Below, piece after piece: positions 1-64,000 of a DNA stretch of 64,000 nt. Source of the DNA: a virus; IMG/VR virus record IMGVR_UViG_3300028920_000064, positions 1 through 64,000 of that record; one strand, given 5' to 3'. Below the pieces are notes generated by a model. That model saw only the letters and a list, made by a program, of their open reading frames with translations. It was not told the origin of the DNA and searched no databases. A program made the position numbers and the translations under genes. How positions within the stretch are numbered: the first letter of the stretch is position 1; every line of letters starts with the position of its first letter.

Positions 1-28
1 ATGTACTCTCTCTTTGTCTTTTTCATGT

Positions 29-226
29 CTATTTGTATCTGCGGTTAAATTGTGCTTGTGTTACTTCATGCGGTTCAATGCCTAGATTGAACGCTACCTC
101 AACAACATACGGTTGATTAGCAGGGTTTTTGATGCTGTCCTCCCATGTCATTTTATTGTGTATGGCCATGATAAAGCCAATGATCAACAGGAGTTTAACG
201 ATTGTTTTAAATACTTTGTTTGTCAT
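29..226 (-). CDS. Small single-pass membrane protein, hypothetical
   Basis: A 65-residue protein starting at an ATG and running leftward, opposite to the radC cluster. It has a basic N-terminus (MTNKVFKTIVK), one hydrophobic segment at about residues 11-22, and a polar remainder ending in basic residues. This suggests an inner-membrane anchor with a short soluble tail, in either orientation. I do not recognise the family. It is the only left-arm gene on the minus strand and is divergent from radC across a 156-base AT-rich gap. A plus-strand reading across the same bases (129..383) is hydrophobic low-complexity and looks like its shadow. Confidence 0.5.
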   Translation of the reverse strand: MTNKVFKTIVKLLLIIGFIMAIHNKMTWEDSIKNPANQPYVVEVAFNLGIEPHEVTQAQFNRRYK

Positions 227-304
227 TTCGTGTTGGTTTTATTGGTTTGACACTTCAATACTAAGTCAAATAAATCGAATAAACAAATCTTTTTGCTATT
301 TTAT

Positions 305-336
305 TTTGCTTTTTTCATTCCTTTGCCTTATCTTCA
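305..336 (+). promoter_or_regulatory. Possible Bacteroidetes-type promoter for radC cluster
   Basis: TTTG at 305-308, a 20-base spacer, then TATCTTCA at 329-336 resembles the Bacteroidetes -33 TTTG / -7 TAnnTTTG pattern with two mismatches in the -7 box. It would give a leader of about 40 bases before the radC ATG at 383. The rest of the 227..382 gap is AT-rich and shows no other clear signal. Confidence 0.3.
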
Positions 337-382
337 CCCCCATATACACGCAGTATTTATTGTCAAACCAACACACAAAGTA

Positions 383-1090
383 ATGAAACATTCAAACACT
401 CAGGCGGTTGCATACCGTCACAATCAGGAATCAACATGGTGCGTTGAGGATCAACCTGCTATCAAGTTAGCAAATAATGGGGCTAGATCGCTCACGAACA
501 CCGAACTACTGGCCACCCTTCTCAATGGCATGAAAAACGCCTCGGAGGTAGCCCGCCATTTGTACGCTAATGCGGACAACAGCCTCAACACCCTAGCCAC
601 TTACTCCATTGAGCAATTGGTGAACATTCAAGGGATCAGCGAAAAGAAAGCGGTTGCGATCCATGCGGCCATTGAACTAGGCCGAAGGACCGTTGAATAT
701 GATAAGCCCCTTGGAAAGATCAAAAACAGTCAGAACGTGGCTGAAATGATGAGGCCGTTAATAGGCCACCTACAACATGAGGAATTTTGGCTCATCTGCC
801 TGAACAGGGCTAACACTGTGCTAGGCCGTTACAAGATCAGCCAAGGAGGGCTAAGTGGTACAGTCATTGATACCCGTATCATCCTCAAGAAATCATTGGA
901 CTGCCTCGCTTCCTCCATCATCGTCAGCCACAATCACCCTTCCGGTAACTCTGTGCCAAGCGATGCAGATGTTAAGATTACCGAGAAGCTGAAACAAGCC
1001 TGTGATACGTTGGAGATTAAACTGCTTGATCATGTGATTGTGACAGCAGAAACTCACTACTCACTCGCAGATGAAGGGCTGTTGACATGA
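383..1090 (+). CDS. radC: RadC-family JAB/MPN protein
   Basis: A 235-residue RadC (JAB1/MPN/JAMM) family protein. Residues 38-100 form a helix-hairpin-helix region (LVNIQGISEKKAVAIHAA at 79-96). The C-terminal half carries the metal motif SHNHPSGN with His183 and His185, followed by SDAD at 193-196, so the JAMM ligands H-x-H ... S ... D are present. Biochemical function of RadC is unsettled; the old DNA-repair assignment is doubtful, and RadC is very common on mobile elements. I start at the ATG at 383. The longer frame from 293 only adds a hydrophobic stretch read from the AT-rich promoter region. The next gene overlaps by ATGA, so they are probably translationally coupled. It heads the PcfK-PcfJ cluster. 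Confidence 0.9.
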   Translation: MKHSNTQAVAYRHNQESTWCVEDQPAIKLANNGARSLTNTELLATLLNGMKNASEVARHLYANADNSLNTLATYSIEQLVNIQGISEKKAVAIHAAIELGRRTVEYDKPLGKIKNSQNVAEMMRPLIGHLQHEEFWLICLNRANTVLGRYKISQGGLSGTVIDTRIILKKSLDCLASSIIVSHNHPSGNSVPSDADVKITEKLKQACDTLEIKLLDHVIVTAETHYSLADEGLLT

Positions 1091-1272
1091 GACACTATAC
1101 AGTCATACCCAAAGGAATGAAGCGTACATTCACTATATGCAAGGTCGGGAGCAATCCCGATCTTGCCGATAGATCAAGTATTGACGCTTATCTTCAAAGC
1201 CACTATGCCACATATAACAATCGTGTACAGTGGCTCATACTCACAGGTAATTATCAAATCGTAGAGACATGA
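1087..1272 (+). CDS. Hypothetical small protein between radC and pcfK
   Basis: A 61-residue protein joined by ATGA overlaps to both radC upstream and the PcfK-like gene downstream, which is strong evidence that it is a real, coupled gene. It is rich in aromatic and polar residues (HYATYNNRVQWLIL) and has no signal peptide or membrane segment. I recognise no domain. Its position inside a radC-pcfK-pcfJ string suggests a role in the same unknown process. Confidence 0.65.
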   Translation: MRHYTVIPKGMKRTFTICKVGSNPDLADRSSIDAYLQSHYATYNNRVQWLILTGNYQIVET

Positions 1273-1718
1273 AAGCAACTGATCAATTTCAAGAGATAAT
1301 CAAGCAGAGACTTGACGAACTAGCCGAGGTCGATGAGGATTTCAGCAAGGCATATAAAGCCCAAAATAAGACTTTGAAGGGCTGTGTGACATACATCCTT
1401 AACCAAGTGCAGAAAAGCGGAATAAACGGCTTCGCTGACGCTGAGGTATACGACATGGCAAGGCAGTATTATGAGAACCCCGAAGCAAAGGAAGGGAAGG
1501 AGATCAAGGCAAAAGTAGTTATCAACCGAACCGTTGAACTTACCGATGAGGAAAAGGAGAAAGCCAAGCAAAAGGCTTTTGATGAGATTGTGAGGGAGAC
1601 AAAGGACAAGGCCAGAAGGAAGAAGAAGCCAGAGCCAAAGACATCCGTTGAAAAGGCAGGGGAGGCACAGGCCAAAGCCAAGAAGAAAGAACCGCCCGTT
1701 GAACCGACACTATTTTAA
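1269..1718 (+). CDS. pcfK: PcfK-like protein
   Basis: A 149-residue protein that fits the PcfK-like family known from Bacteroidetes conjugative transposons and plasmids. Visible hallmarks are the N-terminal MKATDQFQEIIKQRLDELA helix, the central CVTYILNQVQKSGINGFAD motif at about residues 38-56, the VVINRTVELTDEEKEKA segment, and a Lys/Pro-rich tail ending in PTLF. The molecular role is unknown; the name comes from the enterococcal pCF10 conjugation cluster. It overlaps the preceding gene by ATGA and is followed three bases later by the PcfJ-like gene, the usual PcfK-PcfJ pairing. Its presence on a phage-like genome is notable. Confidence 0.85.
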   Translation: MKATDQFQEIIKQRLDELAEVDEDFSKAYKAQNKTLKGCVTYILNQVQKSGINGFADAEVYDMARQYYENPEAKEGKEIKAKVVINRTVELTDEEKEKAKQKAFDEIVRETKDKARRKKKPEPKTSVEKAGEAQAKAKKKEPPVEPTLF

Positions 1719-1721
1719 GCC

Positions 1722-3020
1722 ATGAAGCCAAAGACATTGATACAGAAGGAGGTTCACTCACTATTGGGTGAACTTCCCCCTCTAACCGAGGATCAGATGG
1801 ATTATGCTTATGAGAAGATGTTCAAGAAGCATATCTACCGCACAAAACATCATTCTACCTGCCTTGAGTGTACGCATAAATGGGAGAATGATATGAAAAG
1901 CCCCCTAGCCAATGCCCTGCTTGACGATACCTGCCCTAGCTGTGGAGCCACACTCAAGCCCCTACCTACTCCCAGGGTAAGGACAGATATGCAAGATGGA
2001 TATATAGGTATAGCCACTGTTATAGGTGGCTTTCAGGTGTTCAGGTATTTCTATGCCAAGAAGAATTGCAAGGTAGGTAAGAAGCCTATGTATTGGATCG
2101 CTGAGACTACAAACCATTGGATCAGCAAGGAGGGAAAGGTAGTTATCTGTTCCCTGTTGTGGAATAGCTTCGGATGGGGCGGAGGGGAGAGATGGCAGTG
2201 GACCTCACAAATAGAGGTAAGAGCGGGAGCCGACAAATACTACATCTATCCTCAATTTTGGTTCCCGAACCTGAAACTTCTCAAGGTGATCAAGCGAAAT
2301 GGCTTTAGTCGGTCATTTCATGATTTCAATCCTTCTTGGTTCTGTGAGTTGATCCTCACGAAACCCAAATTTGAAACATTGGTTAAGGCCAAGCAAATAG
2401 CTATCTGGAAAGGTTGGTCAAGGAATGAGAGATATGTCAATGAGTATTGGCCCTCCATCAAGATCGCCATCCGCCACCACTACACCATAACTCACCCGTC
2501 AGATTGGTTCGATCATCTGAGGGCTTTGGAGTATTTAGGCATGGACATACTCAACCCCAAGCTGATTTGCTTGGAGGATTTCACCACAGAGCATCAACGC
2601 ATCATTGACAGGCGCAACCGCCTTGAGGCCAAGCGGAGATATGAGAAGGAGAAGAAGGATTTGGAACAGGCGGAGATCAACTATCAGAAAGCCAAGCAAG
2701 CCTACCTTAACCTCAAATTCAAGCAGGGGGAATTGTGTATTGCTCCGCTAAAAAATGTGAAAGAGTTTTACGAGGAAGGTGAGTCCATGCACCATTGCGT
2801 CACATCCTACCACAAGAAAGAGGAATCCCTTATCCTATCAGCCAAGCTGAACGGTCAGAGGCTAGAAACCGTTGAGGTATCTCTAACGGATTTCACTGTG
2901 GCACAGAGCAGGGGACTTCAGAACAAGAAATCCAAGCACCACAAGCATATTGTGAAACTTGTTGAACAGAATATACCCAAGATCAAGAAAGCATCAAAAA
3001 CCAAAACCAAGAAAGCATGA
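1722..3020 (+). CDS. pcfJ: PcfJ-like protein with N-terminal zinc ribbon
   Basis: A 432-residue PcfJ-like protein. An N-terminal zinc ribbon is formed by Cys47, Cys50, Cys71 and Cys74 (CLEC ... CPSC). A charged, probably coiled segment lies at about 290-335. The PcfJ signature is at residues 356-420: MHHCVTSYHKKEESLILSAK, then the ETVEVSL and QSRG motifs. PcfJ proteins are common on Bacteroidetes conjugative elements and some phages, and their function is not established. The conserved His-His-Cys core could be catalytic or metal-binding, but this is inference. It follows PcfK by three bases and overlaps the next gene by ATGA, so this is one operon. Length is in the usual range, so it appears intact. 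Confidence 0.87.
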   Translation: MKPKTLIQKEVHSLLGELPPLTEDQMDYAYEKMFKKHIYRTKHHSTCLECTHKWENDMKSPLANALLDDTCPSCGATLKPLPTPRVRTDMQDGYIGIATVIGGFQVFRYFYAKKNCKVGKKPMYWIAETTNHWISKEGKVVICSLLWNSFGWGGGERWQWTSQIEVRAGADKYYIYPQFWFPNLKLLKVIKRNGFSRSFHDFNPSWFCELILTKPKFETLVKAKQIAIWKGWSRNERYVNEYWPSIKIAIRHHYTITHPSDWFDHLRALEYLGMDILNPKLICLEDFTTEHQRIIDRRNRLEAKRRYEKEKKDLEQAEINYQKAKQAYLNLKFKQGELCIAPLKNVKEFYEEGESMHHCVTSYHKKEESLILSAKLNGQRLETVEVSLTDFTVAQSRGLQNKKSKHHKHIVKLVEQNIPKIKKASKTKTKKA

Positions 3021-3199
3021 CAGCATTTGAAAAGTACGAAGAATCAAATGGGAACAGGTGTCCCATGTGTAACTCAGAGCATATAGTAGCACACCCTTTT
3101 GAGGCTGACAATCTGATAGCATGGAGGCGTGTAGATTGCTCAGACTGTGACAGCGAATGGACAGAGCAATTCACCATGATAAACATTGAGATAGTATGA
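3017..3199 (+). CDS. Small zinc-ribbon protein
   Basis: A 60-residue protein with two CxxC pairs (CPMC at 15-18 and CSDC at 41-44) in a zinc-ribbon arrangement, surrounded by acidic and aromatic residues. Such mini zinc ribbons occur widely in phages, possibly as nucleic-acid-binding or regulatory adaptors. It is locked between PcfJ and the next gene by ATGA overlaps on both sides. No specific function can be given. Confidence 0.7.
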   Translation: MTAFEKYEESNGNRCPMCNSEHIVAHPFEADNLIAWRRVDCSDCDSEWTEQFTMINIEIV

Positions 3200-3591
3200 C
3201 ACTATTCACAGATGAACAGATGAAAGGTACAGGGCAACTAGACATGGTTGCCCTTATCGAACAGAACGAAGCCACCAAGAAAAGGCTTCGCACGACCCCA
3301 CACCATTTCTACGGTGATCCCTATCACGGATGGCTCAAGGTGCGAGTCAGCCACCTTAAAGCATTGGGCATTTTCGGGGCCATTACGGGCTTTTCATACC
3401 GCAGTGGGGATGATGTATACCTTGAGGAGGGTTTGGACGCTGAGACCTATATAAATGCCCTTTTCGGCAAGCATGGCCTCCGCACTAAGGATCAGCAAAA
3501 CGCCTTTGGCGCATGGAGGGATATGCTCATCTCCCATCAAAGCAACAGCGACAGCTTCGTTCGTAACTTACCTCAATTTCACAAGGGATGA
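3196..3591 (+). CDS. Conserved hypothetical mobile-element protein
   Basis: A 131-residue soluble protein. The stretch at residues 37-75 (TPHHFYGDPYHGWLKVRV and SYRSGDDVYLEEGLDAE) resembles a small uncharacterised family I have seen on plasmids and phages, in which a Phe/Tyr-x-Asp-Pro-x-His-Gly-Trp-Leu motif precedes a Leu-rich helix. The function is unknown. It is coupled by ATGA to the zinc-ribbon gene upstream and to the next gene downstream. Confidence 0.65.
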   Translation: MTLFTDEQMKGTGQLDMVALIEQNEATKKRLRTTPHHFYGDPYHGWLKVRVSHLKALGIFGAITGFSYRSGDDVYLEEGLDAETYINALFGKHGLRTKDQQNAFGAWRDMLISHQSNSDSFVRNLPQFHKG

Positions 3592-3851
3592 AAACATTCA
3601 AGATAAAATGGCACTCTGCAAAGAGGCATACGGAAATAAGCAACCCTCGGCCCGTTAAATGGGCTGAGGTTAGATCAGAAGATATCCGCATAGCAGTGGA
3701 TGGCACTCAAACGAACAACACTCTCTTAATTGTAGTTGAAGCCAACGGCATCAAGTATATGCTTACCGATGTGCTGTTAGAGGTCATGCTTGGACAGGTG
3801 GCTGAACAGTTCAGTAACGAATACCTCAACTTCAAAGTATACCAGTTATGA
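3588..3851 (+). CDS. Hypothetical protein
   Basis: An 87-residue protein, ATGA-coupled at both ends. The N-terminus is basic (MKTFKIKWHSAKRH). The middle alternates short beta-strand-like and helix-like segments (NTLLIVVEANGIKYMLTDV). There is no signal peptide, membrane segment or recognised domain. Confidence 0.55.
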   Translation: MKTFKIKWHSAKRHTEISNPRPVKWAEVRSEDIRIAVDGTQTNNTLLIVVEANGIKYMLTDVLLEVMLGQVAEQFSNEYLNFKVYQL

Positions 3852-4111
3852 TGGTAAGGATATACCTAGCTGAACAGCACCTTCCAAACATCGGCAAGTG
3901 GGAGATATACCGGGAGGGGAAGCCCACCGGAGAGATGATAACAAACAGGACCATTCGCAAGATTCTGAACGATGATCAGTATCGGCAGTTCATAGCAGGG
4001 GACACCATCTTTATGATCCCTGCTGACAAGTTCAGGAAAAGGCATCACAAGGAGAAAGTGGTGAAGAATGGGAGAATATACCACAACCAAAAAAAACGCA
4101 AAAATGGATGA
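3848..4111 (+). CDS. Hypothetical basic protein
   Basis: An 87-residue protein starting at tandem ATG codons that overlap the upstream stop. The C-terminal third is strongly basic (FRKRHHKEKVVKNGRIYHNQ), consistent with nucleic-acid contact. No domain is recognised. It overlaps the next gene by 8 bases. Confidence 0.55.
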   Translation: MMVRIYLAEQHLPNIGKWEIYREGKPTGEMITNRTIRKILNDDQYRQFIAGDTIFMIPADKFRKRHHKEKVVKNGRIYHNQKKRKNG

Positions 4112-4319
4112 GATAACGAAACATGAACAGGAGTATATCAACGGCATACAGGCAGAAATGATATTCTATGACCAATACCTTGATTTTATGAAGAGAGTGA
4201 AGAAGCAATACGTGGAATATGGGCCAGAGCAGGCAATAAGGTATGTTCAAAGCTACGCTGCCGACCTTGTAGGAATAGCTGCTGATGAGTTGTTCTCAGC
4301 ATTATTTAATAAATTGTAA
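4104..4319 (+). CDS. Hypothetical helical protein
   Basis: A 71-residue, probably all-helical protein. The frame is open from an earlier ATG at 4068, but that start would overlap the previous gene by 44 bases. The ATG at 4104 gives the 8-base overlap usual in this cluster, so I prefer it. The C-terminus (AADLVGIAADELFSALFNKL) is an amphipathic helix. No known domain. Confidence 0.5.
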   Translation: MDEITKHEQEYINGIQAEMIFYDQYLDFMKRVKKQYVEYGPEQAIRYVQSYAADLVGIAADELFSALFNKL

Positions 4320-4324
4320 CCGAT

Positions 4325-4717
4325 ATGCAGATGTTCGGTGACATAAAACTACCACTACAAAACGCTATTAAGGTTGATGGAGATGATATGAAGATACTTG
4401 ATTATCTCTTTGACATGAAGGCTGAACACATGAGCAAGTTTCTCAAAGCCCTCGCTCAAAACGATGTCCCCGCCCTCCTGGTCGCTAATGTTCGCCCGAT
4501 GAATATGGTAGGGTTAGTCGTTTACAGGCCAATTGAGGCATGGCTGGATTTTAAGGATCAAAGGTATCAGCTTTTCCTTGCTCCTAATATTCAGAACCTC
4601 ATTGACTATTGGGCTGTGAGAAAGGCAGGCGCTGAAGATGATTTTGAAAATGATCTGATTCAGGGCATCATCAACTACTTGGCTCAATTTATGCGAACAA
4701 CGGTGTCACATACTTAG
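4325..4717 (+). CDS. Hypothetical protein, last gene of first left-arm unit
   Basis: A 130-residue soluble protein with mixed helix and strand composition and no recognised motif. It starts six bases after the preceding gene and ends just before a strong intrinsic terminator, so it closes the radC-pcfK-pcfJ transcription unit. Confidence 0.55.
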   Translation: MQMFGDIKLPLQNAIKVDGDDMKILDYLFDMKAEHMSKFLKALAQNDVPALLVANVRPMNMVGLVVYRPIEAWLDFKDQRYQLFLAPNIQNLIDYWAVRKAGAEDDFENDLIQGIINYLAQFMRTTVSHT

Positions 4718-4726
4718 TGATCCCGT

Positions 4727-4767
4727 AGCGGGGAGGGGGTTGTGTTGGTTCCTCTCCCTGCTTTTTT
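4727..4767 (+). terminator. Intrinsic terminator closing the radC-pcfJ unit
   Basis: The arms at 4727-4738 and 4751-4762 pair over 12 base pairs, with two G-U wobbles and a 12-base loop, and are followed by a run of T to 4767. It lies in the 70-base gap between two plus-strand genes and so divides the left arm into two units. Confidence 0.8.
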
Positions 4768-4787
4768 CACCTTAAACACTTCAAACT

Positions 4788-4976
4788 ATGAAACAGCGTA
4801 TCAGGAAAGCAGTAATTCGCTCCATAGAGGCCCCAAAGAGGACCATTAGGAGCATAAATCGTTACAGACCTATCAATAAAGGGGTCAGGTCAAACTTTGC
4901 AAATATGGACATCACGTTGCACCCCAGGGGTAATAGGCCGAAACTTTACATTCAGAGATATGGAACACGAAATTAG
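4788..4976 (+). CDS. Hypothetical small basic protein
   Basis: A 62-residue, very basic protein (many Arg and Lys, e.g. MKQRIRKAVIRSIEAPKRTI). It begins after the terminator, with an AT-rich leader (TTAAACACTTCAAACT) and no Shine-Dalgarno, as is usual in Bacteroidetes. The leader resembles the one before the gene at 5239. It overlaps the next frame by 17 bases. Function unknown. Confidence 0.45.
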   Translation: MKQRIRKAVIRSIEAPKRTIRSINRYRPINKGVRSNFANMDITLHPRGNRPKLYIQRYGTRN

Positions 4977-5220
4977 ACCAGGACTATTCATTGGTGTCGT
5001 TAAACGGCAGCAATGGCATGATAGGGTCAGTGTATTGGCAGGTGAGGACAAGCAGCATTTCATTGAAAAATGTAATCTTTTTCGAGAGGTAAAGAATGCA
5101 AGCCTCAAAAAGGCCCTGGGCCTAACTATTTACGAACTGCTATACATCTGTAAGCACCTGGACCCTGAGTTCGATGTAAATGAGGATTATTACACGGTGC
5201 GGATCGCACCAAATCAATAA
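4960..5220 (+). CDS. Hypothetical protein
   Basis: An 86-residue protein starting at the ATG at 4960 (MEHEIRPGLFIGVVKRQQWH). A longer reading from 4897 would lie inside the upstream gene. Mixed helix and strand composition with an acidic C-terminal half. No domain recognised. Confidence 0.5.
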   Translation: MEHEIRPGLFIGVVKRQQWHDRVSVLAGEDKQHFIEKCNLFREVKNASLKKALGLTIYELLYICKHLDPEFDVNEDYYTVRIAPNQ

Positions 5221-5238
5221 CACTTAAAAATCAATACT

Positions 5239-5451
5239 ATGAAAAAAGAAAGCAGTGATTATTACAAATTCCATTCCACGTACTTGGGTTATGATTTCCG
5301 AAGGGTTTCAACCGGAAAATTATACACCAAAGGATCGTTTTGGGATAACTTCAGAAAACTTGCGGTAAACCTTCACTTGGACAAAGACCGTCCCGAAACG
5401 CCAGCAGGGTTTATTCTCTTGAAGCGACCAAAAGAAAAAGAAAAAGAATAG
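5239..5451 (+). CDS. Hypothetical small protein
   Basis: A 70-residue protein rich in aromatic and charged residues, ending in an alternating Lys/Glu tail. The leader (CACTTAAAAATCAATACT) resembles that of the gene at 4788. It is the last plus-strand gene before the convergent terminator. Function unknown. Confidence 0.55.
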   Translation: MKKESSDYYKFHSTYLGYDFRRVSTGKLYTKGSFWDNFRKLAVNLHLDKDRPETPAGFILLKRPKEKEKE

Positions 5452-5457
5452 GGAAGG

Positions 5458-5480
5458 GGGGCTTAACGCCCCTTTTTTTT
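5458..5480. terminator. Convergent intrinsic terminator between left arm and replication operon
   Basis: GGGGC at 5458-5462, loop TTAAC, GCCCC at 5468-5472, then eight T residues to 5480. On the plus strand it closes the left arm. The TAA stop of the minus-strand gene ending at 5463 lies inside the hairpin. The minus-strand side has a weaker tail, so termination may work mainly on the plus strand. Confidence 0.8.
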
Positions 5481-5954
5481 GTCCTTGATCAGCGATTCAA
5501 AATACTTCTTGTTAAGCAAGCCCACCTTCGCCACGACCTCTTCCGGACTGTACTTGTAGCCAATGATCAGTCCTCTCCTAGTTGGGAAAACCTTCTTGTA
5601 TTCCTCCTTCAACTCATCCCTTAGATCGTATAAACGCTGCCAATTAGCTGATTTAACGTCTAATGCGTAAGATATTCGCGCTTCTTCTGTACCCTGGTCT
5701 AGTAAAGCGTGTTCTCCGGGCGTTAAAAGCACTATGTTACGGGCATAATACTTAAAATGGGGGTATTGGTTCATTCCTTTGGCCAGGACATGAGCAAAGC
5801 AGTTGTACGCAAGCTCTGTTTTCATAAAATCTCGGAGGTACAGTCCGGAGACAAATGATTTCTTATCGGATAGCATCCAGATCTGTTTAAAGATAGCGGA
5901 CTGGGCCAGGTGCTGTCCCATCCCTGGCTTTTCAAAAATGTGTACGTTATTCAT
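5463..5954 (-). CDS. Putative HNH-like endonuclease-fold protein
   Basis: A 163-residue protein. Residues 53-90 carry FAHVLAKGMNQYPHFKYYAR, then NIVLLTPGEHALLDQGT. The spacing His ... Asn-Ile-Val-Leu-Leu ... Glu-His recalls HNH and endonuclease VII folds found in phages, though I see no zinc-binding cysteine pairs. The C-terminal half is charged and helical. If it is a nuclease it could process recombination intermediates or act as a free-standing endonuclease. It is the last gene of the minus-strand replication region and overlaps the upstream gene by 8 bases. The family call is moderate. Confidence 0.5.
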   Translation of the reverse strand: MNNVHIFEKPGMGQHLAQSAIFKQIWMLSDKKSFVSGLYLRDFMKTELAYNCFAHVLAKGMNQYPHFKYYARNIVLLTPGEHALLDQGTEEARISYALDVKSANWQRLYDLRDELKEEYKKVFPTRRGLIIGYKYSPEEVVAKVGLLNKKYFESLIKDKKKGR

Positions 5955-6147
5955 TTCGTAGCTTTTCTTTGAGAGGTGCCAGCGTTGATTTGGCTAACCT
6001 GGATTCAAACTCAGTTTTGTTGATTAGTTCATTGTACCAGGAAAAGTGCATATTCTTTCGGTCCCATCCATCGGGATCCAGGATCCTCATAACCGGTCTC
6101 AACTCATGTTCGTGCCACCATTCGTTACTTGTTTTAAGCTCTTCCAT
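5947..6147 (-). CDS. Conserved hypothetical phage protein
   Basis: A 66-residue protein starting at the ATG at 6147. An earlier in-frame ATG at 6183 lies inside a terminator hairpin, so I reject it. The core LRPVMRILDPDGWDRKN, followed by EFESRLAKST, resembles a small recurrent phage family of unknown role. It overlaps the HNH-like gene by 8 bases. Confidence 0.55.
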   Translation of the reverse strand: MEELKTSNEWWHEHELRPVMRILDPDGWDRKNMHFSWYNELINKTEFESRLAKSTLAPLKEKLRNE

Positions 6148-6160
6148 CGTTGTTGGCTTT

Positions 6161-6198
6161 AAAAAAGAAGGGTGACCAACCATCCCGGCCCGTCACCC
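6161..6198 (-). terminator. Terminator downstream of recT
   Basis: On the minus strand GGGTGAC (6198-6192) pairs with GTCACCC (6176-6170) around a 15-base loop and is followed by TTCTTTTTT. It sits 45 bases after the recT stop and should cut transcription before the last two genes, or let them be expressed at a lower level by read-through. Confidence 0.7.
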
Positions 6199-6242
6199 TA
6201 ATTAATTGATTTCAGTAAGAGTTCGATTTCAAATATATGAAA

Positions 6243-7793
6243 TCAAATACTGTTAAGCAATAGATTGATTTCGGATGTCTCAGCCATGTAGCAGAAATCC
6301 TCCTTCACCCTGTACTTCTGAAACTGTGGAAACTTAGTCTTTACAAGGGTGTCATAGGCATTGTTATCAACCCCTGCTTTGTTGGCAAGTTCTTCGTAAA
6401 GGGTTTTGACCTCATCAAAACTGCGCTTCCCATCTACCAGGTCCGGGATCACAATATCAAACTGGTTTCCCTCAACCTGGGGATCATCGTCAGGGGCAGT
6501 AGCATCAAACTCAGTGTTGGGTTCAATGTTATCAGAACCATGCTCATCCTCGGCCATCTCATCCTGGACAACAGCTTCATATTCCTGCTGCTCCATGTCT
6601 GCATCTTCCTGTTCAACCTCCGGATCGGGAGGATCGGGCACTTTTCCTGCCAAAGGATCCTGAAACTCCTGGTCAAACTTCGCAATCAGGTTGACAACAT
6701 CTCCTGCATAATGAGTTAGGATGATATTTCTCAACTTCTTATTGGTGTTCTTCCCGGGATCAACATCCCTGGCTTTTACCATAAGGGAATCATGTTCGAT
6801 CAATGGATTCAGTTCTGTAAGGGCATCCATTTCTTTCAATTCATCTTCGTTATAGACAGGGATAAACCCTACTGTACCATTGAGCATTGTTGGTATTGAT
6901 TCCCTTTTAACCTCATCCTCACCCTCATCCTCATGTTGTATGTGGCTCTGCTTTACTTGGTGATCATCAGGCATCACATCATCGCTTGCTGGTGGCGGTG
7001 GAGGATCAACCGGGCCATTCCTTTTGTCAATAGCCTCAGCTGCTTTCTTTGTGAGGCTACCACTCCTGGACTGATTGAACTCTTTGTCAGGAATAACAAT
7101 ATCAGCACCTGATTCTGTTGGTACAATAGTGGTGGTGTCAACAGGCATATCAATAGCCTCCTCTGTGGTGTATATACCACTCAACACATCGGGAAACAAA
7201 TCCCTGGCCAGAAAGCCCAATGCCCGATAAGCTATCATACGTTCCGGATATTTGTACCAAGCACTCTTTTGGTACTTCCACCCGTCCTGGCCCCTGATCT
7301 TCGCCTCATCGATCCATAAGCCTGCTCTCTTGGCATGTGTGACGCTGAAGGTACGGCTCATCTCTTCCTGGGTGTCGGATCTTTTGGCGGTGATAGTACA
7401 CTCATAGGTTCCATCGCTCAGAGATCCTGAGACTGTTTCTTTCCAGGTTCCAGGTTCCAGCTTGCCTGAGTTGAAGATTAGGGTCTTTGCAGCGTCTCCT
7501 TTGATACTCAGCAGGCCATTGACCGGAATAACGTGCTGTAAAGCCGTTAACGGGGGTAAATTCAGCTGATGGCCCTGCAACAGCACCATCATAACAGCGG
7601 CTGTCTTACCTTTTGTATAGTCGGGGACGGTTTTCCCTTTATCATCCTGGGTCTTTTCATAGAAATGATCAGGGCATAATTTACTATCCAGAAGCAGCTG
7701 AGAGAATTTCTCCATAGCCTCAACGCTTTCATAAGCGTTTTGAACAAACCCCGGGAGGTTCATCGATGCTTTTACTAATCCTTTTTGTTCCAT
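6243..7793 (-). CDS. recT: RecT-family single-strand annealing protein
   Basis: A 516-residue RecT-family recombinase. It should coat single-stranded DNA left by the YqaJ-type exonuclease encoded 2.6 kb upstream and anneal it to a homologous strand. The RecT core covers about residues 10-215. Visible motifs are the helical N-terminus, HQLNLPPLTALQHVIPVNG, THAKRAGLW, and KYPERMIAYRALGFLARDLF with the following SGIYTTEEA. The C-terminal 300 residues are long, acidic and low in complexity (many Asp, Glu, Pro), which makes the protein longer than the usual 270-330 residues. That tail could bind a partner such as a single-strand-binding protein; this is inference. It is separated from the PolX-like gene by four bases. 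Confidence 0.87.
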   Translation of the reverse strand: MEQKGLVKASMNLPGFVQNAYESVEAMEKFSQLLLDSKLCPDHFYEKTQDDKGKTVPDYTKGKTAAVMMVLLQGHQLNLPPLTALQHVIPVNGLLSIKGDAAKTLIFNSGKLEPGTWKETVSGSLSDGTYECTITAKRSDTQEEMSRTFSVTHAKRAGLWIDEAKIRGQDGWKYQKSAWYKYPERMIAYRALGFLARDLFPDVLSGIYTTEEAIDMPVDTTTIVPTESGADIVIPDKEFNQSRSGSLTKKAAEAIDKRNGPVDPPPPPASDDVMPDDHQVKQSHIQHEDEGEDEVKRESIPTMLNGTVGFIPVYNEDELKEMDALTELNPLIEHDSLMVKARDVDPGKNTNKKLRNIILTHYAGDVVNLIAKFDQEFQDPLAGKVPDPPDPEVEQEDADMEQQEYEAVVQDEMAEDEHGSDNIEPNTEFDATAPDDDPQVEGNQFDIVIPDLVDGKRSFDEVKTLYEELANKAGVDNNAYDTLVKTKFPQFQKYRVKEDFCYMAETSEINLLLNSI

Positions 7794-7797
7794 AAAT

Positions 7798-8379
7798 TTA
7801 ATAGTTTAACTCGTTATGTTTACTTGTCCAGTTTCTCTGCTCAGGAGGTATCCAGGGTATTCCCAGGAAATTGAAAAAATCATACTCCGTGTTAAAATGA
7901 GGTGGCTTCGTGCATCCCAGCTTTTTGTATTCAGGTTTGAGTTTCCATTGGGATCCTTTCTTCTCACATTCAGACTTGCGCCTCAATCCATCAGCAGTAC
8001 CACACCAACCGCGCCTGTTCCATGTGATAGCCAATTTGATATGACTGTATGCCGAAGATCCTGTCCGGATAGCCAGGATCCTACCGTAGTCATGTGGCTG
8101 TGCGATGTAAAGTTCTATCTGCACCTTGTCATTTGGATACTTAAACCGCTTTAGCCTGGGGCCATTGACTACCAGCCCGGGATATTTGTCATGGAAGAGA
8201 TTGTCAAGGCTGTTAAAGGGGTTTTCGATACAGACAATCTCAATATCTCCCACCTCTTTGTTCAGCCTCCGCACACTGCCGGCAATTTCACATTTCTGAG
8301 TGAATGGCTCAATCAGGGCCAGGAAGCGCCTTGCTATGTTCATAGCCTTTTCCAACTTGATCTTTTCTCCTGAACTCAT
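7798..8379 (-). CDS. PolX-type (pol beta-like) nucleotidyltransferase
   Basis: A 193-residue protein with a pol-beta family nucleotidyltransferase palm. AGSVRR is at about residues 33-38 and GDIEIV at 44-49, giving the catalytic Asp45-x-Glu47 pair. The third acidic position is probably Glu in KVQIELYIA. The end FLGIPWIPPEQRNW is the characteristic C-terminus of PolX-like domains. It lacks the 8-kDa lyase and helix-hairpin-helix domains of full PolX polymerases and is shorter than cellular enzymes (over 300 residues). It may fill gaps or add nucleotides during recombination. The start overlaps the winged-helix gene by ATGA. Activity is inferred from motifs only. Confidence 0.8.
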   Translation of the reverse strand: MSSGEKIKLEKAMNIARRFLALIEPFTQKCEIAGSVRRLNKEVGDIEIVCIENPFNSLDNLFHDKYPGLVVNGPRLKRFKYPNDKVQIELYIAQPHDYGRILAIRTGSSAYSHIKLAITWNRRGWCGTADGLRRKSECEKKGSQWKLKPEYKKLGCTKPPHFNTEYDFFNFLGIPWIPPEQRNWTSKHNELNY

Positions 8380-8669
8380 AGCCTCGTCTGTGTGATGATC
8401 AGCTGATACTCAAATAAGCCCTGGGTCCTGTCTCCCCTTCGCCTTTTGTTGAGGGTGTTCCCGCCAAACCTTTCTTTTCTTAAATGGCGGAGCTGGGCGC
8501 TTATGGATGCCTGGGGATCCCCGGTGATTTCTTCTATCTCGGAGAGGGTACGCCACCTGGAATCCTTCATACAGTCAAATACCCGGAGTATCTGGCCTGT
8601 AAGCCTAACCTTATCCAACTCAGGATCATAGTCAGGCCCGTCAAATCTTATTTCTCCTTGAATATCCAT
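8376..8669 (-). CDS. Winged-helix DNA-binding protein
   Basis: A 97-residue protein with a winged-helix pattern. LTGQILRVFDCMKDSRWRTL leads into EIEEITGDPQASISAQLRHLRK, a recognition-helix-like stretch, then a basic wing and a GLFEYQL strand at the end. This small family is frequent in phage replication clusters and probably binds DNA as a regulator or replication accessory. It overlaps the PolX-like gene by ATGA and follows the OB-fold gene directly. Confidence 0.7.
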   Translation of the reverse strand: MDIQGEIRFDGPDYDPELDKVRLTGQILRVFDCMKDSRWRTLSEIEEITGDPQASISAQLRHLRKERFGGNTLNKRRRGDRTQGLFEYQLIITQTRL

Positions 8670-8670
8670 G

Positions 8671-8976
8671 TTAATCCTGTTTTACACAAGTGGTGGCCTC
8701 AAGGTTAGTGTACCATCTTGGCTTACCATCGCTTTGCACCTGTTTGTTGCTATTGATAAACCAATCAACATTTACCCAGTCGTTAGGCCGGATGTTGTTA
8801 AGGAGATCCATGTTCTCGTTCATAAAATTGAACTGAACTTCCCTTCTGTACTTACCAAACACCCAAACCTCAAGGATTAAAATTCTCTTTTTTGTCTTGT
8901 CGCTGATGAATATGGGCATCCCGACCCAAACAACTTTCCCTGAAATGTTGAACTCATTTTTCTGTGTTTTCCCCAT
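8671..8976 (-). CDS. DUF3127-like OB-fold protein, putative single-strand DNA binder
   Basis: A 101-residue protein that starts at the ATG at 8976; a longer reading would need a TTG at 9009. The pattern FNISGKVVWVG..., LEVWVFGKYRREVQFNFMNE, RPNDWVNVDWFI and PRWYTNLEA matches the DUF3127 family of Bacteroidetes, which is thought to be OB-fold and SSB-like. In this operon, beside RecT, RusA and PolX-like genes, a single-stranded DNA-binding role is likely. It lacks the long acidic tail of bacterial SSB. Confidence 0.7.
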   Translation of the reverse strand: MGKTQKNEFNISGKVVWVGMPIFISDKTKKRILILEVWVFGKYRREVQFNFMNENMDLLNNIRPNDWVNVDWFINSNKQVQSDGKPRWYTNLEATTCVKQD

Positions 8977-9049
8977 CGTTACTGTCTTTAAGTGAGTTAT
9001 TAAAATCAATGATTGCCTGCTTTCTCTCTGAATAGTGGATTGTGTTCAT
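8954..9049 (-). CDS. Possible 31-residue peptide
   Basis: A short frame from the ATG at 9049, three bases after the rusA stop, ending 23 bases inside the OB-fold gene. It encodes a polar, charged peptide (MNTIHYSERKQAIIDFNNSL at the start). It would fill the only gap in this part of an otherwise tightly packed operon, but has no visible Shine-Dalgarno and no recognisable family. Confidence 0.25.
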   Translation of the reverse strand: MNTIHYSERKQAIIDFNNSLKDSNDGENTEK

Positions 9050-9051
9050 AG

Positions 9052-9489
9052 CTATTTGATTTGATTGATACGTGCGATTCTTATCCTAATGTATCCTTGC
9101 TCACCGTAGATCTTCTCATTGGCATTACTACATATCCGTGAGTCATCTTTCCAAAAAGTTCCGTTTAACGAGTCGGCCACAAACTTTTCCAGATTATCCA
9201 GGTCAGGCGTTCCGATGTGATACTTGGGTGCCACATCCCTCAGCAAGTGAGCGTTCGCCCCTGTCCTGTAATGGTTCTTTGGCCTGGCGAAGCAGAAGGT
9301 GATTGACACATGGAGTGGCTCATCGAATGGAACCTCTGGCTTATTCTTCATACACACGGCCAAGAAGTCAGCCTTGTCATTCTGTGAGGGATCATAGGTT
9401 CCCTTGAATTTCCCTTTCTGGAAGGATCGGTGCCTCTTTAATGCTTTGGGGTTCCCTGGTACGGTAAAGTCAATATCGTAGAAACTCAT
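9052..9489 (-). CDS. rusA: RusA-like Holliday junction resolvase
   Basis: A 145-residue RusA-family endonuclease, which cuts four-way DNA junctions as a dimer. The hallmark acidic residues are in TPDLDNLEKFV (Asp96 and Asp98, with Asn99 and Lys102) and WKDDSRI (Asp115, Asp116). The N-terminus has the usual FTVPGNPKALKR strand-turn. I start at the ATG at 9489, which has an AGGAG six bases upstream and an ATGA overlap with the preceding gene; a longer frame to 9633 has no such support. Length is close to the family norm (about 120-145). Confidence 0.88.
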   Translation of the reverse strand: MSFYDIDFTVPGNPKALKRHRSFQKGKFKGTYDPSQNDKADFLAVCMKNKPEVPFDEPLHVSITFCFARPKNHYRTGANAHLLRDVAPKYHIGTPDLDNLEKFVADSLNGTFWKDDSRICSNANEKIYGEQGYIRIRIARINQIK

Positions 9490-9788
9490 CTTTGCTCCTT
9501 TCCTATTACGGTTATCTCCTGTGGAATGAATGTTTTTATTACTCCGGATTTTATATGCTGGCAGATGGCCACCGTATACGAAACCGGATATCTCTGTTGA
9601 TGGTCGATCAGGATCTCGTATGTCAGGCCCCAATGAAGGAGGTAATAAAATACCTCTTCCATGTCTGGCTCCTGGTCCTTCTTTGTTTTCTTGGAGGGGT
9701 CAATAATATCCCCGTTTTTATCAAGCAAGTTTCCCTGGTCATCAATGACCGGTTCCATCACTTTTACTACTGTTTGCACTCTTGCCAT
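9486..9788 (-). CDS. Hypothetical protein upstream of rusA
   Basis: A 100-residue protein from the ATG at 9788. The first half is polar with a DxxGNxxDKNGDIIDPSKK stretch that could be a turn-rich or calcium-like loop. The second half (EVFYYLLHWGLTYEILIDHQ) is aromatic and mixed. No domain recognised. It overlaps the NUMOD1-like gene by 47 bases and rusA by ATGA. Confidence 0.55.
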   Translation of the reverse strand: MARVQTVVKVMEPVIDDQGNLLDKNGDIIDPSKKTKKDQEPDMEEVFYYLLHWGLTYEILIDHQQRYPVSYTVAICQHIKSGVIKTFIPQEITVIGKEQR

Positions 9789-10110
9789 AGTCCTCTTTGT
9801 TGATGAATTTCCAAATATACCCGCCCCCTGTACGTTTTCTTGGTGAAAGGGCCTCTGTGATGGTGCTATAAGGGATCTTGGTCCTCTTCGATGCTTCTGT
9901 AATACTATCAAATAACTTGATGGGCTTGCCGGTTGTGTGATCACATTGCATGACGGGTTTTCGCTTCCTGTTCTGCGATCTCCCTTCATCAAAGCCGGCA
10001 CCATAGGCAAAAATTAGAAACCTATAAACAGTCTCCTGGTCATCTTCCTTAATGATGCCAAGATCAAGCATATCAAGGATTATCTTGCCTGCCGCCCTTT
10101 CTGGTCTCAT
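9742..10110 (-). CDS. NUMOD1-like helix-turn-helix protein without nuclease domain
   Basis: A 122-residue protein. Residues 52-100 have the NUMOD1 pattern: VMQCDHTTGKPIKLFDSI, then a helix-turn-helix ITEASKRTKIPYSTITEAL, then GGGYIWKF. NUMOD1 domains usually form the DNA-binding part of homing endonucleases. Here there is no GIY-YIG or HNH catalytic part, and the first 50 residues are helical. It may be a remnant or a stand-alone DNA-binding protein. Overlaps both neighbours (ATGA upstream). Confidence 0.65.
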   Translation of the reverse strand: MRPERAAGKIILDMLDLGIIKEDDQETVYRFLIFAYGAGFDEGRSQNRKRKPVMQCDHTTGKPIKLFDSITEASKRTKIPYSTITEALSPRKRTGGGYIWKFINKEDYGKSANSSKSDGTGH

Positions 10111-10373
10111 TTGAATATTGATTTCAAAAAGCCGTGTAAATTGTGATAATCACCACGCTTGTTGATGGTAAGGTTATGATATCTCTTTGCCTGGGGGAAG
10201 ATGTCTAATGTGGTTTTACCATCTGAGATCCTGATCTGCCATTCCTGGATGTGCTTATGAGACAATCCATGATCCAGGGCGAATTTCAGTATCGCCTTGC
10301 TGTGGCGTTGCTGCCTGCCTCTCCGGATCTCCTTCCCTTTCTTTTTAAACTCTTTCCACTCTTCTGAGTCCAT
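10107..10373 (-). CDS. Conserved hypothetical phage protein
   Basis: An 88-residue basic protein. The first half is rich in Lys, Arg and Glu (EFKKKGKEIRRGRQQRHSKA). The second half, LDIFPQAKRYHNLTINKRGD, resembles a small uncharacterised phage family. It is ATGA-coupled to the NUMOD1-like gene and starts three bases after the YqaJ stop. Possibly nucleic-acid binding; function unknown. Confidence 0.6.
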   Translation of the reverse strand: MDSEEWKEFKKKGKEIRRGRQQRHSKAILKFALDHGLSHKHIQEWQIRISDGKTTLDIFPQAKRYHNLTINKRGDYHNLHGFLKSIFK

Positions 10374-10376
10374 AGC

Positions 10377-11477
10377 TTAGAAATTGTGATTTAGTTTTTC
10401 AAATTCCCTGTCAATGTAATCTTCGTCTGGCTTCTCTTTGGTTCGGTTATTAAAGGTCCTGTTCTTATATCCCTTCCTGAGTGACCAGTTCACCACTCCC
10501 AGCTTGCCGAAATCCACACTCTCAGCGCCATAGTTGCCCAGGAACTGTATAAATTTGTTCTTAATCCCTGTTCTCTCTTTTTCAATCCTGTTTCGGAAGG
10601 ACCTGAGAAAATTATCACGCTTGGCCAGGCTGTACATTTCAAGTGTACCATCAACCACCTCACGCTCCTTGACAAATTTCTCTTCCATGAATTCTGTATA
10701 AGCCTCAGAATCGTCCGGATCAGGCTCTACCCTCTGTATCTCAGCCTCCCATCTCTCACTCTCAGCCATATTACCCTGCATATCGGCCAAATTACGCTGT
10801 TCTATGGCTTTTTTACCCGGAACCACCCGATTGTACCAGAAAGCCTTTGATATGCTCAGGATCCTCTCAATAAGGGCCTCATCTCGCATAATCTTCTCCA
10901 CCTGTAAATACCCTCCATCGACAAGCATCGCTATCTCGGCATAATCAGTCTCCAAAATGGCCATATAAGTGTGAATCTGTGCAAGGTGATAGATCGGGAT
11001 CCCGTCCTCCCACATCTGGCTTGCCCAATAACTCATGTTCTTGCACTCAAGGATCCCCTCCATAATTAAAGGCTCTCCGGTGATCATGTTAAAACCTCCT
11101 TCGATGTTGATCACCCTATCCAGGGAACCAAACAGCCAGGGATATTTGGGATTTACAATATACCCGTTTACATTTCGGCATTTTCGCACAATCTTATTGT
11201 TGGTACAGTTGTCCACATATCCATCCTTAGTGCCATCGTAGTATTGCCACACCCGGGCGATGTTTTCCTCATTGGTCCTTCCCCAAAACATCCTCTCATT
11301 GTCCTCCCTGCGGGGTTCAATCGATCCAATCTTTTCGTGGAACAACCGGACAGCTGTATCATACTTGTTTATTCCCAATACGGTCCCCATCTCAGAACCG
11401 CCAATGCCATTCTGCCTGAATTCATACCACTCATCGGTATGATGGGGTATCATGTGTATTTGTAAATCCTTTCTCAT
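10377..11477 (-). CDS. YqaJ-type viral exonuclease
   Basis: A 366-residue YqaJ/lambda-exonuclease-like PD-(D/E)XK nuclease, expected to resect double-stranded ends 5' to 3' and load RecT. Motifs: WYEFRQNGIGGSEMGTVLGI near residues 17-36, the WGRTNEENIARVW acidic helix, SLDRVI (catalytic Asp), LECKN (the E-x-K core), and AQIHTYMAIL (Gln and Tyr support residues). The C-terminal third is charged and helical and longer than in minimal members. It starts at an ATG four bases after the preceding gene's stop. With recT it forms a Red-like recombination pair. Confidence 0.85.
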   Translation of the reverse strand: MRKDLQIHMIPHHTDEWYEFRQNGIGGSEMGTVLGINKYDTAVRLFHEKIGSIEPRREDNERMFWGRTNEENIARVWQYYDGTKDGYVDNCTNNKIVRKCRNVNGYIVNPKYPWLFGSLDRVINIEGGFNMITGEPLIMEGILECKNMSYWASQMWEDGIPIYHLAQIHTYMAILETDYAEIAMLVDGGYLQVEKIMRDEALIERILSISKAFWYNRVVPGKKAIEQRNLADMQGNMAESERWEAEIQRVEPDPDDSEAYTEFMEEKFVKEREVVDGTLEMYSLAKRDNFLRSFRNRIEKERTGIKNKFIQFLGNYGAESVDFGKLGVVNWSLRKGYKNRTFNNRTKEKPDEDYIDREFEKLNHNF

Positions 11478-11480
11478 TGA

Positions 11481-12044
11481 TCAGAAGTAAAAGCGGCTTT
11501 TCTTACGTTTTGGCATTTTCACATATCCCTTCTTTCTTTCCCCATAGTTCAGCGGGATCCCAAGATCAATACACGGCTCCCAATGCAGAATGTCGGTTCT
11601 TACAGCAATAGCAAACCTTTGCATTTTGATTGTAAAGCCCAACTCAAAAGACCAGGGATGATCAATGATCTTATTTCCGTCATATATATTGAGAGGATCA
11701 TATACCTCAAAACTTTTCGTAAAGTGCCGGTTCAGCCCGATGGATATGTCATGCTTATTCTCCATATAGTCCTTAATTGGTATCAATAAGCCGGCAGTGA
11801 TCTTCCAGTGATCCTTGAGTCCTGCCTGCCGATACAGATACCAGTTCCCATAGGTGACAGAGCCATAGGCTCCAACTTTCCAGAAATGCTGGTCATACCT
11901 CAACCCTATACCAAGATCCCAGGGCTGATGGGCCAGATAAACCGCATTAGGGGGTTTCTCACGGTCAAACGCGAAGAATTGACCTCTACCCTCCATTGAT
12001 AAGGAGAGAAATACTGCGACAATAACTGCTGTGGCTTGTCTCAT
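11481..12044 (-). CDS. Signal-peptide protein, likely small outer-membrane beta-barrel
   Basis: A 187-residue protein. From the ATG at 12044 it begins MRQATAVIVAVFLSLSMEG, a clear signal peptide, followed by alternating strands with aromatic residues: WDLGIGLRYDQHFWKVGAYG, then GNWYLYRQ, KITAGLLI, HDISIGLNRHF, WSFELGFTIKMQ, FAIAVRTDI, CIDLGIPL. This pattern suggests an outer-membrane beta-barrel of about eight strands, although it ends in a basic YVKMPKRKKSRFYF tail with a C-terminal Phe. A TTG at 12071 would put nine residues before the signal, so I prefer the ATG. A secreted or outer-membrane protein inside a replication operon could modify the host surface, for example superinfection exclusion; this is inference. 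Confidence 0.6.
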   Translation of the reverse strand: MRQATAVIVAVFLSLSMEGRGQFFAFDREKPPNAVYLAHQPWDLGIGLRYDQHFWKVGAYGSVTYGNWYLYRQAGLKDHWKITAGLLIPIKDYMENKHDISIGLNRHFTKSFEVYDPLNIYDGNKIIDHPWSFELGFTIKMQRFAIAVRTDILHWEPCIDLGIPLNYGERKKGYVKMPKRKKSRFYF

Positions 12045-12054
12045 GGCCTGTTGA

Positions 12055-12225
12055 TTAAGATTTGTCCTCAACAGGGGCTAGTAAGCACCGCTTTGCTGCC
12101 CTGATGCTTTTTCTGACCCCCTGCTTGGATTTCAGGATCTGAGATGTACATAGAACTTCTCCGTTCCGGGCGATCAATACCCAGTACCACTTTCCGTTGG
12201 TTGATCTTCTAATTTCAAACTTCAT
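12055..12225 (-). CDS. DUF1508 (YegP-like) mini-protein
   Basis: A 56-residue protein (MKFEIRRSTNGKWYWVLIAR at the N-terminus, then NGEVLCTSQILKSKQGVRKS). It matches a single DUF1508/YegP repeat: Phe-Glu-Ile-x-(Lys/Arg), Tyr-x-(Trp/Phe)-x-Leu-x-Ala-x-Asn-Gly, Ser-x-x-(Tyr/Leu)-x-(Ser/Asn)-Lys. The domain's function is unknown. It ends 11 bases before the signal-peptide protein's ATG and overlaps the next gene upstream by 11 bases. Confidence 0.75.
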   Translation of the reverse strand: MKFEIRRSTNGKWYWVLIARNGEVLCTSQILKSKQGVRKSIRAAKRCLLAPVEDKS

Positions 12226-12649
12226 TGTCTTGTGTTTTTGGTGGGTTAATATTCAGTTTTAAAGGTTCAATTGCGTTATAGATCCTCAACCAGATCCTCT
12301 GGATAACATCCTGCTGCATCTTCATTATCTCCAACGGGTGCATACCCTCTGTGGATATTGTATGAAACCACTCAGCATATATCTCCGTCAACATATCAGT
12401 TTGCGCCTCATGCTGTTCAATAAGTTTCTTCACTGCGGTGAATAAAGCGTTAAAATTGATCAGGTCTGATTCCAGCTGTTGCTTTTTGGCTTTTGCCCTA
12501 TCTTTCTCCCCTGGCTTCCATTTGTAGTCAGGATCCATAAACAGCAAACGGGCCTGCTTTACTCTTTCTTCCACAGGCGCTACATATAGTCTATGGAAAG
12601 CATCTAGCTGTTTTGCAGCTCCCCAATCGTTGACTTTCTTTTCATCCAT
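12215..12649 (-). CDS. Hypothetical helical protein
   Basis: A 144-residue, nearly all-helical protein with heptad-like Leu spacing (KKQQLESDLINFNALFTAVK). No signal peptide, cysteine motif or recognised domain. It overlaps the GroES-like gene by 8 bases and the DUF1508 gene by 11. Confidence 0.6.
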   Translation of the reverse strand: MDEKKVNDWGAAKQLDAFHRLYVAPVEERVKQARLLFMDPDYKWKPGEKDRAKAKKQQLESDLINFNALFTAVKKLIEQHEAQTDMLTEIYAEWFHTISTEGMHPLEIMKMQQDVIQRIWLRIYNAIEPLKLNINPPKTQDNEV

Positions 12650-12893
12650 ATACGAATACTATTTGTTCCTCAATGATAAAATGCTTTTCAATGCCTCGCT
12701 CAATGATCACGCTGGCCCCCTTCCTCCGGTATTGAACCCTGTCACCCTCCTGGACCAGTTCGCATCCTGGGCCACAAAACAGGACTTTGCCAATGTTCGG
12801 CTTATCCTTCATCACCGGATTGATTATTCCCGATTCAGTTTTCTCCGGATTGTCCTCCGGTGCAATCAGTATAGCTTTGCCTTGTAGTCTCAT
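12642..12893 (-). CDS. GroES/Cpn10-like co-chaperonin
   Basis: An 83-residue protein with the GroES fold pattern. The N-terminal strand AILIAPEDNPEKTESGII corresponds to the barrel and mobile loop, followed by IGKVLFCGPGC, QEGDRVQYRRKGASVIIE and a final EEQIVFVYG strand. It is about 12 residues shorter than GroES, mainly in the mobile loop and roof. Phage GroES homologues such as T4 gp31 help fold the major capsid protein with host GroEL. No groEL is present in the window, so it would partner host GroEL or act alone. Its location is the early operon, which fits production before capsid synthesis. Confidence 0.75.
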   Translation of the reverse strand: MRLQGKAILIAPEDNPEKTESGIINPVMKDKPNIGKVLFCGPGCELVQEGDRVQYRRKGASVIIERGIEKHFIIEEQIVFVYG

Positions 12894-12894
12894 G

Positions 12895-12999
12895 TTATGG
12901 TTTTATAAATAATTCCGGATGTTGCGAGCTAAAGAGTAGCCATAATATGATAATGATTACCAGTATTATTAGCGTCCAGTCTTTAGGCTTGTCTTTCAT
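12895..12999 (-). CDS. 34-residue single-pass membrane peptide
   Basis: A 34-residue peptide: a charged N-terminus (MKDKPKDW), a long hydrophobic run (TLIILVIIIILWLLF) and a short polar tail. It has an ATGA overlap with the preceding gene and a GGAGG just before the ATG. It ends two bases before the GroES-like start, so it neatly fills the gap. Small membrane peptides in phages often act as toxins, inhibitors or membrane-protein regulators; no role can be assigned here. Confidence 0.5.
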   Translation of the reverse strand: MKDKPKDWTLIILVIIIILWLLFSSQHPELFIKP

Positions 13000-13361
13000 T
13001 CCTCCTTTGGTTTGGTTAGTTGGATCATGGCTGCTTTGAACTCGCTTAAATTCATCCATTTAGTATCCCCCGCTATCGGTTTTGCATGAGTATAAAATGC
13101 TTTCTCTATCTCCCCCTCACTCAGAGTGGGCAAGGAAAGGGAGCAGAGGGCATTGGCAGCATCTTCCTTATTCCTGTTTGGGTCTTTAGAAAGCATATCA
13201 TACACAAACTTATCAAGCACTCCAATCACCTTATCCCTGTTGAGGGTGGGGTAAAGGGAGTCGATACGGGCGGCTATTTCTTCAATGTAAAAATCAGCAA
13301 TTACATCCTCCTGAAATTCATCATTAAACTGTCTTAGCGTTTCAATTATCTTGTCTTTCAT
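12996..13361 (-). CDS. Hypothetical helical protein
   Basis: A 121-residue acidic, mostly helical protein (MKDKIIETLRQFNDEFQEDV at the start). No domain recognised. It lies nine bases downstream of the primase-helicase stop and is ATGA-coupled to the membrane peptide. Its neighbours make a replication-accessory role possible but unproven. Confidence 0.6.
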   Translation of the reverse strand: MKDKIIETLRQFNDEFQEDVIADFYIEEIAARIDSLYPTLNRDKVIGVLDKFVYDMLSKDPNRNKEDAANALCSLSLPTLSEGEIEKAFYTHAKPIAGDTKWMNLSEFKAAMIQLTKPKEE

Positions 13362-13370
13362 AGGTGTTGG

Positions 13371-15332
13371 TTAAAATGGTAAATCATCATCCTGATCATC
13401 GTCAAAGATGGTCGGCTCAATGTGCTTATCCGGTTCCGATGCCGGTTTGTTCTTGCTCTCTACAACAGTGAATTGGCCCCAGGTACTCATTTCCATCTTC
13501 ACCCTGTCCTCATTGCCTGTCTCTTCAAAACGGATCTTCTCCGTCCGGACAATGGTGGGAGCCTTTTGTACGACCTCATATTTCTCATCGTCATCCAGTG
13601 CGGCCAGGTCAACCCCAAGCTCCATGGCCCTTTCACTTGTGATCTTCCTCATCTTGTACCGGTGGATGAGAACACCGTAATCTGCTTTCTCTTTCCATGC
13701 AGATGACCCCTTGATATCATACAATGAGGGCATCTTGTAGTTCTGCCCCGTCATCTCAATTTTCCTGGGATGTACAATAACATTGCCGAATACGTCCCAG
13801 TAATCGTTAAAATCAATCAGCTTATCCAGCTGCTCACTGATAAAGGCTGTCTCGCTCTGCCATTTTGGTTGCTGATGTTCAATCTTATTCCAGGCATCGA
13901 CCACATATCCGAAAATGTTCTCTGTCTTTTTCAGATAGATCAAGTACCTCTCAATAGCATCCAAAGTATTCACCTTACTTGGATCCACCTTGCCCCCAAA
14001 ACTCTCGTAGTTCAGTTTATCCGGAGATATTACAAAGAAATGCCTTTCTACAAAATTCATCGCCTTGCGATACATCTCATCGGTCATGCTGTTCTTCTGC
14101 CCCTTCCGGATGCTCATACCGGTTAATGACTCTGCGATCTTGGCATACTCCCTGGCTACTGGCCTGTTCTCAGGGGTAAACATCGCCCACTTTGCGTTGA
14201 GATCCGTGTTGTGCTGAATGAATTTAGTCAACCACCATCTCGTCCATACACTCTTCCCGGATCCAGGAACACCCGTGGTAAACTGGATGAGCTTCGGCTT
14301 TACGGTAAAAAGGTTGTCTACTTCCGGTACACCGATACCATATCCAGGAACAAAACCATCATTGCGAATCTTTTCCAGGTCCTCACGTACATGAGAGGCT
14401 TTGACAACACCTTTGATGGGAACTGATGAGGCATTAGCTATACAGTCTGCGACACCCTTCTTCCCCAATGCCGGCAGTTTTTTTTCCTCATTACCCATGA
14501 ACACCTCATTGATATCCTTGTATCCATTAGGATATCTGATGATCCTACACTTTTCCTTCCCCAGGATCATGGCCAGATGCCCCCTCAGCTTCACCCCGGG
14601 AGGATCTGCATCCACCGACAGGTAGAAAATATCGATATCCTTCAAAACGCTCAGGACATATTTGTCCTGCAGATAGGCGAACTCTTTATCAAAGTTCTTA
14701 CTGTTCAACGATGGTGCGCCCTGCGGTACGGAAACTGTATTGTTGTACCCACACTCTTTGTAGGTCAACATATCCCACTCACCCTCCGTTACAATCAATG
14801 TGTTATTCCTAAATCGGTTACCGCTATCATCGTGGGTCCGGATGTCTTGCAAACCAAAAGGGATGATCCTTGTGCCTAAATCCTTGTTCAGCTGTGTCCA
14901 CTTCGGGTATTTCGATCCTTTCTTCCAATCCAGGTCCAGGAACTTGACATTGACCAGGGTGAGATTCATAAAGTATGGAAATCCCAGGATCGTTGCCGGA
15001 CCCCTCTGTGATTCGTATAACTTGGCTCTTTTTGCGGTGTTCAATGAAATACCTCGTTTTTTGAGATATTCTCTCACCTTCAATGTGAACTGCTTCTGCT
15101 GTGATGGAATCTTGCTTTTCTCTCTCACCTGCTCATATCGATCCTGAGCATCCAGGTTTCCAGACCATCCACAATGATGACATTTATACCACCTGTTCCC
15201 CGGCTCATCATTTACCGTCAGGCATCTTGCCCCTTTATGCTTCTCCCTTTTATCATCGCATTCAGGACAAATAGTGGCATACCTTGACTGCCCAGCCCTT
15301 GTCTGGATCCCGAGATCTTCAAACTGCATCAT
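13371..15332 (-). CDS. TOPRIM primase / DnaB-like helicase
   Basis: A 653-residue bifunctional primase-helicase of the T7 gp4 type. A zinc ribbon at the N-terminus uses Cys22, Cys25, Cys51 and Cys54. The TOPRIM domain has VTEGEWDMLTYKECG near residue 180 (catalytic Glu) and YLSVDADPPG near 237 (Asp-x-Asp). The RecA-like helicase core has Walker A TGVPGSGKS near 352-360 and later VIVHPRK and GSSAWKEKAD segments typical of DnaB-family motor domains. An acidic C-terminal tail (DDDQDDDLPF) recalls T7 gp4, which uses its tail to bind the polymerase. It should unwind the fork and prime lagging strands. No replicative DNA polymerase gene is seen here, so the polymerase is from the host or lies outside the window. 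Confidence 0.88.
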   Translation of the reverse strand: MMQFEDLGIQTRAGQSRYATICPECDDKREKHKGARCLTVNDEPGNRWYKCHHCGWSGNLDAQDRYEQVREKSKIPSQQKQFTLKVREYLKKRGISLNTAKRAKLYESQRGPATILGFPYFMNLTLVNVKFLDLDWKKGSKYPKWTQLNKDLGTRIIPFGLQDIRTHDDSGNRFRNNTLIVTEGEWDMLTYKECGYNNTVSVPQGAPSLNSKNFDKEFAYLQDKYVLSVLKDIDIFYLSVDADPPGVKLRGHLAMILGKEKCRIIRYPNGYKDINEVFMGNEEKKLPALGKKGVADCIANASSVPIKGVVKASHVREDLEKIRNDGFVPGYGIGVPEVDNLFTVKPKLIQFTTGVPGSGKSVWTRWWLTKFIQHNTDLNAKWAMFTPENRPVAREYAKIAESLTGMSIRKGQKNSMTDEMYRKAMNFVERHFFVISPDKLNYESFGGKVDPSKVNTLDAIERYLIYLKKTENIFGYVVDAWNKIEHQQPKWQSETAFISEQLDKLIDFNDYWDVFGNVIVHPRKIEMTGQNYKMPSLYDIKGSSAWKEKADYGVLIHRYKMRKITSERAMELGVDLAALDDDEKYEVVQKAPTIVRTEKIRFEETGNEDRVKMEMSTWGQFTVVESKNKPASEPDKHIEPTIFDDDQDDDLPF

Positions 15333-15658
15333 GGAAGTAGGGCCTCGCTTTTTTCGTTACGCACAATGAACTTAGGGCCCATGCCCTCAAGATCTGCAAA
15401 AGGATAACAGAAATCCAATTCCGTCATCAGCTGGCCATTCTTGTACCCTGGTCGGCACTTGTTGGCAATAGTGCTTTCAGCCAAGCCGGTAAGATCTGCA
15501 TATTGTCTGATTGTCCAGACATTGTGACGAAGCATATCCCTTATCAACTCCCGATCCTCATTTGGGATCTCATGCTTGTTCATAACTCTGACCTCCAGCT
15601 CTTCATCTTTCTTGATGAGCCTTATCGATGACTTGATTAATCCAATTTTCTCGCTCAT
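15329..15658 (-). CDS. Helix-turn-helix protein, possible replication initiator or regulator
   Basis: A 109-residue protein starting at the ATG at 15658, which overlaps the upstream stop by ATGA. The middle has a helix-turn-helix: VWTIRQYADLTGLAESTIAN, followed by KCRPGYKNGQLMTELDFCYP. It overlaps the primase-helicase start by four bases. Position directly before the replicative helicase suggests an origin-binding or regulatory protein. A longer reading to 15751 lies inside the membrane-protein gene and is unlikely. Confidence 0.65.
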   Translation of the reverse strand: MSEKIGLIKSSIRLIKKDEELEVRVMNKHEIPNEDRELIRDMLRHNVWTIRQYADLTGLAESTIANKCRPGYKNGQLMTELDFCYPFADLEGMGPKFIVRNEKSEALLP

Positions 15659-16089
15659 AGTCTCCAAAGTATTAAGCCTACACCCAACAGAAGGGCTATC
15701 AATCGTGGCCATATAAACGAGTTGGCGTGTAAATGATTTCTGAATATCCATCTTTCTATCCGATCAGTCATCTTTACTGTGCCGATATAAGTAAAGGGAT
15801 AACCGGCTGAAAGGTTATGGATTGGATTGAAGATCGCATACCTGATGCAAAGCCAGGCAATGATGACATGAACAAATAAATATCTCCAAAAATGCCATCC
15901 ATCTGCATAGTAGGGTTTGAGATCAAGATTGTCATTAACCAGCAAAGGCCAAAACAGGACAAGTGCGGGGATCCCCATCAGTTTTACAAACTCAATTGCT
16001 GCTGCAATCTTCTTCATGCCTCTATGGGCAAGGCCCTCATGCACTGCTTCCAGCACGGTGAAGAACAAAATAATTGATAATAGTATCAT
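15655..16089 (-). CDS. Multi-pass membrane protein, first gene of replication operon
   Basis: A 144-residue membrane protein with hydrophobic segments at about residues 1-17 (MILLSIILFFTVLEAV), 38-52, 67-90 and 126-142, giving three or four passes. The frame is open from a GTG at 16110, but that codon overlaps the -7 promoter box, so the ATG at 16089 is the likely start, with a short leader and no Shine-Dalgarno. No known family. As the first product of the early operon it may alter the membrane against superinfection or host defence; this is inference. Confidence 0.65.
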   Translation of the reverse strand: MILLSIILFFTVLEAVHEGLAHRGMKKIAAAIEFVKLMGIPALVLFWPLLVNDNLDLKPYYADGWHFWRYLFVHVIIAWLCIRYAIFNPIHNLSAGYPFTYIGTVKMTDRIERWIFRNHLHANSFIWPRLIALLLGVGLILWRL

Positions 16090-16109
16090 TTCGTAAATGT
16101 TTGTTTTCA

Positions 16110-16140
16110 CAAATGTATTTATAATATTTCTTTAAACAAA
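16110..16140 (-). promoter_or_regulatory. Bacteroidetes consensus promoter of replication operon
   Basis: Read on the minus strand: TTTG (16140-16137), a 19-base spacer, then TACATTTG (16117-16110), a perfect match to the TTTG / TAnnTTTG promoter of Bacteroidetes housekeeping sigma. It points at the 144-residue membrane protein and all genes down to recT. It lies about ten bases beyond the late-region terminator. Confidence 0.85.
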
Positions 16141-16150
16141 TTATTTTGCA

Positions 16151-16180
16151 CAAAAAAAGGGGATCCACTGGACCCCCCTT
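16151..16180 (-). terminator. Late-region intrinsic terminator
   Basis: On the minus strand AAGGGG (16180-16173 region) and CCCCTT (16162-16157) pair, with an inner TCC/GGA pairing around an AGT loop, followed by a run of T. It lies about 20 bases after the stop of the last lysis-cassette gene and ends the late transcription unit immediately before the early promoter. Confidence 0.8.
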
Positions 16181-16200
16181 GACCGCTTTACTTGGATGTG

Positions 16201-16941
16201 TTAGCCGCCTACAGCTAAAGCAGCAATAATAGCCAGGAATACACCTGAAACTATTTGCCAAAAGGTTTTACCCCGCTGCTTCTTATTGATCTGCTCATCT
16301 TGGATATCGATAATCTGATCTTTGTTTATAATCACACTATCAAGATCAAGCCTGCTTTCTTCCATCAGCAACATTGCTGATTTCTGCTCATAGAGGACTG
16401 TATCCTTCAAGTCCAGCTGGTAGTCCTTCTCATCGATCTGAGAAAGGAGATTTGTGTTTATCTCATCCAACTTAATATTCTCCAAAAAGGTAAGATGGAT
16501 CCCCTTCACCTGTGGCTCATTAAAAGGATACTTCAAATGACCTGGGTACGGATACGCCTCGGTCACCAGGAAGTCATAACTTGTGTCCGCCGGTATAGTC
16601 AGTAGGCTATCGGACAAACTCTGAAATTCGGCCTGCAAAACGCTGTAATCATATTCCAGATCATCAGCCCTCATAACCGATGCTCCCAGGCTATCCCTCA
16701 ACTCTTCGATCCTCTGATCTTTTAAGAGTAAAAGACTATCCCTTTCCTTCACATCAGCTTGCAGGATATCGTTCTGGATGTTAAGGCCGGTGATTCGCTC
16801 CACCATAATCTCAAGGTCGGATCGCTCACAGCCATTCCGGACTAAAGAGAGGATAAAGAATATGATCACGATCAAGAGAGCAACGGTCTTGATCCTGCTC
16901 AGATTATCCCCTATCCAGTCTATGATCTTGCCGAAGGTCAT
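16201..16941 (-). CDS. Coiled-coil membrane protein, possible spanin-like
   Basis: A 246-residue protein with a membrane segment near the N-terminus (KTVALLIVIIFFILSLV at about 18-34), a long acidic coiled-coil middle (residues 40-215, many Asp, Leu, Glu), and a second hydrophobic segment at the end (SGVFLAIIAALAVGG). Its place in a lysis cassette and its coiled coil suggest a spanin-like protein that links inner and outer membrane, but the C-terminal hydrophobic stretch is unusual for an i-spanin and there is no lipobox. Other phage membrane-tether roles are possible. Start and stop share TAATG with the holin-like gene. Confidence 0.5.
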   Translation of the reverse strand: MTFGKIIDWIGDNLSRIKTVALLIVIIFFILSLVRNGCERSDLEIMVERITGLNIQNDILQADVKERDSLLLLKDQRIEELRDSLGASVMRADDLEYDYSVLQAEFQSLSDSLLTIPADTSYDFLVTEAYPYPGHLKYPFNEPQVKGIHLTFLENIKLDEINTNLLSQIDEKDYQLDLKDTVLYEQKSAMLLMEESRLDLDSVIINKDQIIDIQDEQINKKQRGKTFWQIVSGVFLAIIAALAVGG

Positions 16942-17177
16942 TACTGTTCCGGCTTTGCGAGTGCCCCTTCAGAGTTCTCGAACAGGTTCTTCGATAGGTA
17001 TGCAAGCAAGGCGGTCACGGCCACGATACCCATGGATTTGAAAAACTCCCCGTCAAATACCGGTGGGCCGGCCTGTAGAACCTCATAGAGAAATGTGACC
17101 AGGGATGTCAGAACGGCCATCAATAGACCTTTCAGAAAATCTCTCAGGTTCAGCTTAAACAATTTTGATCGTTCCAT
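16941..17177 (-). CDS. Holin-like small membrane protein
   Basis: A 78-residue protein with two hydrophobic segments (about 18-32 and 47-61), a basic N-terminus (MERSKLFKLNLRDFLK) and a polar tail. Size, two passes and position beside the DUF5675-type and coiled-coil genes fit a holin. There is no sequence motif that proves it. A 48-base AT-rich gap separates it from the DUF5675-type gene. Confidence 0.55.
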   Translation of the reverse strand: MERSKLFKLNLRDFLKGLLMAVLTSLVTFLYEVLQAGPPVFDGEFFKSMGIVAVTALLAYLSKNLFENSEGALAKPEQ

Positions 17178-17225
17178 AATAAGTGTTTTTGGGTGAATAA
17201 TACTTGCTAAGTTATAAAATTCTAA

Positions 17226-17657
17226 TCACTTAATCTCTAAAGTTATATCCTCGCCGTGACGAATAGCATCCAGCATCTTCTCAATAATTATCATTTCATA
17301 CTCGGTGCTGTTGATCACTTTCCCCTTCACTTTGTTCTCTCCTGGCAATATACAGCCGGCAGAATCCTCTGCGGTGTTGCCACGGTGGATGCGGATCCCC
17401 AGGAAGTGTTTGACATTCTTTACCAGTGGCAAAAGCCTTTGAAATTTGGGTGACATGGTGAGGTCCACCTCATATTTGCCATAAGGGATTGCAGTCATGC
17501 CGTACACCTTCCCTTCCCCGGGATCATTCAGATCACCATCCCGGTTTAGATCCCTCACTTTGTCCTCTATGGTGTCGCATAGATAAATACCATTGATAAA
17601 AAGTGATCCAATGGTGTAGTTCTCTCCTAAAAAACGTCTTTCAAGTCTTAGTTTCAT
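17226..17657 (-). CDS. DUF5675-like protein, putative cell-wall-active lysis enzyme
   Basis: A 143-residue protein fitting the DUF5675 family. Motifs: LERRFLGENYTIGSLFINGI, LCDTIED, IPYGKYEV, SPKFQRLLP, and the core GIRIHRGNTAEDSAGCILPG. The His ... Ser-x-Gly-Cys arrangement recalls L,D-transpeptidase (YkuD-like) active sites, and the family is often found in phage lysis cassettes. A peptidoglycan-related activity is plausible, and no other endolysin is evident in the window, but this is inference. It is ATGA-coupled to the upstream membrane protein. Confidence 0.7.
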   Translation of the reverse strand: MKLRLERRFLGENYTIGSLFINGIYLCDTIEDKVRDLNRDGDLNDPGEGKVYGMTAIPYGKYEVDLTMSPKFQRLLPLVKNVKHFLGIRIHRGNTAEDSAGCILPGENKVKGKVINSTEYEMIIIEKMLDAIRHGEDITLEIK

Positions 17658-18019
17658 GGTTTTACAAATTTGATAAGTTCAGATATCCAATTATTTTGAA
17701 AGGCTGCCATAACGATAGCTTGCAAGCCAAGAAGAAGCACTATCCCGATGAACGCTGTAAGTTTTGGACGCTTGCCCATTAAATTCAGGGCCCTGGTTGT
17801 GCGTATGCTTGGCTGTAGCTCTTTAAGCGTTTTTGCACAGGTCTCCTCCCGTTTATTGCAACTGCCTGCAATTTTCACGATAGCTATTTCATTTTTCCGG
17901 ATCCGAGTATTCTGTTCCTTCACCGTTTTGTGAATATCATTCATCTTGTTGCTCAGCCTTTCTTCCTGGCTGGTCATCAAGGTGATGATTGGTTGTAGAT
18001 CTTCTATTTCTAAAGACAT
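17654..18019 (-). CDS. Coiled-coil protein with C-terminal membrane anchor, holin-associated type
   Basis: A 121-residue protein: a helical, charged N-terminal half (residues 1-75, with Cys53 and Cys60), then one membrane segment near the C-terminus (LTAFIGIVLLLGLQAIVMAAF). This layout resembles XhlA-type proteins that accompany holins. It follows the giant gene by 15 bases and overlaps the DUF5675-like gene by ATGA, so it starts the lysis cassette. Confidence 0.55.
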   Translation of the reverse strand: MSLEIEDLQPIITLMTSQEERLSNKMNDIHKTVKEQNTRIRKNEIAIVKIAGSCNKREETCAKTLKELQPSIRTTRALNLMGKRPKLTAFIGIVLLLGLQAIVMAAFQNNWISELIKFVKP

Positions 18020-18034
18020 TCCACTGCTTTTAAA

Positions 18035-21000
18035 TTATTGGCCCCTTTGCGCTCTCTCTATTGCCTTTAATTCTGCTGCTTCCTTATTAAAATCCCTTGG
18101 CCTTCCGGTTTCGGGGTCAATTGATTCCTCAAGTGCTTTCCTCAAATCTGCCGCCACCTGTAAAACTATTGCCCCCTGCTGATCCTTTAGTGCGTTATCG
18201 GCTTGAACATTCTGGTCGAAATACCCATTCAATACATTCCTGAAAGCCGCATAGTGGCCCTCGTATCTGAGGTGCGGGTATCTCTTATACAAATTTATTA
18301 AATATTGCACATCAACAGATCCGTAAATCTGAGGATCCTTGTACAATCCTGTGTCATCCAGCTGCAGGGCCACTCTCCGGTTAGGCTCTCCCATTATTGG
18401 GGCGTATTCAAATGCGCCTATGGGATATTCAGCATAAGTGGAGAACTGCGAGAATAGGAAAGCATCCAACATCCTTGCGTCAATAAAGGGATTGTCCTCT
18501 GACCGCCAGGTGACATAATCTGATCCTTCCTGTATCATTCTGGAAAACTTGCTTGCATTTTGGGTTTCCCTGGACACAATGGCCACATCCCTCTCCTCTG
18601 GGGGAATGATATGCTTCTGTCGGTAAAGATCATAGTTTGTGGCCCAATTGATAAATCCTGAGAACCCACTGGTCACACCGCTTACGCTGTATGGATTCAG
18701 GTTCTGAATTGCTGACCACCAGAAGCCATCGCCAAAAGCGTCTTTGTCCTTCAATATAACACGGTCCATACCTCTTTGTGCAATAGATCCTATACGTCCC
18801 AGTTCAAAAGGCTTTGGCACGATGATCCATCCACGACCAAAAGGATTGGGAAGCCTGTAAAATCCATCTCTCAGGTAATTGGGATGAGTCAAATACTCTT
18901 CTTTCTCATCATCTGATATCCATGGTGCCCAGGCTATCAGCATTGAGTTCATAATAGAGGGCATGATGGAGAATAGTGCAAGATGTCCCAAGAACCGTCC
19001 CGGGCTCTTCTTTGCTACCCTCACAATCTTCTCAACGCCTCTGACAGCGGCGCTGGTGAATATCATAAACTTATTCAACTCACGCACAACTGTTCCTGCT
19101 GCAGCAAAATCCATGAGATCCCTTGCGATAAACGCTGCCCTGGCTGATGCCTCAACGTGGGATAGCCCATATTTCTTAATCCCCTCCTGGTAGGCTGACA
19201 TATACTGCAATCTACGAGTAGGGCGTTCGCTCATGTTTAGCTGCTTCCTGGCAAACTGGAAACCTTTCCCCACCAGGGTATATGTCGTACCTGGCCGGCC
19301 TCTTTTCTTGGCCTGTAGCATATACTGATGATGAGGCAGCTTGCTTTCTTTTCTTGCATTGATGCCGACAATCTGTTTACGTGGGACAAATCCGAACTGG
19401 CCACCACCATACCTTTCAAAGCCGTTATCTGCATCCTTATTGGGTAGCAGGTGCCAAGGTCTTGAATATCTTTTTGCAGTGCCAATCACTGACCACTGAA
19501 GAAGGTCTCGGATCATGTTCCTGTTCACAAAACGAACTGACCTGGTAATCGCCTTGCGTAATAACTGAGGGGCAAAAGAGATAATCTTCATTGCAAGACC
19601 ATCCTCTGAAGATATAAGGTCCTTCCAGTTATTGTATAGGTATTTATCCCCAAATACAAGGAACCTTTTTTCTCCGTTTTGGTAAAAAGCTATGCTGTTA
19701 GGTTCTGCTTTTTTGGAAACCCATGCGATCTCACCCTGCTTCACAACCTCTCCCTCATACATATCCCTGCCAACCCAATCTCTTTCAAACACATCGGCAA
19801 AGGTTTGAACCGTGTAGTTCATGTCCCCCACATCGATCACGTTTATCCAGGACCTGATAAGGTTGGACACTGGGTTATCAATGGGCCTGTCGCTTCCTTT
19901 AAAGGGAAATACGACATCCCTGGGGAGTAATCCTTTCCCGGATGGCCTTCTGTTTTCTTCAAACTCAAGATCCTTGCCGGCCACCATGTCTGCAGGCTCA
20001 ATAGCCTGAAGCCTGTTCATGCCCACATAGTCCAGGTTCTCGTTCTGTATAAGATCCTTGGTGTACTCAGAGATCAAGCCGGCCTGGTAAGCATAGTTGG
20101 ACCATTGCTTGCTGATCTCTCTATATATTCGCCAAAACTCGGTGATACCTTCAAAAAGCTCCGGATTATTTGCCTTAACCTCTTCAAACTCTTTGAGTGT
20201 TTCAACAGCGATATCATAATCTCTTTGTCCGGATTGAGCAGCACCTGTTATAACTATGTTGGTGAAATCATAACGCCCCTCCTCGCCTTTCGGGTCGATC
20301 CAAACCTTCTCCGGATCCAGCTTACCCTCATCGATGCGGGTAAGGATATCATTTATCTTCCCCTGCCACATTTCTATGATATGGGGATGCTGTGCCAATA
20401 GCTTCAGTGGTGGTAGCCGATCCTCTGTGTTTTCCAAATCAAACCTGATCAATCTTGCCTGGTATTTCTTTGGCAATTCAACAGCCCTTTGAGCAATGCC
20501 ATACTTCATAGCTTCAACTACATTGGCCTCGTATTCAGCGTCTGAATGCCCGGGGATAGCTTCGTACATTGAATCAAAAATCAATGGCCGGCCCGTTTTT
20601 GAATCGTAAATAGGGGTCCCATCAAGATCCATCACGCCCCTTTTCATAAGATTTTCCAACTTAACATCGATGCCCAGGTGGTTCCTGGCCATGATCTCAA
20701 AGTTTCTCAGTGGAGACAGTTGATTGGGATCATGGATATCCTTAATTCCTTTCTGCTTCGCTGCGTATTTGAAAGCCTCAACAAGTGGGTCAAGGAAGTA
20801 CCATATCCTCCTTCCCATCTTATCAAATATGGTTACTTTGAACTGGCCCTGCTCGTTTTCCCTGTTCCATTCAGTTTTTTGCCTTCCCTCTGTGGGATCC
20901 AGGCGAACATTGGCCAATAACTGATCCCCGGCTGAGGATCCGTAAAGAGTCCTGATATCCTTACCGAACTGAACCAGACCATCCCATACCTTTTTCTCTG

Positions 21001-24000
21001 GCATAAGCTGTGATGAGAACCATTTGTAAGTGGTGGGGAACCTTTTCTCTGCTTCATTTGGGTTCACAAGCCATGCCCGGGTAAACTCAGCCATGCCCTC
21101 AGCCATCTTGTATCTCTCTGGATTCTTATGCCCCCGGGGAGGCTTGCTTCCAAATTCCCAAAGATCTCTCAGTTCTGATTTGAGTTCAGAGTAAATAGGG
21201 TAAGCCTTGGGGCCAAGCAATCCATACTTGTCATCAAGGTAGTGGCCTATCTCATGTGCCGCTGTATCCTCATCACCAAACCTCTTGATACCCATCTTAC
21301 CAGTGGTGGGATCATACGCTCCTGCCGCCCTTCTGGTGGATGGCCTACGGGTATATTGAATTTTCTTTCCAATAGCATTGGAAACATCGTCCTGGATCTC
21401 CCACAGCTTCTTCGGGCTTTTCCCTTTCTCCGGAGTTATTGGGTCAGGTGCCACTCGGCCTTTGGTGGTCCTGTATATCATGCCAATTGGCTCATTATGG
21501 GGATTGGATAACCCTCCCCTGTCCACTGCTCCGGTACGTGGCGGTGCGCCATACTCGTCCATAGTGTTTGAGGCATCGGTCTGGTCCATGGCTCTTTGCA
21601 CTTGCTTGCTGCTTGATTCAATGGTCAGCTTGAACCGTTCGTCAAGAACATTCAGTAAAGGCTGTAGTGCATCCTCATTGAACTTTGCTACCATGCGATC
21701 ATTTTTCTGCTCAAACAGGCCATAGTCCACAATAGACTTGATCACCTCGTTAGCATAATACTTGGATCCGCGCTTGGTAGAGGCGGGAACCCTCAACTCA
21801 TATAGCTGTGGAGAGCTGTAAGTCAGCTTCTTTATCAACACATCCTTCGACATATCCTCAACCATGTCGTATGGAGCCAGGGCCTTGATGATGCTGGCAG
21901 CTTTCTTTATAGGTATCCTGGCCGTATTCTCAGTATCATTGATCCAGTTCTCAGGCATCAGTATACCTCTTTCAAGGCTACCGTCAGCCATGGAGAATTT
22001 AATCAATCGACCTTTCTTAAACTTAGTCATCCCTTGAAGGATGTTTCCGGTCACGATATACCTTTTCTCCCTGGTCCTTTTCTTTTTGATATCATCCCAG
22101 GTGTCGAGTATTTCCTGTGACTCCCTGGTTCCAAGATGGTAGCTGTTTCCCCTGATGGCATCCAGGTGTACGCTTTTACTGACAGGTATCCTGAACATCC
22201 TGCGGCTATCAGTGGTAGCAAATTTCAACAACACATTGCTCGGGACCCAGGGGTTGTCCTTCTTCATGTTCACATCATAACCGATAAACACTCCTTTGTT
22301 CATGCGAACCATGTCCAGCTGATCATCCTCAGTGAATGGGATCTCCAATCCTCTTCCGGGATAGAAGAAATCGAAATAGGATTTGAACTTTGATTTATGC
22401 AAAAGCGCAACAGATCTCAGCGTATCGATGCGATCCGCTTCACGCTGATCAATCTCGTTCTTTTTTAACTCATATTCCCGGGACTTCTCCTCCGGTGTCA
22501 ATCCCGACTTCTCCTCTATCTTCTTTTTCTGTAAGGTCCTGGCCTCATTGGAGCTTTCTGTAACTTTTGCAATCTGCTTGGCCAGCTGCTCATCGATCCC
22601 CTTATCCATGGCTGCCCTCATTTCCTCAACATGATTATCCGGAACCTCATCCAGCTTTTCCATCAACTGCTCTCGGGTAAAAGGCTTCCTGGTCACATTG
22701 ACATCTGATTTATTCAATACAGTGTCATCGCCAAAATATGAATATCCTCCTTCGCCATCAATAGAAACTTCACTCTCCACAAACTCGGCATCCAAGGACT
22801 CATTGGTCACCATCAAATCGTTGGTGCCGGTGCTGTTCAGATAGTCTATCTCTTGCAGGTATCTCTCCTCTACCTCGTTCTTAAACTCCTCCTGTAGTTC
22901 AGAGGGGAGAATTTGTATCCTTCCGGATACTCGGTGTGCTGCATCCTGCTTGTTGGGATCCTTGCCTCCAATATTCAGGGGATCACCTATCAGCTGATTG
23001 ATTTGCGGATTATCTTTCAGATACTCATATACCACATTGTCACCATACTTGTTCAGGAAATCAACAACATCCGCCAGGCTCTTGCTCTGCTTCTGATTTC
23101 CGGATGTGTTGGCATCAAGTGATTTCAGCTTCTTGGCATTCATCATAAAGTTCCTCAACTCTGCTGGGAGCGTTGAGGTAGCGATATTGTAAATCGGCTT
23201 ATTCAGCTGATCTGCCCGATAAACCCTACCGAACAGCTGAACCACCACATTGATATCGAAATCGTTTTGCAGTGTCCACATGGTCCTTTGACTCACATCG
23301 TCAAAGTCTGGCGATGAGTGCATGGAGATACCAGTAGATCCTGCCTTATTTACAATGGCCGCCACCCCTGGATTGTTGTTAAACCTGGCCACGGCCTTGA
23401 TCTTATCTCCCCTGTCATTCGTTACCCAGGTTCCCTTGGTCTCGTCTGCATTCATCTCAAACATACTGCCACGGCCAGTAATTTCAACTACCTCAAACCC
23501 TGCATCTGTGATTCCTTTTTTCAATACATCGATGGGAGATATAGGTATGCCGGTTGACATCCTTTGGATGTTTTCCATCATGGTATAATATCGATCTCTT
23601 CCGGTGGGTGTGAGATCCTCCGGTTCAAGCATCTTCTTGAGATCGTTGCCCTGCTCGTCTTTCTCGGTATATTTCATTACCGTATCCATCCCCCTCTTCA
23701 GGACATAGGAGAAATCCAAGTCTATAGTTTCCCCCTTTTTCAGTTCATCGTTATTAAACATATCCAGGAAGATGCTCTCCATGGTGCTTTTTAAAGCGAT
23801 AACCGGTTTCCGGCCTGCTTTCAAATCCTCAACGATCATTGGTATGGCCTCTCTCACCTTCACTGATAGTAATAGCTGATCGATGACATTCCATATACGG
23901 CTGAAGTATGGCTGATTTGATATACCTGCCTGGCTTGTGCCGGCTCTCTCTCCTACCTGCCTACCTTCACGCTTAACCTGTTCGTTCATTTCCTGCAGGA

Positions 24001-27000
24001 CAGGATTAATATAATCCCTCTGGAACTTAATGATCTCCCGTAGCACACTGGTTACATTGTCAAATCTTTGAACCATCTGCTTGCCCAGCTCGGGGTTATA
24101 TGATTTTTGTGAGGGATCAGTATCGCCAATAACGATATAATTCATTTCAGCATCCATCCGGAAGCCTATCTTGCTGAACTGTCCTGACTCTGCCAGCTGG
24201 TGAGTTATGATCTCCTGCAGGGCAGGACCACCGGCGATGATACCATCTACTAATTCCTCAAGGGACATATTTGCCTCCTGGAGAACGGTTTTCATTGCAT
24301 AAAGAGGCATGTTATCAGGACGCTTGGCATAGGTCGCTGACAAGAATATACCTCCATTGGTGTTCAGGATCCACTCTTTGAAAAACTCCCCGGTATTGCT
24401 CTGCCCGCTGGCCTCATGGCTCTCGTCCATTATGAACACTACATCGTGATCCCTGGTTAGCTGCCTCAAGAAGTCTCGCTTGGCATCATCCCTTCCCTCT
24501 GTGGTGAACTGGGAATAGGATGTCATTACCATTTTCACATCACTGGGAAGTTTACGGGATCCAGGCTTATCAGGTGTACCAACGATCCTTCTTAACTCTT
24601 TGAAATCAGCCTCCCACTTTGCTTCTCCTTCTTTGTCAAATACCTTCACCTTCTGTCCTGAACTGGAAAACTGCTTGTTCATTATAAAAGGCTTGTAATT
24701 GGGGGACCCGATGTTAACCAGGTCCCGATAAATATCGGTAAACAGATCAGCGCCTTTGGTGATAAATACTGGCAGCTTGCCGTTCTCAACAGCATACCTC
24801 ACAACTGATGCTGCAATTCTTCCCTTGCCGGCACCGGTCTGATGGCCGATGATCATCGCATTGTTCCCTTCAATATTGTAAATAGCCTGGCCAATACCAT
24901 CTATTTGCTCGGCAAAATTGCCTGTTGCCTTCATATCGTCCATGCTGTTGTACTTCAGCTTGGCCCGAACGTATTCATCAATATCTCCGATCTCATCACT
25001 CAGCTGCTTCAGTGCATCCTGTACCTCAGCTGCTATTGATGCAGGGATCACAAATTTGCCTGACCCCATCCTGCTCAAAGGAGTGTATGGAGTAACATCA
25101 TCAGAAGAGATGTCCTCTATACCAAGCTCTCGCTTACTACTCTCATCAGGCTTTCCAATGTTGTTTGTTGGTAAATCGAGCGCACTTCGCGTGGGTCGAA
25201 CTTCTCCAAATCTTCTAATTTCTCCCCTTCGTCCCGTCTGATCAGTTCCACCAAATGATTTTGGAATTGTGGACTTCGCATTATCTGTTCTGCTTGCCCT
25301 GGTACGTCCGGCTCCGGGATCAGGTCTAGTAAATCTTGGATTAATGAACGCCTCATCTCCAGCGGCTCCTTGCTCAGGAGGGATTCCAGTTTCTTCTGAA
25401 ACAGTCTGATCAGATCCGGGACGCTCTGTGGTTGGGTTTGGGTCGGTTTCTCTACCGCCCACAAGCGAATCAGATCCTCGCTCGGCATCCACTTCTCTTT
25501 GTAAGCTATTCCTTTCATTCGCTTTAGTTTTTAGGATGTTAATTCTGTCACGTACATCTATCCAATCAGTAACAGGGTCAAATGATTTGTTGTAGAGTGG
25601 GGCTGCACCTTTCTTCTCTGTCTTACGGCCATTGACCAATATCAGCTTTACAGGATAACTTGCGCCCATGGTTTTATACAGATCCCCAGGAATCTGTATC
25701 ACATCCTCAACGTAATAATTCTTGTTCAGCCAGTTGAAAAACGCCAGGTCTTTCCCAAGCATCTGATCGTTGGGTTTGAACTTCACATGGCCACCGGTAA
25801 TGATAGCCGCTTTCCCTGTATCGCTTAATGATTTAAGAGCATGGGCAACAGGCAGGTATTCACCATGTAGCCAGTACCCTTCAAAATCTTCGGTCCTGCC
25901 ACCGAAAGGAGGATTGATATGGACAGCATCCACGGTTCTTACATCCAGCTGATCCTGGATCCCCCGGGTGCTGTCCACATTAAACACCCGATATCCTTGC
26001 TCAATGAGGTTTTGCCAACGCCCTTTGTCAATCTCATTGGCCCGCACTCCTTTTCTGTTTGCTGTGATCAACAAAGCACCGTTGCCGGCACTGGGATCCA
26101 TGACATTATCAACATCCTTTGCATTGGTATATTCACCCATAAGAAAAGCCAGGGGAACGGGAGTGCTGTATTGTTGCTTCTCCTTGATCTCATTGGTCCG
26201 GTATGATAGAGTGGGGAACGTGGTATACAATTCCTGGATTCGTGAAAATTTCTCATCGCTGGTCAGTGTCTCATCCATAGCGATGGTTCGGGCCACCTCA
26301 ACCATGGCCACTTCTGCCCTCTCACGAATGTTTGTCTTGTTGGTAACGCCCCACTTTTTTGCAATAGCTGTTAGCTCCCTGAAATCAGCAATCGGCTCTC
26401 CATTCCATATCCGGTTCTTCACCTCCCAGGTAAATGCTCTTTGACGTACCAGGTTATGCTTTTCCTCAGTTTCATCTAAAATCTCTGAGAAATACTTTAC
26501 TGATTTAGCTAGCTTCTCTTTTGAGGCGAACTTATATCCTTTTGCCAATGATCTCGCATGAGACCCTATGCCATACATGGCCATAATGGGCGATGTCGGA
26601 TAGAACCTGTCATGCAGATATCTTATCTCGCTGATTCCATTGTTGGTAAATCCCAGCTGGGCAAGGATCTTGTGATGATCGTTTGTCAGCCTCACAAGCC
26701 TATCCAGGTCCTCTTTTTTGGCATGTTGGAGTATAAATGGTGTCAACGGCTCACCTCGCTTGACATAACTTTCTAGCAGCTCTAAAACGGTCTCCTGGGT
26801 CCAATCTGTCTCAACAGGTATGGGGGTGAACATAACCTTTCCTGAAAGGATATCGTTCTTCCTTCTTTCATACTCAGCTGCTTTTTGTTTGTTGGCGATA
26901 TCCTCCTTCCAATCAACCTCTGCCTGAAAGTAGGATCTCGGTTGCCTGTACATCTGCTTCTCAAGTCGTTCGGCCTGGTCCATTTGACCGATAGATTTGT

Positions 27001-30000
27001 AGATGTCAATGATCTTGCTCAGTTCATCCCTGTATTCTTTGTTGTCATACGGGGGAACTTCCTCTGCTTTTCCCTCAACGATGAGTTCACGGAACTTATC
27101 AACTATGACCGCCTTCTTCGACTCTCCCCGGATAGACATGGGATCCTCCATGATGGCCACAGTTAGCTTATCGAACTGTGCCGGTGCCTCCCCGAACAGC
27201 CCCCCTAAATCTTTTACTCGCTGATCTCGGGGATCAGTCCATTCCTCCACCCTTACGATCTTGAGTTCTTTGGAGAGTTCAGGGATGTAAAATACTTTTC
27301 CTACTATATCGGAATATGGATCCTGTGCCGGTATCTCCGTCTGTCCCGCCGCCTCGCTGCCGGCTGTGGCCTTTGATTGATCAAGCGCATCGATCTCCCT
27401 GTTCAACGCTTCTATCTCTGCATCAAAAGGTTGTAATGCTTTCTTAATGTTTTCTTCAGTAGGCTCAAAGGTTTCATCGAACATCACCGGGGCATTGGGA
27501 TCGGCCTTGGTGTCACCAAACAATCCTTTGCGGTCAGTCAGTTCAGCATACTTTTTCTGTTTCTGCTTCTGAATGTCCTGGATCTTCTCACGTTTCTCAG
27601 TGATCTTATCCTCAATCTCCTTGGTTACCCTTTCCCTTTCCCTTCTGTTTTCTGCCGGACTTGCTCTTTCACCGACTCCACGATCAGGGCGTTCTTCGCC
27701 AAGCTCTGCTTCGACAGCTGCCCTGGCTGCTTCTTGTTCCTTGATTTCATCTTCAATGTTTTTAAGGTACTGGTCTTTTTCTGCTTCAGTCAATAGGCCC
27801 ATTTCAACAGCTGCATCCACGTTGTTAGGAGCCAGGTCACCATATTGCATGGTGAATTTTTCAAGATTTGCATCACCAATGGTGCTTAAAACCTTATTTA
27901 TAGGAACGCCTACCGGTGGGGTGTTCCTGGTTTGCCTAATGTTCAACACACCTTGGTTGTATGCCAAATCCAGGAAGTTCAATAACTTATTGGCGGCAAC
28001 AGTGTTCTTGCCGGCTTTGATGTTTTTGACAGCAGATTGTATCTGTCTTTTATCCAGCCAGACATCAGCCCCCTCAAGGTATTCGGGGTTATCCATTAAT
28101 TTGTTGACGAAATCAATGAACCCGGGATCCTCGTATTCTTCCAGTGTTTTCTGCGCATCGATCTCCTCCTGGGTTACCTTATCGGCTATCCTTCGTATGG
28201 GCTTACCCTCTTTATCCCGTACAGTCAGATCCCCTTTCTCAGTTTTAATGGTATAGCCAAGCTCATTTACTGCCCTTCCTATGTACTGATAAAGATCTGC
28301 CCTTTTCTGAGTGTAACTTTTGGGGAGATTGTTGTATTTCTCAACAAAGTCAATCACAGCATTATGCCTGTTCACTCTGATTTTCTCGTCATACTCAGCT
28401 TTTAAAGCCTCATCTTTTTCGGTTTGCTTTTCCTTCTCCTTCTTAACCTTTTCAGCAGCTTCCGGATAAAGCTCATTGAAGATTGCGCTTACCCTTTCAA
28501 GCATGGCTGCTCCTTGATACTTGTCTGTATCAATCCAGATCTCTTTCTCTGGAATATAATCTTTGGTTTGTGATGTTGCGCTGTCCTCAAAGGTGGGATC
28601 CACCATGCGCCTCATCTCCTCACCACTTACCATTATTGTCTTTACATCGTTTGGAAGGGATAGTGCTTGATATTCTTGCTTGGTTACCAGCTTTTCTATG
28701 TTCTCAGGCTGAACGCCCTCTGCCGGTTCCTCTTCTACTGGCGGTTCCTCTACGGGGGCCTCCTCCTCTATTGGAGTTGTGAGATCTTCGGTTAAAACAT
28801 TCTTGATATGCTCACGGATGGTGATATCGGGATCAATCTCTTCCTCCCTTGCCCGGGAAATATCATCCCACACATACAGCATTGCGTTGTCAAACTCTGT
28901 CTGAGTGAGATCCGGAGCAAGTTCTCTGATGGTTTTTTCAATATCCCCCTGGATCTGCGCTGCATAATCACCTACCTCTTTCTGCCAATCTTCAGCCAGG
29001 ATCTCTGCGGCTCGGTTCATGTTGCGAAGTTCCTGGTCTAGCTTCTTGCGCTCTTTCTTCTGTTCTAGTGTTAATCGGCCTTTGAACTCGGTATCCAGGC
29101 GTTTCTGAATAGCTTCACGATCCTTGGTGATCTCCTCCACTTTGGATGCAACTTCATCCTCTCTGGCCACGAAACGAGCATTCAGGTCCTTCAGCTTTTC
29201 ATTCAGAATTTCTTTTGGTTTCCCAAAAACTGTTTCAACCTCTTCCTCAACCACGGGTTCCTCTGTAGGTTCTTCGGGTGCCGGCTCTTCTTTTGCCTTC
29301 CGGATCTCCTTTGCTTTCTCAATGGCCCTTACCACATCGATGTCCATGTCGGGTAATGGAAGCCTTTCGGTGGGGTATTTCGCCAATTCTTCAGCAAGAT
29401 CTTCTATACTGGCAAAGTCCCGGCCACCATACCTGATCATCCCTTCCTCTTTCTTAGGAAGGGCTTTCCTTTCTTCCAATGCCTGCTCGGTTACGGCCAG
29501 AGCTTCTAGCACATCAGCCCTGATTATGGGGATATCCTCAACATTCTTGATAGTCCGTTTATCCCTGCCAAGTATTTGAATCACATTTTGAACATCCAGG
29601 TTCAAATCTTCATTTTTGATATCCCCTGTACGTCCTTCTTCATACATGGCATCAAGGGTCTGGATGATATTCTTTGCAACATCCTGCCTTTCCCTTAACT
29701 GGGCCTCATTCATAAATTGAGTATCGAAGGTCCATGGCTTTGTCTCATCCACCTCAACCTCTACCTTCGGTGCCGGTTCTTCTTCTACTGGGGGTTCCTC
29801 AGCAGGGGGCTCCTCTTCAACTGGCTCAGGCTCTACAGGAGGTTCTTCCGGAACGGGTTCAGGTTCAGGTTCAGGTTCAGGTTCGGGCTCAGGCTCTGGT
29901 TCAACAGGCTCTTCTACGGGTGGCTCGGGAGGTTCAACAGGCTCAAGGGGTTCTCCCTCTTTCTTTCGGGTTGCAATATCAACTCCCTTGATAGCCACAC

Positions 30001-31339
30001 CGCCGGCAGTAAAGTATGCACCACCAGCGAATCCTGCCCAAAATGAATCCCAGGCATTGTCCATGGGTTCAGCGTCGGGCCTTACGCCTGTGTGTTTATC
30101 AACAATATTTTCTCCGACAGCATTGATAAATTCCTCCGCACCCTCTTGAACAGGTGCTGTCCATAGACCTACCTTTCTGTAGGTTGCCATCATCCAGGAT
30201 CTCAATCCGGTTTCAAGCACCTCTTTTGTAGCATCTTTCCCGATAGTCTTTATAGATGCTTTTATCAGATTACCAAGACCCTGAGTGCTAAGTTCTGTCA
30301 GTGACTCAAGTGTGCCTGTCAAAGCCGCATTAAGTATGGCTGCCCCCTCCGGGGTTTCAGCCTCGATCAGCCTTTCATATTTTTCCCCTCCAACGTATAA
30401 CCCCAATGAAGCAAGTCCCGGTGCGCCACCGAATGCTGCAACTATTGTAAGTGGTAAACTTTCGGCACCTTCAAGAACAGCTGCGCCAACAGCTTCCTTT
30501 TTGTTCCCGTCATTCCATAGTTCAGTTATGGTTTTATCATACCGCTTACTGCGGTCCAGGAACATCTTTTCCCTTTCTTCCCAATTCTTGTAGTAGTTGG
30601 TGCGGGTATCAATAAGGTTCTTGACATCGTTGGATGCTTTTAATGTTTGCACCGGTCCTAGCGCACCAAACCCCATTTCCTCTACAATCTCTCCAACCTT
30701 ATCCGCTTTCCCCGGGTCTATGCCCAGTTTCTTCAGTTCCCACGTAAACACTTTCCCCGGGACGGTCAATAGCTTTTCCGCAAACTTGGAACCTTTCTTG
30801 GAATATTCTGGTAGCTTGGAAACCCCAGCCAGGATCCTCTCTCCCAAATCACCCATGAAAGATTCTTTGGCAGGCTGCCCTTCCTCTCCCGGTAAGGGTG
30901 CCAATAAGCCCTGTGGCTCTCCCTCTGGCATGAGCATCGTCATGGCATCTTTTGTGTCAAGATCCTCTGTAGACTTGGGAGGTTCGCCTTTAGGCCAATC
31001 CATAGGGGGCTTGGGGGCTTCTGGTATGTAATCCTCAAACGAAGGAATAGGGAAAGGATCTGCCGGCTGTACCGGAGGAGGAAACTTTTCTTGAAGATAT
31101 TTTGCCCTAGCTGATTCAATCTGTACCTGATCGGCTCCTTCCTCTGCTTCAATAGGGGCCAGGTATTTATCAAAATACTTGTTAAGCCTATCTTCCTTTT
31201 CCTCATCAGAAGCCTGCTGGTATGTCGGATCGTTAAGCATCATGTTCTCATAGAACTTGGCTCTTTCACGTTTCGACAAACCCCTGTCCTGTGTGGTGGG
31301 GTTATAATCAGGCTTCTTTACAGTTTCTTTCTTTCCCAT
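18035..31339 (-). CDS. Giant polyvalent protein: adenine methylase + Strawberry-notch helicase + HExxH + LPD38-like
   Basis: A 4434-residue protein. Order of recognisable parts: an N-terminal helical and Gly-rich region (1-470) with hydrophobic stretches like those of internal virion proteins; an EP-repeat linker (about 479-495); acidic and coiled linkers to about 1600; an N6-adenine methylase with DPSAGNGALL (~1746) and catalytic NPPF (~1808); a disordered linker (~1940-2070); a Strawberry-notch type superfamily 2 helicase with Walker A GHQTGAGKGR (~2163), DESH box (~2303), the EVVEITGR segment (~2616) and LFGRVYRADQ (~2700); an HEIGH zinc-peptidase-like motif (~3359) with a later EGMAEF; and a C-terminal LPD38-like region (~4038-4300). 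Methylase plus Strawberry-notch helicase is the architecture of P1 DarB, an injected antirestriction protein. It lies directly after two internal-type virion genes and before lysis, so it is probably packaged and ejected with the DNA. Domain calls are from motifs; the ejection role is inference. Confidence 0.85.
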   Translation of the reverse strand: MGKKETVKKPDYNPTTQDRGLSKRERAKFYENMMLNDPTYQQASDEEKEDRLNKYFDKYLAPIEAEEGADQVQIESARAKYLQEKFPPPVQPADPFPIPSFEDYIPEAPKPPMDWPKGEPPKSTEDLDTKDAMTMLMPEGEPQGLLAPLPGEEGQPAKESFMGDLGERILAGVSKLPEYSKKGSKFAEKLLTVPGKVFTWELKKLGIDPGKADKVGEIVEEMGFGALGPVQTLKASNDVKNLIDTRTNYYKNWEEREKMFLDRSKRYDKTITELWNDGNKKEAVGAAVLEGAESLPLTIVAAFGGAPGLASLGLYVGGEKYERLIEAETPEGAAILNAALTGTLESLTELSTQGLGNLIKASIKTIGKDATKEVLETGLRSWMMATYRKVGLWTAPVQEGAEEFINAVGENIVDKHTGVRPDAEPMDNAWDSFWAGFAGGAYFTAGGVAIKGVDIATRKKEGEPLEPVEPPEPPVEEPVEPEPEPEPEPEPEPEPVPEEPPVEPEPVEEEPPAEEPPVEEEPAPKVEVEVDETKPWTFDTQFMNEAQLRERQDVAKNIIQTLDAMYEEGRTGDIKNEDLNLDVQNVIQILGRDKRTIKNVEDIPIIRADVLEALAVTEQALEERKALPKKEEGMIRYGGRDFASIEDLAEELAKYPTERLPLPDMDIDVVRAIEKAKEIRKAKEEPAPEEPTEEPVVEEEVETVFGKPKEILNEKLKDLNARFVAREDEVASKVEEITKDREAIQKRLDTEFKGRLTLEQKKERKKLDQELRNMNRAAEILAEDWQKEVGDYAAQIQGDIEKTIRELAPDLTQTEFDNAMLYVWDDISRAREEEIDPDITIREHIKNVLTEDLTTPIEEEAPVEEPPVEEEPAEGVQPENIEKLVTKQEYQALSLPNDVKTIMVSGEEMRRMVDPTFEDSATSQTKDYIPEKEIWIDTDKYQGAAMLERVSAIFNELYPEAAEKVKKEKEKQTEKDEALKAEYDEKIRVNRHNAVIDFVEKYNNLPKSYTQKRADLYQYIGRAVNELGYTIKTEKGDLTVRDKEGKPIRRIADKVTQEEIDAQKTLEEYEDPGFIDFVNKLMDNPEYLEGADVWLDKRQIQSAVKNIKAGKNTVAANKLLNFLDLAYNQGVLNIRQTRNTPPVGVPINKVLSTIGDANLEKFTMQYGDLAPNNVDAAVEMGLLTEAEKDQYLKNIEDEIKEQEAARAAVEAELGEERPDRGVGERASPAENRRERERVTKEIEDKITEKREKIQDIQKQKQKKYAELTDRKGLFGDTKADPNAPVMFDETFEPTEENIKKALQPFDAEIEALNREIDALDQSKATAGSEAAGQTEIPAQDPYSDIVGKVFYIPELSKELKIVRVEEWTDPRDQRVKDLGGLFGEAPAQFDKLTVAIMEDPMSIRGESKKAVIVDKFRELIVEGKAEEVPPYDNKEYRDELSKIIDIYKSIGQMDQAERLEKQMYRQPRSYFQAEVDWKEDIANKQKAAEYERRKNDILSGKVMFTPIPVETDWTQETVLELLESYVKRGEPLTPFILQHAKKEDLDRLVRLTNDHHKILAQLGFTNNGISEIRYLHDRFYPTSPIMAMYGIGSHARSLAKGYKFASKEKLAKSVKYFSEILDETEEKHNLVRQRAFTWEVKNRIWNGEPIADFRELTAIAKKWGVTNKTNIRERAEVAMVEVARTIAMDETLTSDEKFSRIQELYTTFPTLSYRTNEIKEKQQYSTPVPLAFLMGEYTNAKDVDNVMDPSAGNGALLITANRKGVRANEIDKGRWQNLIEQGYRVFNVDSTRGIQDQLDVRTVDAVHINPPFGGRTEDFEGYWLHGEYLPVAHALKSLSDTGKAAIITGGHVKFKPNDQMLGKDLAFFNWLNKNYYVEDVIQIPGDLYKTMGASYPVKLILVNGRKTEKKGAAPLYNKSFDPVTDWIDVRDRINILKTKANERNSLQREVDAERGSDSLVGGRETDPNPTTERPGSDQTVSEETGIPPEQGAAGDEAFINPRFTRPDPGAGRTRASRTDNAKSTIPKSFGGTDQTGRRGEIRRFGEVRPTRSALDLPTNNIGKPDESSKRELGIEDISSDDVTPYTPLSRMGSGKFVIPASIAAEVQDALKQLSDEIGDIDEYVRAKLKYNSMDDMKATGNFAEQIDGIGQAIYNIEGNNAMIIGHQTGAGKGRIAASVVRYAVENGKLPVFITKGADLFTDIYRDLVNIGSPNYKPFIMNKQFSSSGQKVKVFDKEGEAKWEADFKELRRIVGTPDKPGSRKLPSDVKMVMTSYSQFTTEGRDDAKRDFLRQLTRDHDVVFIMDESHEASGQSNTGEFFKEWILNTNGGIFLSATYAKRPDNMPLYAMKTVLQEANMSLEELVDGIIAGGPALQEIITHQLAESGQFSKIGFRMDAEMNYIVIGDTDPSQKSYNPELGKQMVQRFDNVTSVLREIIKFQRDYINPVLQEMNEQVKREGRQVGERAGTSQAGISNQPYFSRIWNVIDQLLLSVKVREAIPMIVEDLKAGRKPVIALKSTMESIFLDMFNNDELKKGETIDLDFSYVLKRGMDTVMKYTEKDEQGNDLKKMLEPEDLTPTGRDRYYTMMENIQRMSTGIPISPIDVLKKGITDAGFEVVEITGRGSMFEMNADETKGTWVTNDRGDKIKAVARFNNNPGVAAIVNKAGSTGISMHSSPDFDDVSQRTMWTLQNDFDINVVVQLFGRVYRADQLNKPIYNIATSTLPAELRNFMMNAKKLKSLDANTSGNQKQSKSLADVVDFLNKYGDNVVYEYLKDNPQINQLIGDPLNIGGKDPNKQDAAHRVSGRIQILPSELQEEFKNEVEERYLQEIDYLNSTGTNDLMVTNESLDAEFVESEVSIDGEGGYSYFGDDTVLNKSDVNVTRKPFTREQLMEKLDEVPDNHVEEMRAAMDKGIDEQLAKQIAKVTESSNEARTLQKKKIEEKSGLTPEEKSREYELKKNEIDQREADRIDTLRSVALLHKSKFKSYFDFFYPGRGLEIPFTEDDQLDMVRMNKGVFIGYDVNMKKDNPWVPSNVLLKFATTDSRRMFRIPVSKSVHLDAIRGNSYHLGTRESQEILDTWDDIKKKRTREKRYIVTGNILQGMTKFKKGRLIKFSMADGSLERGILMPENWINDTENTARIPIKKAASIIKALAPYDMVEDMSKDVLIKKLTYSSPQLYELRVPASTKRGSKYYANEVIKSIVDYGLFEQKNDRMVAKFNEDALQPLLNVLDERFKLTIESSSKQVQRAMDQTDASNTMDEYGAPPRTGAVDRGGLSNPHNEPIGMIYRTTKGRVAPDPITPEKGKSPKKLWEIQDDVSNAIGKKIQYTRRPSTRRAAGAYDPTTGKMGIKRFGDEDTAAHEIGHYLDDKYGLLGPKAYPIYSELKSELRDLWEFGSKPPRGHKNPERYKMAEGMAEFTRAWLVNPNEAEKRFPTTYKWFSSQLMPEKKVWDGLVQFGKDIRTLYGSSAGDQLLANVRLDPTEGRQKTEWNRENEQGQFKVTIFDKMGRRIWYFLDPLVEAFKYAAKQKGIKDIHDPNQLSPLRNFEIMARNHLGIDVKLENLMKRGVMDLDGTPIYDSKTGRPLIFDSMYEAIPGHSDAEYEANVVEAMKYGIAQRAVELPKKYQARLIRFDLENTEDRLPPLKLLAQHPHIIEMWQGKINDILTRIDEGKLDPEKVWIDPKGEEGRYDFTNIVITGAAQSGQRDYDIAVETLKEFEEVKANNPELFEGITEFWRIYREISKQWSNYAYQAGLISEYTKDLIQNENLDYVGMNRLQAIEPADMVAGKDLEFEENRRPSGKGLLPRDVVFPFKGSDRPIDNPVSNLIRSWINVIDVGDMNYTVQTFADVFERDWVGRDMYEGEVVKQGEIAWVSKKAEPNSIAFYQNGEKRFLVFGDKYLYNNWKDLISSEDGLAMKIISFAPQLLRKAITRSVRFVNRNMIRDLLQWSVIGTAKRYSRPWHLLPNKDADNGFERYGGGQFGFVPRKQIVGINARKESKLPHHQYMLQAKKRGRPGTTYTLVGKGFQFARKQLNMSERPTRRLQYMSAYQEGIKKYGLSHVEASARAAFIARDLMDFAAAGTVVRELNKFMIFTSAAVRGVEKIVRVAKKSPGRFLGHLALFSIMPSIMNSMLIAWAPWISDDEKEEYLTHPNYLRDGFYRLPNPFGRGWIIVPKPFELGRIGSIAQRGMDRVILKDKDAFGDGFWWSAIQNLNPYSVSGVTSGFSGFINWATNYDLYRQKHIIPPEERDVAIVSRETQNASKFSRMIQEGSDYVTWRSEDNPFIDARMLDAFLFSQFSTYAEYPIGAFEYAPIMGEPNRRVALQLDDTGLYKDPQIYGSVDVQYLINLYKRYPHLRYEGHYAAFRNVLNGYFDQNVQADNALKDQQGAIVLQVAADLRKALEESIDPETGRPRDFNKEAAELKAIERAQRGQ
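29856..29903. repeat. Hexameric repeat coding for Glu-Pro linker
   Basis: Eight consecutive GGTTCA-like hexamers on the plus strand (the first four identical, the others with one or two changes), which encode alternating Glu-Pro on the minus strand within the giant protein. EP repeats form stiff, extended linkers. The array could expand or contract by slippage. Confidence 0.85.
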
Positions 31340-31350
31340 TGATCTAAATG

Positions 31351-32979
31351 TTAGGGAGTTTGATTCAGCACACCATACATCTCTGCCATATATTTCTTGA
31401 TCTCCTGGAGGTCGTATTCTTCAGCGCCCATCTTTGCAAGATAGGCGTTGTTCACACTGGCCCAGGGAGTGATAATCGTTTTTCCATGCTTGGATACATA
31501 ATCGCTCCATGATACAGTTCCCATGGACTTCTCTTCCTGCGCTGCGCCATATACCGATTTTGTAAGCAGATATGGTTCGTAGGTCAGGGGGATCCCCTGG
31601 TTAATCATTGCTTTCAGAACCTGTGTGGGTATCGGCTTGCCTGGGCGTACAGTGTATTTCTTCGTTGATCGGTTGCCCTCTTTGTCAACATGCTCATACT
31701 CCATGGGTAGATTATCCGATCCATTGTATGTGGGCATGAAGGATATTGATGCCGCCTTGTGGGATCCTATCTTAGTCCTGTCTGGCTCGGCTCCTGTGCT
31801 GGTATCAATTGCATCTGCCGGGGTGATGGAGTCAAACACCTCATCGATGCCTGAAAGAGGTATGTTATATGCTTCGTATTCCATCTCATCAGCCTGTTGC
31901 ATCTCAGGCGTTTCCTCCTTCTTCTTCCCTCTCCAATTGGTTTTATAGGTAGCCGGGGTGATGGTCTGTGACTTCATCACGATGGGCTGATTGGCTGCTG
32001 CCAGGTCAATGCTACCATCATCTGTTCGTGGTATACCACCTCTGAGACCGGTGGGCTCGCCCTGATCATCCTTCGGCAGCCTTGATGTTTTCTTGGTAGT
32101 GGTAGTTCCGTGTAATCCGGAGAACTTATTGGCAAACCATTCTTTCGGGTCCATGACAATACCGTCAGCATTTCGTTTGTCGGGGGCTACCTCATACATG
32201 GAATCGATGGCGTTCTTCATGTTCGGCTCTGCCATTTCGTAGCCAATGCGGTATGCTTCGTGAACTTTCTTGGGATCAGCCCCGGTGATCTGTGTGGTAG
32301 TCATTGTGTTTGTGATAGGATCAACCTTGATTTCATGGCTCATCACATCCGAACCTTCTACCATGGATCCTACTTTCTTCGCATAACCAATGATGTCCTG
32401 TGGCTCGGGTTTGTAAACAACAAGGGTTCCTGCATTGTCCACAAATGGTTGGGCAAATTCTGTGACATCCTCTGCCTCATTCATTCTTTGAACATTCTGG
32501 TTGGTGAGTTCCCAGTCGATCTTATCCCTATTGGCTCCCCGCATCACTGCCAGGTCCTTTTTGTATTGCTCTGCGTAATGGTTGTGAATAGGTATATCCG
32601 TAGCCATCTTGTTCTCAAGTTCGGATAGCTTGGCCGTGACGTTCTCTCCTTCAGGTGTCTTTGCCATCTTTGCCAATCCCCCTGCTGCCTGTTGCTGCTT
32701 AAACAGGGCACCCATCTGAACCAGGTCTTTATTGTACTTGCTTGCTATTTTTTTATTAATACCCTCTACGGTGGGCATCGATTTGATGTATTGCTCATAA
32801 TTTCTCTGGTCCAGCTCCTTATTCATCATTCTTTCCTGCCTGGACTTTTCCCAGCCGGCACGAATGGTGGCAATGGGATCGTAGGAACTCTTTCCAAGAT
32901 CCGGTACACCTATTCCCAATGGATCGGCCCCTTCTGGTATGTTGAAATTAACATCGCTATAACTTGTTCCCTTTGCCAT
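31351..32979 (-). CDS. Putative internal virion protein
   Basis: A 542-residue soluble protein between the giant polyvalent protein (11 bases away) and the Gly/Gln-rich 221-residue protein. It is mostly helical to about 170, then mixed, with Thr-rich and polar stretches. No catalytic motif is visible. Its place after the tail protein and beside two likely ejected proteins suggests a cargo or internal virion protein, as in podoviruses. I recognise no named family. Confidence 0.6.
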   Translation of the reverse strand: MAKGTSYSDVNFNIPEGADPLGIGVPDLGKSSYDPIATIRAGWEKSRQERMMNKELDQRNYEQYIKSMPTVEGINKKIASKYNKDLVQMGALFKQQQAAGGLAKMAKTPEGENVTAKLSELENKMATDIPIHNHYAEQYKKDLAVMRGANRDKIDWELTNQNVQRMNEAEDVTEFAQPFVDNAGTLVVYKPEPQDIIGYAKKVGSMVEGSDVMSHEIKVDPITNTMTTTQITGADPKKVHEAYRIGYEMAEPNMKNAIDSMYEVAPDKRNADGIVMDPKEWFANKFSGLHGTTTTKKTSRLPKDDQGEPTGLRGGIPRTDDGSIDLAAANQPIVMKSQTITPATYKTNWRGKKKEETPEMQQADEMEYEAYNIPLSGIDEVFDSITPADAIDTSTGAEPDRTKIGSHKAASISFMPTYNGSDNLPMEYEHVDKEGNRSTKKYTVRPGKPIPTQVLKAMINQGIPLTYEPYLLTKSVYGAAQEEKSMGTVSWSDYVSKHGKTIITPWASVNNAYLAKMGAEEYDLQEIKKYMAEMYGVLNQTP

Positions 32980-32997
32980 GAGTGTTGATTTTTTACA

Positions 32998-33663
32998 TTA
33001 AGACATTATTCCACCTGCAATATCCATTATTTTACCAAAGGTCCCGCCAGTGAAAACATTGCCAAGCTGTTGGGCGGTTGCGTCAAGTGCGCCACCCATG
33101 CCTTGAAATGATTCAGCCCATGACCCCATCTTGGTTTTTAAACCTTCCCACTCTCCCTGCCGGCCCTGCTGTTCAAGCATTGCTGCTTTCTGCTGCGCCA
33201 TAAGGTAAGGGTCAGCCTCGTTCCAATTCCATGCTTGCTGCTGCCATTGACCAAGCCCCTCTAAGGCCCCCAGGTACTGATCCTCTGCTTGGTTCCTGAA
33301 CTGTGCATTTGTCACACCCAGGTTTGCAGTAGTATCCATTTGGTTTGCATAGAGATCTGCAATACCTCCGAAAGCCTCAGCACCGGTACCCATCTCTTTC
33401 ATGGCTTCTACCCCTCCGGCAGTGGCTTTTTGAATTTGGTTTTGCATTGTAGTTAGACCGGGCATATTTTGAAACCTTTTACCACTGGCCAGCTCCATCA
33501 TCATCTGTATGGCTTGCGGTGTTTGCATCTCCGGGCGCTGGAAAGACTGCGACAAGGATCTTGCCTCGTCAATCATGCCCTGCCCCAACTGCATTTGTTT
33601 CTTGCCCAAACGGGAACCCTGGATCCCGGCACCGATGTTTCCTAAGAATGAGAATATACCCAT
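32998..33663 (-). CDS. Putative ejection protein, Gly/Ala/Gln-rich
   Basis: A 221-residue protein that begins MGIFSFLGNIGAGIQGSRLG and ends GGTFGKIMDIAGGIMS. Gly-rich hydrophobic ends with a helical Gln/Met/Ala-rich middle are typical of small podoviral internal core or ejection proteins that insert in membranes (T7 gp14 and P22 gp7 type). The assignment is by composition and position only. It lies 17 bases after the 1248-residue tail protein. Confidence 0.6.
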   Translation of the reverse strand: MGIFSFLGNIGAGIQGSRLGKKQMQLGQGMIDEARSLSQSFQRPEMQTPQAIQMMMELASGKRFQNMPGLTTMQNQIQKATAGGVEAMKEMGTGAEAFGGIADLYANQMDTTANLGVTNAQFRNQAEDQYLGALEGLGQWQQQAWNWNEADPYLMAQQKAAMLEQQGRQGEWEGLKTKMGSWAESFQGMGGALDATAQQLGNVFTGGTFGKIMDIAGGIMS

Positions 33664-33679
33664 GATATCATAATTTTAA

Positions 33680-36600
33680 TTATTGACTTCTTTCACTTGG
33701 CCGCGACAAAACGGCTATGTTCGATATTGTTATCTTATCTGTCAGAGCGCCTGAGTTTTGCACAAGCATATCTACCCGCAAATACAAACCTCTCATATTG
33801 CGGCCATTCATTTCTTTTTGGCTCTGTGTTCCAGGCCCGGGAGTGTTGATGTCATTCAGGATCTGGCAGTAAAATACCCCTTCCCGTTCTTCGATGTTCA
33901 CATCATATATGTTCGTCTCCATCTCACCGGATCCCGCTGTGGCTTTTGCAGGAACAGTCACGCTGTTAAACTGTGGCCGGCCACCCGTCATATAGGCATG
34001 GATGGCTTTGAATATCTTCACCTTCATGGGGTTTTGGTTGGCATAAAACACCAGGTTTGGTGTCCTCACAACGCCAGTAAGGGTATTGTAATCAGTCCCT
34101 GCCCACCACTGATAAACAGTATTCAGGTTTGTCTGATATAATTTTCGGCCAAACCAATACATCACACCTCTTTCAAAATTCACATCCAACTGATTCTTCC
34201 ACCTCTGCTCCCTCTCGCTGTAAGTGATAACTTCTTGTGTATTGGATCCTGTTCCGAAGAGGCAGAACAACTCATCTGTCACCTTTGAATATCCAAACTG
34301 AACCCACACGTTATGTTGATCACCATAGGCTTTCAGGGCATTTGCCTTATCGATGAAATACCTTTTCATCTTCCTGTCACTGATCACCTCAATGCCGTTT
34401 GCCGCGTCCCTGATAACGGCTCCCTCTCCCTCGTCCCAAAAGTACAGGTGACGGTCATGGACTATGACACTATCCGGATGCCTTGTCCCGTAATTCTCCA
34501 TTGCAGGACGCACTGATCCAAATACTTTGTCTGTAAATAGGTACTGAGCCTCACCAGAGGCTTTAAAGGACTCTTGCCGGCTTATGTATATACTTACAGG
34601 CTTGGTGTACTGTAAGACCTTTAAAACGAATCCTACGAGCCTCATGCTCTCAATAGGCCCATATTCATCTTTGAGATCCAGGTAATCGTCAAACTCAAAC
34701 TCCGCTATCTGGTTCAGCTGAGATCCTATGTTCACTTTCCCTCCATGTCTCAGTCTCTTTGTCAGAACATTTTGCTGCTGGCTATCGATATCGGGGATTG
34801 GGTTTCCCTGGGATGTGAGCTGATTGGTGAAGTAAAAATCAGAGGCATACTGGCTCTCTACCCATATAGCAAAGTTCACATCGTCATCTACGTTCCGGAA
34901 GTTCCGGAGGTATTTCCAATTATCGTGTGATGTGTTGACCACGGAAGCGGGCGTTGATGGCTGGCCGCCGGCAGTCAGGACCTGATCAACATTACCTTTG
35001 TGAAACTTGTTCCCATAGATGTCAGTCCCTATCTCAAATGTCATTCCGGTGGTAAAATACAAGTTCGACTCTGTAGTGAAGGGCCTGTAGATCTCCACCA
35101 ACAGGTTATCTGGCCAGGCATTAGGAGGCCCAGCTGTGGAGGGAACAAAGGATGGTAGATTATCATTAACCGGGAAGTATATCCATTCACTCTGGATCTC
35201 CGTGCTATCATGCGGATCGTCACCTATTGTGCTTGCCTGTTCATAATCAGTAAACACGGCCATTATCTCCACATCGTAAATCGCGTCGTTGATCTCTGTA
35301 AGCACTCCCGCTCCGCTGACCTTCCCGATGATCCGGATCCTGTCTCCTTTCTCCCACACATATTCCTCAACAGACCAGTTTAAAAGGTTATCCCTGGTGT
35401 TGGCCTGCGCCTTCTTGATCCTCAATCGGAAGTATTCATCCCAGGACACAAAGGCGGATGAGTCTGTATGGTTCTTTTTACCCTGTGCAAAATTATATCC
35501 CAACAGCTGTAGGTGCCATGAGGTAGACTTGTTGCCTGCATACACGATCTCGTAGCTGGCTGCCTGTGGAGGGGGTAAATGATTTAACTCAAAAGTGATT
35601 ATGGGCTTACGACCCACATTGCTTGATGTGTTCTCGGTGGGAAATGGGATGTATGTTGTCATCTCATCTGTCCCGATCAGCGGTGTGATCCTCCCTACAA
35701 TATCCCGGTAGATGATGGCCCAGGCGTGTGTAGCGCCCGTCTTGAGCATTGGCACCTTATCTACATAGGTGACGCTGTTTCTCTCATAAAAGAACTCATA
35801 TTCCCATAACACATAGGGCCTGTTGAATGTAGATGCCTGTCTTGGAAAGGCGCAGAAGGTGTATGCAGATGGTGTGAAGCAGGTATCTACCTCCCCAGCC
35901 CATACCGTGTTGACAGCTCCACTGATGCCGGCCACGGCTGCTGACGGATATGAATCCGTCCCATTGTAGACGTATGAGGCTGTGGTCCATGGGTCTGATG
36001 ACTGGAATTTTATTCTGACCTTGAACTCACAAGCGCCCGGGTTTGTTGTTGGAAGGGTGAATCTGAGCAGGAAATCAAATATGTCCTCACTCACCCACCT
36101 GGCAATATCCAGGACGTTGAGGTTGACAGTTTGAAAGGTTATCCCTGACAGGTCCTCCCATGAAAGATCAATGTCTACCTGGGATCCTATCCTGCTATAT
36201 CCCTCTGTGATATTCCCAAAAGCCAGTATGTTCCCTTCGATCAGCTCCATGTGTTTTGCCCGGATGGGAACATAATGGAACAGATTGAAAACATCAGCTG
36301 AGGGGACAACGGCACCGGCTTTATCATTATAGAAATACACATACAGCGCCTCATTTGCTGGCAGTATCCTGTAATTCTTGTCATTGACTACATAAATCTC
36401 ATCGATGATGAACCAGGTTGAGGGATCCTCTGATGTCCTGGCCACTATACGAATCGATCTGACTTGCTCGTTGCCGGTATTGACCTGTAACCGAATCGTG
36501 TTGTTGTGTGCGGGGTCTGTTTCCGGATCGCCAAAGACCGTTTCTTCTTGCGAAGGTGCCGGCACAAAGCTCGGAGGGGCAAATGTACTCTTCCTGTAAT

Positions 36601-37426
36601 CCATGTAGATATACTGGTAAGAGAACTGCCATGTCTTTCCTTTCAGCTGATTTACAGCCACCGATGGTGTTGGAAGATATTCTGCTGTTGCGGCAATCAA
36701 CGGGGGTAGTGCGGCAAGTGTAAAGTTGTTTGGATCCACGGGATCCAGGTATACATCAACCACCAACTCAATAGGATCATAATAGGTAGGGGCCAGGTCG
36801 GGAGTGGTAGAAACACCCGTTGTGCTTTGCAGGACCTCATAAACATAGTCCAGGTAATAGATGAAATCACCGGCTGAATATCCGGGGCTGTTGGCATAAG
36901 CCGCCTCCCAGTAAGAAACCGCTGAATCAATCCCTGCATCCCACGTTCTCTCCATCTTCTCCATATCCATCTGCCGTATGTCATTCACGTTGTCAGTGAA
37001 GATTAGCCGGCCATCAACGATCCGTGGGTTGTAAAACTTCTGTTTGTCTGAGTCCCATGCTTTTATATTCCATGTGGCAGCAAGTCCCTGGAACACTATC
37101 TTGAAAGTGTTGTTCAAGATATCGTGCTTGATGATCACAAACTGCCCAACGCTTGATACCTCGCCATAAGCCAGGATATATGCCCTGTCGTTCTCCTCAT
37201 CCTTCGCTATCCCCAGGTGGAGCCAGTTGGTTGTTGTCCCTCCCATGTTTGGAAGGGTGAGTGCTAAGTGTGATTTGACAGAAGATAACAATCCCCCATC
37301 TCCTTGCTCCTGTGTTGGGCTGGTGTGTAGGTTTCGTAATTCCTCATAATCTCCCTGCTCAAAGTGCCTGGGATCGTCATCGGTGTTAAGGCCACCTATG
37401 GGTATGATATCTTCTCTCTGTTGCAT
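33680..37426 (-). CDS. Large tail protein, muzzle/stabilisation type
   Basis: A 1248-residue, beta-rich protein. The N-terminus, PIGGLNTDDDPRHFEQGDYE, followed by a Gly-Leu-Leu segment, is the opening pattern of podoviral tail stabilisation proteins (P22 gp10-like) and of the crAss-like muzzle or stabilisation protein, usually built on beta-propellers. Repeating Trp/Tyr and Asp-Gly blades continue throughout. In those phages it forms the distal tail hub that closes the neck. Start and stop share TAATG with the 254-residue neck protein. No enzymatic domain is seen. Confidence 0.7.
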   Translation of the reverse strand: MQQREDIIPIGGLNTDDDPRHFEQGDYEELRNLHTSPTQEQGDGGLLSSVKSHLALTLPNMGGTTTNWLHLGIAKDEENDRAYILAYGEVSSVGQFVIIKHDILNNTFKIVFQGLAATWNIKAWDSDKQKFYNPRIVDGRLIFTDNVNDIRQMDMEKMERTWDAGIDSAVSYWEAAYANSPGYSAGDFIYYLDYVYEVLQSTTGVSTTPDLAPTYYDPIELVVDVYLDPVDPNNFTLAALPPLIAATAEYLPTPSVAVNQLKGKTWQFSYQYIYMDYRKSTFAPPSFVPAPSQEETVFGDPETDPAHNNTIRLQVNTGNEQVRSIRIVARTSEDPSTWFIIDEIYVVNDKNYRILPANEALYVYFYNDKAGAVVPSADVFNLFHYVPIRAKHMELIEGNILAFGNITEGYSRIGSQVDIDLSWEDLSGITFQTVNLNVLDIARWVSEDIFDFLLRFTLPTTNPGACEFKVRIKFQSSDPWTTASYVYNGTDSYPSAAVAGISGAVNTVWAGEVDTCFTPSAYTFCAFPRQASTFNRPYVLWEYEFFYERNSVTYVDKVPMLKTGATHAWAIIYRDIVGRITPLIGTDEMTTYIPFPTENTSSNVGRKPIITFELNHLPPPQAASYEIVYAGNKSTSWHLQLLGYNFAQGKKNHTDSSAFVSWDEYFRLRIKKAQANTRDNLLNWSVEEYVWEKGDRIRIIGKVSGAGVLTEINDAIYDVEIMAVFTDYEQASTIGDDPHDSTEIQSEWIYFPVNDNLPSFVPSTAGPPNAWPDNLLVEIYRPFTTESNLYFTTGMTFEIGTDIYGNKFHKGNVDQVLTAGGQPSTPASVVNTSHDNWKYLRNFRNVDDDVNFAIWVESQYASDFYFTNQLTSQGNPIPDIDSQQQNVLTKRLRHGGKVNIGSQLNQIAEFEFDDYLDLKDEYGPIESMRLVGFVLKVLQYTKPVSIYISRQESFKASGEAQYLFTDKVFGSVRPAMENYGTRHPDSVIVHDRHLYFWDEGEGAVIRDAANGIEVISDRKMKRYFIDKANALKAYGDQHNVWVQFGYSKVTDELFCLFGTGSNTQEVITYSEREQRWKNQLDVNFERGVMYWFGRKLYQTNLNTVYQWWAGTDYNTLTGVVRTPNLVFYANQNPMKVKIFKAIHAYMTGGRPQFNSVTVPAKATAGSGEMETNIYDVNIEEREGVFYCQILNDINTPGPGTQSQKEMNGRNMRGLYLRVDMLVQNSGALTDKITISNIAVLSRPSERSQ

Positions 37427-38190
37427 TATCGTTTCGGTGTTTGCCTGCTGTGCTTATAAACGTGCCTGCGGTATTCATCTGCCGTAAATGCGCTTTGGAA
37501 GAAGTCCAGGGCATGAACCTGTTCTTCATACTGAGCCTTTTTCCTTTCCTTCTCTGTGGCTGATACTTTGGAGTCGTTTTCGATCAATTGCCAGAAGGCA
37601 TAGGCCCTTAATGCTGAAACGGCTTCCCGGGGGATGACCGTTGTGCCTTGCAGCTTTACACCAGTGGAGATATATTCCAGGACTATCTCTGCCCTGGGGA
37701 TGGATCCGGAGAATATGATCGTCCTCTTTTCCCTGTCAAATCGATAAAAAGCCTGATCTGCCCCGGGCATACCATAAAGGCCGGCCACAAACTGACCGTT
37801 CCTTGTATGCTCAGTGAAATAAAGGTTTTCCGTAAATGAAGAAATATTGCTATCGGTATTCCCAACCTCCTCTCCATCAACAAATGTTCGGGGAAACAAT
37901 ATCTGCTTATGATTGGTAAGCACCCTCAGCTTGCCGGCTATTGGAATGCCTATTTTTAGCCAATCAACAAAGTCTGCAGGAACATCAACAGTCTTTGCCT
38001 CAGACATTCGCAGATAAACCACCTCAATATTGTCCAGGTGCCATAAGTTGAGATCTGAATATCCTTCGATAACTATCTGTTCCAGGAAGGAATAATGCCT
38101 CATTGAATAGTCCCTGAGCCTATTGAGAACACTCATAACCACATAATTGATAGTGGTTGTCCCTTGAATTTTTGGATTTTCTGTACTCAT
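37426..38190 (-). CDS. Neck/ring-type structural protein
   Basis: A 254-residue protein. The N-terminal part has strands with MSEAKTVDVPADFVDWLKIG, and the C-terminal helix region reads VSALRAYAFWQLIEND and SAFTADEYRRHVYKHSRQTP. The Pro-x-Asp-Phe/Tyr-x-Asp-Trp motif and the final helices fit ring or neck proteins at the head-tail junction of crAss-like podoviruses and T7 tail-tubular A-like proteins. The assignment is by pattern and by position between the 208-residue protein and the muzzle-type protein. ATGA overlap upstream. Confidence 0.6.
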   Translation of the reverse strand: MSTENPKIQGTTTINYVVMSVLNRLRDYSMRHYSFLEQIVIEGYSDLNLWHLDNIEVVYLRMSEAKTVDVPADFVDWLKIGIPIAGKLRVLTNHKQILFPRTFVDGEEVGNTDSNISSFTENLYFTEHTRNGQFVAGLYGMPGADQAFYRFDREKRTIIFSGSIPRAEIVLEYISTGVKLQGTTVIPREAVSALRAYAFWQLIENDSKVSATEKERKKAQYEEQVHALDFFQSAFTADEYRRHVYKHSRQTPKR

Positions 38191-38813
38191 CGCTGATTGG
38201 CTTTATTGTCATTAATAGTGTCCTCCCCTGGCTTTTCCCTCAACAAGCCGATCACGGCCTGGATAAGCAGCTCCTCTTTGCCGGCAGGGACGGAGATCGT
38301 TTCAAAATCATCAACCTGGTCAAAAGGAACAATCATCTTAACCTTGACAGCTGAACAACCATCAGGCACCTGGCCCAGGACTAATACGTGGGAATTGATT
38401 TCCGTCCCGGCGTTTTTCTCAAGATAAAAGGTCGGCTTATTGCTAACCTGCCCCACATCCAGGGCGTTGAAAACCGAATTGGCGTTTGTCTCCCTGTACG
38501 CAAAGGTGTTTGTGAGATCTGTGCCGGCAGACACCTGCAGGATCCCCATGCCATTTGGCAACTGTACCGGAGGATATGGTAACAACGCCCGATCATTAAC
38601 AATATTTACATCATGGTTCAGAGCCCAAGCATCCAACACACTATAATCGCTGTGCATCTTACCCTCTAGGTATGTTGCCATGACAACGGAGTTGTAGCCA
38701 AGTGCAAGCAGGTTTGAAATGATCTCAGGGTGATATCTGCCCTTCACATCGTCCGGAGCATCACCCCCGGCCAGGTAATCCTGCACCAATTCGATTAAAT
38801 GTATCTTTCTCAT
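38187..38813 (-). CDS. Neck-region structural protein
   Basis: A 208-residue protein with a helical N-terminus (MRKIHLIELVQDYLAGGDAP) and a beta-rich second half, ending in an acidic NDNKANQR tail. The KEELLIQAVIGLL helix and following Asp-x-x-Asn-Asp-x-x-Asn pattern resemble head-tail ring proteins in crAss-like phages. It is ATGA-coupled to its neighbours on both sides. The role is inferred. Confidence 0.55.
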   Translation of the reverse strand: MRKIHLIELVQDYLAGGDAPDDVKGRYHPEIISNLLALGYNSVVMATYLEGKMHSDYSVLDAWALNHDVNIVNDRALLPYPPVQLPNGMGILQVSAGTDLTNTFAYRETNANSVFNALDVGQVSNKPTFYLEKNAGTEINSHVLVLGQVPDGCSAVKVKMIVPFDQVDDFETISVPAGKEELLIQAVIGLLREKPGEDTINDNKANQR

Positions 38814-38965
38814 TTCTTCCTCTTTTTACTGGTTTTCCCTTTGGTCCAGCCACCGCCTTTTTTCCGCTTAATACCGGTGCTTTTGACGCAGATCCCGTAG
38901 GCGTTTGATTTACTCTTCCCGGATTTCCGCACCTTCTTGACGCACCGTTCAAGTTTTGCAGGCAT
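38810..38965 (-). CDS. Tiny basic protein, 51 residues
   Basis: MPAKLERCVKKVRKSGKSKS at the N-terminus, then NAYGICVKSTG and a Lys/Arg tail. The Cys-x-x-Lys-Val ... Asn-Ala-Tyr-x-Ile-Cys pattern recurs in small phage proteins. With nearly half its residues basic it could bind nucleic acid or an acidic virion surface. It overlaps the 208-residue gene by ATGA and follows the 36-residue gene by two bases. Too short for common length cut-offs but the packing supports it. Confidence 0.65.
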   Translation of the reverse strand: MPAKLERCVKKVRKSGKSKSNAYGICVKSTGIKRKKGGGWTKGKTSKKRKK

Positions 38966-38967
38966 GA

Positions 38968-39078
38968 CTATTTCTTCTTACCTGTTTTCATCACCTTGCG
39001 TGCTGACTTCTTGTAGCCAGTTGCCTTGGGCTTTGACGATCTCATCGCCTTGCCCATTTTCTTCTTCCTGCACCCCAT
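38968..39078 (-). CDS. Tiny basic protein, 36 residues
   Basis: A 36-residue peptide (MGCRKKKMGKAMRSSKPKAT then GYKKSARKVMKTGKKK), about 40 percent Lys/Arg with one Cys. It starts on the TGA of the preceding gene (TGATG) and ends two bases before the next. Very basic peptides between neck genes may serve as DNA-condensing or assembly factors. No family recognised. Confidence 0.55.
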   Translation of the reverse strand: MGCRKKKMGKAMRSSKPKATGYKKSARKVMKTGKKK

Positions 39079-39266
39079 CACTTCATGCTTTTAGGCGGTT
39101 TCTTCCTTTGCACTTTCTTTCCCGTCCTGGTCTTGATGTAATTGCCAGGGGGCATTCCATAGTCCTTTGAGTAGCGTCCCTTCTTTTTCACTTCCATCCG
39201 GGCAGCTTTCCTCCTGCCCTTAGCTCCTGTCAATGCGCCGCTTCCGCGCTTCGGTTTTTTTGCCAT
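39078..39266 (-). CDS. Tiny basic protein, 62 residues
   Basis: A 62-residue very basic protein (MAKKPKRGSGALTGAKGRRK at the start) with a Tyr-containing middle (GRYSKDYGMPPGNYIKTRTG). It is the first of three consecutive tiny basic genes. Possibly nucleic-acid binding or a structural peptide; function unknown. Confidence 0.65.
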   Translation of the reverse strand: MAKKPKRGSGALTGAKGRRKAARMEVKKKGRYSKDYGMPPGNYIKTRTGKKVQRKKPPKSMK

Positions 39267-39281
39267 GATATCATGTTTAAG

Positions 39282-39980
39282 TTACACTCCTTGAGCCTTA
39301 TGCTGTTCAGCATATTGCTCCAATTGTTGCTCACGGATGTTTATTCCAATATAACTGAGGATCATCATCGTGAGATCCCGGTGTAGGTGTTGAGGCCATT
39401 CATATTCAACCGGTGATGCCCCCTCGGTGATATATCCTGTTTCCTGTACATAATCGAAAACCGGATCCAGAGGATACCTGATATAGGCGAAATCAACTTG
39501 CGCTATGGATGTGGGGTACACATAAATGCCATCGCTACGCATCACACAGGCCGGATTCTTGGCCGTTGGCTCCTTGGTGAAGTTCCCGGACCTGTCAGAA
39601 TATTCGTCCTCTGTAAGGCTCTCTACGGGCTTCCAGAGGACCTTTGGCGATCCATCGACCTGTCGTTGATATCCGTAGCGCATGGCATCAAACCCAAAAT
39701 AGTCTACTGGGTAGGCCACCACACCACCCGCTACGGCTTGTGCAGCCACTCTTTTTTTCAGGAACCTGGTTTCATCAGTCAGCCTTTGGGTAGCATCCAG
39801 GTATTGACGAGATATGGGAGCGCCCAGCTGATAATCTTCCGGAAGCCCCATCTTTACCTTAAACAGGTCCATATTTGCAACCTTTACCAGCTGCGCAAAC
39901 CTGTCAGGTGTTATCACATTACCCTCATAATCCTTGTCGGCAATGTAATTTATCAGTTCCCATTGTTCAAAAAGTGTCAT
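39282..39980 (-). CDS. Head-tail connector/neck protein
   Basis: A 232-residue protein starting at the ATG at 39980. The frame is open upstream to a TTG at 39986. It is helical at both ends with a beta-rich middle that reads VVAYPVDYFGFDAMRY and SDGIYVYPTSIAQVDFAYIR. The C-terminal helix (LTMMILSYIGINIREQQLEQ) is of the type seen in neck proteins. Adjacent to other neck genes and the tail fibre; structural role inferred. Confidence 0.55.
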   Translation of the reverse strand: MTLFEQWELINYIADKDYEGNVITPDRFAQLVKVANMDLFKVKMGLPEDYQLGAPISRQYLDATQRLTDETRFLKKRVAAQAVAGGVVAYPVDYFGFDAMRYGYQRQVDGSPKVLWKPVESLTEDEYSDRSGNFTKEPTAKNPACVMRSDGIYVYPTSIAQVDFAYIRYPLDPVFDYVQETGYITEGASPVEYEWPQHLHRDLTMMILSYIGINIREQQLEQYAEQHKAQGV

Positions 39981-39989
39981 AATCAATTG

Positions 39990-40505
39990 TTATTTTGTGT
40001 CATCCACCATCCAAAAGATCAGGTCCATTACATTTTGGGGGCATTTTTCGTGCGCCTCCATCAGAGAGAGAGGAACCATGAAGGGTTTGAAATCGGTGTC
40101 ATCTTCAATAAATTCCTCATTGTACTTCTTCACCTTGTCATCATGCTTGTCCATCTCCTCCTTGTACTTCTTTTCCAGTTTGGCCAGGTCCTTCCGATAT
40201 GCGCTTGCCTCGTCATCCTGCCCCTCAATGTCGTAGATCATCTGGAACGTGCCAGGATCGATCCCCGGGGTCCTTTTCAGCACAGGTTCCCCTTTCTTAT
40301 CCTTCACGGAATGCTTTTTGGCCAACTCCTCCCGTTCTTTTTTGAATTTCTCCATCTCTTCTGACATCTTGATGGTCAATTCCATGTCCTCAATCTCATC
40401 CTTCACCAAGCGTTTGTTCTTGTTAACTGCATAGGTTACCCTGGGATGTTCAAATCTTGCCATGTTCAGCCCTTGCCTGAATGTGTACAAATCTTTCTTT
40501 TTCAT
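39990..40505 (-). CDS. Hypothetical coiled-coil protein beside the tail fibre gene
   Basis: A 171-residue, highly charged protein with a coiled-coil middle (Lys/Glu-rich, about residues 30-135) and an MVPLSLMEAHEKCPQNVMDL C-terminus. The N-terminal YTFRQGLNMARFEHPRVTYA pattern and final helix resemble a small phage structural or assembly family. It could be an assembly chaperone for the fibre next to it. Function unknown. Confidence 0.55.
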   Translation of the reverse strand: MKKKDLYTFRQGLNMARFEHPRVTYAVNKNKRLVKDEIEDMELTIKMSEEMEKFKKEREELAKKHSVKDKKGEPVLKRTPGIDPGTFQMIYDIEGQDDEASAYRKDLAKLEKKYKEEMDKHDDKVKKYNEEFIEDDTDFKPFMVPLSLMEAHEKCPQNVMDLIFWMVDDTK

Positions 40506-40540
40506 AGTAATTGATGTTGTTGGTTAATAATCATATAAAG

Positions 40541-43500
40541 TTACACTATATTAAGTTTGCTTTTAAGATCTTCTATCTCTAATTGTTGCTCTTTTACAGC
40601 ATTGACCAGCAAGGCAACCACTCCGTCATAATCTATGTTTAGATAATCAGTTTGGCCAAGTTTCCTTACAGCCTCTGGCAACACTGCCTGGACATCTTGA
40701 GCTGACAGGCCGGCTCTCATGCTACCATCCAGGCCCGTTTCTATCTGTCCTTGTTCGTTTAAGCTGTACAGGAATCCTTCAAGGGCCATCACCTTCTGTG
40801 TTGCGCTAGAGATGACGCACTCGTAATTTTTCAACCGGATATCAGAAGTAGAAGCCCCTCTTCTTACCTCGTTGGTAGTGCTGTCATAAGTAAGGTAATA
40901 ATCACCCGCTGTTGTATTGATGCTGGTGATGTGTATGGTGTCTACAAATATGTCATCAAAAGGATACCCAGCATTCCCAAGATTCACATCACCACCTGCG
41001 CCTGAACTTGGGATAATGCTATAATAGGGCCAAATACCACCTGCCCCTATACCCAAATGTCGATTACTACTTCCGTAAAAATAAATATATCCAGGCGTGT
41101 TACTGCCTTGAATCCAAACAGTATTGGCTCCAAATTCTAAATGCTCAGTATCAGCCAGTCTTATATCATCGCCAGAGGTGGCTGGGGTAATTACATTAGA
41201 AGTCACATCCCAGGCCCCACCGCCTGCTGTACCATAGGTAAGCAGTCCGGATGTGGTGTTGTAATAAACCACGTTTGTCTCCGATCCCTTTGCTTCAAGA
41301 TGTCCTGCAGAACCGGTTCCAAAATATATCTGACCATCCGTTCCGGCGGTAAGGGCCAAGCCTCTCTTTAAATACAGGTTCCCGCCATTTCCCCCTGCGC
41401 TATCACCTCCTGCTACTGTCAAATTCCCCCCTGCTGAGGTATCAATACTTTGTTTTGCCTGTAAACTATTTGTTACGACATAACTCCAAGGAAATGTCGG
41501 TGAACCAAGAGAGCCTGGGGTTGATCCTGGGAAAATACCTCTGTTATTGTTTAATGTTAAACTGCCTACGTTTGTTGCATTCTGAGCATTGAAATTGATT
41601 GTCGCATCAGCAACAGATATACTTGTGGTGCCATTACCTACGATCAAATAATTATCAGTAAGGGTTCCGGATGCTGTTACGTCTCCGCTTCCACCAGCGA
41701 GGTCGGACAACGTGTAGGATCCCGTACTATCTGTCAACTCCATTTCGGTCCCGTCTACATCGATATATACAGAGGCGCTGTCTACATACAGCCTGTTCAC
41801 ATAGGCGTTATTCCAATAATATGAGCTTGATCCTAACTCCAATGTTTTAGTTGCATTTGGGATCACATTCAGGTATGGCCGTATTGATAAAGCTCCCACC
41901 AATAACGCAGTACCACTATTACACGTTATATTGATACTGTTAGCTGCTGATTCAAAAATATAGGTATCACCGTCACCAAAGGTTATTCTTTCAGTGGTAT
42001 TGGCCAAAAGGATGTCATCCCCTGGATTTGTTGGACTTAAATTGGTGCCGGTCCTTGTCCATGCTGAATTTGCAACGCCATCAGCGTAATCTTTGACTGC
42101 CGCCCAGTCGGGTATCCACCGATCCAGTGTAGTTCCCACAGTAGAATAATCATCTGCATATTGAAATCCAATTGAATCTTCAGTATCCGTTACTGTTATC
42201 GCATCGACATCAAACTGTATATTTTTAACTGTACTAGGTGGTCCGGAAACAGAGTTTACCCATCCAATAGCGGTAAGCCCGCCAGAATAAAGAGTTGAAT
42301 TAGTTCCTGACAAAGCCCCAAAACTTTGTACATAACTAGAAGCGCCAATCGTTCCAACATAAAATGTTCTGCTTGTTCCACTAAAAGCTACACTGCTAGT
42401 AAGTGCGCCTCCCAGGTCTACATTACCTGCAACCTCAGTAAGTCCAGAATCAAATGTGTAATAAGAAGAAGCCGCTGTGTCTGCATAACCTTTGACTGCC
42501 GCCCAGTCGGGGATCCATCGATCAAGGGAACTGCCCGCGGCAGAATAATTGGCATTATAAACCATCCCAATGAGATCCTGCTCGTCATATACAGTAAAAT
42601 TATCTGCCCCGATATGGAATCCTTTTGGATCAGTAAACACACAAACTAAGTTTATTTCTGGATCATTATAAGGGCTTATGTGAAGATATCCGTAAGATGA
42701 AACGCTAAATTGGGCTTGTATTAGTATATCATCTTCGGAGGAAACATTAAAGTATTGAATTTGCTGATTACTACCGTAGGTTCCAAACGTAATCCCATAA
42801 ATATTACCTCCGTTGATTGTAACGTCTGTGCTTAAAGTTCCGCCCCAATCTACATTGCCTCCGGCCTCAGTGATACCGCTATCAAAGGTGTAAACCGTTG
42901 CTGCGCCAATTGCGGCAAACACAGCGCCTGATGTGGGTATGTGGGTATCATCGTCCGTGAGGGTTGTTTCCACAGTATCAACACTGCCTGAACCTGTGAG
43001 AGATCCATATACCCCTGCAGCCGTTCTCCTTAAAATACCATTTGAACCAAAATCACCATCTACCACCACATCAGAGTGTGAGGTTTCATACGTGCTTACA
43101 CCGGTATTAAAATCTGAGATATCAGCATACCCAATTGAATGCGGGTTTCCAGTGGTGATCTGGCTGTGTGAGTATGCTGTATCCCAGTTTGAAGAGCTAT
43201 CTGTGATTGTATCATATACCCCAGCTGCAGTTCTTCGCATCAGCCCATTGGCGGTAAAGTCACCATCAACAATAACATCAGCATGAGATGTCTCATAAGT
43301 GCTTACTCCGGTGTTGAAGTCCGTGATATCTGCATATCCAATGCTGTGAGGATTCCCTGTGGTAATTTGGCTATGGGAATAAGCGGTGTTCCAATTGGCA
43401 GAGTTATCCGTGATTGAGGTGTCCCATCCTGATCCGGTGGAGAGGGCTATTCCCGCACCTGGATACACCATTCCACCACCAGAGGGTGCATCAGCGTAGG

Positions 43501-46500
43501 TGAGTTCACCAGTAGTGCGGTTGTAATAAATGATCGATGTGCCGGTGCCTGTTCCTGTGATGTCTGGGAGGTATACTTCATCACGAATAGTCACCCCTGC
43601 GTCAGTTGTAAGCTCTAAGAGCACATCCGCTTCAAGGCCATCGTTTGAAACTGCCGCCCTCAAGGTGCCGCCCAGTGTCGTGTTGTCGGACGCTACCCAA
43701 AGCCCGATGCCGGTAACAGCATTCAGGGCTGGATCACCGCCTCCTAAGCTGAGGGTGCTGGTTGAGATCTGACTTCCGTATCGAATAAGAGCTACATCCT
43801 CCTCCGCATTGGTATAGTGCACCCCTACTAATGCCCCAGTCTTAACGGTTGAATTGGTCCTGGTTGTCCAGTCGTTATTATCACCTCCAACTTTTATCTT
43901 CTTCCCATACTGATCCAGTTCGGCAGCATTGTATAGCGTCAAATTAGTTGGAGTAATCTCAGCTGTTAACGTACCAGTAGTAGTTGTGTTATTAGCTGCC
44001 ACATAAAAATTAATTCCTGTTACTGTATTCGCAAGGGCACTGCCCCCTCCCAAAAGCATCAAATTTGCCGTACTGCCAGAAGAAACATATAAACCTCCGA
44101 CATCCTCCTCAGATAAAGAATAATGTGGAAATACAATACCTCCCCATTTTAATGTATTATCAGTTCTTGAAGCAAACCCCGGTAAATCTGCCCCTATTTT
44201 CGCGACAAACCCAACCTGATCCAACTCAGCACCGTTGAGTAACTGGAGAGTAGAGCCATCAAAGGTCATGTACTGCTCTGCGTTCAATATATCTGTAGTG
44301 GCCGTTGAGGTTACTACACGATTATCGCCCTGGTTGTTGACGGAAACATCTGATGTTCCAGTAGGCGCATCTCCATAGGTAAGTTCGCCCGTTGTGCGAT
44401 TGAAATACACTATCGATGTGCCGGTGCCTGTACCTCCGATACCTGGGAGGTAAACCTCATCGTTGATGGTTACTCCGTCATCAGTGTTGAGTTCGGAAAT
44501 GTTGTTTACATTTAACCCAATAGAATCAAATGTACCAGCTCTACTCCCTACCGTAGTTGTTTGATCACCCGCTGTCCAAAATGAAATTAATGTTGCTGTA
44601 TTATGCAGGGCACTACCCCCTCCGATAAAAACTTGATTTGACGTATCATTAACAAGGTGCCCTATAGTAAGTATATCCTCTTCATCATTGTCATAGTGAG
44701 GTCCAGTTATTAAACCATTTTTAGCTGTGTTGTCTGTTCTGGCTAAATGATCCGATAAATCAGCACCTAATTTTAAAGTTAGACCATACTGATCCAGTTC
44801 GGCAGCGTTGTATAGCGTCAAATTAGTTGGAGTAATCTCAGCTGTTAACGTACCAGTAGTAGTTGTGTTATTAGCTGCCGTATAGAAAGCATGTCTTGTG
44901 ACAGTGTTTAAATCAGCAGCACCGCCTCCGTAAAATATCACATTAGTCGTTGCCGTTGATGAGACTAGACTTACGGCAACATCTTCTTCAGCATTCGTGT
45001 AATGAGGCACAACAACGCCCCCGGCTTTTATTGTAGCATCTGTTCTGGCTGTGTATGACCCAGCATCACTGCCAACTTTTATGTAAACCCCATACTGATC
45101 CAGTTCGGCAGCATTGTATAGCGTCAAACTTGTAGGATCTAAGAATGCCGTTAGCGTTCCAGAGGTAGTTGTAGTATTCGCTGCTGTAAAAAAGCCGACA
45201 CCCGTTGCTGCATTTCCTAAACCGTTACCACCACCGATGTTTACAGCATTCCCCCCGCTATTATTGTACCCATAAATTAAAATAGTATTTTCTTCGGCTG
45301 TATTATAATGAGGAACAGCTATCATCCCTCCTTTTGCTACAGCGTCAGTTCGTGATGTAAAACCGCCAGCCGTATCAGCCCCTATTATTGCGGAGAATCC
45401 ATACTGATCCAGTTCGGCACCGTTGAGGAGTGTCAGCGCGGATCCATCAAAGGTGGCATACTGTTCAGCGTTCAGGGCATCAGTGGTCCCTGTGGCTGTG
45501 ATAAGCCTATCGTCCCCCTGGTTGGCCACGGACACATTGGATGAGCCGTAGGTGAGGTCATCATCAAATCCGGAAAGTGTTATTCCGCTTCTCACCCCTG
45601 TCAGCTCCGTCCATGCTACCTGGTGGGGGTTGCCAGAAGTAACCTGTGAGTGAGAATATGCTGTGTTCCAGTTGGTGCTGTTATCGGTGATCGATGTATC
45701 CCAGGCCGATCCGGTGGAAACAGCGATGCCGGCTGCAGGGTATACCATAGAGCCTGCACCCTCATCAGCATAAGTTACCTCACCTGTGGTTCTGTTGTAG
45801 TACAGGATGGAAGTGCCGGTGCCGGTGCCTCCGATACCGGGAAGGTAAACCTCGTCATTGATCGTTACCCCTGCGGCCCCTGTCAGCTCTCCGATGGCGT
45901 TTACATGAAGTCCGTCAATATCGATTAATGCGGTAAGAGTTCCGGTCAAAGTGGTATTGTTGGCTGCCGTAACCAGTCTTATTTCGGTAACAGCGTTTTT
46001 AGCCGTGTTGCCACCTCCTATATATAGGCGGCTATTTGTACCGTCAACTACAACTGAAAGCCCTACAACATTTTCTTCAGAATTAGTATAATGAGGAAAC
46101 GTGATCGCCCCTAGCTTTGCTGTTGCATCCGTTCTCCCTCCTCCTGATGGAAAGTCACTGCCAAGAACAAGATAGTCTCCATAATGATCAAGAAATACAC
46201 CGTTAAGCAACGTCAGCGATGTCCCATCATACAGTACATTTTCCTCAGCATTCAGCACATCTGTTGTGGCTGTTGAGGTTACAACCCTGTTGTCTCCCTG
46301 GTTGGTTACCGATACATCAGAGGTTCCGCTTGGTGCATCCCCGTATGTCAGCTCCCCAGTGGACCTGTTGTAATACACAATGGAGGTCCCTGTTCCGGAT
46401 CCCCCGATGGTGGGCATATACACCTCGTCATTGATCGTTACTCCGGCAGCAGCTGTCAGTTCTCCGATGGTGTCTACGTAAAAACCATTTATATCAATAA

Positions 46501-49384
46501 AAGCTATCTGAGTACCTAATAGGGTTGTTGTATCAGCTGCAGTATAGAAACGAATGTTCATCGGGGCATTGTAAGAACTGTCACCCCCTATATAAATTGC
46601 GGAACTTGAAGGGCCTACAGCACCCCTGATCAATAACATGGGCTCTTCCGCATTAGTGTAATGTGGAACCGCTACATGACCATCTTTAAAAGTTGAGTCT
46701 GTTCTTGCCGTATAGTCGTTAATATCCCCTCCAACCAATATCTTTTCCCCATACTGATCCAGTTCGGCAGCATTGAGTAATTGGAGTCCGGCGGTAGTGA
46801 ATGTACCTACCTGGGTTCCAGATAAAGTAGTTTGATCATCAGCTAAATTGAACCGGATTTCAGTAAGTGTATTATAGGTATTATTTCCTCCAATTGCAAC
46901 GAAATTGCTGGTAGTACCAGAAGTTGCGCTAAAAACTCCAACATCTTCTTCATCCGTATCGTAATGAGGAATAGTAAATGAAAAATCTTTAATTACATTA
47001 TCTGTCCTTGAAGAACGATCATTAAAATCACTTCCAGCTAATATGGCTCCCCCATACTGATCCAGATACATCCCATCTTCCAGTGTCACCTTCTCTCCGT
47101 GCATGGATATCCCATGCCCGCCTGTGCGCTCGTATATATCGTCAACATACAGATCTCCGGTGGGGGTGATATCCCCGTTTACATCCAGGTTGTCCTCAAT
47201 AAGCACATTGCCGCCTGTGACCCATGATCTGAGTACCATGTTACCGGAAGCATCGATGCCCACATAACCCTGCTCGTCACCATCGTTGTCTTGGAAGGAG
47301 ATAAGGTTTGTTCCTCCCTCGGGCGTTCCCGGGAAAGATCCTGCTCCCACCTGCCGAATAGTCAATGGCCGGTCATTGGATGTTTGGATTGTTATCGGCC
47401 CGGTGAATGTTCCCCCGGTGACCGGCACAAAGGCTGCTGCAACAAATTCCAACCCATCTTCGGCTGGCTTTACTCGCACGAAGTAGCTGCCAAATCCTGT
47501 ATAATCAGTAGGTGTATCGCCTAATCCAGTAAATACCGTTACGCCAGCAACACTGTCTGCATACGCTTTTACTGCTCCATAATCAGGGATCCATCTGTCA
47601 TCAGTGATTCCGTTGGTAGAATAATCAGCTTCATACGCAAGGCCTTTTTCAAAAAGAAGATCCTCTAAAAATGTTCCGAAATTGGATGAAACCCGGAATA
47701 ATATATAATCTCCCGTTGCGTCCTGAACATACATACTTGCAGTTGAACCAGCTGCAACAGATTGAGCCGTTATCTGACAAGCTGGACTAAGATAGTCAAT
47801 GACGGGGCCAGAGTGGGCCGTGAGCCGTATCCTATTAGCATCGTAATACAGTTCAGTTGCAGTATCCACATCAGCAGCGGCAAGGGTTAATGAGTGAGTC
47901 CCAACGGGTATTGTTGTCGCTTGTGTTAATTCACCCCCTAAACGAACTGTTCCTGTTGTGTTGGTAAGCCCGTTCTCAAAGGTGTATGTTGCCGCCCCTG
48001 CAAATAATAAATCAACGTAGTCTTTGGCCACCAGCTGCCGGTCAACATAGCCGGCCTTATAATCACCCTTTTCTATGAGGCCGGTTGCTGTAATCTCATA
48101 TCCCCTGGTGTTGGCCGGGGTGCCAATGTCTCGCACCTGAAGGGTTACGGATGAATCGGTGACCTCAACCTGTCCCTCCGTGGATCCATCGCTGGCTTTT
48201 TGCACAATGCCTCCGGAGGCGGAAATGCTCTGGCTTACCGTTTGTCCAGCATCGGATCCGGAGAACAAGACTTCATAGCCTACCATGAGAATTGAGGTGT
48301 TCTCCTCAAGTATGCCGCCCCAAACCACATTCCCGGCACCCTCTGTGAGGCCATTTGAGAAGGTATATGTGCCTCCACCGCCTCCACCGGTCCATGGTGG
48401 GCATGGGGTCACTAACTCCGATGACACGCCTCCGCAGATGCCATCACCGGTGTATTCAACCATCTCCTGTATGATGTAAGATTGTTTGTCGGCTTCCTCA
48501 GCATCACCGGACCAATATGCTTCATTGAGCAGGTGCCATGCTGTGTTGAGGATGACAAGGCGTTTTTGGTAAAACTCCTGGTTGTTCAGGTTGCAAGCCA
48601 TCGCCTCCTTGTAGGTAAGGAGCATGGTTTCGATAACATCATACATCGCCCCTATACATCCCCCGTACACGCAATGGGTGAACTCACCGGATCCATCCCA
48701 GTAAATCCTTAAAGTATCGGGGTTGCGATATTCCACAAACGAGCTGATGGTAATCGTCCATTCATTCGTGTAGATCGGGGTCACCTGTACTTCAGCGTTG
48801 GAACTTACCACATCCGCTGGGGGTGTGGGAAGCTCATCCGGATACGCTATCCGGTGTTCACGGATAATCTGATGGACATTGTTTCCATATTCCGTGGTGT
48901 CTGTTGATGTCAGAACCCCTGTGTATGGTCCTGAAACAGTGGTGTTGGCAATCGTTGGAGGATCGAAATCATATTGGTAAGTGTCCAGGAAATTGTAATA
49001 CTCATCCAAAACACTGTTGTACCATGAGATCTTCAGGGTATAGTTCCCTTTCAGGATGTTGGTATAATCCGTCAGGGGATCCAGGGGAAGGGTAATCGTC
49101 TTGTTCAAATATCTGCTGGTGGCCGGCACGATATCGGGGCTGTTAAAATCTTCGTTCCGATATATCTCTCCCTCCGGGCCTGCCAGTATGATCGTGGCCA
49201 CAACATCGTTGATATTCCATCCAAGAACGCCATAGTCCAGGTTATCCTGCACAATGATGATCGGGTTGGTGGGCCTTAGATCTATGGTAAAAACAGCATC
49301 TCCGGCTGCCTGTGCTGCGTTGGCTAACACACCAGACGTTGTAAACGAGCTGTTAATGGTACCTGATATGTTTACTATTGCCAT
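40541..49384 (-). CDS. Giant tail fibre with tandem repeats and S74 chaperone domain
   Basis: A 2947-residue tail fibre or spike. The N-terminal ~330 residues are a non-repeating beta-rich domain, likely the virion anchor. From about 765 to 1920 come eight ~100-residue modules (AELDQYG ... RTD ... PHY.NAEED ... GGG ... TAANNTTTTGT) mixed with INDEVYLPGIGGTGTG and TGELTYGDAPSGTSDV spacers. Other blocks repeat too, such as TYTFSNGLTEGAGNVVWGG (four versions) and RWIPDWAAVK. The C-terminal ~110 residues are an intramolecular chaperone of the Peptidase_S74 type: SDIRLKNYECVISS with the Ser-Lys dyad, GLSAQDVQAVLPEAV, YDGVVALLVNAVKEQQLEIE. It should trimerise and self-cleave, releasing a long host-binding fibre. 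Confidence 0.87.
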   Translation of the reverse strand: MAIVNISGTINSSFTTSGVLANAAQAAGDAVFTIDLRPTNPIIIVQDNLDYGVLGWNINDVVATIILAGPEGEIYRNEDFNSPDIVPATSRYLNKTITLPLDPLTDYTNILKGNYTLKISWYNSVLDEYYNFLDTYQYDFDPPTIANTTVSGPYTGVLTSTDTTEYGNNVHQIIREHRIAYPDELPTPPADVVSSNAEVQVTPIYTNEWTITISSFVEYRNPDTLRIYWDGSGEFTHCVYGGCIGAMYDVIETMLLTYKEAMACNLNNQEFYQKRLVILNTAWHLLNEAYWSGDAEEADKQSYIIQEMVEYTGDGICGGVSSELVTPCPPWTGGGGGGTYTFSNGLTEGAGNVVWGGILEENTSILMVGYEVLFSGSDAGQTVSQSISASGGIVQKASDGSTEGQVEVTDSSVTLQVRDIGTPANTRGYEITATGLIEKGDYKAGYVDRQLVAKDYVDLLFAGAATYTFENGLTNTTGTVRLGGELTQATTIPVGTHSLTLAAADVDTATELYYDANRIRLTAHSGPVIDYLSPACQITAQSVAAGSTASMYVQDATGDYILFRVSSNFGTFLEDLLFEKGLAYEADYSTNGITDDRWIPDYGAVKAYADSVAGVTVFTGLGDTPTDYTGFGSYFVRVKPAEDGLEFVAAAFVPVTGGTFTGPITIQTSNDRPLTIRQVGAGSFPGTPEGGTNLISFQDNDGDEQGYVGIDASGNMVLRSWVTGGNVLIEDNLDVNGDITPTGDLYVDDIYERTGGHGISMHGEKVTLEDGMYLDQYGGAILAGSDFNDRSSRTDNVIKDFSFTIPHYDTDEEDVGVFSATSGTTSNFVAIGGNNTYNTLTEIRFNLADDQTTLSGTQVGTFTTAGLQLLNAAELDQYGEKILVGGDINDYTARTDSTFKDGHVAVPHYTNAEEPMLLIRGAVGPSSSAIYIGGDSSYNAPMNIRFYTAADTTTLLGTQIAFIDINGFYVDTIGELTAAAGVTINDEVYMPTIGGSGTGTSIVYYNRSTGELTYGDAPSGTSDVSVTNQGDNRVVTSTATTDVLNAEENVLYDGTSLTLLNGVFLDHYGDYLVLGSDFPSGGGRTDATAKLGAITFPHYTNSEENVVGLSVVVDGTNSRLYIGGGNTAKNAVTEIRLVTAANNTTLTGTLTALIDIDGLHVNAIGELTGAAGVTINDEVYLPGIGGTGTGTSILYYNRTTGEVTYADEGAGSMVYPAAGIAVSTGSAWDTSITDNSTNWNTAYSHSQVTSGNPHQVAWTELTGVRSGITLSGFDDDLTYGSSNVSVANQGDDRLITATGTTDALNAEQYATFDGSALTLLNGAELDQYGFSAIIGADTAGGFTSRTDAVAKGGMIAVPHYNTAEENTILIYGYNNSGGNAVNIGGGNGLGNAATGVGFFTAANTTTTSGTLTAFLDPTSLTLYNAAELDQYGVYIKVGSDAGSYTARTDATIKAGGVVVPHYTNAEEDVAVSLVSSTATTNVIFYGGGAADLNTVTRHAFYTAANNTTTTGTLTAEITPTNLTLYNAAELDQYGLTLKLGADLSDHLARTDNTAKNGLITGPHYDNDEEDILTIGHLVNDTSNQVFIGGGSALHNTATLISFWTAGDQTTTVGSRAGTFDSIGLNVNNISELNTDDGVTINDEVYLPGIGGTGTGTSIVYFNRTTGELTYGDAPTGTSDVSVNNQGDNRVVTSTATTDILNAEQYMTFDGSTLQLLNGAELDQVGFVAKIGADLPGFASRTDNTLKWGGIVFPHYSLSEEDVGGLYVSSGSTANLMLLGGGSALANTVTGINFYVAANNTTTTGTLTAEITPTNLTLYNAAELDQYGKKIKVGGDNNDWTTRTNSTVKTGALVGVHYTNAEEDVALIRYGSQISTSTLSLGGGDPALNAVTGIGLWVASDNTTLGGTLRAAVSNDGLEADVLLELTTDAGVTIRDEVYLPDITGTGTGTSIIYYNRTTGELTYADAPSGGGMVYPGAGIALSTGSGWDTSITDNSANWNTAYSHSQITTGNPHSIGYADITDFNTGVSTYETSHADVIVDGDFTANGLMRRTAAGVYDTITDSSSNWDTAYSHSQITTGNPHSIGYADISDFNTGVSTYETSHSDVVVDGDFGSNGILRRTAAGVYGSLTGSGSVDTVETTLTDDDTHIPTSGAVFAAIGAATVYTFDSGITEAGGNVDWGGTLSTDVTINGGNIYGITFGTYGSNQQIQYFNVSSEDDILIQAQFSVSSYGYLHISPYNDPEINLVCVFTDPKGFHIGADNFTVYDEQDLIGMVYNANYSAAGSSLDRWIPDWAAVKGYADTAASSYYTFDSGLTEVAGNVDLGGALTSSVAFSGTSRTFYVGTIGASSYVQSFGALSGTNSTLYSGGLTAIGWVNSVSGPPSTVKNIQFDVDAITVTDTEDSIGFQYADDYSTVGTTLDRWIPDWAAVKDYADGVANSAWTRTGTNLSPTNPGDDILLANTTERITFGDGDTYIFESAANSINITCNSGTALLVGALSIRPYLNVIPNATKTLELGSSSYYWNNAYVNRLYVDSASVYIDVDGTEMELTDSTGSYTLSDLAGGSGDVTASGTLTDNYLIVGNGTTSISVADATINFNAQNATNVGSLTLNNNRGIFPGSTPGSLGSPTFPWSYVVTNSLQAKQSIDTSAGGNLTVAGGDSAGGNGGNLYLKRGLALTAGTDGQIYFGTGSAGHLEAKGSETNVVYYNTTSGLLTYGTAGGGAWDVTSNVITPATSGDDIRLADTEHLEFGANTVWIQGSNTPGYIYFYGSSNRHLGIGAGGIWPYYSIIPSSGAGGDVNLGNAGYPFDDIFVDTIHITSINTTAGDYYLTYDSTTNEVRRGASTSDIRLKNYECVISSATQKVMALEGFLYSLNEQGQIETGLDGSMRAGLSAQDVQAVLPEAVRKLGQTDYLNIDYDGVVALLVNAVKEQQLEIEDLKSKLNIV
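43000..43420 (-). repeat. Tandem duplication inside the fibre gene
   Basis: Two adjacent ~210-base segments encode nearly the same ~68 residues, with the sequence YSHSQITTGNPHSIGYAD, then FNTGVSTYETSH and a RRTAAGVY segment. A third, shorter SHSQ version lies near 45620-45670. The DNA copies differ mainly at third codon positions, so they are not a fresh duplication. Confidence 0.75.
43630..47090 (-). repeat. Eight-module repeat region of the tail fibre
   Basis: Eight diverged copies of a ~300-base unit, with the consensus protein features LDQYG, GxD, RTD, PHY, EED, GGG and TAANNTTT. Two copies share an almost identical ~95-base block (43906..43999 and 44786..44880, one difference seen), unlike the rest, which suggests recent exchange between modules. 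Confidence 0.85.
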
Positions 49385-49385
49385 G

Positions 49386-49925
49386 TTAGTTCATTTTTAC
49401 CGTCAACTGATTGTAACTGATCTGAGCCTGGTCACCGGTGGGGATATCCAGTGGTAAAGGCAATTCCTTTTTGAACAGCATATTTCCTCCCTGCAATGAA
49501 TCCATCACTGCTATATGGGTGATCGTCACTTCAGGCCCCTGATTTGGTGGCCATGTTGCCACCGGGATGTTCTTCGCTCCCCCGCTTTTATACTCCCATC
49601 CGGAAGCCCCTCTTATGATGGGGACCCTGGTATAACCTAAGTAGCTTGCTTCAAGCCCTTGGTCCCCTATCTCACCAGGATCCCCAGTAAGTAAAGCTAT
49701 GTAGAAATTCCCCTCAATCGCCGAACCCCTTAAACCTGATTGATCGCCAATCCCAGCAAAATCAAGGTTCATAAATAATAGCTCTACCACTTTTTGTTCC
49801 ATAAAATCTGTGGCATCATCAGCACCAATGCCTCCACCGCCACCATAGTCAATGTTGGTGAAATGCTCCAACGCTGTCCCGGTGGACAGTGTAGACATCT
49901 GTACTAATAGTTCTCCCGTTGTCAT
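49386..49925 (-). CDS. Structural protein, paralogue of the gene at 56674
   Basis: A 179-residue protein. LLTGDPGEIGDQGLEASYLG, then TRVPIIRGASGWEYKSGG, a THIAVMD strand, and the tail ISYNQLTVKMN are a recurrent phage pattern with an Ala/Gly-rich beta-sandwich-like core, usually annotated as a hypothetical tail or fibre protein. The 144-residue protein at 56674 follows the same pattern. It lies between the fibre and the 146-residue gene with shared TAATG boundaries. Probably virion-associated. Confidence 0.6.
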   Translation of the reverse strand: MTTGELLVQMSTLSTGTALEHFTNIDYGGGGGIGADDATDFMEQKVVELLFMNLDFAGIGDQSGLRGSAIEGNFYIALLTGDPGEIGDQGLEASYLGYTRVPIIRGASGWEYKSGGAKNIPVATWPPNQGPEVTITHIAVMDSLQGGNMLFKKELPLPLDIPTGDQAQISYNQLTVKMN

Positions 49926-50365
49926 TATGGTAGTTCTTTATCCCACACTTTGTTAGCAATATCTGTCTTATCTTGCTCAGTCACCCCGGATCCCTGCACC
50001 ACAGTGATCAAACCAGCTGAATTGGTTGGGATGACCTGGACCTGATTCTGAAACAAAATTCCATTTTCTACATCCCAGATGTCATTGTTTGATTCTTCCA
50101 ATACAACAGTATACTGACCGTCCTCAAACCGAACTTGATAAGAATTTATAATTTTAATGAACGGTGCATAAGCCACTCCGGCAATGGTTGTCCCGGCTGT
50201 GTGTTCGTACGCTTGTTTAAACACAATAGCTTCTTCATTATCCATTATGGCCATAAGATCAGAACGAAACTTGCTGTTAGTTCCATAAGTATACAAGGTT
50301 CCAGAAACCAGCGTTAAATCTGATTGCGGAACATCAATGATCCTATTTGGAAAATCCACTGTCAT
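49925..50365 (-). CDS. Conserved phage structural protein
   Basis: A 146-residue beta-rich protein. YQVRFEDGQYTVVLEESNND, then NQVQVIPTNSAGLITVVQGS, is a widely shared phage pattern of unknown role, often near tail fibre genes. The end reads EQDKTDIANKVWDKELP, an acidic helix. It is ATGA-coupled to the 973-residue protein and TAATG-coupled to the 179-residue protein. Confidence 0.6.
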   Translation of the reverse strand: MTVDFPNRIIDVPQSDLTLVSGTLYTYGTNSKFRSDLMAIMDNEEAIVFKQAYEHTAGTTIAGVAYAPFIKIINSYQVRFEDGQYTVVLEESNNDIWDVENGILFQNQVQVIPTNSAGLITVVQGSGVTEQDKTDIANKVWDKELP

Positions 50366-53283
50366 TCGTCAGGTATCATGTAAATAGTTGCGTCCAATCC
50401 TGTATTATTAATAGTTCCAGTAAACGTCCCAGGTTGATAAAATGGTGAACTTGATGACTTTCTCGATCTGGCCGATACCGGTTGATCGCTTGAATATCGC
50501 AGGTTCACAGAAACTTCACCGTTTACGTCCGTGACATCGCTTATAATCGCACAAGTTGATACTATCGTTCCCGTAGCTGGTGTTGCGGGAGTTCCGGAAA
50601 CAGTGAAGGTATAAGCGTCGGCAGTTGTTACAGTTATTGTCTGAACACCGTTGTATTCCCTTTGATTGGCCCCTGCAATAAGAACCTTCTGCCCTGTTTG
50701 TAATCCATGAGAACTATGGCTTACCGTGGCCGTTGATCCGCTTCGGGTAATCGAAACCGAATCCTCATAAGGAAGATCGCCTCCGGAATCAGCAAGCATT
50801 AATACCCTCGCTCCCTGTATTGTAGCCTGAGTAGTTGCATTAAGAGCGGTCAGCTTTACGGGGAGTGATTCTACAATGTTCACCGTCCCTCCGTAGGGAG
50901 TACTTATTTTATCCGTATCAATCTCTGTTCCATTTGTCTTTACGATTGTCAATATCCCTGTTCCATGATATGCTATTTCACAAGTGCATCTCGAATCAAA
51001 GGTTATATTATCAAACTCAATCTCGAAATCCCCGGCAGTGCATTTATCAAATAATATTCCAATAGGATAATTTTCGATTTCTGTATCAGCCAAGGCATCA
51101 ATATCAGACTGCATATTGGCTTCCGTATCACTTTCAATTGTGTACTTCGCAGGAGCTCCCTTTTCAAACAATTCAGTAAGTTCTGCTTGGCTAAGTTCCC
51201 TTGTAAAGCTGAACCAATGAGCTGACCACATATACTCGTTTCCATCAAATGTAATGTCAGTGCCAAATACTTCAAGGTTAGTCTCAGGCTTGCCAAATAC
51301 CACATCGCCTACATGAGCATCCAGATTAGTTGAGGTAAGTGGATTTCCGTTATCTGCACTTTGCTTTATTGCATCAATCCAGAACTTAAATTCCTGATCA
51401 CCTCCATAATCAAATGCGAATACAATGAAATACGGCCTGTTTATATCAAGTGCGAAGTCTGAGTATACATGAACATTATCATCTCCTGTATCTGCAAACT
51501 GAGCCAATAGCTTATTTCCTACTCCCATTATAAAAGCAAGGTTATTTACTGATCCGCCCTCATTATAGAAACAGTTAAGTGATTTTTGGATGGTATTAAA
51601 GCATATCCATGTTCCAAAACTCCTTGCCGTTTGAGTTTGTGAATTCATGTCATCCACATCACTAATCCGCCTACTATCTGTATTTGAGTCAAAACGCAAA
51701 GCGTATGTTTCTCCCCTTACAAGTTCAGGGGAAGTATCAAATTCATGAGTGCCAACTACGCTCTGAGTCATCGGTCTATTGTCCGCAGAATAACCATCAT
51801 CATCAAAATCATTCTGAAGTTTCCACCAATGATCCGGAGTTCCTCCTGTTAAGTTGATCACAACATCAGAATACGATTCAGGTGGAATGCCCACCTGTAC
51901 GGCTATAAAACCAACATCAGACGAATCGTTTGTGACAAAAAGAAAACATAAAGAATCAGCCAACGCTCCCGCAACTATATCTATCTGAATTTGTGTATCT
52001 GACCACGAATCTACCGACTGAGTGACCTTTGTTCCTGTATAATCATCGTTCTCTACAAGTTCTACCTTTCCTGAACCTTGAGAAGATTCAAAATCTTGTC
52101 CTATAATAATTACATTGGTTTGGGAATTGCTTACAATATTATCACCATCTACACTGTCAATTTTAATGTATGCAGTTCCATTTATGTTTCCAAAATCAGC
52201 AACACCATACCAATAAGTTCCGGTATTACCGCTACGGTGTACCCATGTGCTAATTTGAGAAGCACTACTCATATATGCTGACAATGCTCCACGGGCATGA
52301 GCCGTTCCTCCTCCTTCAGAAAACCCCGTCCACTCCAAAGCACCTTCAGTAACATCAGCAAGCGTCTGCGGAACTGTTAGACTTGTATCATAGCTTCCAT
52401 TGTTTGGAATTGACTTACTTGCAGTTGTCCTTGCTGTACTCATGGCCGGATGACACAGTACATAGATGAATATGTCACCATTATTGGCAGATGTAGAATC
52501 AATCTCTACGCTTACCTTTGTAACATCAGAACCAGCTGCTGCGGCATGGGATCGATCTTCAATTGCGGTATTGCTTCCACTATCCCCTTCTTGTTGATTT
52601 TGGACAATCATGGCCTTACTCCAAGAGGGAACAGAAAAAGTACTGCCGCCTGTTCCTTGGGAATCGTTTACCAATGTTTTCTGACCAGTTGAAAAACCAC
52701 CTCTATAATATCCAACTGTCCAATTAGCACCAGTAAATTCAACTACTGTAACTTGAACATCTATCGCAGCCCCATTGTCATCTTGCCTTGAAACAACCAG
52801 ATTATCCGAAGAATCGATATAAGCAATCGCTCCCGCTTCTTGCCAAAGAGTGTTGCTATTTTGACCCGTATCCTTACCATTAATAAAGCAAACACACTTA
52901 TTACGATCTGAAATACCGGATACAGCGGTTGAGGTATTTTCCACGTTCGCTCCAAGAGCCATTGTATATCTGCCTCGTACAATAAACTCGTCAGGCCCAC
53001 CACTACTCCCGGTATAACGCCAAACCTCACCTATGACTTTTTGTTGTGAAGTTGATCCTTTCGTAATATTGAAGACAATCTGAGTAGTAGAATTCAACTT
53101 AGCCAAAACAGAAAGAGCGTCCGGCCCTTCGTTTCCAGTAGAACCCGTCGGCCCTCCAGACATATCCCTCCAGTTATTGATACGCACAAAGGCATTGTTC
53201 AGCACCACAGTATTGGTCAGAGTATGAGTCTGTCCATTACTGGATACATTAACATCGAACGTTTCTACCTTTAGTACTCCCAT
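50362..53283 (-). CDS. Large lectin-like virion protein
   Basis: A 973-residue beta-rich protein. Residues 1-380 are strand-rich and Gly/Ser-rich. About 388-475 resembles a TIG/IPT domain (NVIIIGQDF ... WSDTQIQIDI). About 481-711 is a LamG/concanavalin-like lectin domain (DHWWKLQNDF, FGTWICF, EFKFWIDAIKQ, ELTELFEKG). The final ~260 residues include an Ig-like stretch and end in a domain (SSPFYQPGTFTGTINNTGLD ... MIPDE) shared with the next gene. Such proteins usually form fibres or decorations that bind host glycans. ATGA-coupled to the 146-residue gene. Confidence 0.65.
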   Translation of the reverse strand: MGVLKVETFDVNVSSNGQTHTLTNTVVLNNAFVRINNWRDMSGGPTGSTGNEGPDALSVLAKLNSTTQIVFNITKGSTSQQKVIGEVWRYTGSSGGPDEFIVRGRYTMALGANVENTSTAVSGISDRNKCVCFINGKDTGQNSNTLWQEAGAIAYIDSSDNLVVSRQDDNGAAIDVQVTVVEFTGANWTVGYYRGGFSTGQKTLVNDSQGTGGSTFSVPSWSKAMIVQNQQEGDSGSNTAIEDRSHAAAAGSDVTKVSVEIDSTSANNGDIFIYVLCHPAMSTARTTASKSIPNNGSYDTSLTVPQTLADVTEGALEWTGFSEGGGTAHARGALSAYMSSASQISTWVHRSGNTGTYWYGVADFGNINGTAYIKIDSVDGDNIVSNSQTNVIIIGQDFESSQGSGKVELVENDDYTGTKVTQSVDSWSDTQIQIDIVAGALADSLCFLFVTNDSSDVGFIAVQVGIPPESYSDVVINLTGGTPDHWWKLQNDFDDDGYSADNRPMTQSVVGTHEFDTSPELVRGETYALRFDSNTDSRRISDVDDMNSQTQTARSFGTWICFNTIQKSLNCFYNEGGSVNNLAFIMGVGNKLLAQFADTGDDNVHVYSDFALDINRPYFIVFAFDYGGDQEFKFWIDAIKQSADNGNPLTSTNLDAHVGDVVFGKPETNLEVFGTDITFDGNEYMWSAHWFSFTRELSQAELTELFEKGAPAKYTIESDTEANMQSDIDALADTEIENYPIGILFDKCTAGDFEIEFDNITFDSRCTCEIAYHGTGILTIVKTNGTEIDTDKISTPYGGTVNIVESLPVKLTALNATTQATIQGARVLMLADSGGDLPYEDSVSITRSGSTATVSHSSHGLQTGQKVLIAGANQREYNGVQTITVTTADAYTFTVSGTPATPATGTIVSTCAIISDVTDVNGEVSVNLRYSSDQPVSARSRKSSSSPFYQPGTFTGTINNTGLDATIYMIPDE

Positions 53284-53289
53284 TGCGTA

Positions 53290-54585
53290 TTATTCATCTG
53301 GAATCATTAAAATCGTTGCAGTAAACCCACTGCTTGTTACTGTACCCGATATAGGAGTGCTCCTATAATAAGGCGAAGAACTACCTTTTCGCACTACACC
53401 CACAATAGGCTGATTGCTCGAATAATCGATATTTTCAGTGACTATTCCGGAAGCATTAGTGAGTTCGTTAATGATTTCAGTACCAGCTGGCAAATCACCT
53501 CCGGAACCCGCTTCAATATATACTCTTGCATTTTCAATTACCGCACCGCTATTTATGTCCTTTACAGTGATTGTGATAGCAACAGATTCAACCACAGTAA
53601 TCGTTCCCCAAGGAGCAGAACATTTTGAGGCTATTGCATTGGCTCCATTTGTGTTTGTAAGAGTTAATGTTCCGGTGCCAAGATATTTTACTTGAATTGA
53701 GGCAAGCTCATTAAATGTAATATTATCAAGGCTTAATGTAACATCTCCATCTCCCGTAACCGCTTGTATTTCTATGCAACAAGCAGCGTTCCCTCTTTCA
53801 GTATCAGCATACGCATCTAAAGCTGTTTGCATAGCTGACTGAGTTCCGGAAGAAATAACAACATCTCCCAATGCTCCTTTTTCAAAAAGCTCTACACGAA
53901 TATCCTCATCAGACAGGTCTGCTACCGCTCCATCCCATGTACACCATTCGTTATACAATCCATTAACAGGGCCATTCAATATTACAGCAACCTCACCCAC
54001 ACCTACTGTTCCTGCCGGATCAGCAAATTCAGCAACACCCCTTGAATTAAGGTCTGCCGTATCTGGTTGCCTATCCACCGGAGAGGCATCAAGCATCTCT
54101 ATTCCATCAACAAAGAACTTTGCCTCGTTAGCATACCCATTACCAAGGAATATCCCACATAAATGATATACTCTATCTGGCACTAAGTAGGGGCCAAATA
54201 TCTGAATATCAAAATTTGTAGGCTCAACAACCTCAAACATAACATTGTTACCTATTGCAAGCACAAAATGGAAGGCCGTTGATTGATTGCCTTCCCCATA
54301 TACTCGTTTAGGAGGCCCCTGTTCAGTATCCACCATAAACCAACCAGCTACAGCCTTACGGCTTTGTGCAGAGTTATTTATATCCGTGGTTGTGGGAATA
54401 GAAACCCTATCGCCTGTTGTATTTGATCTACCAGCATTTGTAACATCCTTACATAACGGAGTGGCAGGATAATCCCAACCCGTACCAGTACCATCGGCAG
54501 AGCCTACTTGATCAGTGATGTCACTGTCAAAAGACCACCGATGATCCGGGCTGAGGTTAGAATCTATGTCACTTCCGTATGCCAT
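53290..54585 (-). CDS. Lectin-like virion protein, paralogue of the 973-residue protein
   Basis: A 431-residue protein. A LamG-like lectin domain covers about residues 14-225 (HRWSFDSDITDQVGSADGTG, WFMVDTEQG, EAKFFVDGIEM, RVELFEKGA). It is followed by the same ~200-residue C-terminal part as its neighbour: ADTE, DNITF, KYLGTGTLTL, GGDLP, SSNQPI, SSSPYYRST and a final MIPDE. The pair looks like a tandem duplication with later growth of the larger copy. Probably a glycan-binding virion protein. Confidence 0.65.
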   Translation of the reverse strand: MAYGSDIDSNLSPDHRWSFDSDITDQVGSADGTGTGWDYPATPLCKDVTNAGRSNTTGDRVSIPTTTDINNSAQSRKAVAGWFMVDTEQGPPKRVYGEGNQSTAFHFVLAIGNNVMFEVVEPTNFDIQIFGPYLVPDRVYHLCGIFLGNGYANEAKFFVDGIEMLDASPVDRQPDTADLNSRGVAEFADPAGTVGVGEVAVILNGPVNGLYNEWCTWDGAVADLSDEDIRVELFEKGALGDVVISSGTQSAMQTALDAYADTERGNAACCIEIQAVTGDGDVTLSLDNITFNELASIQVKYLGTGTLTLTNTNGANAIASKCSAPWGTITVVESVAITITVKDINSGAVIENARVYIEAGSGGDLPAGTEIINELTNASGIVTENIDYSSNQPIVGVVRKGSSSPYYRSTPISGTVTSSGFTATILMIPDE

Positions 54586-56291
54586 TACGCATCAGATTGT
54601 CCCGCTCCGCTTACACTGAAACCAGCAGCACCCCAGCTCTGGGTAGTTTCAACTTGCTTCTTTGGTGTTCCGCCACCATCTCTTACTCGAATAAACATGG
54701 ATACTGGTGCGGTATAGATACCGGAAAATTGCTCCGTTGCCCCTGTCGCGAGCTTGTCAATGTAAGAAACAAACACATTGTTTCCGGAAGTTGCATTGTC
54801 GGAACTGAAATTTTCGGAACCGGTAAAAGTGAATGTCGAACCCGTCCATGAGGAATAAGCAACCCTGCGATATACCCCACTGTCCGTTTGAATCCGGATT
54901 GTTCCAGTTTGAGGAACGTGGCTGGGAATAGCAACCGTCACTACGGCTTGTGTTTCAGATGCCCCGCTCAACGTGGTATTCAAAGTTCTCCAATCGAAAT
55001 CGATGTCACCTGAATCATTGTCCGTAACCAGCACGTAATCTTCACCGCTTTCCAATCCTGTAACCGCACCGGTCTGGAAGTTGGGAGGTGAATAAGGATT
55101 ACCGTCCAACGCTGTAACACTATCGCTGGAAGCAAGATCGCTTTTTTCAATACCGAAACCGTAGGCACCGATGATAGCTGATCCGGTGGACTGACCACAG
55201 GCCACAAAGGAAACCGAACGGGATGTAACAGTCACATTTACATCACAAGTTGCTCCAGATGAACCACCTGTAATTTCCTGTCCGTCAGTTGGAGCTACCC
55301 CGGTGAGAAGTTGGATATACATCTTTGTCGGAGCAGTAGTGGAATTGATGGCAAGCATCTGTCCAGTTCCACCTGACCACGATACAGCTTCATAGGCATC
55401 GAATGTTCCCGAAGGGTTATCCACGGTAATATCGTGAGTAATACCCCTGAATAACTCCCCATTGAGGCCGTACAGCGTTTCGGATGTACCCCTTCGTTGG
55501 TTCCATTTAATCCACTCGTAGAAATCATTCACAATCGGTGATGCAGGGGAGCTTCCGTTTCCGAAACTCCATTCAGAGTAGTAATACTCATCCACCGTGT
55601 CGTTATTTACGTCAATAGCGGCATATCCTTCCGTATCGTTCGCGAATTGATCGTATGCCGCAACCGTGGCAAGTAGAGTTGTGTTATTCAGGTCATCTTG
55701 ATAAGTCAGGGCGATGGTGTTGTTACCCCGCCCTGTCGGAGCAACCGGGAATTCCCAATAGGACTTTCCCCATTCGCGGGTCTGACCCAAAAGCCTCCGG
55801 CCATCGATGTCCGCTCCACTTGTTCGCACCTTGAGCATAAAACGGTGAGAGATACCCGATCCTGCGTCCGCATTCAAACCAGTAGTCCAGAAATTGGTGA
55901 CCAGCGCACCGTTCTGCACGATCTGCAAATATGTACCCGCTGCCGAATAACATACAAACCCGTCGTAGATTTCATCGCCACCTTCTTGGATGATTGAGCC
56001 GTCATACAGGTGTTCGCTGGCCGTTTGATCGATGTTATACGTCACACCACCACTGCCGGAATGATCTACCAGCGTAATGATGTTATCAGTCGATCTTTCA
56101 GACGGGTTCTTCGTGGTGATGTCAATCTGATCATCCCCAGCATAACTCGCATCATCCGCAAAGGCCTGCAAGCCCCTGTGAAATTCAATAGTGGTTGCGT
56201 ACGAAGGACTTCCCCCTCCGTGCGCATCCCCCACGTACCGGATATTACCGGAGGCTGCCGTGGTTTCCCAATCTGCTGCTACAAAAGCCAT
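54585..56291 (-). CDS. Virion structural protein
   Basis: A 568-residue, beta-rich protein starting MAFVAADWETTAASGNIRYV. It has many aromatic and Gly-Ser turns and a QEITGGSSGATCDVNVTVTS insertion. It resembles large virion proteins in several podoviruses and myoviruses where a 'YNID...LYDGSIIQEGGDEIYDG' region precedes a beta-rich body. A fibre or tail-decoration role is likely given the lectin-like neighbours. It shares TAATG with the 431-residue gene. Confidence 0.6.
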   Translation of the reverse strand: MAFVAADWETTAASGNIRYVGDAHGGGSPSYATTIEFHRGLQAFADDASYAGDDQIDITTKNPSERSTDNIITLVDHSGSGGVTYNIDQTASEHLYDGSIIQEGGDEIYDGFVCYSAAGTYLQIVQNGALVTNFWTTGLNADAGSGISHRFMLKVRTSGADIDGRRLLGQTREWGKSYWEFPVAPTGRGNNTIALTYQDDLNNTTLLATVAAYDQFANDTEGYAAIDVNNDTVDEYYYSEWSFGNGSSPASPIVNDFYEWIKWNQRRGTSETLYGLNGELFRGITHDITVDNPSGTFDAYEAVSWSGGTGQMLAINSTTAPTKMYIQLLTGVAPTDGQEITGGSSGATCDVNVTVTSRSVSFVACGQSTGSAIIGAYGFGIEKSDLASSDSVTALDGNPYSPPNFQTGAVTGLESGEDYVLVTDNDSGDIDFDWRTLNTTLSGASETQAVVTVAIPSHVPQTGTIRIQTDSGVYRRVAYSSWTGSTFTFTGSENFSSDNATSGNNVFVSYIDKLATGATEQFSGIYTAPVSMFIRVRDGGGTPKKQVETTQSWGAAGFSVSGAGQSDA

Positions 56292-56311
56292 AATTTATCA
56301 ATTTTTGCGGT

Positions 56312-56668
56312 TTATATATAATTCAAATATTCCTCTTTTTTTATGTCGTAATGAATGACACCCAACACAAGAGAACGACGCAACATTGTTCCGTCTTTTT
56401 TGCTCAAGGTGAATTTCCTCCACGTGATATGCAAGGGCTCACACGTAATCACGAACCTCGACGCCTCGCCCCGGTGGTAAGTAATGACGATATCCTGTCC
56501 CTTCTCCTCCTCGCTAATCTTCTTCCAGCCCTTTTTTAGCAAAGCAGGTTCCATTTCATAGAGCTCAGAAATCACAGATGGTCGGGCCTTTATGATTTGC
56601 CTTTTGGGTGCAAGAGGCTTAGGCGGGGGGACTCGCTTCTTAACTGGTTTCGACTTTTTCTTTTCCAT
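56312..56668 (-). CDS. Hypothetical basic protein
   Basis: A 118-residue protein with a Lys/Pro-rich N-terminus (MEKKKSKPVKKRVPPPKPLA) and a beta-strand-like core (DIVITYHRGEASRFVITCEP). No recognised domain. It sits between the virion protein and the 144-residue structural paralogue. The role is unknown; the basic arm could contact DNA or an acidic surface. Confidence 0.55.
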   Translation of the reverse strand: MEKKKSKPVKKRVPPPKPLAPKRQIIKARPSVISELYEMEPALLKKGWKKISEEEKGQDIVITYHRGEASRFVITCEPLHITWRKFTLSKKDGTMLRRSLVLGVIHYDIKKEEYLNYI

Positions 56669-56673
56669 GATTT

Positions 56674-57108
56674 TTAGTCTAAGTTTATTGCTAATGCGTT
56701 GGGCCCAAATTGGGGCTGCACCTCTATGGACACAAGTAGGGGTCCTGGTAATTCTCCATGGAACACCATGTCATCCCCTGTTGGCGTTTTGCAAATTCCG
56801 AAATGAGTGTCTGTCTCGGAGCCTCCGGTGCATTCTGGAAAGTTTATGTTTGCAAAATTTAGTGCTTTGCCGTTGGCCTCTGACCATCCTGCTGCTCCCC
56901 GGGGAACGGCTGCTCGGGCGTACCCGCCCCATGCCGCCTCGTTGGTGATATCGCCATCTTCCCCAGGATCCTGAGTAAGGAGGCATATATAGACATTCCC
57001 ATCTGCCGCCGATGGTTGTACCCCTGCTGCATCCCCCAGGTCTGCAATGGCCTCGTTGAGGAGGATCAGTCTTAGCACCTCTGATTCAAAACTGTTTGTT
57101 GCTCCCAT
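56674..57108 (-). CDS. Structural protein, paralogue of the gene at 49386
   Basis: A 144-residue protein from the ATG at 57108. A longer reading to 57150 would run through the hairpin at 57130..57160, so I reject it. It has AADGNVYICLLTQDPGEDGD, then YARAAVPRGAAGW and THFGICKTPTGDD, the same order as the gene at 49386 (LLT.DPGE.GD, RGA.GW, TH...). Common in phage tail regions; function unknown. Confidence 0.65.
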   Translation of the reverse strand: MGATNSFESEVLRLILLNEAIADLGDAAGVQPSAADGNVYICLLTQDPGEDGDITNEAAWGGYARAAVPRGAAGWSEANGKALNFANINFPECTGGSETDTHFGICKTPTGDDMVFHGELPGPLLVSIEVQPQFGPNALAINLD

Positions 57109-57129
57109 TTCTTCGTTTTTATGTAAATA

Positions 57130-57160
57130 TGCCGTACCCCTGTACATCAAGGATACGGCA
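57130..57160 (-). promoter_or_regulatory. Stem-loop upstream of the 144-residue structural gene
   Basis: A 10-base-pair stem (TGCCGTATCC / GGGTACGGCA with one wobble, 11-base loop) lies in the 81-base gap between two minus-strand structural genes. No T-run follows, so it may be an RNA processing or stabilising hairpin rather than a terminator. Confidence 0.5.
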
Positions 57161-57189
57161 CAAATAACATCCTATATCCTGTCAAGCAA

Positions 57190-58116
57190 CTAATCCGCCG
57201 GCTCAAGTTCCTCGTCCAGCTCCTCTGCCCCCTCTGCCATCACAACCTTATTGCCTTTTAAGGCTGTTACAAGCATTTGGGCAAATGAACGATTCCCAAG
57301 ATAGTAATCGTATAGCGCTTCACTGGGATCCGCACCCGGACCAATCTGACAGATAGGCTCATTCTTCTTGCCATTGGCTGTCACCCATGCCCACGTTTTC
57401 TTTGCGACCATGTAAGTGATCAGCTTGCGATCCACTGCATTCTGCAGGTTGGCCCTTACCTCAAGGGTCTGTTCAGCATCGACAAGTTCAAGGAATTTTT
57501 CAACTCCGGTGTGCCTGTCGCGGCCAACCTGGTTCTCAACGGCCAGCTTCACCTGTGCGAAGGATAACTCTTCAACATCGTTGATAAAGTATGCTTTCGC
57601 CACCTGGCGTAGCTTTTTCTCTCCCAGGCCCATCTTTGACGAATAGATCAAAGCCTTGACAGTGGCCATCTCTTCTTCCTTCAATGCTTTTTTCTCAGCT
57701 GTACCTCTCAGATCCTCAATCACACATTTGGGGACCTTTTTGTTCCAGTTCTCCCCTCCTTCCAGGAAGGGGCAGCATTTAAGTAGCCAGTAGATCAACT
57801 CAATGTCAGATTTTTCCAGGATCATTGATCCTCTGAGGATAAGGTTGTGTGGTTGCCATATAACACGGCCATTTGTGCCAATAATTTTATTCTCAGCATA
57901 CCTCCAGCTCTCTGTGCCAGAATCCGTCTTTACGGTAGCAACGAGAGGGAATGAAATAGAGTTTGGTTTGTCCGGTAACCGGTTGTGCTTGCTCCTGCTG
58001 GGGCGCACCCTTGTTTCCGGATAGATTAGCCGAATTGGGAATTTGGGATATTTCTTCTTTACCCAATTGGAGTCTGCCGCAGTCATCTTGTAAACTTCAT
58101 CGTTCTTGTATAACAT
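57190..58116 (-). CDS. Hypothetical protein next to the capsid gene
   Basis: A 308-residue protein with a CPFLEGGENWN segment near the middle and an acidic C-terminus (AEGAEELDEELEPAD). It is mixed helix and strand, with no recognised domain. It lies 75 bases after the capsid terminator, so it may be expressed at a lower level than the capsid. It may be a head or neck component; nothing more can be claimed. Confidence 0.6.
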   Translation of the reverse strand: MLYKNDEVYKMTAADSNWVKKKYPKFPIRLIYPETRVRPSRSKHNRLPDKPNSISFPLVATVKTDSGTESWRYAENKIIGTNGRVIWQPHNLILRGSMILEKSDIELIYWLLKCCPFLEGGENWNKKVPKCVIEDLRGTAEKKALKEEEMATVKALIYSSKMGLGEKKLRQVAKAYFINDVEELSFAQVKLAVENQVGRDRHTGVEKFLELVDAEQTLEVRANLQNAVDRKLITYMVAKKTWAWVTANGKKNEPICQIGPGADPSEALYDYYLGNRSFAQMLVTALKGNKVVMAEGAEELDEELEPAD

Positions 58117-58142
58117 AGCTTGTGTTTGATTAATTAGTGATT

Positions 58143-58172
58143 AAAAAGGAAGGCCCCGAAGGACCTCCCCTT
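58143..58172 (-). terminator. Terminator after the major capsid gene
   Basis: On the minus strand a 12-base-pair stem (with G-U wobbles) closes on a UUCG tetraloop and is followed by TTTTT. It lies 20 bases after the capsid stop. It probably cuts most transcripts there, giving more capsid mRNA than downstream structural mRNA. Confidence 0.85.
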
Positions 58173-58191
58173 TATTTGGTTATTGATCGGC

Positions 58192-59574
58192 CTATGCGGG
58201 CTCCATCAGGACCATCTGATTTCCTCCACGGAAATGCGCTCCCACATGGCACCTTTGATAGGTTTCCCTCTTGTCAAACTCAGTGACCTTCAGGCCCTCT
58301 CCGGCTCCACCAACCTGCCAGACTTCCATTCTCCGGTTGTATTTGCCTAAGCCACGGTACCTTGTACCAATGGACTCAACCATGTTCCCGGAAACGGGGT
58401 CTTTCTTCTTGTTGATGGGCAGGAACATACCAAGTTTGGGACCGATGTTCTCATACCCGGTGGCTCCGTAGAGCTTGGGGTTGTTGAGTACACCCATCCT
58501 TTTGAACAGGTAGGTTCTCTCAGACTTGGTGAGGTACTTGAAGTTCACCGATGCTCCCAGGGACTCATTGGCGTTGAACAGCACCTCGTTGGTAGTCTGC
58601 CTTGCATAGACGATGTTGGTGTCTGCAAAGTAGCTTACCAGGCTGTTCTCAATGTCCTGGTGCAGGGTGATCCCAAGCAAACCAAGGATATAATTGCCTG
58701 CTCCCTCACGGTCAAGGGTGTTGTCCATCTCGTCAAATTCCAGCACATCGAATGCACCGGAGGTGTACGACTGCTCGTTTCCTACCCTACGGATATAGGG
58801 CACCATTCCCTCGGTGGTCTTGATGGGCCGACCAGTTTCGGGATCAACGAGCAGGGTGTTGACGGTTCTCTTACCAAACAACAGCGCACCATCGATGCGG
58901 AGTGCGGTTCGGTAATCGATGTCCACTTGACCCAGGTGGTAGTAGGCATTGGTTTTGGCTCCCATGGTATTTACCTGGAACCAGGTCTGATTGACCATTT
59001 CTGAACCAGTTACACCGATAGTCTCTTTGATGATCTGAGCATCGTTCTCATACTCCCAAGTTCCCCTGACAGCAGGATCGGGCTGGCCGGATCCTTCAGA
59101 GAAAGCGTTGGAGGTAATGATCAACTCATCACCGGCAGCCAGGGCCGGGAATTGCTCGGTATCATCATTAAGCCTACAGGTAATTTCTGGTGCAGTGGGT
59201 GTGGTCACATCAATGTCGATCACCGATCCCGTCACTTCATTGGGGAATAGGATAATATCCCATAGCCGTACATAGAAGTTATTATTGGCATCCAGTGAGT
59301 TTGCATCAAGCACGAACACGATGTCGGCACCAATGGCCGGCTGTGCTACAATCGCGTCTACAATGCAGACTTCGTGGATTCGGTTCTCTTCATAATGTGA
59401 GTAGGTATCAAGACTTACCTCCTTCTCAAATCCCATGGACCTGAGCAGCTGGAAGTAAGATGCCCCCTGATCTCCGTAACGGGAGAACAAAGTATTCAGC
59501 TTCTCGGGCTTGTGAATGTCAAACCCGGAGATGATGTCTGAGGCGTATATTTGCGCAATAGCATCTGGATTCAT
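58192..59574 (-). CDS. Major capsid protein
   Basis: A 460-residue protein in the expected place after portal and scaffold. It has the size and composition of HK97-fold capsid proteins: an N-terminal helical region, long beta-rich stretches, and late LYGATGYENIGPKLGMFLPI and RCHVGAHFRGGNQMVLMEPA ends. There is no single diagnostic motif, so the assignment rests on gene order (portal, scaffold, capsid), on length, and on the strong terminator directly after it. Confidence 0.75.
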   Translation of the reverse strand: MNPDAIAQIYASDIISGFDIHKPEKLNTLFSRYGDQGASYFQLLRSMGFEKEVSLDTYSHYEENRIHEVCIVDAIVAQPAIGADIVFVLDANSLDANNNFYVRLWDIILFPNEVTGSVIDIDVTTPTAPEITCRLNDDTEQFPALAAGDELIITSNAFSEGSGQPDPAVRGTWEYENDAQIIKETIGVTGSEMVNQTWFQVNTMGAKTNAYYHLGQVDIDYRTALRIDGALLFGKRTVNTLLVDPETGRPIKTTEGMVPYIRRVGNEQSYTSGAFDVLEFDEMDNTLDREGAGNYILGLLGITLHQDIENSLVSYFADTNIVYARQTTNEVLFNANESLGASVNFKYLTKSERTYLFKRMGVLNNPKLYGATGYENIGPKLGMFLPINKKKDPVSGNMVESIGTRYRGLGKYNRRMEVWQVGGAGEGLKVTEFDKRETYQRCHVGAHFRGGNQMVLMEPA

Positions 59575-59624
59575 AATTTCTGTCTTTTTTGATTAAACAT
59601 AATACACACCTCTTACTTGATCAA

Positions 59625-60839
59625 TTACTGGTCATAAGCCCCCATTTCTGCATTGAATATCTCGTCCTGCTGCTTCTCAAGATCCGTTTGTGGCGGAGTT
59701 GGAGGTGCAGGAGGCGCGTCGTTATTCCTGGCCGGTGATGGATTTTCATAGAGAGCGTGGACCTGTTCCTCTGTCAGACTTCTCGCCTTCTCAAATACGG
59801 AATGGACGATTTCTGGAATCTTGTTTACCATCAATGTGTTATACACCATGGTAGAGATTGTCTGTACATTTGTTTCGTTCAGTTCCATCTGGTTCTGAAC
59901 GGCATAATTCTGGACAAACTCCTGGATCTCTTTTTGCTCGGATTCTGAAATTTCATAGTCCAAAAGAGGCTCCTTTCCATTTTTGATAGGTACTTTCAGT
60001 TTCGACAGTGCAGTGCTGACGTTCTTGCCCACGTTACTCCAACCGGTCTGCAAGGTTGCTTTTTCCTCCGGAGTTAACTCCTTCGGCTTCTCCGGCTCTA
60101 GGCTTTGCTCAGGCACCTTCAGTTTGGCCTTGATCTCTTGTAGAGCCTTTTTTGCGGATGTTCCATCTGCATCCAATCCCAATTTGTTGACTTCAAGTTC
60201 AGCCTCGTCAACTTGTTCCGGATCCACATTGTACTTTTTCTCAAAGTATTTTCTGATCTGTGGCTCCTTCCCTGACTGTTCGGGGTGATCTAGCACGTAT
60301 TTGGTTATCAATGCTTCCATGGAGTCCATGGTCGCTACATCCGCGCTGTTGATCTTGTGAAATACCCCGTAGTCCCTGGTCCCGGTTTCCTTGACAAACT
60401 CATTGAACAAAGCCACTTCGTCGTTTGCGAAGTTTGTTTTGGGCTTCAAATTGAGTTTTTCTTCCAGTTCAGCCTTGGCCTGTCTCAGGCTTTCGACCTC
60501 ATCTAATATACCGGGTATATTCGCGGTTTTGACCTCATCAACACTCTTAAAGCGATCACCGAAAATCTCTTTCAGTAAAACGTCCGGTGCTGGTGGATCA
60601 GGCTCCGCAGGTGGTGTGGCCGGGGGTGTGCCCCCTGCCGGTTCCGGAGTGTCTGGCGGTGTTCCCCCTGATGGAGGATCAGTCGGCGGAGGATCTCCTT
60701 GTGGGGGATCTCCCGCTGGTGGATCTTCCTGGGGGGCACCTGCCTGCTTTAAAAGCTCTTCCGGATTCATACCCTCAACATCCTGCAATGCAGCAAATTC
60801 AGGGTTGTTTTTGATTTCTTCAAATGATTGTTTCGCCAT
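59625..60839 (-). CDS. Scaffolding protein
   Basis: A 404-residue protein between portal and capsid. The N-terminus includes a Pro/Gly/Asp-rich tract (about residues 33-85). The rest is helical and charged (EVESLRQAKAELEEKLN), with an acidic, Gln-rich end. This is the typical composition of phage scaffolding proteins, which direct capsid assembly and then leave. It starts three bases after the portal stop. Confidence 0.75.
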   Translation of the reverse strand: MAKQSFEEIKNNPEFAALQDVEGMNPEELLKQAGAPQEDPPAGDPPQGDPPPTDPPSGGTPPDTPEPAGGTPPATPPAEPDPPAPDVLLKEIFGDRFKSVDEVKTANIPGILDEVESLRQAKAELEEKLNLKPKTNFANDEVALFNEFVKETGTRDYGVFHKINSADVATMDSMEALITKYVLDHPEQSGKEPQIRKYFEKKYNVDPEQVDEAELEVNKLGLDADGTSAKKALQEIKAKLKVPEQSLEPEKPKELTPEEKATLQTGWSNVGKNVSTALSKLKVPIKNGKEPLLDYEISESEQKEIQEFVQNYAVQNQMELNETNVQTISTMVYNTLMVNKIPEIVHSVFEKARSLTEEQVHALYENPSPARNNDAPPAPPTPPQTDLEKQQDEIFNAEMGAYDQ

Positions 60840-60841
60840 GA

Positions 60842-63145
60842 TTACGCCGATTTTTGTGGTTGTTGTTCTGCTATTTTACTATCCAATGTTTTTTCCAATG
60901 TGATCTCCTCCATTTTGAAGCCATGCTTCTCCTTCTCATTTCTGAGTTCAAGATCAGCCTTATGCGATTCCTCGGATTTTTTCAACTCACTTTCAAATTC
61001 TTTTTCTTTCCTGGCCAGTTCAGATTTGATCTGTGCTGACTCCTGCTCCCGCTTGCCATCAAGCTCCATATTCTCCCTCTGTATCTGCAGCTGACGTTCC
61101 TTATTCTTCTTGCTTCGGAAGCTCAACATGATCTCGGCCAGCTTCTCATTGCCGGCCTCCAACAGCCTTTCGATCATCATAAAGTCTTGTTCTTCGATAC
61201 CCACATACCCATCCTTGTCTGGCTGCATTGCTTTCATGGCCGATTCCAGGATCAGCTGTTTTCTTTGCTGTGTCGGCTTGGCCTGGATCTGTATCTCCCA
61301 ATCAGCATCAAGCGTTTCTGCACCAACAGATAGTATTTTGACACCGGCCCCTCCCACTACAGGGATGTATCCTTCATAGGCTTTTTTGTCGTGACGGACC
61401 AGTACCTGCATACGTATGGCACATGCCCTGGCAACAAGCTCTTTCAATCGTATGTACCCTGCATAGATTGGCTTCAGAGCATTGTTGGTGGCTGCAATAG
61501 CCATCTCTGCACCGCCAACACTTTGGTTGGGATCCGGATTGCTGGCATCAGCGATCTGGTTAATGCCGGTGAGATCTCGGATGAAATTCAGGTTTAGATC
61601 AAATAGTGTGATGAATTCCTGCAGCTGAGGACCGATACCGCCTGTCAGTTCCTGGATCGGGCGCATACCCCCGGGGATGTTCTGTTTTCCCATGTGGGTT
61701 GTCATCTTGTAGATCAGGTCCCCGGTGTCCCTTCGGATCGAAAGGATCTCCAACGGCTCCATCTTCTCTCCGCCCAGCTTCATATTCATCAGTGAGGTGT
61801 ATTCCACTGCAACACCTGAGTTGGCAGACATAGCCAGGGCGTTTTGCATCTTCAGCCAGGTCAGCTGGATCTGGTCAAGGTTGGGCACGGAAAGACTGAC
61901 GATTGAACGTCCTGGGAGTTTGTAGAATTTAAAAGACAACTCAACCTCCTTCTTGCCTGGTCGGGGGACATCGTACTGTAAACCGTAGTCATAGACATAC
62001 TCTGTGCCCACAATCCACTTGGCCCTGTAAACGACCTTGAACTTGCTCTGGATGGTTTTTTTGGTTTCTGTGTCATAGAACTTCCCATCTTTTTCTTCAT
62101 ACATCAGTGTTTCGCCCCGGGAATTGGTTCTCTTGGTAAAATTCTTTGAGTTGACGGAGAACCACTCAGCGTCCATGACATCAATCATAAAATTGTCGTA
62201 CTTCCACCCGCCGCCACTGATCTGCAGATCCTCTTCGGTCCAGGACGAAAGATTTTGGTTCCCGTTCCTTCCGTTGTAAAACTGAGCCAGGTTGCGAAGT
62301 TTTTCCTCAGACAGATCGGTGTTTTTGCGAAGATTGGAAATTGTTTCGGAAATCAGCTCTCCTGCATATTCTGAGTTCCTGTGGTCCCAATGGCGGGAGT
62401 ATTGCATGATCAGCTTGAGGGGATCCACATAGCGGGACTTAACCTTTCGGGTGTATATGTCCGTAAAATCCCTTACAGATCCACAATTGATGGTGGCAAA
62501 ATCATCAAGCATCTTTCGCTTGATCTCCTTCCAGTCGGAGATATACATCGTGTAGGCCAACCCCTCCTCAATCTCTGTCTCCTTGGCCAGCTTGAAGCCT
62601 CCCACTTGCTGATACATCTCAAGCTCGTCCACCGTCTCGGGGATCCATTCTGGTTCTGGCTTGTAACCGGCCATGGTGTTGACAGCATCAACAATCGGCT
62701 TATACCTCCCCTTGAACCATTTGCGTAGCTTGTTCAGTTCGCGCTCATCGTTGCTTTTGGGGTCAACGGCTGTGGCCACGATAGAGTGTTCCTGTTCCTC
62801 AAAGATGCCTCGTATGATGTGAAGAAATTTGGGCATAACTGAAAAAATCTCCCAGTTAACATTCATGTATCCTGTGAGATCTCCCCCTTCTTCTGATTCG
62901 TCCAGAAGAATATCCTGATATTTGCCTACATCCTGGGTGCCGGCAGCGTATAATCTGAGGTTGTGAAGTTCGTCAATTGTTGAATATGGGACCCCGGCCC
63001 TGTCGGTAACATACGCTGCGTACATAGCCTCGCACCACTTTCTGCACCATTCAGCACCTTTTTCTTCAGTTGGTATCTCGTCTTTGGGAAAAGCGTATGA
63101 ACCACGCTGATAGGAGCTTATTGTATTTAACACTGCGTTGGCCAT
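60842..63145 (-). CDS. Portal protein
   Basis: A 767-residue portal protein. Portal-like features: an N-terminal helical part, then a long core with DPLKLIMQYSRHWDHRNSEY, and the stretch INQIADASNPDPNQSVGGAE followed by AIAATNNALKPIYAGYIRLK, which recalls the stem and crown region of portals of crAss-like podoviruses. The C-terminal ~110 residues are a charged coiled coil (QIQRENMELDGKREQE). It forms the dodecameric DNA entry channel and docks the terminase, encoded immediately upstream. Confidence 0.8.
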   Translation of the reverse strand: MANAVLNTISSYQRGSYAFPKDEIPTEEKGAEWCRKWCEAMYAAYVTDRAGVPYSTIDELHNLRLYAAGTQDVGKYQDILLDESEEGGDLTGYMNVNWEIFSVMPKFLHIIRGIFEEQEHSIVATAVDPKSNDERELNKLRKWFKGRYKPIVDAVNTMAGYKPEPEWIPETVDELEMYQQVGGFKLAKETEIEEGLAYTMYISDWKEIKRKMLDDFATINCGSVRDFTDIYTRKVKSRYVDPLKLIMQYSRHWDHRNSEYAGELISETISNLRKNTDLSEEKLRNLAQFYNGRNGNQNLSSWTEEDLQISGGGWKYDNFMIDVMDAEWFSVNSKNFTKRTNSRGETLMYEEKDGKFYDTETKKTIQSKFKVVYRAKWIVGTEYVYDYGLQYDVPRPGKKEVELSFKFYKLPGRSIVSLSVPNLDQIQLTWLKMQNALAMSANSGVAVEYTSLMNMKLGGEKMEPLEILSIRRDTGDLIYKMTTHMGKQNIPGGMRPIQELTGGIGPQLQEFITLFDLNLNFIRDLTGINQIADASNPDPNQSVGGAEMAIAATNNALKPIYAGYIRLKELVARACAIRMQVLVRHDKKAYEGYIPVVGGAGVKILSVGAETLDADWEIQIQAKPTQQRKQLILESAMKAMQPDKDGYVGIEEQDFMMIERLLEAGNEKLAEIMLSFRSKKNKERQLQIQRENMELDGKREQESAQIKSELARKEKEFESELKKSEESHKADLELRNEKEKHGFKMEEITLEKTLDSKIAEQQPQKSA

Positions 63146-63179
63146 GGTCTGTTATGTTTTGCCTAAGATATGAAATAAT

Positions 63180-64000
63180 TTACCTACGGTAAACCCTCTT
63201 CCTGTGGAATTTGGTGATATCCACCTCTTCATTTTCTAATTCTTCCAGTTCATCATATATCCCGGCAGTACCCAAAAGGGCATATCCACCCGCTGAAAAC
63301 AAGTCGTAGTCGGTCATCTCTTCGGGTCCGGCAATGTCCCTGCATTCCTCCAAAAGTTCAATATGGTTCTCTTCATCAGCCTCGTACTCTATGAAGTTCA
63401 TGTACTCTCCAAAAATGTCCTGCTTGATCTTGTCATTCGTGTTTGCACCAGGCGTTTTACCCTGTTGAAAAGTTTTTGGATCTACTCTATAAAGCAGGAA
63501 TGCTGAATAACCCCTTTGCTCAAAGTAATCCCATAGGAGATCTACGTTGATTTCTGGAAACATTTGAACACCATAGTAGACGCACATCATCAGCATGTCC
63601 TCTGCATATTCGTACTTATCATAGGTGCGATTTGAGTATGTGCAGACAAATTTCCGCTTCATGGAAAAGTCCCCGTCCTTCACCTTCCCTTTCCGGACCA
63701 CTGCTCCACCTCCTTTGGATTTGCGGTTCCCCTCTGTCTTGTTGAATTTGAAAGGGTCACCCCCGGCCACTCCCCAGGATGTGTTGCCTGCTTTCCATGA
63801 TTCAAACTCGTCTGACCAGAATTTTCTGTTGGCCTCATTATCATTCAGCTGATGTGATACCCTGAACTTGCCTCCTTTGCGGGCAATAAACTCTACCCTG
63901 GTGTCCCGGTCATTGTTCACCCACCTGAAATCACCAGCAACAGGCATGGCTGATCCTTCCTTGAAGCGAAGCTCATCGATGTATGTCTCAAGTTTTTGCA
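63180..64000 (-). CDS. terL: Terminase large subunit, C-terminal nuclease part (cut by window edge)
   Basis: The frame is open to the end of the window, so the start is beyond it; an internal ATG at 63947 is not a likely start because coding continues upstream (...LETYIDELRFKEGSA). The visible 273 residues match an RNase H-fold terminase nuclease: GGDPFKF with the first acidic residue near the start of the core, YEYAEDMLMMCVYYGVQMFP with the acidic cluster, the EINVDLLWDYFEQRGYSAFL segment, and TDYDLFSAGGYALLGT near the end with the last Asp. The protein should cut the phage DNA during packaging at the portal, whose gene follows 34 bases downstream. The ATPase half is outside the window. Confidence 0.72.
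   Translation of the reverse strand, partial: QKLETYIDELRFKEGSAMPVAGDFRWVNNDRDTRVEFIARKGGKFRVSHQLNDNEANRKFWSDEFESWKAGNTSWGVAGGDPFKFNKTEGNRKSKGGGAVVRKGKVKDGDFSMKRKFVCTYSNRTYDKYEYAEDMLMMCVYYGVQMFPEINVDLLWDYFEQRGYSAFLLYRVDPKTFQQGKTPGANTNDKIKQDIFGEYMNFIEYEADEENHIELLEECRDIAGPEEMTDYDLFSAGGYALLGTAGIYDELEELENEEVDITKFHRKRVYRR

Follow-up and report, generated by a model that had tools for sequence, protein, structure and literature searches.

We describe a giant viral gene in which an N6-adenine DNA methylase, a Strawberry-notch (SNO) helicase, a zincin-like peptidase site and a C-terminal module with an LPD38 domain follow each other in one chain of 4434 aa. The gene lies in the window, which is bases 1-64000 (64,000 bases) of a 77,440-base IMG/VR virus record, and its product is a phage-type polyvalent protein, of a kind already described. 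By analogy with related giants, we consider it quite probable that the protein is packaged, that it enters the cell with the DNA and that its methylase-helicase part modifies this DNA against restriction.

Domain architecture of the giant protein

The gene is a single uninterrupted ORF with an ATG start, as the preliminary description had reported without giving a strand. It runs on the minus strand; on the plus strand of 18035..31339, stops abound in the frame read. All the motifs quoted earlier were located in the protein, namely DPSAGNGALL (residue 1748), NPPF (1809), GHQTGAGKGR (2165), DESH (2305), EVVEITGR (2616) and HEIGH (3362). Moreover, the methylase, Strawberry-notch and LPD38 domains that had been proposed were recovered in a profile search as the Pfam families N6_Mtase, AAA_34/Helicase_C_4 and LPD38. 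The features of the window are listed in Table 1.

Table 1. Features of the giant protein and of the neighbouring virion gene block (window positions).
Feature	Position	Strand	Basis
Giant polyvalent protein gene, 4434 aa	18035..31339	-	ORF; homologous 4477-aa gene in L011
N-terminal Gly/Ala-rich region, aa 202-450, hydrophobic stretches from 283-299	29990..30736	-	blastp, HMM, hydropathy
Acidic Pro/Glu-rich linker, ~aa 470-560	29660..29932	-	sequence; poorly conserved
N6-adenine DNA methylase domain, aa 1713-1918, with QQYSTP, DPSAGNG, NPPF	25586..26203	-	Pfam N6_Mtase E 1.6e-7
Strawberry-notch type helicase, N-terminal ATPase half, aa 2139-2388, with GAGKGR and DESH	24176..24925	-	Pfam
Strawberry-notch helicase, C-terminal half, aa 2616-2775	23015..23494	-	Pfam Helicase_C_4 E 2.3e-19
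Zincin-like metallopeptidase domain, aa 3299-3451, HEIGH 3362-3366	20987..21445	-	family alignment; homology
Putative C-terminal delivery module, ~930 aa (aa 3514-4428)	18056..20800	-	HMM homology to phage proteins
LPD38 domain, aa 4147-4274	18518..18901	-	Pfam PF18857 E 1.9e-12
Upstream neighbour, 542 aa, probable internal/ejection protein	31351..32979	-	position only: BcepIL02 gp69 (530 aa), phi40:1 gp100
221-aa gene, probable internal virion protein	32998..33663	-	position only: BcepIL02 gp68 (234 aa), phi40:1 gp99
Tail/virion structural protein, 1248 aa	33680..37426	-	phrog_14478 E 7.5e-38; Cellulophaga and Flavobacterium phage matches
Virion structural protein, 254 aa	37426..38190	-	phrog_13977 E 5.8e-20; elemo gp23 E 1.3e-12
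Virion structural protein, 234 aa	39282..39986	-	phi38:1 gp95 E 9e-11
Major capsid protein candidate, 460 aa	58192..59574	-	phi38:1 gp93 E 6.7e-12; same-place Calle_1 gene annotated so
Portal protein, 767 aa	60842..63145	-	phrog_6547 E 2e-63; tblastn

Iyer et al. (2017) described phage polyvalent proteins, with their methylase-SNF2/SNO dyad, their LPD domains and zincins as likely processing enzymes (PMC5512222). The protein of the window combines several disparate activities in one chain (methylase, helicase and LPD38 by Pfam, metallopeptidase by homology), its gene is near late and virion genes, and its LPD38 belongs to a domain listed as phage-only (PMC5512222). These features, together with a C-terminal module shared with BcepIL02 gp70, support the kinship with giant polyvalent proteins of other phages that had been suggested. 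Among the SNO polyvalent proteins of Iyer et al., e.g., Methylomonas WP_020485828.1, the methylase is likewise coupled to an SNO helicase, and metallopeptidase and LPD domains are a theme of the class; the likeness to WP_020485828.1 is by description (PMC5512222). No match to the giant was found by phmmer among PDB sequences, and no significant one in PADLOC and NCBIfam searches.

In the closest relative, L011 from IMG/VR, genes of 225 and 543 aa precede the homolog, which has 4477 aa. The two giants are 67-83% identical in the domains vs 37% in aa 451-600. Their comparison gave pN 0.19 and pS 0.75, hence a dN/dS of ~0.06, which is a rough figure since synonymous sites are near saturation; the giant gene is under purifying selection in this pair. 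The N-terminal region (aa 202-450) is common to BF1-TP2 gp68 (blastp E 4e-20), and phi38:1 gp101 is weakly similar to aa 292-492 (blastp E 6e-5).

The methylase carries both the TP and the NPP(Y/F) motifs of EcoKI/TaqI-like N6 methylases, as QQYSTP and NPPF, with a GIGS sequence N-terminal to the domain. QQxSTP, GNG and NPPFG are invariant in an alignment of the giant with BS-TP4 and Acinetobacter phage proteins. For the helicase, Pfam ResIII (2139-2318, E 9.6e-9) and AAA_34 (2160-2388, E 5.8e-8) match the N-terminal half, so that with Helicase_C_4 both halves of an SNO-type enzyme are present; LPD36 had no match to the giant in the Pfam scan. The helicase had been attributed to the type of P1 DarB. 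This attribution does not hold, although the two proteins are alike in having an N6 methylase followed by an SF2-type helicase, and their methylase parts fall in the same Pfam family (hhalign probability 94.6%). DarB (2255 aa) has an SNF2-family helicase (SNF2-rel_dom/Helicase_C rather than AAA_34/Helicase_C_4) and neither LPD38 nor HExxH, and membership of the giant in the DarB family was rejected on the helicase families.

In the methylase-helicase core, identity is 32-33% with BS-TP4 gp3 and ~25% with a 1986-aa Acinetobacter phage protein. Viral contigs searched with a single core sequence gave no match; with a three-row alignment as query, one scan revealed a core relative at 119 viral loci, of which the best 80 were kept, and a second scan found 62 genome loci. 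Among the core-containing frames, NPP[FYW] and GxGK are kept in nearly all and DESH in most. Iyer et al. spoke of 'a few instances' of the SNO subtype (PMC5512222), whereas the 119 loci indicate that the Strawberry-notch form of the virion giant is common among uncultured viruses. Homologous short methylase-helicase forms are present in cyanobacterial genomes and Acinetobacter plasmids; four loci on Acinetobacter plasmids and contigs (L121, L131, L120, L135) encode methylase-SNO proteins of ~2000-2200 aa without the module, L121 and L131 being titled as plasmids.

Virion gene block and packaging of homologs

In transcription order, the block reads portal, capsid, fibres and tail proteins, the 1248-aa protein, the 221-aa and 542-aa proteins and, as its last gene, the giant. 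Given that the portal, capsid and tail proteins match those of Flavobacterium 'elemo' and Cellulophaga podoviruses, a Bacteroidota host is likely, and the virus is probably a phage of such hosts. The same region holds a 2947-aa tail-fibre-like protein (40541-49384, minus strand) with repeated units of ~100 residues and a C-terminus that, by eye, resembles an endosialidase-type intramolecular chaperone. Outside the window, a 2125-aa repeat-unit protein lies on the strand of the structural block (L002 5714-12091, record bases ~67713-74090). A frame at 293-1090 on the plus strand, opposite to the structural block, has a RadC-like sequence with an HNHPSG motif, also seen by eye.

The giant had been placed directly after two internal-type virion genes. 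The placement is confirmed; the 'internal-type' status is given by position only, because neither neighbour is similar to the tested Cellulophaga, Flavobacterium or BcepIL02 counterparts. The two genes were thus rejected as recognisable homologs of phi38:1 gp99/gp100 or BcepIL02 gp68/gp69. The gene order of the window (~220 aa, ~540 aa, giant) is nevertheless that of BcepIL02, where genes of 234 and 530 aa precede the 4667-aa giant. More generally, the DarB-like giants of Bcep22-like phages (Lessievirus and related), i.e., BcepIL02 gp70 (4667 aa), JC1 gp69 (4515 aa) and CSP3 orf43, are like the protein of the window in size and in combining an adenine methylase with a helicase, and they also end the structural block after two virion genes (~200 and 510-530 aa). 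In BcepIL02 gp70, in addition, an HExxH stands shortly ahead of the LPD38 module, which is homologous to that of the window protein (E ~1e-143). These giants differ in that they carry a lytic transglycosylase at the N-terminus and a helicase of SNF2/HepA type, whereas the protein of the window has a Strawberry-notch helicase and no transglycosylase match; LPD3 also occurs in those of JC1 and BcepIL02.

Two phages bear on packaging. JC1 gp69, which comprises transglycosylase-like, methylase, helicase, LPD3 and LPD38 domains, was identified by 51 unique peptides in virions purified on CsCl; its coverage of 15.6% is compatible with a whole or a cut chain (PMC9144972). Moreover, the annotation of phi40:1 gp101 (1691 aa), the last gene of the corresponding block, and of the four genes preceding it derives from MS/MS proteomics; phi38:1 gp101, closely related to phi40:1 gp101, is the protein noted above for its weak similarity to the N-terminal region. 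In relatives, the genes that lie upstream of giants include families of DNA ejection protein, internal virion protein and endolysin. The earlier proposal of a packaged protein is therefore supported as the best inference, and the giant is probably packed in the virion. P1 DarB is itself carried in the virion and is believed to enter the cell, as part of a system that guards against type I restriction (PMC9024508); antirestriction in P1 depends on several partner proteins (PMC9144972).

The C-terminal module also occurs in other phages. A profile of aa 3480-4434 and its relatives matches BcepIL02 gp70 at 3773-4650 (E 3.6e-143), as well as proteins of pelagiphages (Pelagibacter) and of Bacillus, Vibrio, Escherichia and Achromobacter phages, and LPD38 is present in 39/40 aligned relatives. 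Many viral structure matches of an AF2 model of the module are named large polyvalent proteins; they are only supportive, because the model is weak (mean pLDDT 50). What stands upstream of the module varies from methylase-SNO to methylase-SNF2 (BcepIL02), InPase/PBECR5/ART (BF1-TP2) or nearly nothing (pelagiphages). A separate alignment (A6) contains 30 giants without a match to the first C-terminal profile (e.g., L056, L125); LPD39 occurs in the last 900 aa of 4/30, with single cases of DNA polymerase A, Toprim and transglycosylase domains.

The zincin-like domain at the cargo/module joint

The peptidase-like HEIGH site of the preliminary description belongs to a domain homologous to Vibrio phage 1.211 gp14 (30% identity, E 3e-16), with HExxH and EGxAEF conserved, although no Pfam model matches the region. 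HExxH is accompanied by a downstream Glu, which in polyvalent zincins lies in a helix: EGMAEF follows HEIGH, the candidate zinc ligand being Glu 3414 or 3418, and neither HExGH nor E..AEF varies among 6 aligned relatives. In a weak AF2 model (mean pLDDT 51), the order helix, three strands, two helices agrees with a zincin; its PDB structure matches include the zincins IrrE/PprI and Zmp1 at non-significant scores (Foldseek, best E 6e-3).

Two phage proteins have a site of this kind in the same order. In Vibrio phage 1.211 gp14 (2715 aa), encoded after the portal, coat and stabilization protein genes, the NPPF motif, the homologous metallopeptidase and the C-terminal module are arranged as in the giant, whereas helicase motifs were not found. 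Bacteroides phage BS-TP4 gp3 (5391 aa), a phage for which our literature search found no paper naming it, is 32% identical to the giant over ~1530 aa of methylase-helicase, followed by an HExxxH site and the LPD38 module; it differs by extra ddrB-ParB and InPase domains, by HEAVAH instead of HEIGH, and by a gene position before the portal gene. A HEIFH at residue 1543 and a DUF3293 were also seen in elemo gp18 (L006:38719-49803; 3694 aa), the last gene of a Flavobacterium elemo phage, which has no match to the C-terminal module profile, its end being different or too diverged.

We counted HExxH/HExxxH patterns, rather than profile matches, among proteins that are related by descent, so that the counts are not fully independent. 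Considering methylase-helicase proteins with a frame closed at the 3' end, the motif is present 700-2000 aa after DESH in 61/76 giants (>=2700 aa) vs 0/17 shorter proteins, and shuffled sequence gives it in this stretch at 3.7%. We also took 27 module-bearing representatives, <50% identical to each other in the module. Where >800 aa stand upstream (25 proteins), the motif is found just before the module (<=500 aa before, or 60 aa into it) in 22, compared with 1.7% in shuffles; the 2/27 with little upstream have none. A chance origin of HEIGH was rejected on the homology to gp14 and on this recurrence at the joint.

The peptidase had been regarded as part of the modification and translocation machine. 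It does not look like one: it tracks the C-terminal module, even where the cargo differs (BF1-TP2 gp68) or the helicase is of another family (BcepIL02 gp70), and it is absent from the short methylase-helicase proteins as well as from module-only forms. Nor is its combination with a methylase and helicase as striking as was suggested: it is precedented, metallopeptidase being the commonest domain of polyvalent proteins (PMC5512222). The location of the candidate peptidase fits an enzyme that releases the cargo. That it is an effector against host proteins and not a self-processing enzyme is an option listed by Iyer et al., zincin domains acting as effectors in other conflict systems (PMC5512222); given its association with the joint and its absence from cargo-only and module-only forms, we regard this as somewhat unlikely. 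We find it a little less probable still that the domain is structural only and that packaging requires it. Iyer et al. cite a precedent in the N4 virion RNA polymerase, which is packaged uncut and for whose corresponding region such a role is reported (PMC5512222); against this reading, even very diverged relatives retain the HExxH or HExxxH pattern that binds zinc.

Proposed role in infection

We infer packaging from the homologs and, with it, injection, methylation, antirestriction and self-cleavage, as follows. The giant would be packed in the capsid of a short-tailed Bacteroidota phage. At the start of infection, the LPD38 module at its C-terminus would bring it into the cell, perhaps with help from the hydrophobic region near the N-terminus. 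The methylase and Strawberry-notch helicase/translocase would then run along the entering DNA, methylating it before host restriction enzymes cut, and the zincin-like domain would most likely cut the chain at the joint, freeing the cargo from the entry module. Packaging, entry and antirestriction are proposed because of the homology with virion proteins and the DarB analogy; release of the cargo is proposed because of the position of the peptidase alone.

Alternatively, the giant could serve chiefly as a structural ejection protein. Its C-terminal module and its N-terminal region would then carry phage DNA across the envelope, while the methylase-helicase would use ATP to pump the genome in, methylation being of secondary importance. 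The helicase family is indeed of translocase type, module-only versions adjoin tail and internal virion genes in pelagiphages, and giants in relatives adjoin DNA ejection proteins (phrog_4287, 6/60), besides internal virion protein and endolysin families, encoded upstream. Nevertheless, NPPF and the TP motif are kept in the family, so methylation seems selected, and the module stays while cargo varies or is absent, so the helicase is apparently not needed for entry; we hold this alternative to be improbable. Least probable is that the methylase-helicase is not injected and either modifies host DNA or shields phage DNA while still in the producing cell, as the short forms on plasmids and in cyanobacteria and the reliance on homologs for packaging in this phage might suggest, given that the cargo is fused to a module whose homolog is in virions and that the gene lies within the structural block.

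Returning to the packaged methylase-helicase, a wider and more tentative reading, drawn from sequence comparison, is that LPD38 giants may constitute a modular delivery platform. It would consist of a C-terminal entry module, exchangeable upstream cargo (methylase-SNO, methylase-SNF2, InPase/ART/RNase, or none) and, between the two, a zinc peptidase that would free the cargo after entry; we think it possible rather than likely.

Taken together, these results extend the DarB-like virion giants to a probable Bacteroidota phage with a Strawberry-notch helicase. What is new is that the peptidase recurs where cargo and module meet. This turns the general proposal of 2017, that peptidases process polyvalent proteins, into a specific prediction of where the chain would be cut, for which cultured relatives, e.g., Bacteroides phage BS-TP4 and Vibrio phage 1.211, offer a test.
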